Assembly: GCF_009646115.1 (NCBI RefSeq)
Contig: NZ_CP045720.1
Location: forward strand, 1-64,000
DNA from: Pantoea eucalypti
GTDB lineage: Bacteria; Pseudomonadota; Gammaproteobacteria; Enterobacterales; Enterobacteriaceae
Reading direction: 5' to 3'
DNA length: 64,000 nucleotides
Made by a program: the position numbers and the translations under genes
Part shown: piece by piece, positions 1 to 64,000 of the stretch
How the letters are laid out: the number at the start of each line of letters is the position of its first letter
Numbering within the stretch: position 1 is the first letter of the stretch
Notes under the pieces: model-generated
Told to the model about the DNA's origin: nothing
Databases searched by the model: none
Seen by the model: only the letters and a program-made list of their open reading frames with translations

Positions 1-1416
1 GTGTCACTTACGCTTTGGCAACAGTGTCTTGCCCGTTTGCAGGATGAGCTTCCTGCCACCGAATTCAGCATGTGGATCCGTCCACTCCAGGCTGAGTTAA
101 ACGACAATACGCTTGCCTTGTATGCTCCAAATCGCTTCGTACTCGACTGGGTTCGGGACAAATACCTTAATAGCATCAACGCACTGCTAAATGAATTTTG
201 TGGTCCAAACGTGCCTGCACTGCGTTTTGAAGTAGGTACGCGCCCGGTTCAGCAGCAAGCGGCAGCGGTCAGCCAGCCCGTCATGGCCAGCGTCAGCGCG
301 CCCGTGATGCCCGTACAGAGCCATATTCGTCCGGCCCCGGCGCAGATCATGCGTCCCAGCTGGGATAATGTCCCGGCTCCGGCCGACGTCACTTACCGCT
401 CGAATGTGAATAACCGTCATAACTTCGATAACTTCGTTGAAGGTAAATCCAACCAGCTGGCGCGCGCGGCGGCACGTCAGGTGGCGGATAATCCAGGCGG
501 CGCTTATAACCCACTTTTTCTGTATGGCGGCACGGGTCTCGGTAAAACGCACCTGTTGCATGCGGTGGGCAACGGCATTATTGCCCGCAAACCCAATGCA
601 AAAGTGGTTTACATGCACTCCGAGCGTTTTGTACAGGATATGGTTAAAGCGCTGCAGAACAATGCAATTGAAGAGTTCAAACGCTACTACCGTTCTGTGG
701 ATGCGCTATTGATCGATGACATTCAGTTCTTTGCGAATAAAGAGCGCTCACAGGAAGAGTTCTTCCATACCTTTAATGCCTTATTAGAAGGCAATCAGCA
801 GATCATCCTCACCTCGGATCGCTATCCCAAAGAGATTAACGGTGTAGAGGATCGTCTTAAATCGCGCTTCGGCTGGGGTTTAACGGTGGCGATCGAGCCG
901 CCTGAGCTGGAAACGCGTGTGGCGATCCTGATGAAAAAAGCGGATGAGAACGACATCCGTCTGCCGGGTGAAGTTGCCTTCTTTATTGCCAAGCGTTTGC
1001 GCTCTAACGTGCGTGAACTGGAAGGTGCACTGAACCGCGTCATCGCCAATGCTAACTTTACCGGTCGGGCGATCACCATCGACTTCGTGCGTGAAGCGCT
1101 GCGCGATCTGCTGGCGCTGCAGGAAAAGCTGGTCACCATCGATAATATTCAGAAGACCGTGGCTGAGTACTACAAGATTAAGGTGGCAGATCTGCTTTCC
1201 AAACGCCGTTCGCGCTCGGTAGCGCGTCCGCGCCAGATGGCGATGGCGATGGCGAAAGAGTTGACGAACCACAGCTTGCCAGAAATTGGCGACGCTTTTG
1301 GGGGTCGCGACCACACAACGGTGCTTCATGCCTGCCGCAAGATTGAGCAGCTGCGTGAAGAGAGCCACGATATCAAAGAAGATTTCTCTAATCTCATCAG
1401 AACATTATCTTCCTGA
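1..1416 (+). CDS. dnaA: Chromosomal replication initiator DnaA
   Basis: DnaA binds DnaA boxes at oriC, melts the origin and helps load DnaB helicase. The 471-residue product has the N-terminal DnaB-interaction domain, a variable linker at about residues 85-130, an AAA+ core with Walker A GGTGLGKT (about 176-183) and Walker [10 protein letters not shown], and the C-terminal DNA-binding domain with the signature GGRDHTT (about 433-439). The start is GTG at base 1, as commonly seen in enterobacterial dnaA, so the gene is complete but its promoter and DnaA boxes lie outside the window. dnaN follows after 4 bases, giving the usual dnaA-dnaN-recF-gyrB order. Identification is secure. Confidence 0.98.
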
Positions 1417-1420
1417 CGCT

Positions 1421-2521
1421 ATGAAATTTATTGTTGAACGTGAGCAGCTGCTGAAGCCGCTGCAACAAGTTAGTGGCCCACTGGGTGGTCGTCCGACGCT
1501 GCCGATTCTCGGAAACCTGCTGCTGCAGGTTACAGAAGGTTCGCTGCTGCTGACCGGTACCGATCTGGAAATGGAGATGGTCGCACGTGTGGCGCTGACG
1601 CAGGCGCATGAGCCTGGCTCCACCACCGTTCCGGCGCGAAAATTTTTGGATATCTGTCGCGGATTGCCGGATGGTGCAGAAATCACGCTGGCGCTGGAAG
1701 GCGATCGTATGCTGGTTCGCTCTGGCCGCAGCCGTTTTTCGCTGTCGACCCTGCCCGCCAGTGACTTCCCGAATCTCGACGACTGGCAGAGTGAAGTTGA
1801 ATTCACCCTGCCGCAGGCGACCCTGAAACGGCTGATCGAAGCGACTCAGTTCTCGATGGCCCATCAGGATGTGCGTTACTACCTCAACGGCATGATGTTT
1901 GAAACCGAAGGGGAAGAGCTGCGCACTGTAGCCACTGATGGTCACCGTCTGGCCGTTTGCTCCATGCCGATTGGCCAGGCACTGCCGAGTCATTCCGTGA
2001 TTGTGCCACGTAAAGGCGTCATTGAGCTGCTGCGTCTGCTGGATGGCGGCGATACGCCTCTGCAGGTCCGGATTGGCGGCAGCAATATCCGCGCGCACGT
2101 CGGCGACTATATCTTTACCTCTAAGCTGGTTGATGGTCGCTTCCCTGACTATCGCCGCGTATTGCCGAAGAATCCCGATAAAGTGCTGGAAGCGGGCTGC
2201 GATCTGCTCAAACAGGCCTTTGCCCGTGCTGCCATCCTTTCTAACGAGAAGTTCCGCGGTGTTCGCCTCTATATCACCGAAAATCAGCTAAAAATTACCG
2301 CCAATAACCCTGAACAGGAAGAAGCGGAAGAGATGCTGGATGTCAGCTATAACGGCACGGAACTGGAGATCGGTTTTAACGTCAGTTACGTGCTGGATGT
2401 GCTGAACGCGCTGAAGTGCGAAAACGTCCGCCTGCTGCTGACGGATTCAGTGTCGAGCGTGCAGATCGAAGATGTGGCGAGTCCTGCAGCAGCTTACGTC
2501 GTCATGCCCATGCGCTTGTAG
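1421..2521 (+). CDS. dnaN: DNA polymerase III beta subunit (sliding clamp)
   Basis: This encodes the ring-shaped processivity clamp that tethers polymerase III and other repair enzymes to DNA. The product is 366 residues, the normal length, beginning MKFIVEREQLLKPLQ and ending in the typical VMPMRL tail, which forms part of the protein-binding pocket. The ATG at 1421 lies 4 bases after the dnaA stop; an upstream in-frame extension into dnaA exists but is not credible because homologues begin at MKFIVE. In E. coli recF follows almost immediately; here a 176-base spacer holding a large palindrome separates them. Confidence 0.98.
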   Translation: MKFIVEREQLLKPLQQVSGPLGGRPTLPILGNLLLQVTEGSLLLTGTDLEMEMVARVALTQAHEPGSTTVPARKFLDICRGLPDGAEITLALEGDRMLVRSGRSRFSLSTLPASDFPNLDDWQSEVEFTLPQATLKRLIEATQFSMAHQDVRYYLNGMMFETEGEELRTVATDGHRLAVCSMPIGQALPSHSVIVPRKGVIELLRLLDGGDTPLQVRIGGSNIRAHVGDYIFTSKLVDGRFPDYRRVLPKNPDKVLEAGCDLLKQAFARAAILSNEKFRGVRLYITENQLKITANNPEQEEAEEMLDVSYNGTELEIGFNVSYVLDVLNALKCENVRLLLTDSVSSVQIEDVASPAAAYVVMPMRL

Positions 2522-2547
2522 GTGTGATATATCGGCCTGGCTTACTT

Positions 2548-2632
2548 GCTATGTTGTGCCCCGGCAGTGCTCGCCATCCTCACGTACTTCAGTACGCTCC
2601 GGTGGCTGTGCGCTGGCGAGGCGCAACGTAGC
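2548..2632. repeat. ~85 bp imperfect palindrome between dnaN and recF
   Basis: The left arm (about 2548-2587) and right arm (about 2592-2632) are imperfect reverse complements around a 4-base TTCA loop; the innermost stem is CGTAC/GTACG. Aligning the arms by eye gives most positions paired over about 40 bases. It has no coding potential that continues dnaN or recF. It looks like an inserted repetitive palindromic element of the kind scattered in enterobacterial intergenic regions. A transcript would form a long hairpin with no U-tract, so it is more likely a processing or attenuation structure than a simple terminator. Confidence 0.75.
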
Positions 2633-2697
2633 GGCGACGCCGACGACCTTGATCGCCAGGTCCAAAAACTTTATTGCCCTTCACGCTGGATTGATTC

Positions 2698-3783
2698 ATG
2701 GCTTTAACCCGCCTTCTTATCAAAGATTTTCGTAATATCGAGCAGGCCGACCTGCAACTGGCCCCCGGATTTAATTTCCTGGTGGGTGCCAATGGCAGTG
2801 GGAAAACCAGCGTTTTAGAGGCGATTCATACGCTGGGGCATGGTCGATCGTTTCGCAGTTTGCAGGCGGGTCGCGTCATTCGTCACGACGAGGCGGCGTT
2901 CGTGTTGCACGGGCGTCTGGAAAACGCAGAGCGGGAAATTTCTGTCGGGCTGACCAAAAACCGGGCCGGTGACAGCAAAGTGCGTATTGATGGCAGCGAT
3001 GGTCATAAAGTCGCAGAGCTGGCGCAGCTGCTGCCGATGCAGTTAATCACGCCTGAAGGTTTTAGTCTGCTGAATGGCGGTCCCAAATACCGCCGGGCCT
3101 ATGTCGACTGGGGCTGTTTCCATAACACGCCCGGCTTTTTCAACGCATGGAACAACATGCGTCGCCTGCTTAAACAGCGGAATGCGGCGCTTCGCCAGGT
3201 CTCACGTTACAGCCAGATTCGTCCCTGGGATCAGGAGCTGGTTCCGCTGGCTGAACAGATTAGCCAGTGGCGGGCGGAATACAGTGCGGCAATATCTGCA
3301 GAGATCACCGCCACCTGTAGCCAGTTTCTGCCAGAGTTTGAACTGCGCTTCTCCTTCCAGCGTGGCTGGGACAAAGAGAGTGATTACGGCGAACTGCTGG
3401 AACGTAACTTCGAGCGCGATCGTGCGCTGACTTATACCGCCAGCGGCCCCCATAAAGCCGATTTTCGTATTCGGGCTGAAGGGACGCCGGTGGAAGATTT
3501 ACTCTCACGCGGGCAGTTAAAACTGCTGATGTGTGCATTGCGTCTGGCACAGGGCGAGTTCCTGACAAGCCAGAGCGGACGCCGCTGTATTTACCTCATT
3601 GATGACTTTGCTTCTGAGCTGGATGAGAGCCGACGACGCCTGCTGGCGGACCGGTTAAAAGCCACTCAGGCGCAGGTGTTTGTCAGCGCTATTTCTGCCG
3701 GGCATGTAATCGACATGACTGACGAAAAGGGCAAGATGTTCCGCGTGGAACAGGGTAAAATAGCGGTTCAACCTGAAGATTAA
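2698..3783 (+). CDS. recF: DNA replication and repair protein RecF
   Basis: RecF is an SMC-like ATPase that acts with RecO and RecR to load RecA at single-strand gaps. The 361-residue product has Walker A GANGSGKT (residues 30-37) near the N terminus, the ABC-type signature [10 protein letters not shown] in the C-terminal third, and Walker [13 protein letters not shown]. Length and start ([15 protein letters not shown]) match the family. It follows dnaN after a palindrome-containing spacer and precedes gyrB by 18 bases, so gyrB may be read from the same transcript. The link to dnaN expression is less direct than in E. coli because of the spacer. Confidence 0.98.
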
Positions 3784-6210
<2,427 letters not shown>

Positions 6211-6224
6211 CCGGCAGCGGACGT

Positions 6225-6258
6225 AAAAGGCCATCACTCAGGTGATGGCCTTTTTTTT
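6225..6258 (+). terminator. Rho-independent terminator of gyrB
   Basis: A 9-bp GC-rich stem GGCCATCAC/GTGATGGCC around a TCAG loop is followed by eight T residues and preceded by four A residues, so the stem can extend by A-T pairs. It lies 14 bases after the gyrB stop and ends the dnaA-dnaN-recF-gyrB transcription unit. Confidence 0.93.
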
Positions 6259-6468
6259 GTACCGTACGGGCGGAAATCCATCAGGCCGCACCCCTGCTGT
6301 TCGCCAGGCGAACCCGCAACTATCCGAAAAGCCGTGATTTAAATCCACCGCGATCTCCTTATCGCCTGCACCCAGCGGTTTGCTGCCCGTTCCTGCCTGC
6401 CATGAAGCTGGTCAATGTGCGCTGAATCGCGCTAGCATTGAATAAAACCCAGACGCTACGAGGATTGT

Positions 6469-7278
6469 ATGGCTATTAAATTGATCGCTATCGACATGGA
6501 TGGCACCCTGCTCAACCCGCAACATGAGATCACACCAGGGGTGAAATCTGCCCTGGATCGCGCCCGCCAGAAAGGTGTGTCGATTGTGCTGACCACCGGC
6601 CGGCCATTTGTGGGTATCCAGCGCTATCTGATGGAGCTGGATATGCAGACGCCCGGCCAGTATGCGATAAGCAACAACGGTGCGCTGGTTCATCAGGCCG
6701 AAGATGGTGAGTGCGTGGCGGAAGTGACGCTGACCTTTGACGACTACCTCTACATCGAGAATCTGGCACGTGAGCTTGGCGTGCATTTCCAGGCGTTCGA
6801 CAAATCCCATCTCTACACACCCAATAAAGACATCAGTGAATACACCATCCATGAAGCGAGCCTGACCGGCATTCCGGTGCGCTATCGCGCCGTGGAAGAG
6901 ATGGATCGCGCCATGCGCTTCCCGAAACTGATGATGATTGACCGCCCGGACCTGCTCGACGCGGCGATTGCCCGTCTGCCCGAACATGCTCACCAGACTT
7001 ATACCATCCTGAAGAGCGCGCCTTACTACCTGGAAATTCTCGATTGTCGGGTGAATAAAGGCCAGGGCGTCAAAATGCTGGCTGACAAGCTCGGTCTTAA
7101 GCAGGAAGAGGTGATGGCGATTGGCGACCAGGAGAATGACCTGGCGATGATTGAATACGCCGGAACCGGCGTCGCAATGGGTAATGCCATTGATTCTGTT
7201 AAGAAAATCGCGCAGTTTATCACCAAAACCAATATGGAAGATGGTGTGGCGCATGCCATTGAAGAGTTAGTGCTTTAA
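6469..7278 (+). CDS. yidA: HAD-superfamily sugar phosphatase YidA
   Basis: This is a Cof-type haloacid dehalogenase phosphatase that hydrolyses small sugar phosphates. The 269-residue product has all HAD motifs: I DMDGTLL (catalytic Asp9 and Asp11), II TTGRP, III a lysine in NKGQGVKML, and IV GDQENDLAMIEYAG. E. coli YidA is 270 residues and lies in the same place near gyrB. The start has a clear Shine-Dalgarno GAGGA. The 210 bases between the gyrB terminator and yidA hold no gene; the yidB gene found there in E. coli is missing. Just downstream is the galactonate operon. Confidence 0.95.
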   Translation: MAIKLIAIDMDGTLLNPQHEITPGVKSALDRARQKGVSIVLTTGRPFVGIQRYLMELDMQTPGQYAISNNGALVHQAEDGECVAEVTLTFDDYLYIENLARELGVHFQAFDKSHLYTPNKDISEYTIHEASLTGIPVRYRAVEEMDRAMRFPKLMMIDRPDLLDAAIARLPEHAHQTYTILKSAPYYLEILDCRVNKGQGVKMLADKLGLKQEEVMAIGDQENDLAMIEYAGTGVAMGNAIDSVKKIAQFITKTNMEDGVAHAIEELVL

Positions 7279-7289
7279 TTGCCTTTCCC

Positions 7290-7318
7290 GGATGGCGTCC
7301 TGCCATCCGCCTTTCCCA
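7290..7318 (+). terminator. Probable weak terminator after yidA
   Basis: An 8-bp stem CGGATGGC/GCCATCCG with a 4-base loop begins 12 bases after the yidA stop. The downstream tract CCTTTCCCATT is only modestly T-rich, so termination may be incomplete or Rho-assisted. Confidence 0.5.
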
Positions 7319-7370
7319 TTGATTTAACGCCACCCACCTGCAAGGGCGGATTGTTGTTTTTGTGATCTTG

Positions 7371-7404
7371 ATTGTAGTACAAGATTAATATCAAGTACTA
7401 CAAT
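7371..7404 (+). promoter_or_regulatory. DgoR-type operator upstream of the dgo operon
   Basis: Two perfect 10-bp inverted copies, ATTGTAGTAC (7371-7380) and GTACTACAAT (7395-7404), are separated by 14 bases. Each copy is also part of a near-palindrome TTGTAGTACAA. The E. coli galactonate repressor DgoR, as I recall it, binds inverted TTGTAGTACA-like repeats at its own promoter, so this is very probably the DgoR operator. It lies 87 bases upstream of dgoR, where it would block transcription of the whole operon until galactonate is present. Confidence 0.85.
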
Positions 7405-7490
7405 ATGTGCAGAGGTTAAGACAATCTGTAGGCCTGAAAAGCGGAAGGCAGTAATCTGATAGCTCATGCTTTCTCACTGAATGGATCATC

Positions 7491-8189
7491 ATGACGCAAC
7501 AGCACATCAGCAAAACGGAGCGTATCATCCTGACGCTGGGCGAGGAGATTGTCGCCGGCCACTTTGCGCCAGGCGCCGCACTTCCGGCGGAATCCGACCT
7601 CTGCGATCGCTTCTCTACTTCACGCAATATCATTCGCGAAGTCTTTCGGGCGCTAATGGCAAAAAGGCTGATTGAGGTGAAACGCTACCGGGGGGCATTC
7701 GTCACCGCCCGCAACCAGTGGAATTATCTCGACAGTGACGTGCTGCAATGGGCGCTGTCGCACGATCAGGATCCGCGTCTGATCGCTGCGATGAATGAAG
7801 TCCGTGTGCTGGTTGAACCGCAAATTGCCCGCTGGTCAGCCGAGCGCGCCACCTCCAACGATCTGGCGGCCATCGAACAGGCTTATAACGACATGGTGAC
7901 ACATCATGCCGATCGCGAACTGTTTAACGAGGCGGATATCCGCTATCACGAAGCGGTGCTGGCATCGGTGCACAACCCGGTGCTTCAGCAGCTTAACGTC
8001 GCGATCAGTCAGCTGCAAAAAGCGGTCTTCTCCCGCACCTATATGCCGGATCAGGAGAACATGCCGCGTACGCTGGCCGAGCATAAAGCATTATTTGACG
8101 CGATTCGCCATCAGAATGCTGATGCCGCCGGAGAGGCAGCGAAAGCGATGATCGCCAGTTCAACCGCACGACTCAAGGAGATTTTGTGA
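7491..8189 (+). CDS. dgoR: GntR/FadR-family repressor of D-galactonate genes
   Basis: DgoR represses the galactonate operon and is released by D-galactonate. The 232-residue protein has an N-terminal winged helix-turn-helix (PAESDLCDRFSTSRNIIREVFRALMAK, split here as PAESDLCDRFSTSRN then IIREVFRAL) and a C-terminal all-helical FCD effector domain, whose metal-binding histidines are suggested by RYHEAV and EHKALFDAI. It is first in the operon, directly downstream of a paired operator, which implies autoregulation. dgoK begins inside its stop codon, consistent with translational coupling. Confidence 0.93.
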   Translation: MTQQHISKTERIILTLGEEIVAGHFAPGAALPAESDLCDRFSTSRNIIREVFRALMAKRLIEVKRYRGAFVTARNQWNYLDSDVLQWALSHDQDPRLIAAMNEVRVLVEPQIARWSAERATSNDLAAIEQAYNDMVTHHADRELFNEADIRYHEAVLASVHNPVLQQLNVAISQLQKAVFSRTYMPDQENMPRTLAEHKALFDAIRHQNADAAGEAAKAMIASSTARLKEIL

Positions 8190-9067
8190 GCAGCTATATC
8201 GCCATCGACTGGGGATCCACCAACCTGCGTGCCTGGCACTACGATAAGGGTGAATGTGTCGACCAGCGTCGGTCTGAAGCGGGGGTGACGCGTCTGGCCG
8301 GACGTACTGCGGCTGAGGTATTTGACGATGTCACCGCTGGCTGGCCCGTTGACCGCGTACCGGTAATCATGGCGGGCATGGTGGGAAGTAACGCGGGCTG
8401 GCAACCGGTGCCCTATCTTGGCTGTCCGATGGCGCTGGACCAGCTTGCCAGCCACCTCACACACGTCGCGGATAAAGCGTGGATCGTGCCGGGACTGAGC
8501 ATCGAACGAGACGACAACGATAACGTTATGCGCGGCGAAGAGACACAGCTGTTAGGTGCCACCACGCTGCACGCAGCATCGCTTTATGTCATGCCGGGCA
8601 CCCATGCAAAATGGGTCGATGTTGAGGGATTGGAGGTGCGCGATTTCCGAACCGTGATGACCGGCGAACTGCATCATCTGCTGCTGAATCATTCTCTGAT
8701 TGGAGCCGGCCTGCCGGAGCAGCAGGAGAACAACGTGGCGTTTCAGGAAGGTATTGAACGCGGTGCTCAGGATGCTTCGATCCTGTCGCGCCTATTTGAA
8801 GTGCGCGCGGCCCATGTTCTGGGCACACGCGATCGCCGCCACGTTAGCGAGTTTCTCTCCGGACTCCTGATTGGACATGAGGTTGCGCTGATGACGAAAC
8901 AGAGCACAACATACACCCGTCAGCCCCTTGTTATCATTGCCGGTGATGCACTGGCCTGTCGATATCAGCAGGCGTTGCAGTTTATCGGTCTGGAATCTGT
9001 CACCCTGGAGGGCGATCGAGCCTTTCAGCATGGAATAAGGAGTATCGCCAATGTCCTGGCAAACTAA
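8186..9067 (+). CDS. dgoK: 2-dehydro-3-deoxygalactonokinase
   Basis: DgoK phosphorylates 2-keto-3-deoxygalactonate to the 6-phosphate in the De Ley-Doudoroff route for D-galactonate. The 293-residue product (E. coli 292) begins with the actin-like phosphate loop IAIDWGSTNLRAW and has MPGTHAKWVDV and IIAGDALACRY motifs of this kinase family. The start is GTG at 8186, overlapping the dgoR stop by 4 bases, with the Shine-Dalgarno AAGGAG at 8175-8180. Its 3' end overlaps dgoA by 17 bases, so it is embedded in a tightly coupled operon. Confidence 0.95.
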   Translation: MSSYIAIDWGSTNLRAWHYDKGECVDQRRSEAGVTRLAGRTAAEVFDDVTAGWPVDRVPVIMAGMVGSNAGWQPVPYLGCPMALDQLASHLTHVADKAWIVPGLSIERDDNDNVMRGEETQLLGATTLHAASLYVMPGTHAKWVDVEGLEVRDFRTVMTGELHHLLLNHSLIGAGLPEQQENNVAFQEGIERGAQDASILSRLFEVRAAHVLGTRDRRHVSEFLSGLLIGHEVALMTKQSTTYTRQPLVIIAGDALACRYQQALQFIGLESVTLEGDRAFQHGIRSIANVLAN

Positions 9068-9668
9068 CTTACCGCTGATCGCCATTCTGCGTGGCATTAC
9101 CCCGGCGGAAGCCGAGGCGCACGTTGGTGCGTTGATCGAGGCCGGATTTGACGCTATCGAGATCCCGCTAAACTCACCAGACTGGGCCACCAGCATTGCC
9201 GCCATGGTAAAAACCTTTGGTGACCAGGCTCTGGTTGGCGCAGGTACTGTGCTGACACCTGAGCAGGTTGACCAGCTGGCAGAGCTCAACAGCAAACTGG
9301 TGGTCACGCCCAATACCGATCCGGCGGTTATCCGTCAGGCCGTCTCTCACGGCATGACGGTCGCGGCAGGTTGTGCTACCGCCAGCGAAGCCTTTACCGC
9401 CTTACAGGCGGGTGCGCAGGCGCTGAAAATTTTCCCCTCTTCGGCATTTGGTCCCGGTTACATCAAAGCGCTGAAAGCGGTGCTGCCACCCGACATTCCG
9501 GTGTTTGCCGTGGGCGGTGTGACACCTGAAAACCTGCAGGAATTTCTGGCTGCGGGCTGCGTCGGCGCAGGATTAGGCAGCGATCTCTATCGCGCCGGTC
9601 AGCCGCTGTCACGCACGATAGAAAAGGCTCAGGCTTTTGTTACTGCATATAAGGACGCTGTACGATGA
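9051..9668 (+). CDS. dgoA: 2-dehydro-3-deoxy-6-phosphogalactonate aldolase
   Basis: This class I aldolase cleaves 2-keto-3-deoxy-6-phosphogalactonate to pyruvate and glyceraldehyde 3-phosphate. The 205-residue product equals the E. coli length. The Schiff-base lysine is Lys126 in [12 protein letters not shown], and the (beta/alpha)8 barrel motifs [15 protein letters not shown] (Glu37) and [10 protein letters not shown] are present. The ATG at 9051 has a good AAGGAG site and lies inside the end of dgoK. The next gene, dgoD, starts in the sequence ATGA at the dgoA stop. Confidence 0.96.
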
Positions 9669-10813
9669 AAATTACCAGACTGACCACTTACCGCTTACCG
9701 CCGCGCTGGATGTTCCTGAAGATAGAAACCGATGAAGGCATCGTTGGCTGGGGCGAGCCGGTTATTGAAGGCCGGGCGCGAAGCGTGGAAGCCGCCGTTC
9801 ATGAACTATCAGAGTACCTGATTGGCCAGGATCCCTCGCGCATCAACGATTTATGGCAGGTAATGTATCGCGGCGGCTTCTACCGGGGTGGCCCGATTCT
9901 GATGAGCGCCATTGCCGGTATCGATCAGGCTCTGTGGGACATCAAAGGCAAAGCACTGGGGGTACCGGTTTATCAGTTACTGGGCGGTCTGGTGCGTGAC
10001 CGTATTAAAGCCTACAGCTGGGTAGGCGGCGATCGTCCGACTGATGTGATTGAAGGCATCACAAAACTGCGGACCATCGGTTTTGACACTTTCAAGCTTA
10101 ATGGCTGCGAAGAGATGGGCATTATCGACAGCGCACTGAAAGTAGATGCCGCAGTCAATACCGTGGCGCAAATCCGCGAAGCTTTTGGGAAAGAGATCGA
10201 ATTTGGCCTGGATTTCCACGGGCGCGTCAGCGCACCAATGGCAAAAGTCCTGATCAAAGAGCTGGAACCCTATCGCCCACTCTTCATCGAAGAGCCGGTA
10301 CTGGCTGAGCAGGCGGAATATTATCCGCGCCTTGCCGCACAGACTCACATTCCGATTGCCGCGGGCGAGCGCATGTTCTCACGCTTTGAGTTCAAGCGTG
10401 TGCTGGAAGCGGGCGGGCTGGCGATTCTGCAACCTGACCTCTCTCATGCAGGCGGCATTACCGAATGCTACAAAATTGCCGCAATGGCGGAATCCTATGA
10501 TGTGGCCCTGGCCCCGCACTGCCCACTGGGCCCGATTGCACTGGCCGCCTGTCTGCACATCGACTTTGTGTCACGTAATGCGGTGTTCCAGGAGCAGAGC
10601 ATGGGCATTCACTACAATCAGGGCGCAGAGCTGCTCGATTATGTACTGAATAAAGATGATTTTAAAATGGATGATGGCCATTTCTATCCCCTGAATAAAC
10701 CAGGACTGGGTGTGGAAATTAATGAAGAGTTAGTGATAGCACGCAGTAAAAATGCGCCTGACTGGCGTAATCCATTATGGCGATCAGCAGATGGTTCGGT
10801 CGCAGAATGGTAA
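9665..10813 (+). CDS. dgoD: D-galactonate dehydratase
   Basis: DgoD removes water from D-galactonate to give 2-keto-3-deoxy-D-galactonate, the first catabolic step. It is an enolase-superfamily enzyme of 382 residues, identical in length to E. coli DgoD. The metal ligands Asp183 (GLDFHGR), Glu209 (FIEEP) and Glu235 ([10 protein letters not shown]) and the catalytic His285 ([12 protein letters not shown]) are all present. The gene overlaps dgoA by 4 bases. The transporter gene dgoT follows after a 236-base gap rather than directly. Confidence 0.97.
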
Positions 10814-11013
10814 TTTATCTGACGGAATAAAATAAAAAAAATCTGTAAAGAATGTGCCGGTAAATAAGGCGCAGGGGTCAGCACATGCCTGCGTCAGCCG
10901 GAATATAAAAAAACTTATCTTCCGCCCCAGTGCGTCTTGCAGACGCCTGTGGTGTTCTGTGCGCCAGATTTGCCCAAAAAGTCAGTCTGGCGCCGGTCCG
11001 ATACCCTACAAAG

Positions 11014-11033
11014 CACGTAATTTTCCTTACGTG
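11014..11033 (+). promoter_or_regulatory. Hairpin in the dgoD-dgoT leader
   Basis: A perfect 7-bp inverted repeat CACGTAA/TTACGTG with a 6-base spacer lies 16 bases upstream of the dgoT ATG, just ahead of the Shine-Dalgarno GGAG. It could be a regulator site or an RNA stem that modulates dgoT translation. The rest of the dgoD-dgoT gap (10814-11049) shows no gene. Confidence 0.4.
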
Positions 11034-11049
11034 AAGACGGAGAAGCACT

Positions 11050-12342
11050 ATGGATCTCTCAGCAACACAGGAAAAACCGACTCGCCGCCGTTATTTAACC
11101 CTGGTAATGATCTTTATTACTGTGGTGATCTGTTATGTGGACCGCGCTAATTTAACCGTGGCGTCTGCGCATATTCAGGAGGAATTTGGTATTACTAAAG
11201 CGCAAATGGGTTATGTCTTTTCTGCCTTTGCCTGGTTATATACGCTTTGCCAGATCCCCGGCGGTTGGTTTCTGGATCGGGTCGGTTCACGATTAACCTA
11301 TTTTATTGCCATTTTCGGCTGGTCAGTGGCGACATTGCTGCAGGGCTTTGCCAGCGGATTACTCTCGCTGATCGGTCTGCGTGCCATTACCGGTATTTTT
11401 GAAGCCCCCGCTTTCCCGACCAATAACCGGCTGGTAACCAGCTGGTTCCCGGAGCAGGAGCGCGCCTCAGCCGTCGGCTTTTATACGTCGGGTCAGTTTG
11501 TCGGCCTTGCTTTTCTGACACCGCTGCTGATTTGGGTTCAGGAGCTACTCAGCTGGCACTGGGTCTTCATCATTACCGGCGCTGTCGGTATTGTCTGGTC
11601 ATTCATCTGGATCAAAGTTTATCAGGCACCCAATAAAAGCAAAGGCATTAATCAGGCTGAGCTGAGCTATATCCGTGAAGGTGGTGCTATGGTGGAAGGC
11701 GATGCGCCGGTGGCCAAAAAAGATCGGATGCGTTTAACTGCCGCCGACTGGAAACTGGTGTTTCATCGCAAGCTGTGCGGCGTCTATCTCGGTCAGTTTG
11801 CCGTCACCTCCACTCTGTGGTTTTTCCTGACCTGGTTCCCTAACTATCTCACCCAGGAGAAGCACATTGCCGCGCTAACGGCAGGCTTTATGACCACGGT
11901 GCCCTTCCTGGCTGCCTTTGTTGGCGTCATCCTCTCTGGCATTGTGGCTGACCGTCTGGTACGCAGCGGCCGTTCGCTAGGGTTTGCCCGTAAAACGCCG
12001 ATTATCTGTGGCCTGCTGATATCAACCTGCATCATGGGTGCCAACTACACTAATGATCCGGTGTGGATTATGGTGCTGATGGGGCTGGCGTTCTTTGGGA
12101 ATGGATTTGCGTCGATCACCTGGTCACTGGTCTCTTCACTGGCACCGGTGCGCCTGATCGGGCTGACCGGTGGAGTGTTCAACTTTGTCGGTGGACTGGG
12201 CGGCATCACCGTGCCGTTGGTCGTGGGCTATCTGGCTCAGGATTACGGTTTTGCCCCGGCGCTGACCTATATTTCGGTTGTGGCCCTACTCGGTGCCCTC
12301 TCCTACATCCTGCTGGTCGGCGATGTGAAACGCGTCGGTTAA
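11050..12342 (+). CDS. dgoT: D-galactonate:H+ symporter (MFS, ACS family)
   Basis: DgoT imports D-galactonate with protons across the inner membrane. The 430-residue protein has 12 predicted membrane segments, the conserved N-terminal [20 protein letters not shown] segment and the MFS loop [11 protein letters not shown], and follows E. coli DgoT closely along its length. It is the last gene of dgoRKADT and is separated from dgoD by 236 bases, so it may also have its own translational or promoter control. A hairpin without T-run follows. Confidence 0.95.
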
Positions 12343-12367
12343 TCGTCTGCTACGACTGTCATCTTCT

Positions 12368-12386
12368 CCGGGCCGCAGCGGCCCGG
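12368..12386 (+). terminator. Hairpin after dgoT
   Basis: A perfect 8-bp GC stem CCGGGCCG/CGGCCCGG with a CAG loop starts 26 bases after the dgoT stop. There is no clear T-tract, so it may act as an RNA 3'-end stabiliser or a Rho-assisted terminator for the dgo operon. Confidence 0.5.
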
Positions 12387-12468
12387 CTCCCTGCATCCGG
12401 CAAAAAAGCTGCACCGCAAAACAGAATCGCGTAATTTGTCGGGCAACGCTGTCTCCGTGGGTTTTATC

Positions 12469-13737
12469 ATGTCAGAAAAACAGATCACCTTTGCTGCCCG
12501 TCAGCATCAGCTCACCAATATCAATGTCTGGACTGCCGACAGTCAGTGGCTGGCGTTTGACGTCCGTCCCTCGGGCGCGTCGTTTACCAGCCAGACCATT
12601 GAGCGGGTCAATGTGATGACCGGAGAGGTAGAGGTGCTCTATCAGGCCCGACACGGAGCCCACGTCGGCGTAGTCACGGTCAGTCCCGACCTGCCGCCAC
12701 GCTACGTCTGTATTCATGGCCCGGAACATCCCGATGCCAGCTGGCAGTATGATTTCCACCACCGGCGCGGTGTGCTCGTTCAGAACGGCACGGCGGTGAA
12801 TCTGGATGCCTGCGATATCACGCCGCCGTTCACCCCTGGCGCGCTGCGTGGCGGTTCGCATGTGCATGTCTTTAGTCCTGATGGTTCACGCCTGAGTTTT
12901 ACCTACAATGACCACGTGATGCATGAACTGGATAGCCGTCAGGATCTGCGCAACGTCGGCGTCGCCTTGCCGCTGTGTGCTGTCACGCCTGTAAAGCAGC
13001 ATCCGCGTGAATATGACGGCACTTTTTTCTGCGTGCTGGTGAGCCAGACGCATACGAAACCACAACCCGGCAGCGACCAGATCAATCGTGCCTATGAGGA
13101 GTGCTGGGTCGGTGAGCGCGGTTATCAGAAACCAGACGGCAGCTGGCAGCGCTGGGCTATCGCTTTTATTGGCGACACCGTGACGGCACAGGGCGAGAAA
13201 CGGCCTGAAGTTTTTATTGTTGATCTGCCTGACGCGCTGGAGGAGTACGCCCGCGCCGGAGAGAAGCCACTGGAGGGCAGCAGCCAGCAGTTACCTGCGC
13301 CACCGGCTGGCGTGCAGCAGCGTCGCCTGACGCACAGCCGCGGCGTGGCGCTGCAACCGCGCCACTGGCTGCGTGCTGCACCGGATGGCAGCCAGATCGC
13401 GTTTCTGATGGCGGATGCAGGAGAGGTGATCCAGCTCTGGATGGTGTCGCCCAATGGCGGCGAACCGCGTCAGATCACCCATCTCAGCCACAGCATTCAG
13501 TCCGCCTTTAGCTGGCATCCTGAGGGCCAGGCGATTGCCTTTATCTGTGATAACAGCGTGATGCGATGTGACATTGAGAGCGGCGCGTGTCAGCGGCTGA
13601 CCGGCAGAACGGAAGAAGCACCGTCAGGTGACGCGGTGGTCTGGTCACCGGACGGTACACAGATTGCTTATATGCGTGAGGTGAATGGCTGGCGGCAACT
13701 CTTTACGGTTGCGGCTGCGACCGCACAGGAGGCATAG
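12469..13737 (+). CDS. yidR: YidR, beta-propeller-like protein (DUF3748)
   Basis: This is the YidR protein of unknown function, 422 residues. It carries the family-typical stretches WLAFDVRPSGASFT, FSPDGSRLSFTYNDHVMHEL and CVLVSQT, and repeated WSPDG/FSPDG-like blades suggest a TolB/WD-like beta-propeller. I chose the ATG at 12469 (MSEKQITFAARQH) because E. coli YidR begins near MKQITFAPRNH; a TTG start 33 bases upstream is possible. It has the same neighbours as in E. coli (yidQ, ibpA). Its 3' end overlaps the convergent yidQ gene by 35 bases. Confidence 0.88.
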   Translation: MSEKQITFAARQHQLTNINVWTADSQWLAFDVRPSGASFTSQTIERVNVMTGEVEVLYQARHGAHVGVVTVSPDLPPRYVCIHGPEHPDASWQYDFHHRRGVLVQNGTAVNLDACDITPPFTPGALRGGSHVHVFSPDGSRLSFTYNDHVMHELDSRQDLRNVGVALPLCAVTPVKQHPREYDGTFFCVLVSQTHTKPQPGSDQINRAYEECWVGERGYQKPDGSWQRWAIAFIGDTVTAQGEKRPEVFIVDLPDALEEYARAGEKPLEGSSQQLPAPPAGVQQRRLTHSRGVALQPRHWLRAAPDGSQIAFLMADAGEVIQLWMVSPNGGEPRQITHLSHSIQSAFSWHPEGQAIAFICDNSVMRCDIESGACQRLTGRTEEAPSGDAVVWSPDGTQIAYMREVNGWRQLFTVAAATAQEA

Positions 13738-14071
13738 GCTGCGCCTGTGCCAGGCTTTCGTTGGTATGCGCGAGTCTTTCGCTCTGCAGGATGCGTTCAC
13801 GTGGGGAGTCGAGAGTTTTGTCCTGGTCGCTACGGTAGTAGTCCCACGGCAGCAGCAGCGTATCCAGCACGGCAGAGAAAGGAAGATCGATTAACGCCAG
13901 CGGCTTCAGCGCCCAGCTGGTATCACCATCGGCCAGCATGTCAGCGCTGGCACGGGTGCCGGGATAGTAGCCCTGACTCGCACCGGTGTGAGACATCACG
14001 CTGGAACAGCCGGTTGTCACCATTGCGCAGCACACTATTCCAGCCAGAGGTAAGGTCTTTAATTTCATCAT
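13703..14071 (-). CDS. yidQ: Outer-membrane lipoprotein YidQ (DUF1375/YceK family)
   Basis: This is a small predicted lipoprotein of about 122 residues. It has a lipoprotein signal ending in TTGC followed by the family motif SSVMSHTGASQGYYPGTRAS and the hydrophobic block LIDLPFSAVLDTLLLPWD, which defines DUF1375 proteins; the role is unknown. Four consecutive ATG codons (14077 down to 14068) follow a GAAGGG site. I chose the third, which gives a 6-base spacing; an ATG at 14089 is also possible. The gene is convergent with and overlaps yidR by 35 bases, and is divergent from ibpA. Confidence 0.87.
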   Translation of the reverse strand: MMKLKTLPLAGIVCCAMVTTGCSSVMSHTGASQGYYPGTRASADMLADGDTSWALKPLALIDLPFSAVLDTLLLPWDYYRSDQDKTLDSPRERILQSERLAHTNESLAQAQPMPPVRSQPQP

Positions 14072-14221
14072 CATCATCCCTTCAGTCATGGCATAAGCCT
14101 GGCTGAGTTTGCTTGCCAGACAACGTCAACACTCTGGGGCGAAGTCCGTTCTGGTCTGGCAAAAGTAGTCCTGAGTGTATGTCATTTCCTCAGATTGGCG
14201 AAAAAAATTGCATTTTACCCT

Positions 14222-14249
14222 CTTGAAAATCCTCTTCTGACACCCATTT
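14222..14249 (+). promoter_or_regulatory. Sigma-32 heat-shock promoter of ibpA
   Basis: CTTGAAA at 14222-14228 and ACCCATTT at 14242-14249, 13 bases apart, match the sigma-32 consensus CTTGAA / CCCCATnT with one mismatch in the second box. It lies about 110 bases upstream of ibpA, which fits heat-shock transcription of this small heat-shock gene. Confidence 0.85.
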
Positions 14250-14254
14250 TTACT

Positions 14255-14361
14255 TTACGGACGCACTCACGGTTGCCGCAAGGGACAGTGAGGTGCCGTA
14301 TCCAGCCTGTCCACTAGTGGAAGGTTGCCAAAACTTGCTGAACTTCAGGAGTCTTAATATG
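14255..14361 (+). promoter_or_regulatory. ROSE-type RNA thermometer in the ibpA leader
   Basis: The ~100-base leader after the sigma-32 promoter ends with CTTGCTGAACTTCAGGAG just before the ATG. The segment CUUGCU can pair with the Shine-Dalgarno AGGAG across a short loop, with one G unpaired or opposed by G, which is the hallmark of ROSE thermometers that control enterobacterial ibpA. The upstream leader is also rich in local complementarity. This is inferred from the local pairing, not from a computed fold. Confidence 0.75.
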
Positions 14362-14775
14362 CGTAATTTTGATCTCACCCCACTTTATCGCTCTGCTATC
14401 GGTTTTGATCGCCTGTTTAACCTGCTCGAATCTAATCAGAATCAGAGCAATGGCGGCTATCCTCCTTATAACGTAGAACTGGTCGATGAAAATCACTATC
14501 GCATTACGATTGCGGTGGCCGGTTTTTCTCAGAGCGAACTGGATATTACAGCGCACGATAACGTGCTGATTGTGCGGGGAGCCCATCCTGAAGAGCAGGC
14601 CGAGCGTAAATACCTGTATCAGGGAATCGCCGAGCGCAACTTTGAGCGTAAATTCCAGCTCGCCGACCACATTGTGGTGCGCGATGCCCGTCTCGAAAAT
14701 GGTCTGCTGAGCATCGACCTTGAACGTCTGGTGCCGGAAGAGGCGAAACCACGCCGTATTGAGATTCTGAAGTAA
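14359..14775 (+). CDS. ibpA: Small heat-shock protein IbpA
   Basis: IbpA is an alpha-crystallin (Hsp20) chaperone that binds unfolding proteins and hands them to DnaK and ClpB. The 138-residue product begins [20 protein letters not shown], has the alpha-crystallin domain at about residues 36-125, and ends in the IEI motif (RRIEILK) used in oligomer assembly. The ATG at 14359 follows AGGAG and gives the IbpA start; a longer frame from 14293 is rejected. No ibpB follows, unlike E. coli. A strong terminator is found 25 bases downstream. Confidence 0.97.
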
Positions 14776-14799
14776 GATTGGGATTCAGAATTAACCACA

Positions 14800-14832
14800 A
14801 CAAACGCCGCTTATGCGGCGTTTGTCGTTTTT
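14800..14832 (+). terminator. Rho-independent terminator of ibpA
   Basis: An 11-bp perfect stem ACAAACGCCGC/GCGGCGTTTGT with a TTAT loop is followed by CGTTTTT. It ends the monocistronic ibpA transcript. Confidence 0.93.
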
Positions 14833-14940
14833 GATGTCAGTGGGAGCGCAGGCTCAGGGAGCATACGCAGCGTCAGCGGCGTTTCAGACTGCTGGCATAC
14901 CCAAATCAGGGTGAATCTGGCCGCAACGAGTAAACTCAAC

Positions 14941-15131
14941 GCGCAGGAAACACGGGCAGAAGAGGAAAGCGTCCCGCGCCATGGACAAAAACGTCGGGAG
15001 CGTTTTTGAACAACGCGAAGCGTTGGCCCGGCAACGGGCGCACCTCAGGGATGAGGTGCGTAATCGCGCGGGCCGAGCGTGCCATGGAGGGCGGTTTTTG
15101 CGTCTTTCCGATCTGACCGTGCTTCCTGCGC
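14941..15131. repeat. 191 bp MITE-like inverted-repeat element
   Basis: The ends are inverted repeats: GCGCAGGAAACACGGGCAG (14941-14959) matches the reverse complement of 15113-15131 at 17 of 19 positions, and similarity continues inward (GGAAAGCGT versus GGAAAGACGC, then CCATGG on both sides). The centre holds further hairpins, including CAACGC-GAA-GCGTTG and GCACCTCA-GGGA-TGAGGTGC. It encodes nothing convincing and has no obvious target-site duplication. It is probably a non-autonomous palindromic element between two + strand terminators (14800-14832 and 15179-15202). The remainder of the 431-base ibpA-eamA gap shows no gene. Confidence 0.7.
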
Positions 15132-15178
15132 TTGCTCGGTCTCACAGCTAACCGGGTCAGATTTTATCAACAACCTCT

Positions 15179-15202
15179 AACGCCGTGGCAGCGGCGTTTT
15201 TT
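15179..15202 (+). terminator. Second + strand terminator before eamA
   Basis: A 7-bp stem AACGCCG/CGGCGTT with a 6-base loop is followed by a six-T run that includes the last stem bases. It points in the + direction, so it would stop read-through from the ibpA side and the palindromic element into the convergent eamA gene. Read from the eamA side the same hairpin lacks a U-tract. Confidence 0.7.
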
Positions 15203-15206
15203 AACT

Positions 15207-16118
15207 TTACGGCTGCGTTCTCATCGCTAAACGCTGACCCAGCACGCCACCAAACACATTGACCAGCAACCCCAGAATAATCACTGCCGCGCCCAGCATC
15301 TGCTGCCCGGAGAGATGCTCATCCAGCACCAGTGCAGCGGTAACAATCCCCACGACCGGCACCAGCAGCGACAGCGGCGCGACGCGCCAGGTTTCATAGC
15401 GACTTAGCAGATTCCCCCAGATGGCATAGCCCACAATGGTGGCGACAAACGCCAGATAGAACAGCGCCAGCACGGTCTGCAGGCCGATATGCAGCAGGCT
15501 GTTAACGATGGCGGCCTCGCCATCAAACAGCAGAGAGCAGGCAAAGAAGGGAATGACCGGTACCAGTGCACTCCAGACCACCAGCGACATGATCGGCACA
15601 CTGCGGTTCCGCATAATGATCTTATTAGTGATATTGCCCAGCCCCCATGACAGCGCCGCCGAGAGTGTCAGCATCATGGTGGTCAGCGTAATACCGGCGC
15701 TGGTCTGCCCTTCCATGCCTGCTGTTGCCAGCATAAACATCCCCAGCGTGGCGATGATAATCCCGACAATATGATTCCAGCGCAGCTTTTCCGCCAGCAG
15801 CAGCGCGCCCAGCAACAGGGTAAAGAAGGCCTGCGCCTGCAGCACCAGCGAGGCCAGACCGGCTGGCATACCAAGTTTGATCGCCAGGAACAGAAACGCG
15901 AACTGACCAAAACTGATGGTCATGCCGTAAACGACCAGCCAGCGCAGCGGGATCGGCGGGCGACGCACAAAGAAAATGGCGGGAAAGGCGACCAGAGAGA
16001 AACGCAGTCCGGCGAGCAAAAAGGGCGGCATGCCCTGCAGCCCCAGCTTAATCACCACAAAATTCACGCCCCACGCCACCACCACGCACAGCGCTAACAG
16101 CATATCTTTTACCGACAT
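15207..16118 (-). CDS. eamA: EamA-family amino-acid metabolite exporter
   Basis: This 303-residue protein has ten predicted membrane segments in two EamA (DMT superfamily) repeats. It is close to E. coli EamA (YdeD), the exporter of cysteine and O-acetylserine: shared stretches include WGVNFVVIKLGL, FGQFAFLFLAIKLGMPAGLA, LVLQAQAFFT and GRYETWRVAPLSLLVPVVG (here SRYETWRVAPLSLLVPVVG). It starts 21 bases downstream of the tRNA-deacylase gene and is the last gene of the minus-strand operon that begins at 20942. The position suggests that it may export the operon's product, though simple adjacency is possible. Confidence 0.87.
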   Translation of the reverse strand: MSVKDMLLALCVVVAWGVNFVVIKLGLQGMPPFLLAGLRFSLVAFPAIFFVRRPPIPLRWLVVYGMTISFGQFAFLFLAIKLGMPAGLASLVLQAQAFFTLLLGALLLAEKLRWNHIVGIIIATLGMFMLATAGMEGQTSAGITLTTMMLTLSAALSWGLGNITNKIIMRNRSVPIMSLVVWSALVPVIPFFACSLLFDGEAAIVNSLLHIGLQTVLALFYLAFVATIVGYAIWGNLLSRYETWRVAPLSLLVPVVGIVTAALVLDEHLSGQQMLGAAVIILGLLVNVFGGVLGQRLAMRTQP

Positions 16119-16139
16119 CAGAAACTCCTTGTGCCGCCG

Positions 16140-16640
16140 TCAGGCGGTGACCGCAATCGGGGTGGCGATATCAGCACAACACGCGTCCCCCACGATGCGA
16201 AAATAATCCTCTGCAGCCAGCGCGATCGACTTCTCCAGTTCGCCCGCGTTAAACCATAATGTGCCGACCTGTTGCAGCCGGGAATCCACCCGCAGCGCCA
16301 GCCGGTCATCAAAACTAAATGGCGGCACAGCGCCCATGACACAGTCGGTCAGTGCCTGTGCCAGCTCGGGCGCGGCGAAAGAGGATTTTTTGCCACCGAT
16401 CGCGCGCGCCGCATTTTTAAAATTGATCCGGCAGTCGCCCGGCACAATGGCCAGCAGCTGTCGCGAGGGCGCACCATCCGGCATGCTCACCTCCAGCACC
16501 ATCGCTTTGGCCGCCTGACCCAGTGCGTTGCCGCGTATCTGGCTGATCTGCTCGGTTTGCCCTACCGCCTCATGCTCCACCACACGGTAGCTGGCCTGAT
16601 GCTGATCCAGCAGCGCAGTAATCTTTTCAAACGTCGTCAT
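16140..16640 (-). CDS. YbaK/YeaK-family aminoacyl-tRNA deacylase
   Basis: This 166-residue protein belongs to the prolyl-tRNA-synthetase INS-like editing family, free-standing enzymes that hydrolyse wrongly charged aminoacyl-tRNAs. The conserved lysine is Lys45 in GQAAKAMVLEV, followed by the family motifs ARAIGGKKSSFA and GAVPPFSF. By eye it resembles E. coli YeaK more than YbaK. The start at 16640 (MTTFEKIT) has a GAAAAGGAGAAGGGA region just upstream. It lies 42 bases after the 2OG-oxygenase gene and 21 bases before eamA, apparently in the same operon. A self-protection role against misincorporation of an amino-acid product is an inference. Confidence 0.85.
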   Translation of the reverse strand: MTTFEKITALLDQHQASYRVVEHEAVGQTEQISQIRGNALGQAAKAMVLEVSMPDGAPSRQLLAIVPGDCRINFKNAARAIGGKKSSFAAPELAQALTDCVMGAVPPFSFDDRLALRVDSRLQQVGTLWFNAGELEKSIALAAEDYFRIVGDACCADIATPIAVTA

Positions 16641-16682
16641 TCCCTTCTCCTTTTCTGGCACAACTTAATGGCACAACCTGGC

Positions 16683-17483
16683 TTAGCTCCAGGCGATAGC
16701 ATGTTTCATCTTTTTATCGGTCAGCCCGAAAAAGAACCCCATCGTGATACGGGTATCGCCTTCGACCCGATCAATCTCATGATAAAAAGCGGGATTAAAC
16801 AGATAGACATCGCCACTGCGCGGTGAAAATTCGCAGATCTCGCTGTGATCAATGACCCCACTGCGATAGCCCAGCTCACCGGCGGTTTTGAACTGCTCAT
16901 CCTCCGGCGACCACTTTTTGTTGTAGATGCGCAGCGCACCACCCGCGCTGCACTCCTGCAGGCAGACCACGCAGCTGAGCTGATGCAATATTTGTGTCAC
17001 AACCAGGGAGGTTCCTGCAGCATCGCGCACGATATTGTCGTTATGTAGCGGGTTCGCGACGCCATCAGCATGAAAGCGCACGATAGAACCGGCGTAGTCA
17101 CCACAACCCGGTTCGTGGGCGATGTTTAAGCTCTCCAGCCGCAGCGCGTGCTGCACCCAGCGGTAAATCTGTTCGCGCAGTGTGTTGAGTGATGCCGGCA
17201 GCGCCGGCTGGATATCGCGCAGCTCAGTGAAATAGTTATCAGGTGCCGCCGTATGGCGTGCCAGATAGGGACCCAGCGTGGTCAGCGCGCCATTGGGATA
17301 GTGAGAGACACGGATCTTTTCCCGGCAGCTCTGCAGGTCAGTCACCACCGCTTGCCGCACGTCTGGCGTCAGAAAGTTACGCAGCACCAGTAGCGGCACC
17401 CGTGCAGTGACGATGTCATCCAGCCAGGTCGATTCCACAAACATGTTGGGATTAATCACGCGGAACTGATTGAAAATTGCCAT
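16683..17483 (-). CDS. 2OG-Fe(II) dioxygenase of a putative biosynthetic operon
   Basis: This 266-residue protein has the iron triad of 2-oxoglutarate-dependent oxygenases: HND at residues 147-149, distal His235 in FNPAFYHEIDRV, and Arg245 in GDTRITMGFFFG to bind 2-oxoglutarate. Such enzymes hydroxylate, desaturate or cyclise amino acids and peptides. The substrate is not evident. The ATG at 17483 is chosen because AGGGAG lies 8 bases upstream; a GTG at 17492 overlaps the preceding stop. It directly follows the amidotransferase gene, so it is co-translated or co-transcribed with it. Confidence 0.82.
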   Translation of the reverse strand: MAIFNQFRVINPNMFVESTWLDDIVTARVPLLVLRNFLTPDVRQAVVTDLQSCREKIRVSHYPNGALTTLGPYLARHTAAPDNYFTELRDIQPALPASLNTLREQIYRWVQHALRLESLNIAHEPGCGDYAGSIVRFHADGVANPLHNDNIVRDAAGTSLVVTQILHQLSCVVCLQECSAGGALRIYNKKWSPEDEQFKTAGELGYRSGVIDHSEICEFSPRSGDVYLFNPAFYHEIDRVEGDTRITMGFFFGLTDKKMKHAIAWS

Positions 17484-17488
17484 GTTTA

Positions 17489-18196
17489 TCACTCCCTAAA
17501 CGGTATTTCATAGAGTTCATGATTATTCATTCGCCGCCAGCTGCCGGCGCTGCCTGGTATTGTCACGGGTTCAGAGGCGATCAGCGTGCAACCGTCCTGT
17601 TGCCGAAAATGCATCGTAAAATAGTCCGGCCAGGGGGTGTCGTGCGGATACCACTGCCACGCCCAGGCTTTGTCGCGGGTGACGAAAATGGCATTGCCTG
17701 CGCTGCCGCCTGGCTCAACCTGCGCCATCTTTGCGCGCAGATAGTCCCGGGTGAAATCAGCAGGGGTGGTCTGATCCACTAAATAGCGCAGATACTCTTC
17801 AGAATCGAAGCGTGATTCCGCCAGGCCGAGCTGACGGTAAATGGTCGGCAGAAAGCCGTTATGCATCATGTACCACTGATGTCCGGCGCTGTTGCGCCAC
17901 AGCGGATGCGAAAACTCGATCCCCTGATTTTTGCTCAATGTGGCGTGACGCACATGAACCGCCAGAAACCGACTGCGCAGACGATCCACGTCAATACCCG
18001 GCAGGGCGTCTGCGAACGGGCCGGTGCCATGCAGGGTGTGAATCTCGCCCTGTTCCAGCCACAGACAGCCCCAGCCATTGGGATGCGATTTGATCGGGCC
18101 ATCGTGTTCGGCGCCTTCGCCGCAGCTCATGGCGCGTGCTGCCTCCAGAATCTGTGCGCTGTCAAACTGGCCATATGCCAGAATCATCCTGCACAT
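17489..18196 (-). CDS. Class II glutamine amidotransferase
   Basis: This 235-residue stand-alone Ntn-type glutaminase starts MCRMILAYG, so Cys2 becomes the N-terminal nucleophile after Met removal. The glutamine-site elements HVRHATLSKNQG, MHNGFL and DSEEYLRYL match the glutamine pocket of class II amidotransferases. It would release ammonia from glutamine but has no synthetase domain of its own. The next two upstream genes encode a PP-loop ATPase and an ATP-grasp enzyme, either of which could accept the ammonia. Its start overlaps the ATP-grasp gene by 13 bases, which indicates tight coupling. Confidence 0.85.
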   Translation of the reverse strand: MCRMILAYGQFDSAQILEAARAMSCGEGAEHDGPIKSHPNGWGCLWLEQGEIHTLHGTGPFADALPGIDVDRLRSRFLAVHVRHATLSKNQGIEFSHPLWRNSAGHQWYMMHNGFLPTIYRQLGLAESRFDSEEYLRYLVDQTTPADFTRDYLRAKMAQVEPGGSAGNAIFVTRDKAWAWQWYPHDTPWPDYFTMHFRQQDGCTLIASEPVTIPGSAGSWRRMNNHELYEIPFRE

Positions 18197-19458
18197 ACTT
18201 TGTCTCTCCCGGCGGTGACTGATTGCGCGGCAATCACCTGCTTAAACGTGGTCATGATTGGCTCACGTGCTGTATCTGTCAGACTGAAGGTGGCGAGGAT
18301 ACCCGCATGACGGGTCAGATCGGCATAGAGCGAGGAGCGTGGCGAAACCTGCAGTGCAGGCAATCTGAGGGGTGGCAACAGCGCACCCTGCTGATGCTGT
18401 TCGATCCAGCTTTCGGCAGCCTGCAGCTGCGCCGGTTGCCGTAACCGCAGCTGTCCAACCGCACCGGATCCGGTGAAAGCAAAAGCAGGCAGTGGATCGC
18501 CCGCCTCCAGCCGGAAGGTGACATCCGCCCAGTTGATGCCCGTTGCCTCCTGCACCAGTATTGCCACCCCCATGCCGGAAAGCCGGAATCCCATCTCAAG
18601 GAAATGCGGTACGCCATTAACCACAATAAAATCGATATGAAACGCGCCCTGACGATAGCCAAAGGTTTCACAACAGAAGGTCATCAGGCTACTGAACGAT
18701 GCCGGCAAGGCCGCTGCCGCCATTGCTACATGCCCCGACTCATAAAAACTGACGCATCCCTGGCTATCCCGGTGCTGCTCAATCACCTTCTGGCAGCAGG
18801 TCAGTGCCTGGGGATGCCCCTGATGCACCACACCCTGCAACGAAAACTCAGTGCCTGTCAGCGCACTTTCCACAATAAAGCCGCTGAAGCCGCGACCGCC
18901 ATAGTTCATGGTCTGCACCAGCTGTTTCACCACACTGCGCAGTTGATCGGCGCGTTCAATCAGAAAGATGCCCAGGCCGCCGCCGCCATCCACTGGTTTC
19001 ACGACACACGGATAGATCAGCGCCTGTTCCGCATCCAGAATGCTGAGCGGTGACGCGAAAAAGCGGAACTCTGGCTGCGGGAAGCGCGGCCAGGCTTTTT
19101 TCAGCGCCATGCGCTGCGCATATTTATCCATGGGAATAAAGGCGGCAGGCGCGTCTGGCCCGGCCAGCATCTCACGCAGCCGTCCGGCGCTGGCGTTGTA
19201 AGCTTCAAAGCCTGCCAGCACCACCAGCGGATGCGCCAGTAAACCGGCATGCAGATAAGCCTGCATGAGCTCCCACGGATTCTCAGGACGGTCGAGGCGA
19301 ATAATCAGATCAAACGGCAACGCCAGACTGAGCGACTGGTAATCGACAAAATCACCCATTTCCGCCAGCACGGTAAAATAGCCGTCGCGCTTCGCCACCG
19401 CGCAATAAGGATTTTGTCCGTCGCGGGTGGCGCCAATTTGCAGGAAAATCTTTTTCAT
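18184..19458 (-). CDS. ATP-grasp ligase of a putative biosynthetic operon
   Basis: This 424-residue protein has an ATP-grasp fold: Lys154 in VVKPVDGGGGLGIF, HIDF (His274, Asp276), and the metal-binding strand FLEMGFRLSG with Glu288 and Arg292. These enzymes join a carboxylate to an amine through an acyl-phosphate, often forming dipeptides or amino-acid amides. The N-terminal 110 residues and the last ~90 residues are not recognised. It lies 17 bases after the PP-loop gene and overlaps the amidotransferase gene by 13 bases. No substrate can be assigned from the sequence. Confidence 0.82.
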   Translation of the reverse strand: MKKIFLQIGATRDGQNPYCAVAKRDGYFTVLAEMGDFVDYQSLSLALPFDLIIRLDRPENPWELMQAYLHAGLLAHPLVVLAGFEAYNASAGRLREMLAGPDAPAAFIPMDKYAQRMALKKAWPRFPQPEFRFFASPLSILDAEQALIYPCVVKPVDGGGGLGIFLIERADQLRSVVKQLVQTMNYGGRGFSGFIVESALTGTEFSLQGVVHQGHPQALTCCQKVIEQHRDSQGCVSFYESGHVAMAAAALPASFSSLMTFCCETFGYRQGAFHIDFIVVNGVPHFLEMGFRLSGMGVAILVQEATGINWADVTFRLEAGDPLPAFAFTGSGAVGQLRLRQPAQLQAAESWIEQHQQGALLPPLRLPALQVSPRSSLYADLTRHAGILATFSLTDTAREPIMTTFKQVIAAQSVTAGRDKVCAG

Positions 19459-19475
19459 CGCCTCGCCTTACCGGG

Positions 19476-20942
19476 TTAACGCCCGGAAATGATTTCTGTC
19501 ACGATGTCATTGAGCACACCGTTATTGACCTGAATCACCGCTTTGTGAGGATCAAAACGCAGGACGCGCGACAGCGGATCGGTACTTTTGCCCTCCAGCA
19601 GCGAACTGACCGGCCTGCTCTGCCAGCAGTGGCGCATCTGCGTCAGCGTCAGGCCGGAGAGCTGTGTTAACTGCTGAGCCAGTTCGACGTCGTTATTGCG
19701 TTGTTCAATCAGATCGCGAATAGCGGCTTCCTCCAGCGCAATCTGCTGCTGCGACAGCCAGTGTCCCAGCTGCTCTCCGTGCGCCAGGAAGGGTGAGTAA
19801 ATCATGCAGATCAGCTGATCTTCACTGAGGTTAAACGCCTGCATGGCGAAATCTGCCGCGCGCTGCCGCTGCTGCCGGATGGCGTCGTCGTCCTGATAGC
19901 GCGCCGCCATCTCATTAATGAGCGCGGACGGAAAATCTTTCTTCACCATCAGCCCCAGCGCGAAGCGCACATACTCGCGGATCCCTTCGGCATAGTGGCG
20001 CTGCAGCAGCGTTTCAGCCCGCAGTCCGCGCAGATGCGCCATCAGCGTTGGATTACCGCAGTCGGACTCGGAAAAGCTGAACATCAGTTCATCAAAACGG
20101 AAGCGCATAAATTCGCTGAGCAGCGCCCAGTGCGCGCCCGCTTCATAGGCGGTGTCCTGATAAATGTTGAAAAACAGCGGGTCACGTGCGAGCTGATGGG
20201 TGATGCGGTGCGCGGCTGTCAGCTGTTCGGCCCCGTAAACGTCAGAGAAGTAGCGCTCTGCCACACCGTCCAGCGTCTGGAGAAATCCGCTGAAGCCCCG
20301 GCTTTTGTCCGCTACCGGCGCATCAAACAGCCGGGAAAGGTGTCTCGCCCAGGCGACATAGGCGGCCTGCTCCTGCGGCGAGTCGCCGGTGATAATCAGA
20401 TCCACGCCGCCGTTGTAGTCTGCCGCCAGACCAAAGGAGTTCACCATGCTGAGATTACAGGCGTTGCAGAAGGTCGAGCGCGCATCAGCGCGAAAACGGT
20501 GGCCATTCATCAGCACGTCATTGCGGTTCTGCTGCCGTACGCTCTCAGGAATCGTCAGGTCGCGGGCAAACGGTCGGATCAGCAGGCCATCTACCACCAG
20601 GCATTCTGTCCGTTCATCGTCATGCATCGCCAGCGCCTGATAAACGCGGTGGATGTTCTCCATCACGCTCTGATTCATCGCCGCATGACGGTTAGTACTG
20701 ACCCGCAGATGAAACGTGCTGCCCTGCTGCAGCCAGATCAGCCCCTGAAGGTAACGCACGTAAGCCACCATGTAGCTACTGTCTTTTCCGCCGCCATAGG
20801 CTAGCAGAACGCGGTTATTTTCCAGCATCTGCTGATCCGGCAACGCCGCCAGCAGGCGAACAGAGCAGCGCTGAGCCGATTCAATGATGGCGGGCGACAG
20901 ATACGCTTCAATCTCCTTCATCATGGCGGGCAGATTGTTCAT
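19476..20942 (-). CDS. PP-loop ATPase with CxxC, first gene of a putative biosynthetic operon
   Basis: This 488-residue protein has a PP-loop in LLAYGGGKDSSYMVAYVRYL (here YGGGKDSS, residues 49-56), which binds ATP for adenylation of a carbonyl or amide oxygen. A CxxC pair (Cys159, Cys162 in TFCNACN) precedes LIITGDSPQEQ, the position of the TGHxxD motif in tRNA-thiolating and sugar-amidating PP-loop enzymes. The C-terminal ~220 residues are helical and unrecognised. It begins the minus-strand operon and is divergent from the MocR-type regulator 166 bases away. It may pair with the separate class II glutaminase as a split amidotransferase; this is an inference. Confidence 0.8.
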   Translation of the reverse strand: MNNLPAMMKEIEAYLSPAIIESAQRCSVRLLAALPDQQMLENNRVLLAYGGGKDSSYMVAYVRYLQGLIWLQQGSTFHLRVSTNRHAAMNQSVMENIHRVYQALAMHDDERTECLVVDGLLIRPFARDLTIPESVRQQNRNDVLMNGHRFRADARSTFCNACNLSMVNSFGLAADYNGGVDLIITGDSPQEQAAYVAWARHLSRLFDAPVADKSRGFSGFLQTLDGVAERYFSDVYGAEQLTAAHRITHQLARDPLFFNIYQDTAYEAGAHWALLSEFMRFRFDELMFSFSESDCGNPTLMAHLRGLRAETLLQRHYAEGIREYVRFALGLMVKKDFPSALINEMAARYQDDDAIRQQRQRAADFAMQAFNLSEDQLICMIYSPFLAHGEQLGHWLSQQQIALEEAAIRDLIEQRNNDVELAQQLTQLSGLTLTQMRHCWQSRPVSSLLEGKSTDPLSRVLRFDPHKAVIQVNNGVLNDIVTEIISGR

Positions 20943-21108
20943 TTTTCACGTTTCCCTCAGTTGAACAGTATCACTTTATGGCCTGAAGCCGGCGGCTGAC
21001 GGGGCGTCGGGCCGTTTAGCGTCATGAATAATTAAGAGATGCAGCCTAAACTACTTTGAATGTACTCTGTTGAATATGCACAGATCAGCGCGATATGGGG
21101 TGGAACAG
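20943..21108. promoter_or_regulatory. Divergent promoter region of the operon and MocR regulator
   Basis: This 166-base region separates the PP-loop gene (minus) from the regulator (plus). At about 21050-21074 there is a direct repeat-like pair, TACTTTGAATG then TACTCTGTTGAA, on the regulator side. MocR regulators often bind direct repeats in such divergent promoters. I see no strong consensus promoter hexamers, so the exact sites are not assigned. Confidence 0.45.
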
Positions 21109-22569
21109 ATGGCCGATATTATCGGGGAACAGGAGAGTCAGAACAGTCGTTACCGCCAGATCGCAGAACAGATTAAGCAGGCCATTCACGGCGGTTCACT
21201 GGCACCCGACAGCCGTCTGCCGTCGGTGCGGACGCTGGCAACACAGTACAATGTCAGCCTCACCACCGCCCTGAAAACACTGCGCACGCTGGAAGATGAG
21301 CGCTACGCCGTTGCCCGTCCAAAATCGGGCTTTTTTGTTGCCTCGCAGCGGCCTGCCTCGCAGCGGCTGCCCGCCGTCAGCGAACAGCCGCGCGCCATCG
21401 CGCCGCTGGATGAGCAGACAGAACTGCATCTGGCGATGCTCGGCTCAGACTGCCGGGTGCGTCTCGATCTGGCTAACGGCGACAGCGCCCTTTATCCGGT
21501 CAAGCGCATCGGCCTGCTGATGCGCCAGATGGGCTACAGCAAACCGGCGCTGCTCGGCAATACGGTCAAAGGTACCGGCTATGCGCCGCTGAAAACTGAG
21601 ATTGCCCGACGCGCGGTCGATTACGGCTGCAATATCAGCGCCGACGACATTCTGATCACCAACGGCTGCATAGAGGCGATTTCGCTGTCCCTGCGCGCCA
21701 CCACCCAGCCGGGCGATGTGGTGGCAGTAGAGTCACCCTGCTATTTCGTGCTGCTGCAGATGCTGCATAACCTCAATTTACGGGTGATTGAAGTGGAAGC
21801 CGGGCCGGAAGGGTATGTGAATGTGGCGAAGCTGACCGGATTATTTCAGCGCAAGGCGGTACGGGTTTTTCTCACCCTGTGCAACGTCAATAATCCGCTG
21901 GGCAAGAGCATTCCTAACGAGCATAAAGCCTATATTGCGCGGCAGGCGGATGAAAACGATGTGGTGATCATTGAGGATGATATTTTTGGCGATACCGCCT
22001 TTGGTGAGCGTCGCCCCTTCCCGATGCGCGCCTTCAGCCCCAACGCCATTCTCTGCAGCGGCTTTTCCAAAACCGTGGCACCGGGCATTCGCATTGGCTG
22101 GGTTCACAGCGTCAATTACATGCGCAAAATCGCCTCGCTGAAATATACCTCGACGATGGGCACCTCGGTGTTGTCACAGGCGGCGGTGGCGGAGTTGCTG
22201 CGCAGCGGGGGCTATGATGCGCATCTGCGCAAGCTGCGTCGCGAGCTGGCGCGGCAAATCCGTGAGATGCGTCAGTCGGTGCTGCGGGAATTTCCGGCGG
22301 GAACACGCGTGTCCGATCCGGAAGGAGGCTATGTGCTGTGGGTCGAGATGCCGGGAAAGGCGCTGAACGTGCGTGAGCTGTTTCTGAAAGCGCGTAATGC
22401 GGGCATCGGCATTGCGCCGGGCCACATTTTTGCCACCGACCAGCGCTACGATCACTGTTTCCGGCTGAATGCCGGTTTCGGCTGGAATGCTGAGGTGGAA
22501 CAGGCCATTAAACAGCTGGCACAGTGGTGCCAGCTGTCGTTAACCGATCCACAGGAAGAGCAGGATTAG
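21109..22569 (+). CDS. MocR/GabR-type PLP-dependent transcriptional regulator
   Basis: The 486-residue protein joins an N-terminal GntR winged helix (IAEQIKQAI, LPSVRTLATQYNVSLTTALKTL without a break beyond this) to a fold-type I aminotransferase domain. The PLP lysine is in CSGFSKTVAPGIRIGW, and TNGCIEAISL and CNVNNPLGK also fit. Such regulators sense amino-acid or PLP-derived ligands. I chose the ATG at 21109 because GGGGTGGA lies just upstream; starts at 21070 or 21076 lack a ribosome site. It is divergent from the six-gene operon and likely controls it. Its 3' end overlaps convergent avtA by 4 bases. Confidence 0.9.
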   Translation: MADIIGEQESQNSRYRQIAEQIKQAIHGGSLAPDSRLPSVRTLATQYNVSLTTALKTLRTLEDERYAVARPKSGFFVASQRPASQRLPAVSEQPRAIAPLDEQTELHLAMLGSDCRVRLDLANGDSALYPVKRIGLLMRQMGYSKPALLGNTVKGTGYAPLKTEIARRAVDYGCNISADDILITNGCIEAISLSLRATTQPGDVVAVESPCYFVLLQMLHNLNLRVIEVEAGPEGYVNVAKLTGLFQRKAVRVFLTLCNVNNPLGKSIPNEHKAYIARQADENDVVIIEDDIFGDTAFGERRPFPMRAFSPNAILCSGFSKTVAPGIRIGWVHSVNYMRKIASLKYTSTMGTSVLSQAAVAELLRSGGYDAHLRKLRRELARQIREMRQSVLREFPAGTRVSDPEGGYVLWVEMPGKALNVRELFLKARNAGIGIAPGHIFATDQRYDHCFRLNAGFGWNAEVEQAIKQLAQWCQLSLTDPQEEQD

Positions 22570-23816
22570 CTGTCGCGCCAGGCGATCTCAACCTCTTCCG
22601 CCAGAATCTGCACTGCCCGCTCGATGTTCTCTGCATCCGGCACGTAGTTCATCCGCATACATTGATGGGTGTGTGGCCACGCCTGCTCCAGCCCCGGGAA
22701 GAAGAAGTGGCCTGGCACCATCAGCACGCCGCGCGCTTTAAGCCGCTGATAAAGCAATTCAGTGGTGATCGGCAGATCGCGGAACCAGAGCCAGAGGAAA
22801 ATGGCCCCTTCCGGCTTGTGGATCAGGCAGCGATCTTCCGGCAGATAGCGCCGCAGGATCGCGATGGTCTGCTGCACCTTCTGCTGGTAGAACGGCTTGA
22901 TCACCTCTTCGGAGAGCCGCAACAGATCGCCGCGACGAATCATCTCATTGGCGATGGCCGGACCGATACTGCCTGGTGCCAGACTGATAATGCCGTTCAT
23001 GTTGCTCAGTGCAGTAATCGTCTTCTCGTCAGCAATAATAATGCCGCAACGCGCACCCGGCAGGCCGAGCTTCGACAGACTCATGCAGAGAATGATGTTG
23101 GGGTTCCACAGCGGGCGCACCTCGCTGAAGATGATGCCGGGGAACGGCACACCATAGGCATTGTCGATCAGCAGCGGCACGTCATGCTGCTGTGCCAGCG
23201 CATCGAGCTGCATCAGCTCATCATCAGTGATCACATTACCGGTAGGATTTGTCGGGCGCGAGACGCAGATCAGCCCGACCTCATCGTTCATCGGCAGATG
23301 CTCGAAATCGACATGATATTTAAACTGGCCTTCCGGCAGCAGCTCAATGTTCGGCTTCGCCGAGACAAACAGCGCCTCTTCCAGACCGGCATCCGCATAG
23401 CCAAGATACTCAGGCGCCAGCGGGAACAGCACTCGCTTCTTGCTGCCATCGGCCCGGCGACCGGCATACAGGTTAAACAGATAGAAGAAAGCGCTCTGAC
23501 TGCCGTTGGTCAGTGCGATATTCTCTGCGGTGATCGGCCAGCCAAGCTGTTCACGCAGCAATTCAGCCAGTGACGCCAGCAGCGTCGCTTTGCCACGCGG
23601 ACCGTCATAATTGCACAGCGCTTCGCTGAGTTTGCCTTCCTCGTGCATCTGCTGCAGCAGTTGCTGAAAGTAGTCGTTCATGGCCGGAATTTGCGCCGGA
23701 TTGCCGCCACCCAGCATGATGGTGCCGGGCGTGCGGAGGCCCGCGCCCATATCTTCCATCAGACGTGAGATGCCGGAATGTTGGGTAAATTTGTCGCCGA
23801 ACTGAGAAAAGGACAT
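22566..23816 (-). CDS. avtA: Valine-pyruvate aminotransferase AvtA
   Basis: AvtA interconverts valine plus pyruvate with 2-ketoisovalerate plus alanine. It is a PLP fold-type I enzyme of 416 residues (E. coli 417), starting MSFSQFGDKFTQHSGI, with the PLP lysine in CMSLSKLGLPGARCG and substrate-contact motifs GGGNPAQIPAM and NYDGPRGK. It lies downstream of ghrB on the same strand, separated by 81 bases with a GC-rich hairpin CGCCCGCC/GGCGGGCG. Its end overlaps the MocR-type regulator gene. Confidence 0.96.
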   Translation of the reverse strand: MSFSQFGDKFTQHSGISRLMEDMGAGLRTPGTIMLGGGNPAQIPAMNDYFQQLLQQMHEEGKLSEALCNYDGPRGKATLLASLAELLREQLGWPITAENIALTNGSQSAFFYLFNLYAGRRADGSKKRVLFPLAPEYLGYADAGLEEALFVSAKPNIELLPEGQFKYHVDFEHLPMNDEVGLICVSRPTNPTGNVITDDELMQLDALAQQHDVPLLIDNAYGVPFPGIIFSEVRPLWNPNIILCMSLSKLGLPGARCGIIIADEKTITALSNMNGIISLAPGSIGPAIANEMIRRGDLLRLSEEVIKPFYQQKVQQTIAILRRYLPEDRCLIHKPEGAIFLWLWFRDLPITTELLYQRLKARGVLMVPGHFFFPGLEQAWPHTHQCMRMNYVPDAENIERAVQILAEEVEIAWRDS

Positions 23817-23897
23817 AGCGGTTAAATATTTGTGATAACGAATCGGGGGTCCACCATAACGCCCGCCATCGGCGGGCGCAATGGGAAGGCGTGGGGA

Positions 23898-24872
23898 TTA
23901 CTTCAGTGCCTGCGGGTTAACGCAGTTCTTCTCGACGCTTCCGCCAAGTGCGGCGATGAGATTTTCTACCGCATCCTGCATCATGCCGTAACGGGTTTCG
24001 TGTGTCGCAGAACCGATGTGCGGCAGCGTCACCACATTGGGCAATGACAGCAGTGGGGAGTCGGCAGAGACCGGCTCCTGCTCAAACACATCCAGTCCGG
24101 CGGCATGCAGTTTGCCTGCCTGCAAGGCAGCGATCAGCGCCTTCTCATCCACCACCGGTCCGCGCCCGGCGTTGATCAGCACCGCATCCGGTTTCATCAG
24201 GTCCAGCTCGGCGGCCCCAATCAGATGGTGTGTCTCTTCAGTCAGCGGCAGGCTAATGCAGACGAAATCACTCTGCTTCAGCAGCGCTTCCCGTTCACAG
24301 CGCTGTGCGCCAAAGCGTGACTGTGCCTCCTCATGCTCACGGCGGGCGTTATAGAGGATTTTCATGCCAAAACCAAAGTGCGCCCGCTGCGCAAGCGCCA
24401 TCCCGATACGTCCCATGCCGAGAATACCCAGCGTTTTATGGTGTACGTCGATGCCGAACTGCGCCGGTCCGATGCTCTTCTGCCAGTTACCCGCTTTAAC
24501 CCAGGCATCCAGTTCCGGCACCCGGCGCGCCGTGCTCAGCACCAGCGCCATCATGGTGTCTGCCACGGTTTCGGTCAGCACGGTCGGCGTGTGCATCAGC
24601 ACCACATTACGCTGATTCAGGGCGTCTACATCAAAATTGTCGTAGCCCACAGAGACGCTGGAGCAGACGCGAAGATTGGGCATTTTCGCCAGCAGCTCGC
24701 CATTCACTTTACCGCCCGATCCCAGCAGACCTTCTGCCTGCTGGAAATCCGCAGCATACTTCTGCTGGCTCTCTGGTGAGAGATCGCTGATTTCCGTCAC
24801 GTCACACTGTTCAGCCAGGCGGGCATAAAGATCGTCAGGCAGTTTTTTATAAAGAATTACAGCGGGTTTCAT
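23898..24872 (-). CDS. ghrB: 2-ketogluconate / glyoxylate / hydroxypyruvate reductase (GhrB/KguD type)
   Basis: This NAD(P)H-dependent D-2-hydroxyacid dehydrogenase has 324 residues, the same length as E. coli GhrB. It shows GILGMGRIG for nucleotide binding and the catalytic Arg in [10 protein letters not shown], Glu in DVFEQEP and His in LPHIGSAT. The start [15 protein letters not shown] at 24872 matches the family; an upstream ATG at 24890 would add six residues. It follows kguE-kguK-kguT on the same strand, so in this operon it probably acts as KguD, reducing 6-phospho-2-ketogluconate to 6-phosphogluconate. The name ghrB reflects the closest E. coli protein. Confidence 0.9.
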
Positions 24873-24946
24873 TCGGTGGCTCCCGGTCAATAAGTTACGG
24901 GCGGCTTGCAGGCCGCCCGGAGAAATAGAGGCTAACGTTTACGCTT

Positions 24947-26227
24947 TCAGGCCGGTTTCGCCCCCTGCAGCGGTGGCGCTTTATTCTGCGCCGGCTTCAC
25001 AATCAGCGTCAGCCACACCGAAACCAGCAGGGCCGATCCCATAAAGATGTAGGAGGCGGATGGGCTGCCGGTTGCTCCATTAAGATAGCCGACAATCCAT
25101 GAACCGATAAACGATCCCAGCGCACCCATGCTGTTGATCAACGCCATTGCACCACCGGCAACATTACGCGGCAGCATTTCAGGGATGATGGCAAAGAACG
25201 GTCCGTAAGGCGCATACATCGCGGCACCGGCAATCACCAACAGGGTGTAGGACATCCAGAAGTGGTTAGATCCCACCAGGTACGAGCCGAGGAAAGCCAG
25301 CGCACCGATCAGCAGCAGTGGCCAGACGAACAGCTTGCGGTTCTGGGTTTTGTCAGACGCCCAGGAGACAATCACCATCGCAATGGTCGCCGCCAGATAA
25401 GGCACCGCTGACAACCAGCCCGCTTCGACCATGCCCATCTGCGTGCCGTTACGCAGAATCGACGGCAGCCACAGCACAAAGCCATACACGCCGATGCTCC
25501 AGGCAAAATATTGCAGACAGAGAATGATCACGTTGCGGTTACGGAACGCTTCACCGTAGTTGCGCACCGCTTTGATGTTTTCCTGCTCTTTCTGCAGTTC
25601 AGCCTGCAACGCCGCTTTCTCGGCATCGCTCATCCAGCGCGCCTGTGCGGGTTTATCCTGCACCAGGAACCACCAGGCGATCGCCCAGATCACCGCAGGA
25701 ATCCCTTCGATGATAAACATCTCACGCCAGCCAAAGGATTCGATCAGATAGCCCGACACCACCGACATCCACAGCACCGTGACGGGATTCCCCAGGATCA
25801 GGAAGGTGTTGGCGCGCGAACGCTCCGATTTGGTAAACCAGTTGCTGATATAAATCAGCATCGCAGGCATTACCGCAGCTTCCACCACGCCCAGAACAAA
25901 GCGAATGGCTGCCAGCATCGGAATGTTGCTGACCACGCCGGTCAGCGAGGCGCAGCCGCCCCACAGAATCAGGCAAACGAAGATCAGTTTTTTGACGCTG
26001 CGGCGTTCGGCGTAAATCGCACCCGGGATCTGGAAGAAGAAGTAACCCAGGAAGAACAGCGCACCCAGCAGCGAGGACATGCCTTTGGTGATGCCGAGAT
26101 CGTCATTAATCCCGGCAGCAGAAGCGAAGCTAAAATTTGCACGATCAAGATACGCCAGGCTGTAGGTGATAAACACGATGGGCATGATGAACCACCAGCG
26201 TTTTGGCGCGATTGTCTGCTTTTTCAT
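24947..26227 (-). CDS. kguT: 2-ketogluconate transporter KguT (MFS)
   Basis: This 426-residue MFS protein of the anion:cation symporter family has 12 predicted membrane segments, an N-terminal SLAYLDRANFSFASAAG segment and the loop AIYAERRSVKK. Its place between the kguK-type kinase and the reductase identifies it as the 2-ketogluconate importer of a kguEKT-D operon. It starts 32 bases after kguK. The tail is rich in Pro and Ala. Confidence 0.87.
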   Translation of the reverse strand: MKKQTIAPKRWWFIMPIVFITYSLAYLDRANFSFASAAGINDDLGITKGMSSLLGALFFLGYFFFQIPGAIYAERRSVKKLIFVCLILWGGCASLTGVVSNIPMLAAIRFVLGVVEAAVMPAMLIYISNWFTKSERSRANTFLILGNPVTVLWMSVVSGYLIESFGWREMFIIEGIPAVIWAIAWWFLVQDKPAQARWMSDAEKAALQAELQKEQENIKAVRNYGEAFRNRNVIILCLQYFAWSIGVYGFVLWLPSILRNGTQMGMVEAGWLSAVPYLAATIAMVIVSWASDKTQNRKLFVWPLLLIGALAFLGSYLVGSNHFWMSYTLLVIAGAAMYAPYGPFFAIIPEMLPRNVAGGAMALINSMGALGSFIGSWIVGYLNGATGSPSASYIFMGSALLVSVWLTLIVKPAQNKAPPLQGAKPA

Positions 26228-26259
26228 CGGGAACTCCTGTGACTGTAGAGGGGCGCGAA

Positions 26260-27219
26260 CTACACGTCGCCCAGTTGCTGACGCGTCGGCAGACCTTCGC
26301 TGTCACCAATGACCTGAATCGCCATCGAACCAATTTTGTTGCCGCGACGAATCGCCTGCGGCAGCGACTGACCTTCCAGCAGGGCGCTGATAACGCCAAC
26401 GGCAAAACCGTCACCGGCACCCACGGTATCCACCACGTTATCGACTTTTATCGCCTCAACCTGACCCTTTTCGCCCTGCGACGTTTTATACCAGGCACCG
26501 TCACAACCGGTTTTTATGACCACGGCTTTGACACCCTTGTCGAGATAGAAATCGGCGATCGCTTCCGGCTGACGATAACCGGTCAGAATCAGCCCCTCTT
26601 TTTCGCCCGGCAGCACCCAGTCGGCATACTCCGCCAGCAGATTGAGTTGCTTACGCATCTCCTCTTCGCTGCGCCACAACACCGGCCGCAGGTTAGGGTC
26701 AAACGAAATAGTTTTACCGCGTGCACGCATTTCTTTGGCGGTGTGCTTCAGCAGCGCCAGCGAGCTCTCTGACAGCGCCGCCGCCACACCGCTCAGGTGC
26801 AGATGACGCGCCGAGCCGAAATAGTCTGCATCAAAATCCTCAACCGACAGATGGCTGGCCGCCGAGCCTTTACGAAAATATTCCACCAGCGGATCAGAAC
26901 CGTCATCGACTTTGGACTTGAGCTGAAAACCGGTGGGATAGCGTTTATCGACCGTCACACAGGCGTGGTCGATACCCTCTTTTTCCAGCTGCTGGCAGAT
27001 AAACCGGCCGAAAGCGTCATCGCCGATACGGCTGACCCAGCCCACTTTCAGGCCAAGACGTGCCAGGCCGGTCGCCACATTGAGTTCAGCGCCCGCAGCA
27101 CGTTTAACAAAGGTCTCTGCTGCGGCCAGATCGCCAGTCTCGCGGGCGATAAACATCGCCATCGCTTCACCGATGGTGACCACATCAAGCTGACCGTTGT
27201 GATGATTAATGTGCGTCAT
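26260..27219 (-). CDS. kguK: 2-ketogluconokinase KguK (PfkB family)
   Basis: This 319-residue PfkB/ribokinase-family sugar kinase has the N-terminal GG-like motif region (AGAELNVATGLARLG) and the catalytic DTVGAGDGFAVGV with the base Asp near residue 260. In its operon context it phosphorylates 2-ketogluconate to 6-phospho-2-ketogluconate. A closely related alternative is 2-keto-3-deoxygluconate kinase KdgK, which has a similar sequence; the kguE, kguT and ptxS neighbours favour KguK. It starts 9 bases after kguE. Confidence 0.85.
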   Translation of the reverse strand: MTHINHHNGQLDVVTIGEAMAMFIARETGDLAAAETFVKRAAGAELNVATGLARLGLKVGWVSRIGDDAFGRFICQQLEKEGIDHACVTVDKRYPTGFQLKSKVDDGSDPLVEYFRKGSAASHLSVEDFDADYFGSARHLHLSGVAAALSESSLALLKHTAKEMRARGKTISFDPNLRPVLWRSEEEMRKQLNLLAEYADWVLPGEKEGLILTGYRQPEAIADFYLDKGVKAVVIKTGCDGAWYKTSQGEKGQVEAIKVDNVVDTVGAGDGFAVGVISALLEGQSLPQAIRRGNKIGSMAIQVIGDSEGLPTRQQLGDV

Positions 27220-27228
27220 ATCTGTTCC

Positions 27229-27978
27229 TTACACGTTACGCAGCAGCGACACGTAGTGGCGTGTCACCGCAGTCAGATCGTCGCCTTCCAGCGGAAATTC
27301 GATACCGCGCGGTGCCTGTGCGGGCAGCTGTTGCAGCAGCGTGCGCCAGTGGTCATCCGCCTCATCCAGCGCAATCGCCCGGAAGCTATCCTGGTGCGGC
27401 ACGGCCGCTTTGACGTGCACATAACCCACCTGCGCGGCCAGTTGTTGCGCTGCCTGGTCGGCATCTTCCCCGGTCCAGCACCAGTTACCCATATCAAAGG
27501 TCATGCTGATCGGCAGATCGGCTTCCCTGACCGCCGTAAAAAATGCGACGGACGGCGCCAGTCGACCATGCTCAGTCTGGTCATTTTCCACGGTCAGCTG
27601 AAACGGCAGATCCGCCAGCAGCGCCTGCAACGTTTCGCGAGGGAGTGCACCGGTAAAGTCTCCCAGCGCCACTTTCAGCCGCTGAGCGTTTAACTGGCGT
27701 GCTTCTTCAACGTAGTGGATCAGGCGTGGATTGATTTCGCCGCCGTCACAAAACAGCGTATCGGGCACCGAATAGCTGGCGTGCAGCTGATGCTGCGCCA
27801 CCGCCCGGCCCAGCGCGGGCAGATCGGTAAGCGCCGTGTCATCAAGCAGTTCGCGGCGGATTTCAACGCCGTCAGCGCCCGCCTGCTGAATAATCGGCAG
27901 CAGCGCACGCTGACCGCCGAGTGCGGCGATCTGCGCGTGGCCATAAGCGGCGGTCACCACGATGATGTCAGGTTTCAT
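27229..27978 (-). CDS. kguE: KguE, TIM-barrel epimerase-like protein of 2-ketogluconate use
   Basis: This 249-residue xylose-isomerase-like TIM-barrel protein (AP endonuclease 2 family) begins MKPDIIVVTAAYGHA. Metal-site residues are likely in VEIRRELL, LTVENDQ, MTFDMGNW and VHVKAAV. KguE is the first gene of the Pseudomonas and enterobacterial 2-ketogluconate operons, where its exact reaction is not settled. It lies directly downstream of the PtxS-type operator and 9 bases ahead of kguK. Confidence 0.85.
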   Translation of the reverse strand: MKPDIIVVTAAYGHAQIAALGGQRALLPIIQQAGADGVEIRRELLDDTALTDLPALGRAVAQHQLHASYSVPDTLFCDGGEINPRLIHYVEEARQLNAQRLKVALGDFTGALPRETLQALLADLPFQLTVENDQTEHGRLAPSVAFFTAVREADLPISMTFDMGNWCWTGEDADQAAQQLAAQVGYVHVKAAVPHQDSFRAIALDEADDHWRTLLQQLPAQAPRGIEFPLEGDDLTAVTRHYVSLLRNV

Positions 27979-28028
27979 GTTCTACTCCATGGCAGGGTTC
28001 TGCCCATAACGAATAGAAAAACCCTAAA

Positions 28029-28042
28029 TGGAACCGGTTCCA
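28029..28042 (-). promoter_or_regulatory. PtxS-type operator upstream of kguE
   Basis: The perfect 14-bp palindrome TGGAACCGGTTCCA lies 51 bases upstream of the kguE start. It differs from the PtxS site described for Pseudomonas (TGAAACCGGTTTCA) by one symmetrical change in each half. It sits between kguE and the PtxS-like regulator gene and most likely represses the kgu operon until 2-ketogluconate is present. Confidence 0.87.
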
Positions 28043-28117
28043 AAGCAAAGGAGCAAACTGTGAAATTATGATCGTGCTCACGAAGCGAGCACGTAAACGG
28101 AAGGTTAAATCTGAAAT

Positions 28118-29143
28118 TCAGCCCAGAGGCTGGCTTGAGCCGCGAACAATCAGTTCACCAGAGAAGACCTGCTCGCCAACCGGCACATCACTGCCCTCAA
28201 TACGGGCAATCAGGCGTTCCAGTGCACTGAAGCCAATCTGCCAGGTGGGTTGTTTCAGCGTGGTGATACCGACACCGGCCAGCGCCGCCCACTCCAGTTC
28301 ATCAAAACCGAGCAGGCCGATATCGCGACCCCAGTGCAGATTGAGTCGTTGTAACGATCGCGCCACCTGCAGCGTCAGCGCCCCGTTGGCGACCATCACC
28401 GCGCAGCGTTTGCCGGTATGACGCTGATGGAAGGCCAGCAACGCCTGGTCCAGCGCATCGGGCTGATGCAGCCCCACTTCAGTATTCTCATGCTCAACCT
28501 GAGGATGCGTTGCCAGCAGCTGGCGGAAAGCCTGCAGACGCTCGCGGCGAGTGTTGACGCTGCCCAGCGGCTCACTCAGAAACAGCAGTGCGTTATAGCC
28601 ATTGTCGACCAGATGGCGCGTGGCTGTTTCAGCCGCTTCGGCGTTATTCAGTCCCACTACATCGCAGGGAAAATCGGGGATTTTTCGGTCAATCAGCACC
28701 ATTGGCAGCAGGGATTGTTGCAGATGATTCAGCACCTCTTCACGCATACCGACCGCGTTAACCACGATGCCTTCTACCTGATAGCTGCTAAGCAGTTGCA
28801 GATAGTGCTGCTCCAGATCCACTTCATTATTGGTGTTACACATCAGCAGGGTAAAACCCTGCTCGCGGCAGGCGGCTTCAATACCGCTCATCACATCAAC
28901 GGAATAGGGATTGGTGATATCGGCAATAATCAGCCCGATCAGGCGGGTACGTCCGCGCTTCAGGCCGCGCGCCATCTGGCTTGGACGATAGCTGAGATCG
29001 GCAATCGCCTGCTCAATCCGCGCTTTTAAACCGTCAGAAAGCAGATGCAGCTCGCCATTGAGATAGCGTGAAACGCTGGTTTTGCCCGTTCGTGCCGCGT
29101 GAGCAACATCGCTGATGGTGGCACGAGGCGGCCTGATTTTCAT
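28118..29143 (-). CDS. ptxS: LacI-family repressor of 2-ketogluconate genes (PtxS-like)
   Basis: The 341-residue protein has an N-terminal LacI helix-turn-helix (ATISDVAHAARTGKTSVSRYL) and a periplasmic-binding-like effector domain (LIGLIIADITNPYSVDVMSG). It lies just upstream of kguE on the same strand with a PtxS-type palindrome in between, so it is the likely regulator of the kgu operon. The ATG at 29143 is chosen because the helix-turn-helix begins about 10 residues later; 32 extra upstream codons would form an unlikely hydrophobic leader. Confidence 0.87.
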   Translation of the reverse strand: MKIRPPRATISDVAHAARTGKTSVSRYLNGELHLLSDGLKARIEQAIADLSYRPSQMARGLKRGRTRLIGLIIADITNPYSVDVMSGIEAACREQGFTLLMCNTNNEVDLEQHYLQLLSSYQVEGIVVNAVGMREEVLNHLQQSLLPMVLIDRKIPDFPCDVVGLNNAEAAETATRHLVDNGYNALLFLSEPLGSVNTRRERLQAFRQLLATHPQVEHENTEVGLHQPDALDQALLAFHQRHTGKRCAVMVANGALTLQVARSLQRLNLHWGRDIGLLGFDELEWAALAGVGITTLKQPTWQIGFSALERLIARIEGSDVPVGEQVFSGELIVRGSSQPLG

Positions 29144-29208
29144 GAGATATCCTGCGAAATGAGAAACCAGGCAGAGACTAGCACAAGCAAAGCTCACCGC
29201 AAAAAGTG

Positions 29209-30189
29209 CTATACCGGTAATTGCAGCCAGGGTTGCCAAAGGGTCTGTAACGTTTCCGGTGGTGCGCCATTGATCAGCTGGATGACCATTTCAACCACCT
29301 GCTCTCCGGCCTGGTGCGGTGTTGCCTGGCGAATAGCGACAATGGGATGATCGAGAATCGCATCACGCGGCAATCCCTCCCAGCCTGCCAGCAGAATGGC
29401 ACGCTCACCTGCTGACCGTCCTGCCTGATGCAGTGCCAGAGCTGCGCCTTCAGCCAGCACAGCGCAGTCGGTGATAATCACTTCCGGTACCGCCGCCTCT
29501 GCCAGCCACGGCCTGGTTTGCTGATAGCCGGCACGGCGAGACGGCGACACAGCCGCCATCGCATAAGGTGCGACATCGCCCAGCGCGGTCAGATATCCCT
29601 GACGACGCTCACGCACCTGCGTGCTGTGTTCGTTGCTACCGAGCCAGGCTATCCGCTGCCGTCCCTGCGCCAGCGACCAGCTCACCGCCATCTGCGAACC
29701 CGCGAAGTGATCCACATCAAACCAGGCATAAGTGGGTGGCAGATCGCTGCGGCCCAGCGCCAGAAAGCGAAAATTAGCCTGAAGCAGCGCATGAAGTCGG
29801 CTGTCATCGGGCGTAGTGTGACCGACGATAAGGGCATCCACGGCCCCACTGCGCAACAGATGTGTCAGTGTCGACTGACTCTGCTGCTTATCCATCAGTA
29901 ACAGCAGATTAATGTCATGACAGGCAAGGTGATGATCCAGCGACAGCAGCATGTCGCTAAAGTCGCTGCCACTCAGAGAAGATGCACTGATCGGGTAGAT
30001 AAGACCCACCGCGTTAGCGCGACCGGTTTTCAGACGCCGCGCCGCTGCATTGGGTCGGTAGCCGCGCCGCTGCGCTTCCTCTTCGATACGCTTACGCGTT
30101 TCGTGAGCAACGTCCTGATAACCATTAAGGGCACGACTGACCGTCGTCACGGAAAGGCCTAAAACCGTAGCGATGGCTTTAAGAGACAT
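29209..30189 (-). CDS. LacI-family regulator, target unknown
   Basis: The 326-residue protein starts MSLKAIATVLGLSVTTVSRA, a LacI helix-turn-helix with the hinge region RPNAAARRLKTGRA, followed by a sugar-binding-like domain. No sugar-transport or catabolic gene is next to it: ptxS lies downstream and yiaD upstream, each with its own signals. The start at 30189 is chosen over 30210 from family alignment. A perfect palindrome CTGATCAA-TTT-TTGATCAG sits 14 bases upstream and probably mediates autoregulation. Its physiological target cannot be told from the sequence. Confidence 0.85.
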   Translation of the reverse strand: MSLKAIATVLGLSVTTVSRALNGYQDVAHETRKRIEEEAQRRGYRPNAAARRLKTGRANAVGLIYPISASSLSGSDFSDMLLSLDHHLACHDINLLLLMDKQQSQSTLTHLLRSGAVDALIVGHTTPDDSRLHALLQANFRFLALGRSDLPPTYAWFDVDHFAGSQMAVSWSLAQGRQRIAWLGSNEHSTQVRERRQGYLTALGDVAPYAMAAVSPSRRAGYQQTRPWLAEAAVPEVIITDCAVLAEGAALALHQAGRSAGERAILLAGWEGLPRDAILDHPIVAIRQATPHQAGEQVVEMVIQLINGAPPETLQTLWQPWLQLPV

Positions 30190-30202
30190 GAGGAAATATT
30201 CT

Positions 30203-30221
30203 CTGATCAATTTTTGATCAG
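30203..30221 (-). promoter_or_regulatory. Palindromic operator upstream of the orphan LacI regulator
   Basis: CTGATCAA (30203-30210) and TTGATCAG (30214-30221) form a perfect 8-bp inverted repeat with a TTT spacer, just before the regulator start. The position fits an autoregulatory operator. A related palindrome, GATCAA-AAA-TTGATC, occurs at 46255-46269. Confidence 0.65.
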
Positions 30222-30291
30222 GCTACCATAAAGCGTCTGCTGGCTCTATTCGCCGAAACATTACTGGTTCTTTTAGCGGAAGGCTTTACAG

Positions 30292-30318
30292 AAAAAAGAC
30301 GCCCCCAGGTCGGGGGCG
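30292..30318 (-). terminator. Rho-independent terminator of yiaD
   Basis: Read on the minus strand, a 7-bp stem CGCCCCC/GGGGGCG with a 4-base loop is followed by TCTTTTTTC. It begins about 10 bases after the yiaD stop. Confidence 0.88.
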
Positions 30319-30328
30319 CGCGCGATTA

Positions 30329-30988
30329 TTACAGTGGGCTGAGCGTGATCTCAACACGACGGTTTTGTGCTTTGCCTGCTTCGGTGCTGTTGGTGGCAAC
30401 CGGATTATCCGGGCCTGCACCCTGCGTACGCAGGCGATCGCTGGCAACACCCTGCACGATCAACGCGCTGGCAACACTTTCAGCACGCTGTTGAGACAGG
30501 CGCATGTTCAGTGCACGGCTGCCAGTGCTGTCGGTGTAACCTACGACGTTTACCGCTGTTTTCGGATACTCTTTCAGCACCATTGAAACACCGGTCAGGG
30601 TATTTGCACCGGCCGGTTTCAGATTGCTGCTATTAGAGTCGAAGGTGACATTATTTGGCATATTCAGAACGATGTTATCGCCATTACGGGTCACGCTGAC
30701 ACCCGTGCCGCGCATTTTGTCGCGCAGTTTCGCTTCCTGTACATCCATGTAGTAGCCCACGCCACCGCCCAGTGCAGCACCGCCAGCGGCACCAATCAGT
30801 GCGCCTTTACGACGATCTTTTTTCGACGAGGAGAGCACGCCGACACCGGCACCCACGAGTGCGCCCAGGCCCGCGCCCACGCCTGACTTACCCGCCTGAG
30901 ATTCGCCGGTGTAAGGATTGGTCGTACACCCTGGCAGGGCCAGGGTGCCGCTTAATAACAAAGTGATGGCGATTAATTTTTTCTGCAT
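30329..30988 (-). CDS. yiaD: OmpA-domain lipoprotein YiaD
   Basis: YiaD is an outer-membrane lipoprotein that was found as a multicopy suppressor of a bamB defect in E. coli. The 219-residue product has a lipobox LALPGC (Cys21), a glycine-zipper membrane segment (GVGAGLGALVGAGVGVL, then GALIGAAGGAALGGGVG) and a C-terminal OmpA-like peptidoglycan-binding domain (TFDSNSSNLKPAG, GYTDSTGS, LSQQRAESV). The start at 30988 (MQKKLIAITLL) gives a normal signal peptide; a frame open to 31102 is rejected. A terminator follows. Confidence 0.95.
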   Translation of the reverse strand: MQKKLIAITLLLSGTLALPGCTTNPYTGESQAGKSGVGAGLGALVGAGVGVLSSSKKDRRKGALIGAAGGAALGGGVGYYMDVQEAKLRDKMRGTGVSVTRNGDNIVLNMPNNVTFDSNSSNLKPAGANTLTGVSMVLKEYPKTAVNVVGYTDSTGSRALNMRLSQQRAESVASALIVQGVASDRLRTQGAGPDNPVATNSTEAGKAQNRRVEITLSPL

Positions 30989-31098
30989 TTTTGTTCCCTT
31001 ACATTCGACACACAGGGAAAAACCTTTCCCATAAGTGGCACGATTATGCCGCCTGATGCCAGGGAATGTAGTGCGGAAAAATCCTGATTTAACGGGAA

Positions 31099-31665
31099 TC
31101 ACGTCTTTTGATTGTCAGGATGACAAAAACAGTTGCTCTGATGATCATTTATCAGCCCACAGGCCTGCATAAAGGAGTAGCAAATTGTGGGGCCGATGAA
31201 TTTAAAACCACGCTGCTTTAACGCCTTAGAGAGCGCAATGGCGTGCTCTGACGTCGTGGGTGCCTGGCTGTAATCAGGATAATCGTGAACGATTTGCACG
31301 TTATCGACAAATTGCCAGACGAAGTGGCTGAAATCCTCGCCTTTCGTCTCCATTTCAAGATAAGCACGCGCGTTAGCGATAATGGCCGCGATTTTACCCG
31401 CGTGGCGGATAATGCCGCTGTTGAGCATCAGCGCGTCAATATCTGTGGAATCCATCAATGCTATGGCCTGCGGATCAAACTGGTGAAAGGCCGCCCGATA
31501 GTTTTCCCGCTTTTTCAGCACGGTGATCCAGGATAATCCCGCCTGCTGCCCTTCCAGACAAAGCATCTCAAACAGCGCGCGCTTGTCTCTTTGCACCACA
31601 CCCCATTCACGGTCGTGATAGGCCAGATAGAGGGGATCCTGCGTTACCCAACCACATCGTTGCAT
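31099..31665 (-). CDS. tag: DNA-3-methyladenine glycosylase I
   Basis: Tag removes 3-methyladenine from alkylated DNA. The 188-residue product has the family N terminus QRCGWV with the zinc cysteine, the catalytic-site GLSWITVLKKRENYR region, and the C-terminal zinc ligands in NCFCH. Length matches E. coli Tag (187). It lies between yiaD and yhjY, which are also near tag in E. coli. The second of two ATG codons (31665) is used to match the family start. Confidence 0.96.
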   Translation of the reverse strand: MQRCGWVTQDPLYLAYHDREWGVVQRDKRALFEMLCLEGQQAGLSWITVLKKRENYRAAFHQFDPQAIALMDSTDIDALMLNSGIIRHAGKIAAIIANARAYLEMETKGEDFSHFVWQFVDNVQIVHDYPDYSQAPTTSEHAIALSKALKQRGFKFIGPTICYSFMQACGLINDHQSNCFCHPDNQKT

Positions 31666-31820
31666 CACTTTTTTCCTTTAATGACGTGAAAATTCTGGCG
31701 GTCCGCTTGATCTTAGAATTTATCGGTTGATAGTTAAACAACCACCGGTTAAATAACAGAGACGGGCCGAAAATTTAATTAAGACGCCGGATAATAACTT
31801 CAGTTTTGCCCGGAGAAGCG

Positions 31821-32507
31821 ATGGTGCCGAGAAGCGGTTGGAAAGGTCTGCGGACCTGCTGTGCTGTATGCCTGTTACTCTTAACGCAACCGACTTTTGC
31901 CCGCGGTGGCACCTCTGCGCCTCAACATCCCGTCTTCTCTCCCGACTACGACACGATCCTGGCGGAGAAGATCGCCCTGAACCCACTCGCCTTCAGCGAT
32001 GAAAGCCGCGCCCTGTTTGAAGCCGCCATTAACTCGCCTACCGCATCCCCCATTGCCCTGCACAGTGAAACCGGCAGCGTAGGCACTACGCCGCTGGGAA
32101 AACGCTATCGGGCGGGCGTTGACCTGCCTATTGCCCCGTCACTCACCACCGGACCCGTGGCGCAGTATGCGGTCGATCCGCAGCAGATGAACTGTCTGCA
32201 ATGCGATTACAGCGATCAGCAGAGCCGTGAGCAGAGCGCCAGCGTCGGCTGGCGCATTGATTCGAAACAGGGATGGATATCGCCCTGGGCGCAGCTGAGT
32301 TATCACTATCTGATGGCCGATACATCGCAGAATCCCCGGCGCGAGGCAACCAACGGCTCTGATCAATCCGATGGCATTGATGTGAGCATCGGTGCACAAA
32401 TGCCACTCAACGCGAATCTGGCGGCTTTTGCTGCGTTTTCACAAAGTGAGGCGCTGAATAATCAGGAGCAGCAACTTTATACCTTTGGATTCAGTGCCAG
32501 CTTCTAG
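31821..32507 (+). CDS. yhjY: YhjY-like outer-membrane beta-barrel protein
   Basis: This 228-residue protein has a signal peptide (CCAVCLLLLTQPTFA, cleaved near residue 32) and a C-terminal half that looks like an autotransporter-type beta-barrel fragment: alternating strands ending with an aromatic C terminus FGFSASF. The pair CLQC and the stretch IAPSLTTGPVAQYAVD match E. coli YhjY, also next to tag; function is unknown. The ATG at 31821 has GGAG 5 bases upstream. The N-terminal part of about 60 residues after the signal is not recognised. Confidence 0.75.
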   Translation: MVPRSGWKGLRTCCAVCLLLLTQPTFARGGTSAPQHPVFSPDYDTILAEKIALNPLAFSDESRALFEAAINSPTASPIALHSETGSVGTTPLGKRYRAGVDLPIAPSLTTGPVAQYAVDPQQMNCLQCDYSDQQSREQSASVGWRIDSKQGWISPWAQLSYHYLMADTSQNPRREATNGSDQSDGIDVSIGAQMPLNANLAAFAAFSQSEALNNQEQQLYTFGFSASF

Positions 32508-32581
32508 CGGGGCATAAAATGAGAAAGGGAATCGGGCGTTTAAAATATAATGAGTCCGCTAATCATTATACCGGTAACCTT

Positions 32582-33262
32582 ATGCGCAACGATTTGACAA
32601 TTATTGGCCGCGAAATAGCGGTTTTCCTTCTGGCAGCTCTGGTTCTCGCGTTGACTATCGTCCCTGTCTACATTGATGTGGCCTGGATGAACGACGCGCT
32701 CCACGAAACCTCTTTTACTGAAACCACCCAGGAATGCATGCTGGCGATGATCGCCGCACTGTTCTTTATTGCGGCTCGCCGTCGTCCCGCTCAGCGCGGG
32801 GCGCTGACCTTAGTGGCGGGCTTTTACAGCTGCATGCTCATCCGCGAACTCGACTTTGTTTTTGATACTTTTCAGCACGGCAGCTGGGTCTGGTTTGCTC
32901 TGGCCGTTACGGCGGGTTCGCTGGCTGTCGCGCTGCGGACGCCAAAAAAAACCGTGCATGCGCTGGCGAATCTGCTGCTGCATCGCAGCTGGCCGGTGAT
33001 GGCCTCTGGCTTCTTAGTGGTGCTGGTCTTCTCCCGCCTGTTTGGTGTGCATGCGCTGTGGCAGCATCTGATGCTGGGAGATTACAACCGCGTGGTGAAA
33101 AACATGGCCGAAGAGGGTACCGAGCTTCTGGGATACAGCCTCTGCTGGCTCGCCTCAGTGCGCTATTTGTGGCAGACCCGTCCGGCTGCTGCGGGTGTCC
33201 GGGTACAAATCACCGAATCTGCACCGGCCCGCCACGCGACCTCCACGGTCACCTCACACTGA
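32582..33262 (+). CDS. Unknown inner-membrane protein
   Basis: This 226-residue protein has about five or six predicted membrane segments (for example IAVFLLAALVLALTIVPVYI and VMASGFLVVLVFSRLFGV). Conserved-looking acidic and aromatic motifs lie beside the membrane: TQECML, RELDFVFDTF and EEGTELLGYSL. I do not recognise the family. A longer start at 32519 (21 more residues) is possible, since the frame is open from there. It lies between yhjY and dnaT on the same strand; 111 bases separate it from dnaT. Confidence 0.7.
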   Translation: MRNDLTIIGREIAVFLLAALVLALTIVPVYIDVAWMNDALHETSFTETTQECMLAMIAALFFIAARRRPAQRGALTLVAGFYSCMLIRELDFVFDTFQHGSWVWFALAVTAGSLAVALRTPKKTVHALANLLLHRSWPVMASGFLVVLVFSRLFGVHALWQHLMLGDYNRVVKNMAEEGTELLGYSLCWLASVRYLWQTRPAAAGVRVQITESAPARHATSTVTSH

Positions 33263-33305
33263 TCCGCAGCGTTGCTTTTTAAGCGATCCGCACCCTTAAA
33301 ACAGG

Positions 33306-33346
33306 TACAATAAACACTTCTGCGTCGGTGATGGGTTCCCGACGCA
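33306..33346 (+). promoter_or_regulatory. Possible -10 element and leader hairpin of dnaT
   Basis: TACAAT at 33306-33311 is a good -10 hexamer, but no convincing -35 lies 16-18 bases upstream. It is followed by a perfect 8-bp hairpin TGCGTCGG (33321-33328) and CCGACGCA (33339-33346). This hairpin would be at the 5' end of the dnaTC transcript, 27 bases before the dnaT start, and may affect stability or translation. Confidence 0.5.
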
Positions 33347-33373
33347 AGGTGTTCGTTAACCTCAGGTCTTTTC

Positions 33374-33910
33374 ATGTCAGCTAAAATCTTAACTTCAACG
33401 CTTATTGGCCTGGATGCCTTCCGACAGGATCCGCTGACTGCCCTGCAGCAGGCGGAAAAGGGCACGCTGGCGGTGTTAGATAACTATGCGCCGGTGATGT
33501 ACGCCATCACACCGACGCGTCTGGCTGAGCTGCTGGCGCTGGAAACCGCCGCCCGGCAGCCAAATGATGTGGCGCTGGATGACAGCCTGTATGACGACGC
33601 GCCCGCCGCGATTCATACGCCGGCAGGCAAGTTCGCCATGTATCAGGGCTGGCAGCCGGATGCCGACTTTACCCGTCAGGCCGCCATCTGGGGCGTGGCG
33701 CTAAGTGAACCGGTGACGCCCAGCGAGCTGGCGGCCTTTGTGGCCTACTGGCAGGCCGAAGGCCGGATGTTCCATCATGTGCAGTGGCAACAAAAGCTGG
33801 CGCGCAGCATTCAGATGAACCGCGCCGCAAACGGCGGGCAACCGAAGCGTGATATTACGCAGTTGCCTGATCCTGACCGTACCATTCCCGATGGTTTCCG
33901 AGGTGAATGA
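33374..33910 (+). CDS. dnaT: Primosomal protein DnaT
   Basis: DnaT takes part in PriA-dependent restart of replication forks, helping DnaC deliver DnaB. The 178-residue product (E. coli 179) has the family blocks [27 protein letters not shown], and [25 protein letters not shown], shown here as its first 20 residues [20 protein letters not shown]. Its stop codon overlaps the dnaC start (TGATG), so the two are coupled. In E. coli dnaTC lies near 99 min, far from dnaA; here it is about 33 kb from dnaA. Confidence 0.95.
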
Positions 33911-34650
33911 TGAAAACGCCCAACGATCTCTTTAACCGTCTGAAAAGAATGATGCCTGAGGGCACCCGGCCGAAATTTGCCAATGGTGAAGAGCTGCTGG
34001 CGTGGAATCAGGAGCAGGGTCGCCTGCGTTCAGAGGCGATTGTGCGTGAAAACCGCGCAATGAAAATGCAGCGCGTGATGGGCCGATCCGGTATTCGTGA
34101 GCTGCACATGAACTGCTCATTTGATAATTACCGGGTAGAGAACGAGGGACAGCGCAAAGCGCTGGAGCTGGCACGTCAGTACGCTGCCGAATTTGATGGC
34201 AGCATCGCCAGCTTTGTCTTTTCAGGACGTCCCGGCACCGGTAAGAACCATCTGGCTGCCGCGATTGGCAATGACCTGATTCTGCGCGGTAAAAGCGTGC
34301 TGATCGTGACGGTGGCCGATCTAATGTCGAGTATGAAGGGCACCTTCAGCGGCAGTAGCGGCATTACCGAAGAACGGCTGATTCAGGATCTCAGCAGCGT
34401 TGATCTGCTGGTGATTGATGAAATTGGTATGCAGAGCGAATCGCGCTACGAAAAAGTGATCATCAACCAGATAGTTGATCGCCGTTCTTCGTCGAAACGA
34501 CCGACCGGCATGTTATCTAACCTCGACCATGCAGGTATGAATGCACTGCTGGGTGAACGCGTCATGGATCGTATGCGGCTCGGTAACAGCCTGTGGGTGC
34601 GTTTCGACTGGGAAAGCTATCGCAGTCGGGTGCGCGGCGACGAATATTAA
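33910..34650 (+). CDS. dnaC: Helicase loader DnaC
   Basis: DnaC is the AAA+ loader that opens the DnaB hexamer and places it on origin DNA. The 246-residue product (E. coli 245) has an N-terminal DnaB-binding region (NRLKRMMPEGTRPKF, NRAMKMQRV), Walker A SGRPGTGKNHL, Walker B LLVIDEIG, and the conserved tail ERVMDRMRLGNSLWVRF. The ATG at 33910 is used, with AGGTG 4-8 bases upstream; the adjacent ATG at 33907 would add one Met. A long hairpin follows the stop. Confidence 0.97.
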   Translation: MKTPNDLFNRLKRMMPEGTRPKFANGEELLAWNQEQGRLRSEAIVRENRAMKMQRVMGRSGIRELHMNCSFDNYRVENEGQRKALELARQYAAEFDGSIASFVFSGRPGTGKNHLAAAIGNDLILRGKSVLIVTVADLMSSMKGTFSGSSGITEERLIQDLSSVDLLVIDEIGMQSESRYEKVIINQIVDRRSSSKRPTGMLSNLDHAGMNALLGERVMDRMRLGNSLWVRFDWESYRSRVRGDEY

Positions 34651-34651
34651 T

Positions 34652-34678
34652 CAGTGACCCGGCTGTGCCGGGTCACTG
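34652..34678 (+). terminator. Hairpin after dnaC
   Basis: A perfect 12-bp stem CAGTGACCCGGC/GCCGGGTCACTG with a TGT loop starts one base after the dnaC stop. It is not followed by a T-run (CGTTAATC), so it is a probable 3'-end structure or weak terminator. The following ~270 bases up to the ROK gene hold no convincing gene. Confidence 0.6.
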
Positions 34679-34912
34679 CGTTAATCGGGCCTGATGTTCC
34701 GCATCCTTGCCATTCACCACCCTTGCTTTGTCTTTCTCCCCTACCCGGCGCAGACAACGGTGCTGCACCCGCAGTCTCGCCCGCTCCGCCGGTACCACAG
34801 AACACCCGTGTTAATCCGGCAATCCGATCATCATCACGATCTCCGCCACCGTCGATTGGGTTGTGTGAAACAGCACGCAAAGTGTGGGATGAAGAATCCG
34901 CATGGGCTGATA

Positions 34913-34940
34913 CACTCAATTGTTACTCCTCTGTTGAGTG
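34913..34940 (+). promoter_or_regulatory. Inverted repeat before the ROK regulator
   Basis: CACTCAA (34913-34919) and TTGAGTG (34934-34940) form a perfect 7-bp inverted repeat 8 bases before the ROK gene's ATG. The place fits an autoregulatory operator. No independent evidence for binding is visible. Confidence 0.4.
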
Positions 34941-34948
34941 AACCCGTG

Positions 34949-36082
34949 ATGAAAACGAATGGCAAAGGCCCTGCACTACTGAGACTGAATAACCAGAAAC
35001 GGGTGATGAGTCAGCTGCGTAAGCTGCGCGTGACGTCGCGTCAGGATCTGGCGGAGGTGCTGACACTCAGCAAAAATACCGTCTCATTAATCATTGATGA
35101 CCTGCTTGAACAAGGCCTGATCGAAGAGCTGGGCCCGGTCAGCGTGGCGGCCGCCGGACGGCCTAAAATCGGGATTACCCTCAGGCCAGAAAAACTTAAG
35201 AGCGCAGGCATTATGGTGGAACGCAACGTGGTCCACTGGCGGGTCTGCGACTATTTTTCCCAGGTACTGGCTGAAGCGACACTACGTACTGATACCAGTA
35301 ATCCGACCCGCCTGCTGGCTGAGCTGGCCATGCTGTGCCGTGAACTGACTGAGCACTATCCCGATTTGCTCGGCATTGGCCTGGGCTTTCCCGGCATCGT
35401 TGATCCGCGACGCGGCTGGATGCACATTTCATTGCCGCTTGAATGGCAGGATGTTGACCTGCTGAGCGCGCTACGCAAGCACGTTCGTCTGCCGATTCGC
35501 ATTATGAACAATGTTAAAGCCGCCGCGCTGCTGGCTGTTGATCAGCGTGGATTATCGGTGGAGAGCAGCCATTTTTATCTGCGTATTTCAGAGGGGATTG
35601 GCGGCGCACTGGTACAGCATGGCGAAGTCTTTACCGGCCACAGCTGGACGGCGGGCGAGGCCGGCCATCTGGTTGTCCAGCCCGAAGGGCCGCGTTGCAG
35701 TTGTGGTCGTCGGGGTTGCCTTGAAGCGCTGGTCAGTCAGCCTGCGATTAAACAACAGCTGGCACAGCGTCAGCCCGGGCTGAGCTGGCAGAACCGCGAC
35801 AGCGCGCCACGCGTGGTGGATGAGGTGATGGCGCTGGCAGGTGGCTATCTGGGTGCGGCACTGAGTCAGATTATGCTGCTGCTCAATCCCGCCACAATCA
35901 TCATTGATTGTCCGTGGAACGCCAGTGAGCGCTTCTGTAAGGCGGTACGCGATACCGCACACGGTAACGCGCTGGCTTTTACCGCCGCGCATACTCAGCT
36001 GCAGTTCCCGGAGAACCGGATTGACCCGGCTAACGGGCTGGCACTGGCGGTGCTGGAGGAGAGGGAGCAGCGGGTGTTTTAG
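34949..36082 (+). CDS. ROK-family transcriptional regulator
   Basis: The 377-residue protein joins an N-terminal winged helix-turn-helix (RLNNQKRVMSQLRKLRVTSR, then DLAEVLTLSKNTVSLIIDDL) to a ROK sugar-kinase-like domain with the zinc motif CSCGRRGC and GEAGHL. This architecture is that of NagC, Mlc and the Gram-positive XylR. The N-terminal extension of the open frame to 34694 is rejected in favour of MKTNGKGPALL. It lies tail to tail with the AraC-type XylR gene of the xylose locus. The ligand cannot be read from the sequence. Confidence 0.87.
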   Translation: MKTNGKGPALLRLNNQKRVMSQLRKLRVTSRQDLAEVLTLSKNTVSLIIDDLLEQGLIEELGPVSVAAAGRPKIGITLRPEKLKSAGIMVERNVVHWRVCDYFSQVLAEATLRTDTSNPTRLLAELAMLCRELTEHYPDLLGIGLGFPGIVDPRRGWMHISLPLEWQDVDLLSALRKHVRLPIRIMNNVKAAALLAVDQRGLSVESSHFYLRISEGIGGALVQHGEVFTGHSWTAGEAGHLVVQPEGPRCSCGRRGCLEALVSQPAIKQQLAQRQPGLSWQNRDSAPRVVDEVMALAGGYLGAALSQIMLLLNPATIIIDCPWNASERFCKAVRDTAHGNALAFTAAHTQLQFPENRIDPANGLALAVLEEREQRVF

Positions 36083-36140
36083 TGCCCCGGTCCGTGCTTT
36101 TTTACCCGATATCCATCCCCGCCAGACTCACCCTTTCCTG

Positions 36141-37319
36141 CTACAACACATTCTCACCAAAATGCTGGCGATACTCTTTTGGAGTGGTGTCGTAGCTTTT
36201 GCGGAACACTGAATAGAAGTATTGCAGCGAAGGGTAACCGCACATTTGCGAGATCTCATTGATATTGAGCGATGAAGAAGCCAGCAGTTCGCGCGCTTTT
36301 TCCAGTTTTTCGCGATGAATCATGGCATGAATGGTGTCGCCGGTCTCATCACGAAAGCGTTTTTCCAGATTAGATCGCGACAGCCCGACCGCATCCAGCA
36401 CCTGTTCCACCTTAATGCCCTTACAGGCGTTAAAGCGGATGTAGTGCATTGCCTGAATCACCGCCGGATCGCGCAGTGAGCGGAAGTCGGTTGAGCGCCT
36501 TGCGATGACTTTCACCGGCGGCACCAGAATGCGCTGAAGGGGCAGAGGCTGATTATCCAGCAACCGGTGCAGCAGTTTGGCCGCCTGATAACCCATCTGC
36601 CGTGAACCCTGCGCCACGGACGAGAGCGCGACGCGTGACAGATAGCGGGTCAGCTCCTCATTATCAATCCCGATCACCGTTAACTTTTCCGGTACAGGTA
36701 TTTTCAGGTGTTCACAGGCTTGCAGCAGATGTCGCGCCCGGGAGTCAGTCACGGCGATAATGCCGGTTTGCGGCGGCAGTGTCTGCAGCCAGTCGGCGAG
36801 CCGGTTCTGCGCGTGCTGCCAGTTTTCCGGCGCGGTCTCCATGCCCTGATAGACCACGCCCTGGTAACGCTCACGCCCTACCAGCTTACGAAATGCCTGT
36901 TCCCGCTCCTGCGCCCAGCGCTTGCCACTGGAGGCCGGTAAACCATAAAAGGCAAAGCGGTTGATGCCCTTCTCTTTCAGATGCAGAAAAGCTTTCTCCA
37001 CCAGCGCGGCGTTGTCAGTGGCGATGTAATGCACCGGAGGATAATCTTCCTGGCGATGATAAGAGCCACCCACGCCGACAATGGGGACAGAGACATTCGA
37101 CAGCAGAGCTTCGATAGAGCGATCGTCGTAATCGGCGATCACCCCATCACCCAGCCACTCACGGATGTTGTCGATGCGGCAGCGAAAATCTTCTTCGATG
37201 AAGATATCCCAGTCTGTCTGCGACGCCTGTAAATACTCACCGACGCCCTCAACCACCTGACGGTCATACACTTTATTGGCGTTAAACAACAGCGTAATGC
37301 GATAACGTTTATCATGCAT
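36141..37319 (-). CDS. xylR: Xylose operon activator XylR (AraC type)
   Basis: XylR activates xylAB and xylFGH on binding D-xylose. The 392-residue product (E. coli 392) has an N-terminal periplasmic-binding-like xylose domain (LLFNANKVYDRQVVEGVGEY, VPIVGVGGSYH) and two C-terminal AraC helix-turn-helix motifs (GLSRSNLEKRFRDETG, CGYPSLQYFYSVFRKSYDTT). The start at 37319 (MHDKRYRITLLFNANK) is one residue longer than E. coli's MFTKRHRITLL. It follows xylH by 93 bases on the same strand, the same xylFGHR order as E. coli. Confidence 0.97.
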   Translation of the reverse strand: MHDKRYRITLLFNANKVYDRQVVEGVGEYLQASQTDWDIFIEEDFRCRIDNIREWLGDGVIADYDDRSIEALLSNVSVPIVGVGGSYHRQEDYPPVHYIATDNAALVEKAFLHLKEKGINRFAFYGLPASSGKRWAQEREQAFRKLVGRERYQGVVYQGMETAPENWQHAQNRLADWLQTLPPQTGIIAVTDSRARHLLQACEHLKIPVPEKLTVIGIDNEELTRYLSRVALSSVAQGSRQMGYQAAKLLHRLLDNQPLPLQRILVPPVKVIARRSTDFRSLRDPAVIQAMHYIRFNACKGIKVEQVLDAVGLSRSNLEKRFRDETGDTIHAMIHREKLEKARELLASSSLNINEISQMCGYPSLQYFYSVFRKSYDTTPKEYRQHFGENVL

Positions 37320-37412
37320 GATGGCGCGTTCCCTTAAATCCTTAGCGCATTGCATAACACGGCTGAAAGGGGCAAAAAAATTGTTTGCGCCACAATGTGA
37401 TCGCCCGCGCGA

Positions 37413-38597
37413 TTACACCCGACGCCGCGTTGCGGTATCCATCCACACCGCCAGCAGCAGAATCGCGCCTTTGACGATGTACTGCCAGAAAGTCGGCACA
37501 TCCATCATGCTCATGCCGTTATCCAGCGAGGCCATGATAAAGGCCCCCATGACCGCGCCCGCAACCGACCCCACGCCGCCCGCCAGGCTGGTGCCGCCAA
37601 TGACGCAGGCGGCAATCGCGTCGAGTTCCGCAATATTACCCGCCGATGGTGAGCCTGCACCCAGCCGCGAGCTGAGGATCAGCCCGGCAATCGCCACCAT
37701 CACACCGTTGATGGCAAACACCGCCAGCTTGGTGCGCGCCACGTTAATGCCAGAGAGGCGGGCTGCATCTATGTTGCCGCCGATAGCGTAGATACGACGG
37801 CCGAATGCGGTGCGGGTTGCCATAAACATGCCCGCCAGCAGCAGCACAGCCAGCAACAACACCGGCGTAGGTACGCCACGATAATCATTGAGTAACCAGA
37901 TGGCACCCAGCACTAAGATAGCCGTGATCGCCTGACGCCCCACGGTGCCGCTTGCTGCGCCCTGTGGCAGGCCGAGTTGCTGACGACGCAGCCGCAGCCG
38001 CCATTGCCAGAGTGTAAACAGCGCCAGACCTGCAACACCAAAGCCGAAACCGACACCGCCCGGCAGATAACTCTGTCCAATCTGCGACATGCCCGGTGTA
38101 ATCGGCGCAACGGTGGTGCCATCGGTAATGCCGACCAGAATACCGCGGAACGCCAGCATCCCCGCCAGTGTCACAATAAACGACGGCACTTTGCGATACG
38201 CCACCCACCAGCCATTCCAGGTGCCGAGCAGCAGTCCCATCACCAGTGTGACCACGATGGTCAGCGGCAGCGGCCAGCCGAGCCAGACGTCAAAGATTGC
38301 CGCCGCGCCGCCCAGCAGACCCATCATAGAACCCACTGACAGGTCGATCTCCGCCGAGATAATCACGAACACCATGCCGACCGCCAGAATGCCGGTGATA
38401 GCGGTCTGTCGCAGCAGGTTGGAGACGTTACGCGCACTGAGCCACGAGCCGTCGGTAGTCCAGGTAAAGAACAGCGCAATCAGCACAATCGCGCCCAGCA
38501 TCACCAGAACCTGCAGGTTGGGCAGCGTGAACCTGCCCGGTGACGGTTTGCCCGGCGTACCTGAGAGGCGGCTTTGGGTACTTTCACTTTTAAGCAT
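37413..38597 (-). CDS. xylH: Xylose ABC transporter permease XylH
   Basis: XylH is the membrane permease of the XylFGH importer. The 394-residue product (E. coli 393) has about ten predicted segments and family stretches [31 protein letters not shown] and [20 protein letters not shown]. The ATG at 38597 overlaps the xylG stop by 8 bases and has GGAG 9 bases upstream. A GTG at 38606 is an alternative start. A near-palindrome TGTGATCGC-CCGC-GCGATTACA overlaps its stop codon and may be a CRP-like or processing site before xylR. Confidence 0.95.
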
Positions 38598-40110
38598 AAT
38601 GTTCACTCCGCAGGGCAGCTTCCATCACCTGCTCCTGAGTCAGATTATCGTTAATCAAATCGGCTTTGATCTGCCCTTCATGCATCACCAGAACCCGATC
38701 GCTCAGGCCCAGTACTTCCGGCAGCTCAGAGGAAATCACAATCACCGCGATACCCTGCTGAACCAGCGCATTGATCAGCAGGTAGATCTCCTGACGGGCA
38801 CCCACATCAATGCCGCGTGTCGGTTCATCCAGGATCAGGATTTTTGGATTGAGCAGCAGGCACTTCGCCAGAATCGCTTTCTGCTGGTTGCCGCCGCTTA
38901 AACGGCCAATCGGCAGTTCCGATGAGGAGGTTTTTACGCGCAGCCGACTGATCGCGTCGTTGATCGCTTGCTGCTCCTGCGCTTCATCCAGCGTCGAGAG
39001 TCGGTGACTGAACTGATCCAGTGCCGCCAGGGTAATATTTTTGCCCACCGCCATCAGCGGCACGATGCCATCCTTTTTGCGATCTTCCGGCACCATCGCA
39101 ATGCCGTGCGCAATCGCGGCACGGCAATCAGTGATGTTGACCTGTTTGTCGTTGATCCAGATATCACCCTGCCAGCGCCCAGGCCAGACACCAAACAGGC
39201 ACTGCACCGTTTCAGTCCTGCCTGCGCCGACCAGCCCGGCAATGCCAAGGATTTCACCGCGTCTGAGTGTGAACGAGACGTTGTTGACGCGGCGGATGTG
39301 GCGGTTAACCGGATGCCAGGCGGTGAGATTGTCCACTTTGAGTATCACATCGCCAATCTGATGCGGCGCATGGGGATAGAGCGCGGTCAGCTCGCGTCCG
39401 ACCATCATGGTGATGATGTCATCTTCGCTCAGGCCTGCCGCAGGACGGGTGGCAATATGCTGGCCGTCACGGATTACGCAGATGGTGTCGGAGATCGCCT
39501 TGACCTCGTTCAGCTTGTGCGAGATGTAGATGCAGGCGATACCGTGTTCACGCAGATTACGAATGATGCTCAGCAGCACATCCGTCTCCTGCTCCGTCAG
39601 AGAAGAGGTCGGCTCATCCAGAATCAGCAGCCGGACCTGTTTGTTAAGGGCGCGGGCAATCTCCACCAGCTGCTGCTGACCCAGGCCTAACTCGCCCACG
39701 CGGGTTGCAGGCGAGACGTTCAGCCCGACCCGCGCCAGCAGTTGCTGGCAGCGCAGGGTCATGGTTTCATCATCCACCATGCCGAAACGACTCAGTTCGG
39801 CGCCGAGGAAGATGTTCTCCATCACCGTCAGTTGCCGCACCAGCGCCAGCTCCTGATGGATAATCACAATGCCTTTACGTTCGGTATCGCGAATGGTCTG
39901 TGCCTGAATGTCGTCGCCAGAGAAGTGAATCTGTCCCTCAAAATCGCCGTGCGGATAGAGTCCGCACAGGATTTTCATCAGCGTCGATTTGCCCGATCCA
40001 TTCTCACCGCACAACGACATCACTTCACCCGCCTCAAGTTGCAGGCTGACATCATTCAGCGCCTTAACAGCACCGAAACGTTTGGTGATGTTTTTCATTT
40101 CCAGCAGCAT
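38590..40110 (-). CDS. xylG: Xylose ABC transporter ATP-binding protein XylG
   Basis: XylG is a tandem ABC ATPase that powers xylose import. The 506-residue product has Walker [10 protein letters not shown] in the first half and GLVGAGRTE, a degenerate loop, in the second, with [16 protein letters not shown] as the second signature and [15 protein letters not shown] as the second Walker B. E. coli XylG is 513 residues. It overlaps xylH by 8 bases and follows xylF by 28 bases. Confidence 0.96.
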
Positions 40111-40138
40111 CGACTGTTCTCCCTCACGCTATGCGCGG

Positions 40139-41131
40139 TCAGAGTTCGCTCTGTTTGTGGAAACCGTCTTTCACCACGGTGCTTTCGATATTGTCTTTGT
40201 TAACCGGAATCGGCTTCAGCAGCCGTGACGGCACATCTTTCAGGCCATTGTTCAGCGTGCTGTTGCTGGCGGGTGTTTTGCCCTCACCCAGTTCGACGGC
40301 TATTTTCGCCGCTTCGGTGGCCAGCTCCGTGATCGGTTTGTAAACCGTCATGGTCTGCGTACCCGCTTTGATACGTTTAATCGCGGCCAGATCGGCATCC
40401 TGTCCGGAGATCGCCACTTTTCCGGCCAGCCCCTGCGCGCTAAGGGCCTGAATGGCACCGCCTGCGGTGGCATCATTTGAGGCAACGACCGCATCAATGT
40501 GGTTACTGTTGGCGGTCAGGGCATTTTCCATAATTTTCAGGGCGTTTTCCGGCAGCCAGGCATCGACCCACTGATCGCCGACAATTTTAATGCTGCCGTT
40601 ATCAATATAAGGTTTTAACACTTTCATCTGTCCGGCACGGAACAGGCGGGCGTTATTATCCACTGGCGAACCGCCCATTAAAAAATAGTTGCCCTTAGGC
40701 ACCTGTTTCACAATGCTTTCGGCCTGCAACTCGCCCACTTTTTCATTATCGAAAGAGATATAAAAATCGATATCGGCATTATTTATCATTCGGTCATAGG
40801 CCAGCACTTTAATGCCTTCCCGTTTCGCTTCAGCGACAACGTTACTCAATACCTGACCGTTGTAGGGAATAATCACCAGCACATCGACACCGCGATTGAT
40901 CATATTTTCAATCTGCGACATCTGTGTCTCTTCGTTGCCGTTGGCTGACTGAACAAACACCTTAGCACCCAGTGTTTCCGCCTGTTTAACGAAAATATTG
41001 CGGTCTTTCTGCCAGCGCTCAAGGCGCAAATCGTCAATCGCCATGCCGATCTTCACTTCTTTTGCCACGCTGGTCTGGCTGAACAGCGCCAGCGCCGCGC
41101 AGGCGGCGAGCAGTGCATGTTTCATCTTCAT
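40139..41131 (-). CDS. xylF: Xylose-binding periplasmic protein XylF
   Basis: XylF is the periplasmic xylose receptor of XylFGH. The 330-residue precursor has a signal peptide (MKMKHALLAACAALALFSQT, cleaved before KEVKIG) and the sugar-binding core, with KEVKIGMAIDDLRLERWQKD and the binding residues in IDFYISFDNEKVGELQA and VVASNDATAGG. The ATG at 41131 has AGGA 8 bases upstream; an ATG at 41140 is a less likely alternative. It is divergent from xylA across a 344-base regulatory gap. Confidence 0.97.
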   Translation of the reverse strand: MKMKHALLAACAALALFSQTSVAKEVKIGMAIDDLRLERWQKDRNIFVKQAETLGAKVFVQSANGNEETQMSQIENMINRGVDVLVIIPYNGQVLSNVVAEAKREGIKVLAYDRMINNADIDFYISFDNEKVGELQAESIVKQVPKGNYFLMGGSPVDNNARLFRAGQMKVLKPYIDNGSIKIVGDQWVDAWLPENALKIMENALTANSNHIDAVVASNDATAGGAIQALSAQGLAGKVAISGQDADLAAIKRIKAGTQTMTVYKPITELATEAAKIAVELGEGKTPASNSTLNNGLKDVPSRLLKPIPVNKDNIESTVVKDGFHKQSEL

Positions 41132-41475
41132 TGTGATCATCCTGTAGGTTGAGGCTATTGTCGTTTCAGGCCTATAAACCAGGCGGATGAATTGTTGCCC
41201 TTCTTCTCCGGTTACAGCAATTACTGATTTTTATCCGGCTATTACGTTTTTTGGTTTATTTCATTTTTTATGAGCGCGATCGAGGTTTCATCTTTTTAAG
41301 ACAAGAGAGTGAACAGGTTAAATCATCCCGTTAATAACATTATTTTGCGAGACAGCGCACAAATAATAATTATCTGATGCCCGTTATGAAATATCGTAAT
41401 TGAGCTGAAGCCACAGCCCCTATTGAATATTGCTTCAACGCAGACCATTCGGGTACTGATGCTAAGGAGCACACC
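41132..41475. promoter_or_regulatory. Divergent xylF-xylA regulatory region
   Basis: This 344-base AT-rich region drives xylFGH(R) leftward and xylAB rightward. A CRP-like site TGCGA-GACAGC-GCACA lies at 41346-41361, matching 4 of 5 bases in each half of TGTGA-N6-TCACA. XylR sites are expected on both sides, but I cannot fix them by eye. In E. coli the same divergent arrangement is controlled by CRP and XylR. Confidence 0.75.
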
Positions 41476-42798
41476 ATGCACGCTTATTTCGATCAGATCG
41501 ATCGGGTTCGTTATGAAGGCACCCAGTCGACGCATCCTCTTGCTTTCCGCCACTACAATCCCGATGAGGTCATCCTCGGCAAGACCATGGCGGAGCATCT
41601 GCGCTTTGCTGCCTGTTACTGGCACACCTTCTGCTGGAATGGTGCAGATATGTTTGGCGTGGGGGCTTTTGATCGCCCATGGCAGAAAAGCGGGGATGCG
41701 CTACAGCAGGCAAAACTAAAGGCGGATGTGGCCTTTGAGTTTTTCCATAAACTGAATGTGCCGTGGTACTGCTTCCATGACGTTGATGTCTCACCTGAAG
41801 GTGATTCGCTGCACAGCTACAAAGAAAACTTTGCCGCTATGACCGATAAACTGCTGGAGAAACAGCAAGAGACTGGCGTGAAACTGTTGTGGGGCACGGC
41901 CAACTGCTTTACCCATCCGCGATACGGGGCTGGCGCTGCCACTAATCCCGATCCGGAAGTCTTTGCCTGGGCCGCGACGCAGGTCTGCAGTGCTATGCAG
42001 GCGACCAAAACCCTGGGCGGCGAAAACTATGTGTTGTGGGGCGGACGGGAAGGCTATGAAACGCTGCTGAATACCGATCTGCGCCAGGAGCGCGAGCAGA
42101 TTGGCCGCTTTATGCAAATGGTGGTCGAACACAAACATAAAATTGGCTTCCAGGGCACGCTGCTGATTGAACCGAAACCGCAGGAGCCGACTAAGCATCA
42201 GTATGATTATGATGTCGCGACGGTGTATGGCTTCCTGAAACAGTTCGGCCTGGAGAAAGAGATCAAGGTTAACGTGGAGGCCAACCACGCCACGCTGGCG
42301 GGCCACTCTTTCCATCATGAAATCGCTACCGCTATTGCGCTGGGTATTTTTGGTTCAGTCGATGCCAACCGCGGCGATCCGCAGTGCGGCTGGGATACCG
42401 ATCAGTTCCCGGTCAGCGTGGAAGAGAATGCACTGGTGATGTATGAGATCCTTAAAGCGGGCGGCTTTACCACTGGCGGCTTAAACTTTGATGCCAAAGT
42501 GCGTCGTCAGAGCACCGATAAATATGATCTCTTCTACGGTCATATTGGCGCGATGGATACCATGGCGCTGGCGCTGAAAGTGGCGGCTCGCATGATCAGC
42601 GATGGTGAACTTGATAAGCGTGTGGCACAGCGCTACAGCGGCTGGAATGGTGAGTTCGGTCAGCAAATTTTGAAAGGTGAGTTTTCACTGGAGGCACTGG
42701 CGGCGCATGCTCAGCAGCAGCAACTCAATCCGCAGCATCAGAGCGGACGTCAGGAGCAGCTGGAAAATCTGGTGAATCACTACCTGTTTGATTTCTAA
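41476..42798 (+). CDS. xylA: Xylose isomerase
   Basis: XylA converts D-xylose to D-xylulose. The 440-residue product matches the E. coli length. Metal and substrate residues are in [40 protein letters not shown] and VDANRGD. It has a good ribosome site (AAGGAG) and precedes xylB by 17 bases. It is transcribed away from xylF. Confidence 0.98.
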
Positions 42799-42815
42799 CC
42801 CTTCAGGAGCAGAGC

Positions 42816-44258
42816 ATGTTTATCGGGATCGATTTAGGCACCTCTGGCGTCAAAGTGGTGCTGATGGATGCACAGGGCAACGTGGTGGCGACAGAAACGT
42901 CGCCCCTGCAGGTTTCGCGTCCACAGCCCTTGTGGAGTGAACAGGATCCCGAAAGCTGGTGGCAGGCGCTGGAGCTGGCTATGCAGGCGCTGAGCGCGAA
43001 GCAGGACCTGCGTGCAGTGCAGGCCATCGGGCTGAGCGGACAGATGCATGGTGCCACGCTGCTCGACAGCGCTAACCAGGTATTACGTCCGGCCATGCTC
43101 TGGAATGACGGACGCAGCGAGGCGCAGTGTCGTGAGCTGGAACGGAAGGTGCCGGATTCACGGGCTATCACCGGCAACCTGATGATGCCCGGCTTCACAG
43201 CTCCCAAGCTGCTGTGGGTGCAGCAGCATGAACCGGCCATCTTCAGTCAGATTGCTCACGTGCTGTTGCCCAAAGATTATCTGCGCTGGCGATTAAGTGG
43301 CGACTTCGCCACTGATATGTCCGATGCCGCAGGGACAATGTGGCTGGATGTGGCGCAGCGTGACTGGAGCGATGTGATGCTGCACGCCTGCGATCTCTGC
43401 CGGGAGCAGATGCCGACGCTCTATGAAGGCAATGCCCTGACGGGCACTCTGCATGCTGAACTGGCAACACGGTGGAAGATGAACGCGGTGCCGCTGGCTG
43501 CGGGCGGTGGCGACAATGCTGCAGGTGCGATAGGTGTCGGCATGACCGAACCCGGTCAGGGAATGCTGTCGCTGGGGACATCGGGCGTCTACTTTGTGGT
43601 AAGCGACGGCTATCTCAGCAATCCGGCGCGCGCGGTACACAGCTTCTGCCATGCGTTACCGCAGCGCTGGCATCTGATGTCGGTGATGCTCAGCGCAGCC
43701 TCCTGTCTGGACTGGGCAGCAACGCTGACCGGATGCAAAGATGTTCCTGAGCTGCTGGCTGAAGCGGAGCGCGCACGCGATGACGTACCCGGGTTATGGT
43801 TTTTGCCCTATCTTTCCGGTGAGCGTACGCCGCATAACAACCCGAATGCACTGGGCGCCTTCTTTGGCTTTACCCACCAGCATGGCCGGCCTGAGCTGGC
43901 ACGATCGGTGCTGGAAGGGGTGGGATTTGCTCTGGCGCAGGGCATGGATGTGCTGCATGAGTGTGGCGTGCAGCCAAAGAGTATTATGTTGATCGGCGGC
44001 GGCGCACGCAGCACCCTGTGGCGTCAGATGCTGGCGGATATCAGTGGCCAGACGCTGGACTATTGCCACGGAGGTGAAGTGGGTCCGGCTCTGGGCGCCG
44101 CAAGGCTGGCGCAGCAGGCGCTGAATCCGGAAGTCACCGTCCCGACGCCGACTCTGGTGCAGCGGCATCAACCGGATCCGGACAAAAGGGTACATTACCA
44201 GTCACGTCGGGAGACCTTTTCAATTCTGTATCAGCAACTTCTGCCGCTCATGAAGTAA
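42816..44258 (+). CDS. xylB: Xylulokinase
   Basis: XylB phosphorylates D-xylulose to xylulose 5-phosphate for the pentose phosphate pathway. The 480-residue product is an FGGY-family kinase with the phosphate motif IGIDLGTSGVKVVLMD, LSGQMHGATLLD, WNDGRS and a second phosphate loop LIGGGARSTLWRQMLAD. E. coli XylB is 484 residues. It lies 17 bases after xylA with AGGAGCAG upstream, and is followed by a terminator-like hairpin. Confidence 0.97.
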   Translation: MFIGIDLGTSGVKVVLMDAQGNVVATETSPLQVSRPQPLWSEQDPESWWQALELAMQALSAKQDLRAVQAIGLSGQMHGATLLDSANQVLRPAMLWNDGRSEAQCRELERKVPDSRAITGNLMMPGFTAPKLLWVQQHEPAIFSQIAHVLLPKDYLRWRLSGDFATDMSDAAGTMWLDVAQRDWSDVMLHACDLCREQMPTLYEGNALTGTLHAELATRWKMNAVPLAAGGGDNAAGAIGVGMTEPGQGMLSLGTSGVYFVVSDGYLSNPARAVHSFCHALPQRWHLMSVMLSAASCLDWAATLTGCKDVPELLAEAERARDDVPGLWFLPYLSGERTPHNNPNALGAFFGFTHQHGRPELARSVLEGVGFALAQGMDVLHECGVQPKSIMLIGGGARSTLWRQMLADISGQTLDYCHGGEVGPALGAARLAQQALNPEVTVPTPTLVQRHQPDPDKRVHYQSRRETFSILYQQLLPLMK

Positions 44259-44264
44259 TCCGTC

Positions 44265-44304
44265 CAGGATGCCCGGTTTAGCAACCGTTTGGCCTGGCAT
44301 CCTT
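44265..44304 (+). terminator. Terminator-like hairpin after xylB
   Basis: A two-part hairpin with an outer stem AGGATGCC/GGCATCCT and an inner stem CGGTT/AACCG starts about 8 bases after the xylB stop. The following TCCTTATTG is weakly T-rich. It probably ends the xylAB transcript. Confidence 0.65.
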
Positions 44305-44371
44305 CCTTATTGCTACTGCCTCTTACTGTTCAGCCGCTGCCGTATTAACGCGTCTCCTGGCGCAGTATCAA

Positions 44372-44485
44372 TTAATGGCCCCCGTCGATAATAAGGTTTA
44401 ATGCTGGCGTATGCCGATAAGCCAGGCTGGCGATGTTGTCTGCCGGTGTGCGAAGCAGGCGGATACTGTTTACCACCTTGCCCCA
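44372..44485 (-). pseudogene. Possible remnant of a short-chain dehydrogenase C terminus
   Basis: One minus-strand frame here reads an NSIRLLRTPADNIASL segment and ends NLIIDGGH followed by a stop. This resembles the C-terminal end of short-chain dehydrogenases (R-TPxDIA ... xxVDGG). Upstream the frame is closed by a TAG, and no start or Rossmann motif is left, so it would be a decayed fragment of fewer than 40 codons. The similarity is short and judged by eye only. It lies in the 539-base gap between xylB and the first small zinc-type protein; the rest of the gap (44490-44790) is AT-rich with no gene seen. Confidence 0.3.
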
Positions 44486-44797
44486 CTATTCTTTGCACTG
44501 ACGCTTAATCAGTCAACACCAGAAAAGTGTATCTCAGCTAACTGCCAGCTTATTTCGCTGCTACACTAAAATGCTTCTGTTTTACGTAACGTGAAATTCA
44601 GCGTTGATTCAGATTGCGCGGGTTAAACCGGTTAAATACCTTAACGCAAATTAAAACGATTTTTTGGGCGCGCGCATTTAGTTCCAGGCGAGTTATGCAA
44701 TCATTATCTGCCCGACAATAGAAACTATAATAATAAGAATCAATATCATTATCTTTCACCTGATATATTCAGGTCCAGTAATGCTTAAGGAATTAGC

Positions 44798-45283
44798 ATG
44801 TTAAAAGCAATGAAATACTACATCAGCAATCATTATGAGAGCGGAACGTTGTTACATCGGGAAGGGTGTAATTTAATTCCGAAGTCTCTCGACGATCGGA
44901 CATTTATTGGCACCCTTTATACAGCGCTGCAGGCAATGACCGTAGCTTTACAGCATCACCACGAAGTTGGCCGATGTCTGGTATGCCTGAAACAACCCAA
45001 TAATGGTCAGGCTGACGCAATAGAAGAAGGAAGTATCAAATCTTTCACGAAGCCAGCTACCACCCTGGTTCAAAGGACTGCGGCCAAAGCAAAGAAGAGG
45101 CCTGCGATAGCAGGCCATACGTGCCAGCTAGCTGAAAGATCTGGCATCACACATGCTAGGGTGATGCTGAATAAAAACCCTGAGCCCCAGCAGATATTGG
45201 GTCCACAACGGGTGGTGAAGATAAAGAATGGCCTGCAGGTTGTTGCGGTGCAACATTCCCCCTTTCACTGGCAGAGTGAGTAG
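44798..45283 (+). CDS. Putative zinc-binding small protein, paralogue 1, with extended tail
   Basis: The 161-residue protein begins MLKAMKYYISNHYESGTLLH. Its first ~62 residues parallel the gene at 45984: KAMKxYxSxH, LLHRxxC, FIGxxYT, QAxxVA and a final CxxC. The ligand set His/Cys plus CxxC (LHREGC ... CLVC) suggests a single zinc site, somewhat like the small metal-binding domain of Ada-type proteins. Residues 63-161 are basic and not recognised. The ATG has AAGGA 8 bases upstream. It lies in an AT-rich stretch and is followed by a terminator. No known function. Confidence 0.65.
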   Translation: MLKAMKYYISNHYESGTLLHREGCNLIPKSLDDRTFIGTLYTALQAMTVALQHHHEVGRCLVCLKQPNNGQADAIEEGSIKSFTKPATTLVQRTAAKAKKRPAIAGHTCQLAERSGITHARVMLNKNPEPQQILGPQRVVKIKNGLQVVAVQHSPFHWQSE

Positions 45284-45328
45284 CACCTGACAACAGAATA
45301 AAGTACCTGAAGCAAGTCGCTGACTTAT

Positions 45329-45364
45329 GCCGCAAGCAGATTACTCCGCCTGCGGCTTTTTTTT
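45329..45364 (+). terminator. Rho-independent terminator after paralogue 1
   Basis: A stem GCCGCA/TGCGGC, with a second inner pairing GCAG.../...CCGC in the loop, is followed by eight T residues. It ends the small zinc-type gene's transcript 46 bases after its stop, supporting that the gene is real and expressed. Confidence 0.8.
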
Positions 45365-45983
45365 GGTATTACGCTGTGCGGTAACGGCGCATTACATCCA
45401 CACCCTGCATGACGATATTACCCACGCTCATCTGACGATAAAAAAAAGACCTGGATAAAATTGTTTAATGATTTACTGCCACAGGTAATAATAACGCTTA
45501 TCAATCATACCCTTAATGTAACATTTACAGGCTCAGCCAAAGTTATATTGATCAAATATTTTGATCTTATTTTCGATTTAAGATCACAATTATTGAATCA
45601 AACCTCAGTGCGTATAAAATAAGAACTCTTTTAACTCAGGTTCTTATGGCTTTTTTTCTATGCCCTTATTCTTACTCATCGTAATGTTTTATGAAACGGA
45701 CTAGTGTTTACGAAACAATAAATCAGTAACTTAGCAGAACTATCCTTCTTAGATTCTAAAGCAAAAAAAGATTTATCTGTACAAGGTATTTATTTAGCCC
45801 AAATAAAAATGTTTTTTAACTTTAAAATTAAATGCTAAATTTATTTAACGCAAACGAGCTAATGTGAAAACCGCAATCATATTAATTTCACATGGATTCA
45901 GACGCTGCTTTTACAGGTTATGGCTAACCTTAAAAAGCGCATTTTTAAATTTTCGTTTGTTACACACAGCAAAAGGATATGGC
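45365..45983. other. AT-rich gene-free region with nested palindromes
   Basis: Together with the preceding terminator, about 700 bases (45284-45983) separate the two paralogues. The sequence is strongly AT-rich. A perfect repeat GATCAAA-TAT-TTTGATC (45550-45566) is followed by GATCTT (45563-45568) paired with AAGATC (45579-45584). No coding frame is convincing, apart from an open frame from 45864 that only extends the next gene. Such composition is typical of horizontally acquired, H-NS-bound DNA, and promoters for paralogue 2 should lie here. Confidence 0.55.
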
Positions 45984-46256
45984 ATGTATAAGGCCATGAA
46001 ATTCTACGTCAGCGATCATTCAACCGGAGGATTGCTGCTGCATCGGATGGATTGTCCGCAGCTGCCTTCAGAGACAAGGCGGGCGTTTATAGGAAGTTGC
46101 TATACTATCAATCAGGCACTTAGCGTAGCCAGGATAAGCTATACGGGTGTGATGGCATGTCCATTCTGTGCCAGTAAGTCTGATATAAAATCCGTTAAGT
46201 CAGAAGCAAATTTGGTGTTAAAAAAAGCGACAAGACCCAGAAAGAAATTAATCTGA
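45984..46256 (+). CDS. Putative zinc-binding small protein, paralogue 2
   Basis: The 90-residue protein begins MYKAMKFYVSDHSTGGLLLH and carries the same pattern as the gene at 44798: LLHRMDC, FIGSCYT, NQALSVA and a terminal CPFC, then a lysine-rich tail. The ATG at 45984 follows AAAGGATA at a proper distance; a frame open to 45864 would add 40 basic, hydrophobic residues that have no counterpart in the paralogue. It probably binds one zinc through His/Cys and CxxC. Function is unknown. It lies alone in AT-rich DNA and is followed by a palindrome and a terminator. Confidence 0.68.
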   Translation: MYKAMKFYVSDHSTGGLLLHRMDCPQLPSETRRAFIGSCYTINQALSVARISYTGVMACPFCASKSDIKSVKSEANLVLKKATRPRKKLI

Positions 46257-46366
46257 TCAAAAATTGATCTCATCGGAATCTGACAATTTTATTGCCAGTG
46301 AGATTAATTGAGTGTGTAAGCTCTCTGAATAAATCCCTCTGTATCCGCTTGATATATGTTATCAAC

Positions 46367-46401
46367 CGCACTCTATCCTGAAATAGAGTGCGGATTTTTT
46401 T
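46367..46401 (+). terminator. Rho-independent terminator after paralogue 2
   Basis: A near-perfect stem CGCACTCTAT/ATAGAGTGCG with a 5-6 base loop is followed by GATTTTTTTCT. It lies about 110 bases after the paralogue 2 stop and points in the + direction. Confidence 0.85.
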
Positions 46402-46499
46402 CTCATCTTGCTGATCATCTACTGAGATGACGATTGTGAATCCTGTTGCTGAACCCGAATAGCTGAGATGACAGTCACAGCTCCTGCTTCAGGTGAGCA

Positions 46500-47738
46500 T
46501 CAGCCAATGGCCCCCAGCGTATCTTCCTGACTCTGTTTCTTCGGCAGCAGGAACAGCGTTGCCACAATATCCAGCAGATAAATCAGCGCCAGCAGGGTAA
46601 TCGCCGCTGTGAACGAGAACTGGCTCGCCAGCAGGCCAATCACGACCGGACCAAAACCGCCTACGCCACGCCCAAGGTTGAACAGGACGTTCTGCGCGGT
46701 GGCACGTACCTGTGGCGGGAAGGTATCTGAAATCAGCGCCCCATAGCCGCCAATCATGCCGTTAACAAACATTCCCATGATGGCGCCGGTAAAGAGCATG
46801 ATGTTCGGGTCACGCAGCTGCGCATAGACCACCACCATCACGACAGCGCCAAACTGATAGAGCAGGAAAATTTTCCAGCGTGTAAAGCGATCGGCCAGCA
46901 CGCCAAACAGCCAGATGCCAAAGGTCATGCCGACGACGGTCACGGCGGTCCAGAGGCCCGATTTTGTCAGGCTGAAACCAAAGCTGGAGGAGAGGTAGCT
47001 CGGCATCCAGATCATCAGCCCGTAGTAGCCAAAATTCTGGACGGAGCAGAGGATAAAAATGCCCAGGCTGGCTTTAGCGGTAGCGCGATCGCGGACCAGC
47101 AGCTTCAGGCGTGCCGGAAACGAGAGTGACGGCACATGTTTAACCTGTCGCTGATACGCCTCAGGTTCTCCCATCCCGCGACGAATGGCGAACGAGACCA
47201 GCGCAGGCAACAAACCAACCAGGAACATGCCACGCCAGCCGATAATATTCAGTAGCGGTGGCGTGATAAAGGCCGCCATCAGCACGCCCAGCTGCCAGCC
47301 GATACCGACCCAGGCTGAGGCACGATTACGCTTCTCCGCAGGCCAGGCTTCGGCAATCAGCGCCATACCGATCCCAAACTCGCCGCCCAGCCCCACACCT
47401 GCCAGCGTTCGCCAGGCGAGCAGATCCCAGTAGCCCTGCGCCACCGCGCACAGGCCGGTAAAGATAGAGAAGACCAGAATCGTGACGGTCAGCATGCGGA
47501 TGCGACCATAACGGTCGCTGAGATGACCAAAGACGATGCCACCGATGACCGCGCCGATCAGCGTCCAGGTCACCAGCGATCCTGCCTGTGATGGATTGAG
47601 CGCCAGCGAAACACTGATAGCCGGCAGCATAAACCCGAGTATCAGCAGGTCAAATCCATCCATGGCATAACCGCTGACCGCAGCCAGCATCGCTTTGCCC
47701 GGCGTTACGCCCGGTTTTGATTGGGGAGAAGGAGACAT
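46500..47738 (-). CDS. MFS transporter, aromatic acid:H+ symporter (AAHS) type
   Basis: This 412-residue, 12-segment MFS protein has the AAHS-type first-helix motif AMDGFDLLILGFMLPAI, the loop GHLSDRYGRIRM and a second-half FGVLADRFTRWK. AAHS members import aromatic or other small organic acids; the substrate here is not clear. The second ATG (47738) is chosen. It lies between the AT-rich stretch and phoU on the same strand as phoU, but a terminator-like hairpin (47806-47841) comes between, so it is probably a separate unit. Confidence 0.85.
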   Translation of the reverse strand: MSPSPQSKPGVTPGKAMLAAVSGYAMDGFDLLILGFMLPAISVSLALNPSQAGSLVTWTLIGAVIGGIVFGHLSDRYGRIRMLTVTILVFSIFTGLCAVAQGYWDLLAWRTLAGVGLGGEFGIGMALIAEAWPAEKRNRASAWVGIGWQLGVLMAAFITPPLLNIIGWRGMFLVGLLPALVSFAIRRGMGEPEAYQRQVKHVPSLSFPARLKLLVRDRATAKASLGIFILCSVQNFGYYGLMIWMPSYLSSSFGFSLTKSGLWTAVTVVGMTFGIWLFGVLADRFTRWKIFLLYQFGAVVMVVVYAQLRDPNIMLFTGAIMGMFVNGMIGGYGALISDTFPPQVRATAQNVLFNLGRGVGGFGPVVIGLLASQFSFTAAITLLALIYLLDIVATLFLLPKKQSQEDTLGAIG

Positions 47739-47805
47739 CATTGCGCACCTCAGAGAGTAAAGTGCCGCAATTATAAAGAGAGTTCAGGAGGTGACCAATC
47801 AGAAA

Positions 47806-47841
47806 GGCTTATCCCTGCGCCTGTCTGGCACAGGGATAAGG
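47806..47841 (-). terminator. Terminator-like hairpin after phoU
   Basis: Read on the minus strand, a long stem CTTATCCCTG.../...CAGGGATAAG with an inner GCC/GGC is followed by CCTTTCT. It starts a few bases after the phoU stop and would end the pst-phoU operon. Confidence 0.7.
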
Positions 47842-47845
47842 TGTA

Positions 47846-48580
47846 TCAGGAAGGTTTGTTGCTGCCATCGTCACCCGACAGTAATTCATCGAGCCGATCC
47901 CCGCCCACATGACGAAAATCCTGACCTTTGACGAAATAGAAGATGATTTCGCAGATGTTCTGGCAACGATCACCGATGCGCTCAATGGCGCGGGCGCAGA
48001 ACAGTGCCGTCAGCACGCTGGGAATCGTGCGCGGATCTTCCATCATGTAGGTCATCAGCTGACGAACAATGCCTTCATACTCTTTATCCACCTTCTTATC
48101 TTCGCGGTAGATGGTAATCGCTTCATTGAGATCCATACGTGCAAAGGCGTCGAGCACATCATGCAGCATCTGCACGGTGTGACGTCCCAGCGACTCAAGG
48201 CTCACCAGCAGCGGAAGATGCTGTTGACCAAACTTCTCCAGCGCCGTGCGGCTGATCTTCTCCGCCACATCGCCAATGCGCTCCAGCTCGGAGATCGTTT
48301 TGATGATCGCCATCACCAGACGCAAATCGATCGCGGTTGGCTGACGTTTGGCGATGATGCGCACGCAGGCTTCATCAATCTCCACTTCCATCATGTTGAC
48401 CTTCTGGTCGCCGTCGATCACCCGCTGCGCCAGTTCGCCATCCAGATTATGCATCGCGGTAATAGCATCAGTCAGCTGCTGCTCGACCATGCCGCCCATG
48501 ATCATCACCTGGGTACGGATATGCTCCAGTTCGGCATTGAACTGACCGGAGATGTGCTTATTCAGATTCAGATTATCCAT
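47846..48580 (-). CDS. phoU: Phosphate signalling protein PhoU
   Basis: PhoU is the cytoplasmic negative modulator that links the PstSCAB transporter to the PhoR kinase. The 244-residue product (E. coli 241) has two three-helix PhoU repeats with metal-binding E-x3-D motifs ([14 protein letters not shown] in the first and [14 protein letters not shown] in the second). It is the last gene of pstSCAB-phoU, 17 bases after pstB. Confidence 0.97.
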
Positions 48581-48597
48581 GTCGTTCTCCTGTCAGA

Positions 48598-49374
<777 letters not shown>

Positions 49375-49415
49375 TCATCTCTCTTATACGGCGCCGCTCA
49401 GGGCCGCGCCGGAAG

Positions 49416-50306
49416 TTAACCGTGTTTACCTTTGGCGAAAATGACCCGCGCGACAATGTTCAGCAACAGCACGCAAAGGGTAATGATCAGCACACCCGCC
49501 CAGGCCAGGCTCTGCCATTCGGCAAACGGGCTCATGGCGAATTTAAAGATGGTGACCGGCAGGTTCGCCAGCGGCTGCATCATGTCGGTGCTCCAGAACT
49601 GGTTCGACAGTGCCGTAAACAGCAGCGGGGCTGTTTCACCTGCGATGCGGGCAATCGCCAGCAGCACGCCAGTAATGATGCCGGAGACCGAGGCTTTCAG
49701 GGTGATGGCCGAGATCATCTTCCACTTGGGCGTGCCGAGCGCATAAGCGGCTTCACGCATGCTGTCTGGCACCAGACGCAGCATGTTTTCAGTGGTACGA
49801 ATCACAATGGGCACCTGCAGCAGAGCCAGTGCAATCACCCCGGCCCAGCCGGAGAAGTGCTGCATCTTCGCCACCACCAGGGTGTAGACGAACAGGCCGA
49901 CCACAATGGAGGGTGCTGAAAGCAGAATGTCGTTAATAAAGCGAATCACTTCTGACAGCGCCGATTTGCGACCATATTCAGCCAGGTAAATACCCGCCAT
50001 GATGCCCAGCGGCGTACCAAAAAATGTAGACCAGAAAATCAGCAATCCACTGCCCGCCAGGGCGTTCGCCAGACCGCCGCCCGCGGTATTCGGCGGTGGC
50101 GTTGATTCAGTGAAAAGGGACCAGGAAAGCCCATCTACGCCGCGCGTTACGGTGGTAAACAGGATCCACACCAGCCAGAACAGACCAAATGCCATGGTCA
50201 GCAGCGACAGCGTCAGCGCAATTTTATTTTTAGTACTGCGCCAGGACTGCATTTTACGGCGCGATGCGTCCAGTTCGGCACGCGCCTGAATTTCAATCGT
50301 GGTCAT
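49416..50306 (-). CDS. pstA: Phosphate ABC transporter permease PstA
   Basis: PstA is one of the two inner-membrane permeases of the Pst transporter. The 296-residue product has six predicted segments and the ABC coupling motif [19 protein letters not shown]. Its start overlaps the pstC stop by 4 bases (ATGA), which indicates translational coupling. Confidence 0.96.
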
Positions 50307-51265
50307 GAGCGCGCTCCTTCACTTTTCTGCAGTCGCATAATCATCAGCTTTGAAATCGCCAGCACGATAAAGGTAATCACAAACAGGATCAGTCCCAGCT
50401 CCATCAGCGCGGCAACATGCACGCCCGACTCCGCTTCTGCAAACTCGTTAGCCAGTGCTGAGGTAATGCTGTTACCCGGCATAAACAGCGACGGGCTGTC
50501 GAGCTGGTAGGTGTTGCCGATAATAAAGGTGACCGCCATGGTCTCGCCCAGCGCACGACCCAGTCCCAGCATCACACCACCAATCACGCCATTTTTGGTA
50601 AAGGGCAGTACGACGCGCCAGATCACTTCCCAGGTGGTGCAGCCGATACCGTAAGCAGACTCTTTCATCATCACCGGGGTCTGTTCAAACACGTCGCGCA
50701 TCACCGAAGCGATGTAAGGGATGATCATGATTGCCAGAATCACCCCTGCCGCAAGAATACCGATACCAAAAGCGGGGCCGGAGAAGAGTTCGCCGACAAT
50801 CGGAATGCCCGACATCACGTCATTAACCGGCGTCTGAAAATATTCGGCGAACAGCGGCGCGAAAACAAACAGGCCCCACATGCCGTAAACGATACTCGGG
50901 ATAGCCGCCAGCAGCTCAATAGCCGTGCCCAGCGGGCGACGCAGCCAGGCGGGTGAGAGTTCAGTCAGGAACAGCGCGATACCGAAACTCACCGGCACGG
51001 CAATAATCAGGGCAATGATGGAGGTTACAAGGGTGCCGTAGATCGGTACCAGTGCACCAAATTGTTCGTTGGGCGCATCCCAGGTTTTGGTCCACAAAAA
51101 GGCGAAACCAAACTTCTGGATGCTGGGCCACGAGGAGATGATCAGGGAAACAATAATGCCGCCCATCAGTAACAGTACAATCAGCGCAGCCAGTCTGACC
51201 AGCGCGCCAAAAATCTTATCACCTTGTTTACCCGGGGCTTTGAATGCCGGCTTCGTTGCAGCCAT
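50303..51265 (-). CDS. pstC: Phosphate ABC transporter permease PstC
   Basis: PstC is the partner permease of PstA. The 320-residue product (E. coli 319) has six predicted segments and the coupling loop [20 protein letters not shown]. It lies 86 bases after pstS, with two GC-rich hairpins in between, and overlaps pstA by 4 bases. Confidence 0.96.
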
Positions 51266-51292
51266 AGAAGTCTCAGTCTTCAGAAGTTATCA

Positions 51293-51341
51293 GGGCGGCA
51301 TGAGCCGCCCGTTGGGTCTGACCGGACCGCTGCCCGGTCAG
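51293..51341 (-). terminator. Pair of hairpins in the pstS-pstC gap
   Basis: Two perfect inverted repeats lie between pstS and pstC: GGGCGGC/GCCGCCC (51293-51310) and CTGACCGG/CCGGTCAG (51318-51341). Neither is followed by a U-tract on the minus strand. They likely stabilise the pstS mRNA 3' end and lower read-through, so that the binding protein is made in excess over the membrane parts. Confidence 0.65.
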
Positions 51342-51351
51342 GGTCGGTCAA

Positions 51352-52395
51352 TTACTGATAAAGCGCTTTACCAGAACTGTCTTTGATGTTGGCTTTCCAG
51401 GCGGCGCGAATCTGCTCGGTCACGCTCTCTGGCAGCGCAGCATAATCCAGCGCAGTGGCGGTTTTGCTGCCTTTCTTGTAAGCCCAGTCGAAGAACTTCA
51501 GTACTTCAGCGCCTTTGGCCGCATTCGCCTGGTCTTTGTAGATCAGAATGAAGGTGGTTGAGGAGATTGGCCAGGCATCAGCGCCCTTCTGGAAGGTCAG
51601 ATCCTGTGCGAACGATTTGCTCCAGTCTGCGCCTTTCGCGGCATTGCTGAAGCTGGTTTCGCTTGGTGCCACCGCTTTACCATCAGCATCCATCAGTTTG
51701 GTGTAGGTCAGGTTGTTCTGTTTAGCGTAGGCATATTCAACATAACCGATTGAACCCGGCAGACGCTGAACAAACGCGGCGACGCCGTCGTTGCCTTTAC
51801 CGCCCAGACCCACTGGCCAGTTAACGGTGTTGCCTTTACCAATTTTGCTGTTCCAGTCCTGGTTCACTTTCGCCAGATAGCTGGTGAAGACGAATGAGGT
51901 GCCTGAACCATCAGCGCGACGCACCACGTTGATGTTGGTTTCCGGCAGTTTCACGCCCGGGTTAAGTTTGGCGATCGCCGGGTCGTTCCACTTTTTGATG
52001 GTGCCGAGATAAATATCGCCAACGGTCTTGCCATCCAGCGTCAGCTGGCCTGACTTGATACCGGGCAGGTTAACTGCCAGTACCACACCACCGATCACGG
52101 TAGGGAACTGGAACAGGCCATTTTTCTGCAGATCTTCATCTTTCATTGGCGCATCGGACGCACCGAAATCAACGGTTTTGGCGATGATCTGTTTAACGCC
52201 GCCAGATGAACCGATGCCCTGGTAGTTAATTTTGCTACCGGTGGCTTGCTGATATTCTGCTGCCCACTTGGCATAAACCGGCGCCGGGAACGTCCCGCCT
52301 GCGCCAGTGAGATCGGTGGCCGCAAAAGCAGATACCGCGCTTACGGCGAAGGTGGTGGCGAGGATTCGGGCTACGGTGCTACGCATCAGTGTCAT
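51352..52395 (-). CDS. pstS: Phosphate-binding periplasmic protein PstS
   Basis: PstS captures inorganic phosphate in the periplasm. The 347-residue precursor (E. coli 346) has a signal peptide ending FAA before [15 protein letters not shown]. Phosphate ligands lie in [22 protein letters not shown] and [12 protein letters not shown]. It is the first gene of pstSCAB-phoU and follows two Pho boxes. Confidence 0.98.
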
Positions 52396-52469
52396 GTTCC
52401 CTCCAGGGGAGAAAAGTCAGGCTTGGGGCCGTTTTAGTAAGAGTCTGTGATTGCTGCAGGAGGGAAAAT

Positions 52470-52520
52470 AGGACAGTTTGATGACAGTGAAATGTACGAA
52501 ATATGACAGTTATATGACAG
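52470..52520 (-). promoter_or_regulatory. Two Pho boxes upstream of pstS
   Basis: On the minus strand, CTGTCATATAACTGTCAT (52503-52520) is an essentially perfect Pho box, and CTGTCATCAAACTGTCCT (52470-52487) is a close second. They are 33 bases apart start to start, about three helical turns, so PhoB dimers bind the same face. They lie about 75-125 bases upstream of pstS and imply induction on phosphate starvation. Confidence 0.95.
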
Positions 52521-52534
52521 AGAGCCGGAATGAA

Positions 52535-52556
52535 GTGGGCCCGCGACGGGGCCCAC
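52535..52556 (-). terminator. Hairpin after glmS
   Basis: The near-palindrome GTGGGCCC/GGGCCCAC (loop of 6) lies just after the glmS stop on the minus strand and is followed by TTCATTCC. It probably ends the glmUS transcript before the Pho boxes of pstS. Confidence 0.65.
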
Positions 52557-52560
52557 CAGG

Positions 52561-54390
52561 TTATTCCACGGTAACCGATTTTGCCAGGTTACGAGGCTGA
52601 TCGACGTCGGTCCCTTTGATCAGGGCAACGTGATAGGAGAGTAACTGCAACGGCACGGTGTAGAAGATGGGGGCAATCACCTCTTCAACGTGCGGTAACG
52701 GAATAATCTTCATGCCTTCACTGTCGCTGAAGCCCGCATCCTGATCCGCAAACACATAGAGCAGGCCGCCGCGAGCGCGTACCTCTTCGATGTTGGATTT
52801 GAGCTTCTCCAGCAGTTCATTGTTAGGTGCCACCACGATCACCGGCATGTCCGCATCAATCAGCGCCAGCGGGCCATGTTTCAGCTCGCCTGCCGCGTAG
52901 GCTTCCGCATGAATGTAGGAGATCTCCTTGAGCTTCAGCGCCCCTTCCATGGCAATCGGGTATTGATCGCCACGCCCCAGGAACAGCGCGTGATGCTTGT
53001 CAGAGAAGCCTTCTGCCAGATTCTCAATCAGCTTATCCTGCGCCAGCATCTGCTCAATCCGGTTCGGCAATGCCTGCAGTGCATGAACGATCTCATGCTC
53101 AGTCTCGGCAGACATGCCTTTCAGACGGCCCAGTTTCGCCACCAGCATCAGCAGCACCGCTAACTGGGTAGTGAATGCTTTGGTGGAGGCGACGCCAATT
53201 TCGGTGCCCGCTTTGGTCATCAGCGCCAGGTCAGATTCCCGCACCAGTGACGAACCGGCTACGTTACAGACCGCCAGTGACCCCAGGTAGCCCAGCTCTT
53301 TAGAGAGACGCAGTGCTGCCAGGGTATCTGCCGTTTCACCCGACTGCGACAGGGTGATCAGCAGGCTGTTTTTGCGCACCGCTGACTTGCGATAGCGGAA
53401 CTCAGAAGCGATCTCCACATCACAGGGCAGGTTAGCCAGCGACTCAAACCAGTAGCGTGACACCATGCCAGAGTTGTAGGAGGTGCCGCAGGCGATAATC
53501 TGGATATGCTCTACCTGGCTCAGCAGCGCTTCTGCGCCCGCGCCCAGTTCGCTGAGATCAACCTGACCCTGGCTGAACCGACCGCTCAGGGTGCTTTTCA
53601 GCGCCATCGGCTGTTCGTAGATCTCTTTCTGCATGTAGTGACGGTAAATACCTTTGTCACCGGCATCATATTGCAGATTAGATTCGATCTCGGCACGCGT
53701 CACGGTGTTGCCTTCGCGGTCAATAATCGTGACATCACGACGACTGATCTCGGCGATATCACCCTCTTCCAGATAGATAAAGCGGCGGGTCACTGGCAGC
53801 AGGGCCAGCTGATCTGAAGCGATAAAGTTTTCACCCATCCCACGGCCAATCACCAGCGGGCTGCCGGAGCGGGCCGCCACCAGCAGTGAGGGATCGCGGC
53901 TGTCCATGATCACCATGCCATAGGCACCGCGCAGCTGTGGAATCACACGCAGCACCACTTCGCGCAGTGAACCGCCCTGCTTCTGCTCCCAGTGAACCAG
54001 ATGCGCCACCACTTCGGTGTCGGTTTCAGAGGCAAAGACGTAGCCGCGCGCGATCAGCTCAGCGCGCAGCGGCTCATGGTTTTCAATGATGCCGTTGTGC
54101 ACAATGATAATGTGCTCTGAGATGTGCGGATGCGCATTCGCTTCCGACGGCTCGCCATGGGTTGCCCAGCGCGTGTGCGCGATGCCGGTGCCACCAATCA
54201 GCGGTTGCTGTTCAGCGGCTTCTGCCAGCTTCTGCACTTTCCCTAAACGTCTCAGGCGCGTGACGTGCCCCTGACGATCGACCACGGCCAGACCGGCCGA
54301 ATCATATCCGCGATATTCAAGACGACGCAGACCTTCCAGCAGAATTTCTGCGATATCGCGTTGTGCTACTGCACCAACAATTCCACACAT
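52561..54390 (-). CDS. glmS: Glutamine-fructose-6-phosphate aminotransferase GlmS
   Basis: GlmS makes glucosamine 6-phosphate from fructose 6-phosphate and glutamine, the first step toward UDP-GlcNAc. The 609-residue product equals the E. coli length. The N-terminal class II glutaminase begins [12 protein letters not shown] (nucleophile Cys2), followed by two SIS isomerase domains and the terminal KSVTVE. It follows glmU by 154 bases. In E. coli the leader is controlled by the small RNA GlmZ; that pairing cannot be checked by eye here. Confidence 0.98.
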
Positions 54391-54514
54391 AATGATGTTT
54401 TCCTGACTACATGGCTTTTCGCCACTTCTGTTGTCATGCGACCTGATATCCGGCTTTGCCGGTTCCCCGAGCCTTGTAGAGAGTGGGGATTATAGTTTTG
54501 GCACTGCACTGCAT

Positions 54515-54535
54515 CGGCCCGCATAAAGCGGGCCG
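54515..54535 (-). other. Hairpin in the glmU-glmS gap
   Basis: A perfect 8-bp stem CGGCCCGC/GCGGGCCG with a 5-base loop lies 10 bases after the glmU stop. Read on the minus strand it is followed by ATGCAGTG, so it is not a typical terminator. It could stabilise glmU mRNA or mark the RNase E cut known between glmU and glmS in E. coli. Confidence 0.45.
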
Positions 54536-54544
54536 TTAAAAAAT

Positions 54545-55915
54545 TTATTTTTTCTTCACCGGACGCTGCCAGTCCGCTTTGTGATTCTGCTCTTTGCGGT
54601 TGTAAACCAGACCAGCCTGAGGCACATCCCTCATAACGGTAGTACCTGCCGCGATGGTGGTGCCTGGCGCGACATTGACTGGTGCCACCAGCTGCGTATC
54701 CGAGCCGACAAACACGTCATCGCCAATCACAGTTTTAAATTTATTCGCGCCATCGTAGTTACAGGTGATCGTGCCTGCACCGATATTCACGTTGTCGCCA
54801 ATCTCTGCATCACCCAGGTAGGAGAGGTGACCCGCTTTCGAACCCTTACCCAGACGCGCTTTCTTCATTTCGACGAAGTTACCCACGTGGGCGGCCTGCG
54901 CCAGCTCGCTGCCAGGACGCAGACGGGCAAAAGGCCCAACGGTACAGGCGGTGGCGAGATTAGCATCCTCGATCACCGTATAGGGGCTGATTTCACAGTC
55001 ATCGCCAATCACGCTGTTTTTGATAATGCAGCCCGCGCCAATTTTGACGCGCGAGCCCAGCGTGACCTGGCCTTCAATAATGACGTTGGTGTCGATTTCA
55101 ACATCCCGTCCATGGGTCAGCGTTCCACGCAGATCAAAACGGGCCGGATCGCGCAGCATTACGCCGGCCAGCAGCAGTTTTTCCGCCTGTTCAGCCTGGT
55201 AAGTGCGTTCTAATGTCGCCAGCTGCAGCCGGTTATTGACACCATCCGTTTCACTGATGCGTGCCGGATGGACCGCGTTGATCACCCGGCCTTCCTGATG
55301 CGCCAGCGCGATAATATCGGTGATGTAATACTCACCCTGCGCATTGTTGTTGGTCAGCTGCGCCAGCCAGCGTTTTAAGTCGCCCCCATTGGCGATCAGA
55401 ATGCCGGTGTTGATCTCTTTAATAGTGAGCTGCGCCGGGCTGGCATCTTTCTGTTCGATAATGCTAGTGATGGTGTCGTTTTCACGCACAATGCGGCCAT
55501 AGCCGGTAGGGTCATCCAGTACCACGGTGAGTAAGCCGATGCCGCCCTGCGGTTTTGCTTCGCGAAGACGCTGCAATGTCGCCTGCGTGATCAGCGGCAC
55601 GTCGCCATAGAGCATCATGATATCTTCATCATCTGCAAAAGCAGGGGCAGCCTGCTGCATGGCATGGCCGGTGCCGAGCTGCTCGGCCTGCAGCACCCAG
55701 TTAAGCGTGCTGTCAGTGAGGGTCGCTTTCAGGCGATCGCCGCCATGACCATAAACCAGATGCACATGCTGTGCGCCCAGCCCTTTGGCGGCATCAATGA
55801 CGTGCTGAACCATCGGTTTGCCTGCCAGCGTATGCAGAACTTTAGGCAGATCGGAATACATACGGGTGCCCTTGCCAGCTGCAAGGATCACCACACTCAT
55901 CGCACTGTTAGACAT
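54545..55915 (-). CDS. glmU: Bifunctional GlmU (uridyltransferase / acetyltransferase)
   Basis: GlmU acetylates glucosamine 1-phosphate and then couples it to UTP to form UDP-GlcNAc for cell wall and LPS. The 456-residue product equals the E. coli length. The N-terminal nucleotidyltransferase has [18 protein letters not shown], and the C-terminal half is a left-handed beta-helix of hexapeptide repeats ([28 protein letters not shown]). It is upstream of glmS and downstream of the atp operon. Confidence 0.98.
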
Positions 55916-56025
55916 AACTATCCTGAGTGAATTTTTACGGGTGAAAGTAAAACGGTTTGAGGTTGAGATTACTACATTTTTCTCAGGCCGAAATTAGGCG
56001 GACAGGCAGATCGGGCGCCGCAGGC

Positions 56026-56056
56026 AAAAAAAATGCCAGCCCGAGGGCTGGCATTT
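56026..56056 (-). terminator. Rho-independent terminator of the atp operon
   Basis: Read on the minus strand, AATGCCAGCCC-TCG-GGGCTGGCATT is followed by an eight-T run. It lies about 20 bases after the atpC stop and is a strong terminator. Confidence 0.95.
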
Positions 56057-56075
56057 CGTGACGCATAAAGCTGGA

Positions 56076-56495
56076 TTACATCGCTTTTTTGGTCAGTTCG
56101 ATCACGCGCAGTTTAGCAATGGCTTTCGCCAGCTCGGCAGAGGCCTGAGCATAGTCCACGTCACCATGGCTGCTGTTCATGTGCTCTTCTGCTTTGCGTT
56201 TTGCTTCCAGCGCGCGCGCTTCGTCCAGATCGGTACCGCGAATCGCGGTATCGGCCAGAACGGTGCTGCTGCCTGGTTGCACTTCCAGCACGCCGCCAGA
56301 GAGGTAGATATACTCCTCTTCGCCGTGCTGTTTCACGATACGGATCATTCCAGGCTTAATGGCAGTCAGCAGCGGCGCATGGCCAGGGAAAATCCCCAGT
56401 TCACCTTCGCTACCTGACACCTGAATCTTCTGTACCAGACCAGAGAACAACTGCTCCTCTGCGCTGACCACATCCAGGTGATAAGTCATAGCCAT
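56076..56495 (-). CDS. atpC: ATP synthase epsilon subunit
   Basis: AtpC is the inhibitory F1 stalk subunit. The 139-residue product (E. coli 139) begins [19 protein letters not shown], has the beta-sandwich motif [19 protein letters not shown] and a C-terminal two-helix tail rich in Glu, Ala and Lys. It is the last gene of atpIBEFHAGDC, 24 bases after atpD. Confidence 0.97.
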
Positions 56496-56519
56496 AATCT
56501 TCCTCCCGGGAAACCGTTA

Positions 56520-57947
<1,428 letters not shown>

Positions 57948-58814
57948 TTAAACCGCGGAGGCCCCCGAGACGATCTCGGTAAGTTCCTGGGTGATGCTGG
58001 CCTGACGAGCTTTGTTGTAAACCAACTGCAGCTCTTTGATCAGATTTCCGCCGTTATCGGTTGCGGCTTTCATCGCTACCATACGTGCGGCCTGCTCACT
58101 GGCCAGATTTTCCACCACACCCTGATAAACCTGCGATTCGACATAACGACGCAGCAGGGTATCCAGCAGCGCTTTCGGATCGGGTTCGTACAGGTAATCC
58201 CAGGTCTTCGCCTTCATCTCTTCTTCACCTTCCGCTGGCGCTAACGGCAGCAGTTGGGTGATGGTCGGAGTCTGAGACATGGTGTTATTGAACTTGTTAC
58301 TGACGATCATCAGTTTGTCGATGCGGCCTTCATCATACGCCTGCAACATCACTTTTACCGGGCCAATCAGATCAGACAGGGCAGGTTTATCGCCCATGCC
58401 GCTGACTTGCGCCACGATGTTGCCACCTACTGCACTGAAGAATGACGCCCCTTTTGAACCGATAATCGACAGATCGCTCTGCACGCCTTTATCGGACCAG
58501 GACTTCATATCCGCCAGTAATTTTTTGAACAGGTTAATGTTCAAACCACCACAAAGCCCGCGGTCTGTAGAAACGACCAGGTAGCCGACGCGCTTCACGT
58601 CGCGCTGTTCCAGGTAAGGGTGCTTGTATTCCAGATTACCCAACGCAAGGTGACCAATCACTTTGCGCATGGTGTCTGCATACGGACGGCTGGCCGCCAT
58701 GCGTTCCTGCGTTTTACGCATCTTGGAGGCGGCGACCATTTCCATCGCTTTGGTGATCTTCTGCGTGTTTTTCACGCTTCCAATCTTGCTTCGTATCTCT
58801 TTTGCGCCGGCCAT
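57948..58814 (-). CDS. atpG: ATP synthase gamma subunit
   Basis: AtpG is the rotating shaft of F1. The 288-residue product (E. coli 287) starts [20 protein letters not shown] and ends in the long C-terminal helix [20 protein letters not shown] ([20 protein letters not shown] is the conserved gamma signature). It lies 30 bases before atpD and 52 bases after atpA. Confidence 0.97.
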
Positions 58815-58866
58815 TAGCTTCTCCTCAAAGCCTTGCGGCCTGCCTTTTCAGACAAGCCGCCAGACA

Positions 58867-60408
58867 TTACCAGGACTGGGTTGCTTTAAACGTATCGATC
58901 AGGCCTTTCAGCTTCGCTTCGATATCGTTGTTAAAGTTACCCGACTGGTTGATTTCAGCCATCAGCTCAGCGTGGTCGCGATCGGCGAAGGCTAGCAGCG
59001 CAGCTTCGAAGCTGCCAATTTTTGCCAGTTCAACGTCGTTCAGGTAGCCACGCTCTGCAGCGAACAGAACCAGACCCTGCTGCGCGACAGACATCGGCGC
59101 ATACTGTTTCTGCTTCAGCAGCTCGGTCACTTTCTGACCATGGCTCAGCTGTTTGCGGGTTGCATCGTCCAGATCAGAGGCGAACTGCGAGAACGCCGCC
59201 AGTTCACGATACTGTGCCAGCGCGGTACGGATACCACCGGACAGTTTCTTGATGATCTTGGTCTGTGCAGCACCACCTACGCGGGATACCGAAATACCTG
59301 GGTTAACAGCCGGACGAATACCGGAGTTGAACAGGTTCGATTCCAGGAAGATCTGACCATCAGTAATCGAGATTACGTTGGTCGGAACGAACGCAGAAAC
59401 GTCGCCCGCCTGGGTTTCGATGATCGGCAGCGCGGTCAGTGAACCGGTTTTACCTGTCACTGCGCCATTGGTGAAACGCTCAACATAATCAGCGCTTACG
59501 CGTGATGCACGTTCCAGCAGACGAGAGTGGAGATAGAACACGTCGCCAGGGAATGCTTCACGGCCTGGTGGACGGCGCAGCAGCAGAGAGATTTGACGGT
59601 AAGCGATAGCCTGCTTGGAGAGGTCATCGTATACGATCAGCGCATCTTCACCACGGTCACGGAAGTATTCGCCCATCGCACAACCTGCGTACGGAGAGAG
59701 ATACTGCAGTGCAGCAGATTCAGAAGCAGACGCCACAACAACGATGGTGTTCTGCAGTGCGCCATGCTCTTCCAGCTTACGAACCACGTTAGAGATGGTT
59801 GAGGCTTTCTGACCAATCGCAACGTAGACACACTTGATGCCTGAGTCACGCTGGTTGATGATCGCATCGATCGCCATCGCGGTTTTACCGGTCTGACGGT
59901 CACCGATGATCAGCTCACGCTGGCCACGGCCGATTGGAATCATCGCATCGACCGACTTATAACCGGTCTGAACCGGCTGGTCGACTGACTGACGATCGAT
60001 AACGCCAGGTGCAATCACTTCGACCGGTGAGAAACCGTCGTTGTCGATTGCGCCTTTACCGTCGATAGGTGCACCCAGGGTGTTCACGACGCGGCCCAGC
60101 AGGCCACGGCCTACCGGTACTTCAAGAATACGGCCAGTACACTTAACCTTCATGCCTTCGGCGAGGTCAGCGTACGGACCCATCACCACTGCACCAACCG
60201 AGTCACGCTCGAGGTTCAGGGCGATAGCGTAACGGTTACCCGGCAGGGCAATCATCTCACCCTGCATGACATCGGCCAGGCCGTGTACGCGGATGATACC
60301 GTCACTTACAGAAACAATCGTACCTTCGTTGTGAGCTTCACTCACGACATTGAACTGAGCAATGCGCTGCTTGATCAGTTCGCTGATTTCGGTGGAATTC
60401 AGTTGCAT
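58867..60408 (-). CDS. atpA: ATP synthase alpha subunit
   Basis: AtpA forms the F1 hexamer with AtpD. The 513-residue product equals the E. coli length and has Walker [10 protein letters not shown], the [20 protein letters not shown] region and the conserved [20 protein letters not shown] (first 20 residues). It follows atpH by 14 bases. Confidence 0.98.
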
Positions 60409-60422
60409 ATGCTCCAGTCCCC

Positions 60423-60956
60423 TTAAGACTGCAAGACGTCAGCCAGACGGTCAAGACGGCCGCGTACGCTGCCGTCAATAACCAGATCACCCGAACGGAT
60501 GATCACGCCTGCCATCACAGACTTATCAATTTTGCAATTCAGCTTAACTTTGCGTGACAGACGTTTTTCCATCGCGGCGCTGATTTTATTCAGCTGGTCG
60601 TCACTCAGCGTACTGGCGGAAATAACATCGACTTCAGCGGTGGCTTCATGAGCGTCACGCAGTTCGATATACTGAGCCAGTACAGCCGGAAGCGCTGTCA
60701 AACGTCCGTTTTCCGCCATCACCTTAATCAGGTTCTGTGCGGGTTCATCCAGTTGATCACCACAGACTGCGTTAAACGACGCTGCCAGCGCTTCAGGGGC
60801 TAATGCACCTGAGAGAAGATCAGCCATCTGTTCATTGCGAGCCACTTCTGCGGCAAACGCCAGCATCTGTTGCCAGCGTTCTATACTTTGATGCTCAACA
60901 GCAAAGTCAAAAGCTGCTTTGGCGTAGGGGCGAGCTACAGTAATCAGATCAGACAT
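60423..60956 (-). CDS. atpH: ATP synthase delta subunit
   Basis: AtpH is the F1-Fo stator link. The 177-residue product equals the E. coli length. It begins [20 protein letters not shown] and has the C-terminal family motif [20 protein letters not shown]. It lies 14 bases after atpF and 14 before atpA. Confidence 0.97.
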
Positions 60957-60970
60957 CAGCCCCTCCCTCC

Positions 60971-61441
60971 TTACAGTTCAGCGACCAGTTTATCAACGAT
61001 GTCGCTGTTAGCAGCTTCATCCACGGAGCGTTCGATGATCTTCTCGGCGCCAGCCATAGCCAGCAACGCAACCTGCTTACGCAGTTCTTCACGTGCACGT
61101 TTACGCTCGGCGTCAATTTCAGCCTGCGCTTGTGTCACGATGCGATTACGTTCGTTTTCAGCTTCGGTTTTGGCTTCATCCAGAATCTGCGCGCGACGCT
61201 TGTTCGCTTGCTCGATAATGACCTGAGCGTCTTCTTTGGCTTTTTTCAGCTGGTCGGTCGCATTAGCCTGCGCGAGATCCAAATCTTTCTTGGCACGTTC
61301 AGCAGAAGCAAGGCCTTCAGCAATTTCTTTCTGGCGCTTTTCGATAGCAGCCATCAGCGGCGGCCATACGTACTTCATGCAGAACGCGACAAACAGGATG
61401 AACGCGATAGCCTGGCCGAGGATTGTTGCATTAATGTTCAC
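60971..61441 (-). CDS. atpF: ATP synthase b subunit
   Basis: AtpF is the membrane-anchored stator stalk of Fo. The 156-residue product equals the E. coli length: one N-terminal membrane segment ([20 protein letters not shown]) followed by a long charged coiled coil. It lies downstream of atpE by 107 bases. Confidence 0.97.
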
Positions 61442-61513
61442 AGCACAATGCCTCTAGATTGAGTATTTAACTTTTCTGCCGTTATCAACGTGATAAGCGG
61501 CAGAATCCGTTCA

Positions 61514-61806
<293 letters not shown>

Positions 61807-61893
61807 TCAGTTAAATGCTCCCTTAATCTTCCGGGCCTTAGCGTGGTGCGCTGCCACCCGGAATCAAGCGGGAAAGTAGTGTTGAGAAAAAAA

Positions 61894-63101
<1,208 letters not shown>

Positions 63102-63791
63102 GACGCTGATACTCTCCTGCCCCGTTAGGGGTATGTCGCGTGTCGTATAAGACTGCCTTTGCGCAGTTGAGTCAAGCAGCAAAAGCCGTGCAAATTATAC
63201 GGGCCGCACCTGCGATTTCAATCGGTAAGTAGCGAAAAGGTGAACAATTATTTAAATTTCTTTCCGGAGGGCTATTTTTCCAAAGATTACCCTGCGGAGA
63301 TTCGCACTAATCTGACTGAAATTTCACGCGCAACTTGCTTTTAAAGCGTGCTTTAGATCACATAATAAGCACTCACACTACACTGAGTTTTATCTTCAAC
63401 CTATTTAAGAACAATCTGTAAAACAGATTAATCCTTAAAAATCATTGTCTTGAAAATATAAAATTGCGTGTGCAAGTCTATTTTCATCAAAAACACGCTA
63501 TTGACATCGAAGTATGCTTAAGAAACGTGAAATTGATATTACGCACGCAAAGTTATTACCGCGATATATTTTCTGGCGTGACTACTTTTATTCCGCGGCC
63601 CACCTATACAAGTGATATTTCTGATAATTAAATGTGAACCAATCGTTAAATGTAACAGAGCTTTTCGGATAATTTCCGTCGCTGTTTTTAACCTTCATTC
63701 CGCCAGGGCTTAAACAAAATCTTTTATCGATAGCGCATTATCTGCACTTTTTTCATCAGAACCCTGATAAAAGCCCCTGCTAACTGAAGGG
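63102..63791 (-). promoter_or_regulatory. rsmG-atpI intergenic region with the atp promoter
   Basis: This 690-base gap is AT-rich and has no convincing gene. It must hold the promoter of the atp operon on the minus strand. A CRP-like site, TGTGA-TCTAAA-GCACG on the minus strand, lies at 63347-63362, about 245 bases upstream of atpI. I cannot fix the transcription start by eye. A similar long gap is found here in E. coli. Confidence 0.6.
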
Positions 63792-63794
63792 CTA
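63767..63794 (-). terminator. Terminator overlapping the rsmG stop
   Basis: Read on the minus strand, AGCCC and GGGCT pair around an 11-12 base loop and are followed by a TTTTAT run. The left arm begins within the rsmG stop codon. It is likely the rsmG terminator. Confidence 0.65.
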
Positions 63795-64000
63795 CTGATG
63801 ACGAATGATGACCAGATGACGGTCACCTTCCAGCTGCGGCACCTGCAGCTTAATGACGTCATCAGAAACATAGCCAGCCGGTAATTCCGCAATTTCATCG
63901 TCCGGACGCACGCCTTTAAGCGCGAAGAAGCGCCCTTCCCTTCCTGGCAGGTGATGACACCAGTTCACCATATCGGTCAGTGACGCAAATGCACGGCTGA
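63792..64000 (-). CDS. rsmG: 16S rRNA (guanine527-N7) methyltransferase RsmG, 3' end only
   Basis: This is the C-terminal part of RsmG (GidB), which methylates G527 of 16S rRNA. The visible 69 codons read [20 protein letters not shown] and then [18 protein letters not shown], and end [18 protein letters not shown], closely matching the E. coli C terminus. The 5' part continues beyond base 64000. Its place next to the atp operon is the conserved enterobacterial arrangement leading to mnmG and oriC. Confidence 0.93.

Follow-up and report, generated by a model that had tools for sequence, protein, structure and literature searches.

What do six closely spaced genes and a divergent regulator produce together in a 64-kb window of Pantoea DNA (the window being the whole stretch analysed)? 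The original prediction was of a biosynthetic operon for a small amino-acid-derived product. Open reading frames and Pfam searches reproduced its gene set, gene order and divergent MocR-type regulator, with Pfam matches for six of the seven proteins (EamA, tRNA_edit, WelO5/2OG, GATase_4, ATP-grasp, and GntR plus aminotransferase). The locus is laid out as follows.

15207..16118, minus strand: EamA-family exporter gene (Pfam EamA 7.5e-30; NCBIfam PRK11453 398.8 bits, cut-off 472)
16140..16640, minus strand: YeaK/ProXp-ST1/FthB-type aminoacyl-tRNA deacylase gene (Pfam tRNA_edit 1.2e-20)
16683..17483, minus strand: Fe(II)/2OG oxygenase gene of the WelO5/HilA kind (Pfam WelO5 2.5e-21; HxD...H motif)
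17489..18196, minus strand: stand-alone class II Ntn hydrolase/glutaminase (GATase) gene (Pfam GATase_4 6.6e-9; Cys2 start)
18184..19458, minus strand: ATP-grasp ligase gene of the L-amino-acid-ligase kind (Pfam ATP-grasp_4 2.7e-12)
19476..20942, minus strand: PP-loop protein gene (invariant CxxC (C159, C162), C295 and C379; PP-loop motif)
21052..21108, plus strand: MocR leader, candidate promoter/operator (conserved in the intergenic alignment, probably non-coding)
21109..22569, plus strand: MocR regulator gene (Pfam GntR 2.7e-16, Aminotran_1_2 9.6e-29)

Mechanically called open frames differ for the deacylase (16140-16661, minus), the oxygenase (16683-17492, minus) and MocR (21070-22569, plus). 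Probable starts are ATG 17483 for the oxygenase and ATG 16640 for the deacylase; these reproduced the minus-strand gaps of 17, -13, 5, 42 and 21 bases given originally, and the mechanical GTG starts gave gaps of 17, -13, -4, 21 and 21. The distance of 166 bases to the regulator was correct for a MocR gene starting at ATG 21109. The longer MocR reading frame is interrupted by a stop in a relative (L018, judged by eye). The stretch 21052-21108 was conserved in an alignment of 13 of the 34 extracted divergent intergenic regions, ranging from Pantoea to Hafnia, and is probably a non-coding leader before MocR that may hold a promoter or operator.

The seven genes form a conserved unit

A scan of genome contigs revealed the seven genes in identical order at 33 of 34 related loci, where a gene counted as detectable when its pieces covered at least 30% of the query length and shorter matches were dropped. 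The one exception (L040) was decayed, lacking the GATase and MocR genes. The flanking genes avtA and ibpA were present at 33 of the 34 loci. A Hafnia locus (L036) carried the seven genes in order without avtA or ibpA in the available DNA, and the seven genes were therefore taken as the unit. The dN/dS values of the seven genes against three relatives ranged from 0.027 to 0.112. This, together with the conserved order, indicates that the unit is real and selected, beyond chance. In one homolog collection matches covering less than 90% of the query length were dropped; alignment A2 excludes loci L020, L039 and L040, and alignment A6 excludes L020, L028, L031, L032, L039, L040 and L042.

Across the same 61 genus genomes, the PP-loop gene was found in 51, the oxygenase gene in 51 and the GATase gene in 50, with the same ten genomes (eight of them 3.9-5.3 Mb) lacking all three. 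Co-occurrence of the PP-loop and oxygenase genes was significant (Fisher P = 1e-11, uncorrected for kinship). Most Pantoea species carry the unit, and this near-core status in the genus argues against a strain-specific antibiotic. Of 295 genomes sampled across the family, 4 had it, as did 1 of 369 sampled across the class, its own genome being included in both counts. The block of co-occurring genes by which the original prediction could be checked was thus observed. A recent horizontal island was rejected on the ordinary G+C content of the unit (57.9% compared with 55.1% for the window) and on its conserved flanks. A defence system was also rejected; PADLOC analysis of six of the seven proteins gave one weak 2OG match.

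The deacylase suggests self-protection

The deacylase had been described as a YeaK/YbaK-type enzyme, of which the YeaK half held. The protein is 44.6% identical to an E. coli record annotated yeaK and 37% identical to the FthB-like deacylase of S. cattleya. We built a tree of 21 rows, which included 10 cluster rows of those available and a Streptomyces BHT-5-2 row that contains a stop and was kept unchanged. The cluster proteins grouped with YeaK and the S. cattleya FthB-like protein and were split from two YbaK rows (100/100), which ruled out a YbaK-type Cys deacylase. The other nine YeaK-like rows grouped separately (97/99), which makes the cluster deacylase a distinct branch, and the genome also has a separate YeaK ortholog. 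ProXp-ST enzymes are described in an excerpt of PMC11295145 as hydrolysing Ser- and Thr-tRNAs, and the unit deacylase is predicted from its sequence to act on a Ser/Thr-like aminoacyl-tRNA. An enzyme of the YeaK/FthB type suggests that the cell guards itself against a Ser/Thr-like product, a role absent from the first reading.

The assignments as exporter and regulator were supported by EamA and GntR plus Aminotran_1_2 matches. The closest curated family to the exporter was the O-acetylserine/cysteine exporter PRK11453, at a score under the cut-off. The EamA gene was retained in nine of nine examined genomes without the enzyme genes, and it may therefore encode a general cysteine-type exporter.

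The glutaminase-like protein resembles EgtC

The GATase was originally taken as an ammonia source. It has an N-terminal Cys after Met and a class II glutaminase pocket, features common to true amidotransferases. Residues C2, R83, T86, N113 and G114 were invariant in 17 rows and lined up with C, R, T, N and G of the GlmS encoded in the same window, in an alignment whose overall score was not significant (0.3%). A Foldseek search of the PDB with the structure model (pLDDT 74) ranked EgtC chains first to fifth by E-value (4zfl, 4zfj and 4zfk; 3.9e-10 to 9.5e-10), followed by PurF (1.0e-9) and GlmS (3.1e-9). The E-value margin of EgtC over PurF, 1te5 and GlmS was under tenfold, and the TM-score on the query was higher for PurF (0.66-0.67) than for EgtC (0.57-0.62). 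The class assignment stood, and with EgtC as the closest structure the ammonia-source role became less likely, though PurF and GlmS were near behind. Based on the model, the protein may be an EgtC-like gamma-glutamyl amide hydrolase and is probably not the ammonia source. EgtC cleaves a glutamyl group following oxidation by a non-haem iron enzyme, according to an excerpt of PMC9103826.

When the GATase profile was searched against 299 phylum genomes, three had a match, of which only the unit's own genome gave a strong one. The only plasmid match was an Embleya homolog, in whose neighbourhood no other unit gene was detected bar a 59-residue match to the DNA-binding part of MocR.

The PP-loop protein may be a sulfur insertase

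The PP-loop protein gave no match in Pfam or NCBIfam. Its motif, YGGGKDSS, is plain in the protein sequence and begins with G where SGGxDS has S; GGGKDS was invariant in 18 aligned rows, as were C159, C162 and C295, with Methylobacter among the rows. In five of five degenerate homologs K53, C162 and C295 were lost, as were 43 others of the 157 invariant positions.

Profile comparison using hhalign revealed a preference for TtcA (70.8%) over GuaA (11.6%) and AsnB (1.2%), the AsnB profile having only seven rows built with 6 of 30 loci; two TtcA loci (L096 and L098) contain internal stops and were represented by stop-free pieces. TtcA was also the best of eight E. coli PP-loop proteins, and eight unrelated controls reached at most 2.1%. 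The scale is blunt: two true PP-loop proteins, AsnB (1.1%) and NadE (1.2%), were outscored by an unrelated control, Tig (2.1%), the highest of the eight. The TtcA match rests mainly on the PP-loop segment, and a forced full-length profile alignment did not superpose the cysteines. The CxxC is followed by 23 residues and then G-D, compared with 22 and then G-H in TtcA. The distance from the second to the third Cys is 133 residues, compared with 127 in CtaC and 88 in TtcA. In an excerpt of PMC6772006, the predicted cluster ligands of CtaC, the closthioamide enzyme, are C154, C157 and C284, similar in order and spacing to C159, C162 and C295, and CtaC, TtcA, TtuA and Ncs6 sulfurtransferases likewise combine a PP-loop, a CxxC and a third Cys. 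Sequence kinship of TtcA and CtaC with the PP-loop protein is weak. CtaC acts on carrier-bound substrates and TtcA on tRNA, whereas the unit shows no carrier protein match in Pfam or NCBIfam, and no sulfur carrier or desulfurase gene was found within the operon.

Fold comparison gave a different ranking. Foldseek with the PP-loop model returned nothing at E <= 0.001; the top match was human asparagine synthetase (E 0.021, prob 0.93, TM 0.22), and NcsA ranked under it (E 0.44) with unrelated folds between. The TtcA preference and the CxxC...C pattern make sulfur chemistry at least as likely as amide synthesis, even though the best fold match, itself weak, is asparagine synthetase. We tentatively regard the protein either as a putative sulfur insertase with a [4Fe-4S] cluster or as an amide-forming enzyme.

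In asparagine synthetase and beta-lactam synthetase a class II glutaminase is fused to a PP-loop domain, and the unit could encode such an enzyme in split form, with ammonia passing from the GATase to the PP-loop protein to form an amide or lactam and the oxygenase and ATP-grasp protein acting in tailoring. This corresponds to the original reading. That architecture, the top fold match of the PP-loop protein, the glutamine pocket retained in the GATase (Cys2, R..T and NG) and the closeness of PurF and GlmS to EgtC would fit this arrangement. It nevertheless appears unlikely, as AsnB was the weakest of the three profiles (in a blunt test), the GATase model found beta-lactam synthetase at rank 49 and asparagine synthetase was not among the best 50 listed, and neither annotation nor tblastn showed a GATase next to a Methylobacter PP-loop homolog (41% identity). 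Other searches with the PP-loop protein gave no match in a phage collection (protein search) or in E. coli genomes (DNA search), and a sequence search of the PDB was unproductive.

Oxygenase and ligase are of the amino-acid-tailoring kind

Family assignments bore out the view that the enzymes are of an amino-acid-tailoring kind; the analogy drawn with clavam pathways found no specific support. Residues H150-N151-D152 and H238 of the oxygenase were invariant in 15 rows, and the HxD...H triad suggests a hydroxylase-type enzyme. Halogenases of the 2OG family typically lack the metal-binding Asp (HxG), and with HND kept in all 15 rows a WelO5/BesD-type halogenase was rejected. In a HMMER alignment with WelO5, H150 lay two residues off the halogenase His, so the correspondence of HxD with HxG was made by eye. 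Plasmid matches to the oxygenase were limited to two records, both distant. The closest match to the ATP-grasp protein was L-amino acid ligase BL00235, and the PDB L-amino acid ligase 3vot was matched at 6.8e-13. Plasmid matches to the ATP-grasp protein comprised 38 records, and the 25 listed were all distant.

These likenesses raise the prospect of a dipeptide antibiotic of the bacilysin/Hil kind, in which a free amino acid is altered by the oxygenase and the ligase produces the final dipeptide for export. In Pantoea ananatis and other bacteria, the Hil operon, which serves isoleucine dihydroxylation, has a PF13640 2OG dioxygenase, paired in some bacteria with a PF13535 ligase and RhtA-type exporters, and the unit oxygenase matched the HilA model weakly (28.1 bits, cut-off 500). 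A dipeptide is very unlikely, however, because it leaves both the EgtC-like hydrolase and the dedicated deacylase unexplained, the latter acting on a free amino acid once charged, and because no HilB- or HilC-type family was found among the unit's Pfam and NCBIfam matches. Further differences are that the Hil operon includes HilB and HilC, a solute-binding protein and a regulator of the LysR type, and that genes for a PP-loop protein, an EgtC-like protein or a deacylase are absent from its legend (PMC3684760, in part).

A proposed pathway

We judge the chances evenly balanced that the operon makes, exports and protects against a small non-proteinogenic Thr/Ser-like amino acid, which may possibly carry a hydroxyl group and sulfur. 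Judging from the families, the ATP-grasp ligase would link an amino acid to a glutamyl group, or to another aminoacyl group, and the 2OG oxygenase would hydroxylate the conjugate, probably at the beta carbon. The PP-loop enzyme would then use ATP to activate a carbonyl; should its CxxC...C bind a [4Fe-4S] cluster like that of TtcA/CtaC, it could replace oxygen with sulfur supplied by the host. The EgtC-like hydrolase would take off the glutamyl group, the EamA protein would export the product, and the YeaK/FthB-type deacylase would clear tRNA mischarged with it. MocR may sense an amino compound via PLP and control the divergent promoters.

A narrower version is speculative and more probably wrong than right. 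In it a free-standing Fe-S PP-loop enzyme, working without any NRPS, RiPP or carrier protein, would thiolate a glutamyl-protected, beta-hydroxylated small amino acid; the exported product would be a threonine analogue bearing a thioamide or thioacid, and a dedicated tRNA-editing enzyme would provide self-protection. This claim is joined to that of a sister pathway on the Methylobacter plasmid, where glutamate mutase and asparagine synthetase would supply a beta-substituted substrate to the same PP-loop enzyme.

An antimetabolite pathway would not usually be near-core. Together with the strong purifying selection, the exporter retained where the enzymes are lost and the ordinary G+C content, this distribution is in keeping with a housekeeping or detoxifying unit that degrades or repairs an amino acid from plants or made by mistake, with the deacylase and exporter protecting the cell; we consider this the least probable explanation, as the ligase, PP-loop enzyme and oxygenase consume ATP or oxygen, typical of building, and the unit is missing from ten genus genomes and rare in the family and class.

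If the biosynthetic reading is true, an unreported amino-acid metabolite is made by most species of Pantoea, which often live on plants and find use in biocontrol, and the unit responsible has no NRPS or PKS gene, the kind sought by cluster-finding programs. Neither Pfam nor NCBIfam has a model for the PP-loop family, which would then offer genome mining a fresh entry point; the deacylase would add another example of self-resistance through tRNA editing.

Comparison with known systems

No described cluster with the same gene set was recognised among the literature matches listed (titles and starts of abstracts), in line with the original remark that no pathway with precisely these genes was known. 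The main text of PMC11350110, on 12 Pantoea antibiotic clusters, contains no occurrence of ATP-grasp, EamA, amidotransferase, ibpA or avtA. The unit is near-core, a distribution unlike that of the known Pantoea antibiotic clusters.

The ergothioneine genes egtA, egtB and egtC follow a similar plan, with a glutamyl ligase, an oxidation by a non-haem iron enzyme and the amidohydrolase EgtC (PMC9103826, in part); the ligase and oxygenase there come from other families. Unlike that cluster, the unit adds a PP-loop protein, a deacylase and an exporter, and shows no methyltransferase or C-S lyase match in Pfam or NCBIfam. The beta-ethynylserine (bes) pathway of S. cattleya arrives at a threonine analogue through a gamma-glutamyl ligase of the ATP-grasp type and a 2OG enzyme that hydroxylates the glutamyl conjugate. 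It further relies on a halogenase, an oxidase and an enzyme that uses PLP and has, to our knowledge, no PP-loop enzyme.

In the fluorothreonine cluster the amino acid is built by a transaldolase (PMC7162832, in part), and FthB protects against 4-fluorothreonine, which FthC exports (PMC7408626, in part). The pSCATT record of Streptomyces (Streptantibioticus) cattleya is unannotated, and its fluorothreonine locus (L065) was identified here via the adjoining SHMT plus aldolase gene. The other unit enzymes and the unit exporter had no blastp match at E 1e-3 in 12 kb of pSCATT, and the two exporters have only the Pfam family EamA in common. The FthB-like deacylase gene of this locus is followed by an EamA gene, the same pair as in the unit.

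Conservation of the seven-gene unit

The unit comprises a six-gene minus-strand block and a divergent MocR gene, with the neighbouring genes ibpA, avtA and dnaA-dnaN-recF-gyrB presumptively named from their sequences. The gene gaps originally reported were reproduced with ATG starts.

15207-20942, minus strand: six-gene block (EamA exporter, deacylase, 2OG oxygenase, GATase, ATP-grasp ligase, PP-loop protein), between ibpA and avtA
21109-22569, plus strand: MocR gene, divergent from the six-gene block and likewise between ibpA and avtA

The dnaA-dnaN-recF-gyrB block opens the window (1-6210) and the end of gyrB lies ~9 kb from the unit (15207-22569); because this block is close, the unit probably lies in the high-dosage region around the replication origin.

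A scan of genome contigs with the PP-loop protein, which picks up close relatives only, identified 34 loci, of which 28 carry Pantoea in their titles; the closest relatives of the window were Pantoea, and in two loci (L009 and L039) the PP-loop protein was 96% identical. All seven genes were found in the same order in 33/34 loci (a fragment covering 30% or more of a gene's length being accepted), and the avtA and ibpA flanks were also present in 33/34. The Hafnia psychrotolerans locus (L036) carried the complete set of seven genes with neither avtA nor ibpA in the 21 kb examined, a natural test that defines the seven genes as the unit. Among 61 genomes of the genus, the PP-loop protein was matched in 51 (one full-length open frame in 47; pieces only in G1050, G1053, G1062 and G1065), the oxygenase in 51 and the GATase in 50. 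The same ten genomes lacked all three enzymes, and G1050 (2.9 Mb) also lacked the GATase and carried broken copies of the PP-loop and oxygenase genes. The dN/dS values of the seven genes were 0.027-0.112, compared with 0.031-0.148 for the neighbours avtA and yidQ (three relatives each). Outside the genus the PP-loop protein was rare, with matches in 4/295 family genomes (two of the four outside the genus), 1/369 class genomes (the source genome itself) and 7/398 phylum genomes (two of the same genus and five with a degenerate homolog from a single other genus). The unit is real, under selection and near-core in the genus. Extra DNA (~2-5 kb) was observed in some Pantoea, separating avtA from MocR in L042 (~3223-8366) and EamA from ibpA in L027 and L032.

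Of the twelve known Pantoea antibiotic clusters in a published survey of 2,527 Pantoea genomes, each of those considered has a frequency no higher than 1.86%, and of nine clusters with a G+C value, eight fall below their host (PMC11350110). The unit differs in being near-core and of ordinary G+C, a separation drawn from the cluster descriptions. The Pantoea system nearest in kind is the Hil operon (PMC3684760). No description of the unit was recognised among the matches listed in a full-text literature search, which most subscription papers lie outside.

Retention of the exporter after enzyme loss

Nine of the ten enzyme-less genomes (L171-L179) were examined, leaving out G1064 (1.4 Mb). The EamA gene between ibpA and avtA was kept in 9/9 (77-86% identity). 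One of these, G1037, also retained a nearly full-length MocR gene, the only such case, and G1045 carried an EamA gene with broken pieces of the deacylase and 3'-part pieces of MocR. This deletion scar indicates that the unit was once present and then deleted. The exporter either was kept because it protects the cell or has some general function independent of the unit, and its retention without the enzymes makes it weaker evidence for a dedicated export step.

A YeaK-like deacylase and the probable nature of the product

The deacylase, first assigned to a YeaK/YbaK type, proved to be YeaK-like and not YbaK-like: it was 44.6% identical to the E. coli protein annotated YeaK, and in a 21-row tree it clustered with YeaK and an FthB-like protein apart from YbaK (100/100). 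The genome's separate YeaK ortholog (L003) grouped with its E. coli counterpart (100/98); the deacylase of the unit is therefore a copy of its own. Ser- and Thr-tRNAs are deacylated by ProXp-ST1/ST2 enzymes, the related FthB acts on fluorothreonyl-tRNA (PMC11295145), and fthB and fthC, the latter encoding an exporter, are conserved in fluorothreonine clusters (PMC7408626). In the unannotated pSCATT record, an FthB-like gene is followed by an EamA gene, with an SHMT+aldolase gene adjoining; the deacylase-EamA pair thus has a precedent, in the same order, for a threonine analogue, although the two EamA proteins gave no blastp match at E 1e-3. The unit, with the chemistry predicted for it, probably serves to make and export a Ser/Thr-like amino acid while protecting its own cell against it.

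YeaK- or YbaK-type genes were also seen elsewhere. On a Thalassospira marina plasmid (L071) one stands in a row with threo-3-hydroxy-L-aspartate ammonia-lyase and symporter genes, a context of another hydroxy amino acid, and on Rhizobium lusitanum plasmid p_4 (L073) a YbaK/EbsC-annotated gene lies upstream of a gene for a type I polyketide synthase.

Oxygenase, GATase and ligase

The nearest solved proteins to the oxygenase were WelO5 and three entries with no name beyond 'Oxidoreductase'. Halogenases of the WelO5 kind are not known to have the Asp of HxD. The HxD...H motif of the oxygenase (H150-N151-D152, H238) was invariant, and it should be a hydroxylase; the printed WelO5 alignment was two residues off at HxD, so this correspondence was set by eye. 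In the GATase (17489-18196), Cys2 and the R..T and NG glutamine-pocket motifs were invariant and aligned opposite those of the window's GlmS, with a non-significant overall score and the pocket aspartate unaligned. The five best PDB matches to its model (pLDDT 74) were all EgtC (E from 3.9e-10), closely followed by PurF, 1te5 and GlmS, and the TM-score on the query was higher for PurF than for EgtC. The nearest relative of the ATP-grasp protein was the L-amino acid ligase BL00235. EgtC takes off the glutamyl residue in ergothioneine synthesis (PMC9103826), and the unit's ligase, iron oxygenase and EgtC-like hydrolase would repeat this logic by analogy, which is not proof. A GATase homolog (41% identity) was also observed in the actinomycete Embleya sp. 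NBC_00888 (L057, 12001-12702), where no further unit genes were found in the neighbourhood, except that a short stretch matched the DNA-binding part of MocR.

A possible sulfur step

The PP-loop protein (19476-20942) matched no Pfam or NCBIfam family. No PDB structure matched its AlphaFold model (pLDDT 77.6, pTM 0.79) at E <= 0.001; human asparagine synthetase ranked first (E 0.021, TM 0.22), and NadE, LarE and NcsA were interspersed with unrelated folds lower down. Comparison with three profiles favoured TtcA (70.8%; 21 rows) over GuaA (11.6%; 31 rows) and AsnB (1.2%; 7 rows). Against single E. coli proteins the scores were TtcA 62.8%, GuaA 33.2%, TilS 9.1%, MnmA 5.4%, QueC 4.4%, ThiI 3.3%, NadE 1.2% and AsnB 1.1%, with eight unrelated controls at most 2.1%; NadE and AsnB, themselves PP-loop proteins, fell under the highest-scoring control, and low values are therefore of little meaning. 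The PP-loop segment contributed most of the TtcA score; when alignment over the full length was forced, the cysteines did not superpose.

C159, C162 and C295 were invariant in 18 rows, one of them the 41% identical Methylobacter row. The CxxC is followed by 23 residues and then G-D, compared with 22 and then G-H in TtcA, where the third Cys, C213, lies nearer the CxxC and does not vary across 21 rows. The predicted cluster ligands of CtaC (C154, C157 and C284; PMC6772006) are close in spacing. Among E. coli PP-loop proteins other than TtcA, 0/7 had a CxxC at the equivalent place; the one in QueC is close to the C-terminus. If the rest of the model holds, a TtcA/CtaC-like sulfur step by this protein would have roughly even odds.

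PP-loop homologs in other settings

The only plasmid match to the PP-loop protein was in Methylobacter sp. YRD-M1 (38.8% identity).

L008 8378-15096, plasmid NZ_CP091425.1: Methylobacter sister cluster, PP-loop homolog and neighbours

This cluster encodes an asparagine synthetase A of archaeal type (309.2 bits to NF005054, cut-off 309; PDB 3p8t) and two mutase-like proteins, one a B12 protein resembling methylaspartate mutase S and the other resembling mutase E, neither of which reaches its NCBIfam cut-off. In common with Pantoea, it also encodes PP-loop, EamA and MocR-like proteins (the last with only the aminotransferase part by Pfam). GATase, 2OG oxygenase, ATP-grasp and deacylase genes were not found beside it by annotation or tblastn of the locus. 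The glutamate mutase product is 3-methylaspartate. From this single locus, the substrate may be aspartate-like with a beta substituent, and the deacylase may accompany hydroxylation. To our knowledge, this second pathway with the same PP-loop family has no prior description.

In five genomes of one genus (L049-L053), probably Pseudomonas, a MocR gene adjoins a homolog whose PP-loop is degenerate (HGGGEVSS in four, QSGSRDSC in one); the other unit genes were not found there by tblastn. K53, C162 and C295 were replaced in 5/5, which is suggestive only because 46/157 invariant positions were lost in all five. In the two loci where frames were read (L049 and L053), alcohol dehydrogenase-like and phosphoglucomutase-like genes flank the homolog.
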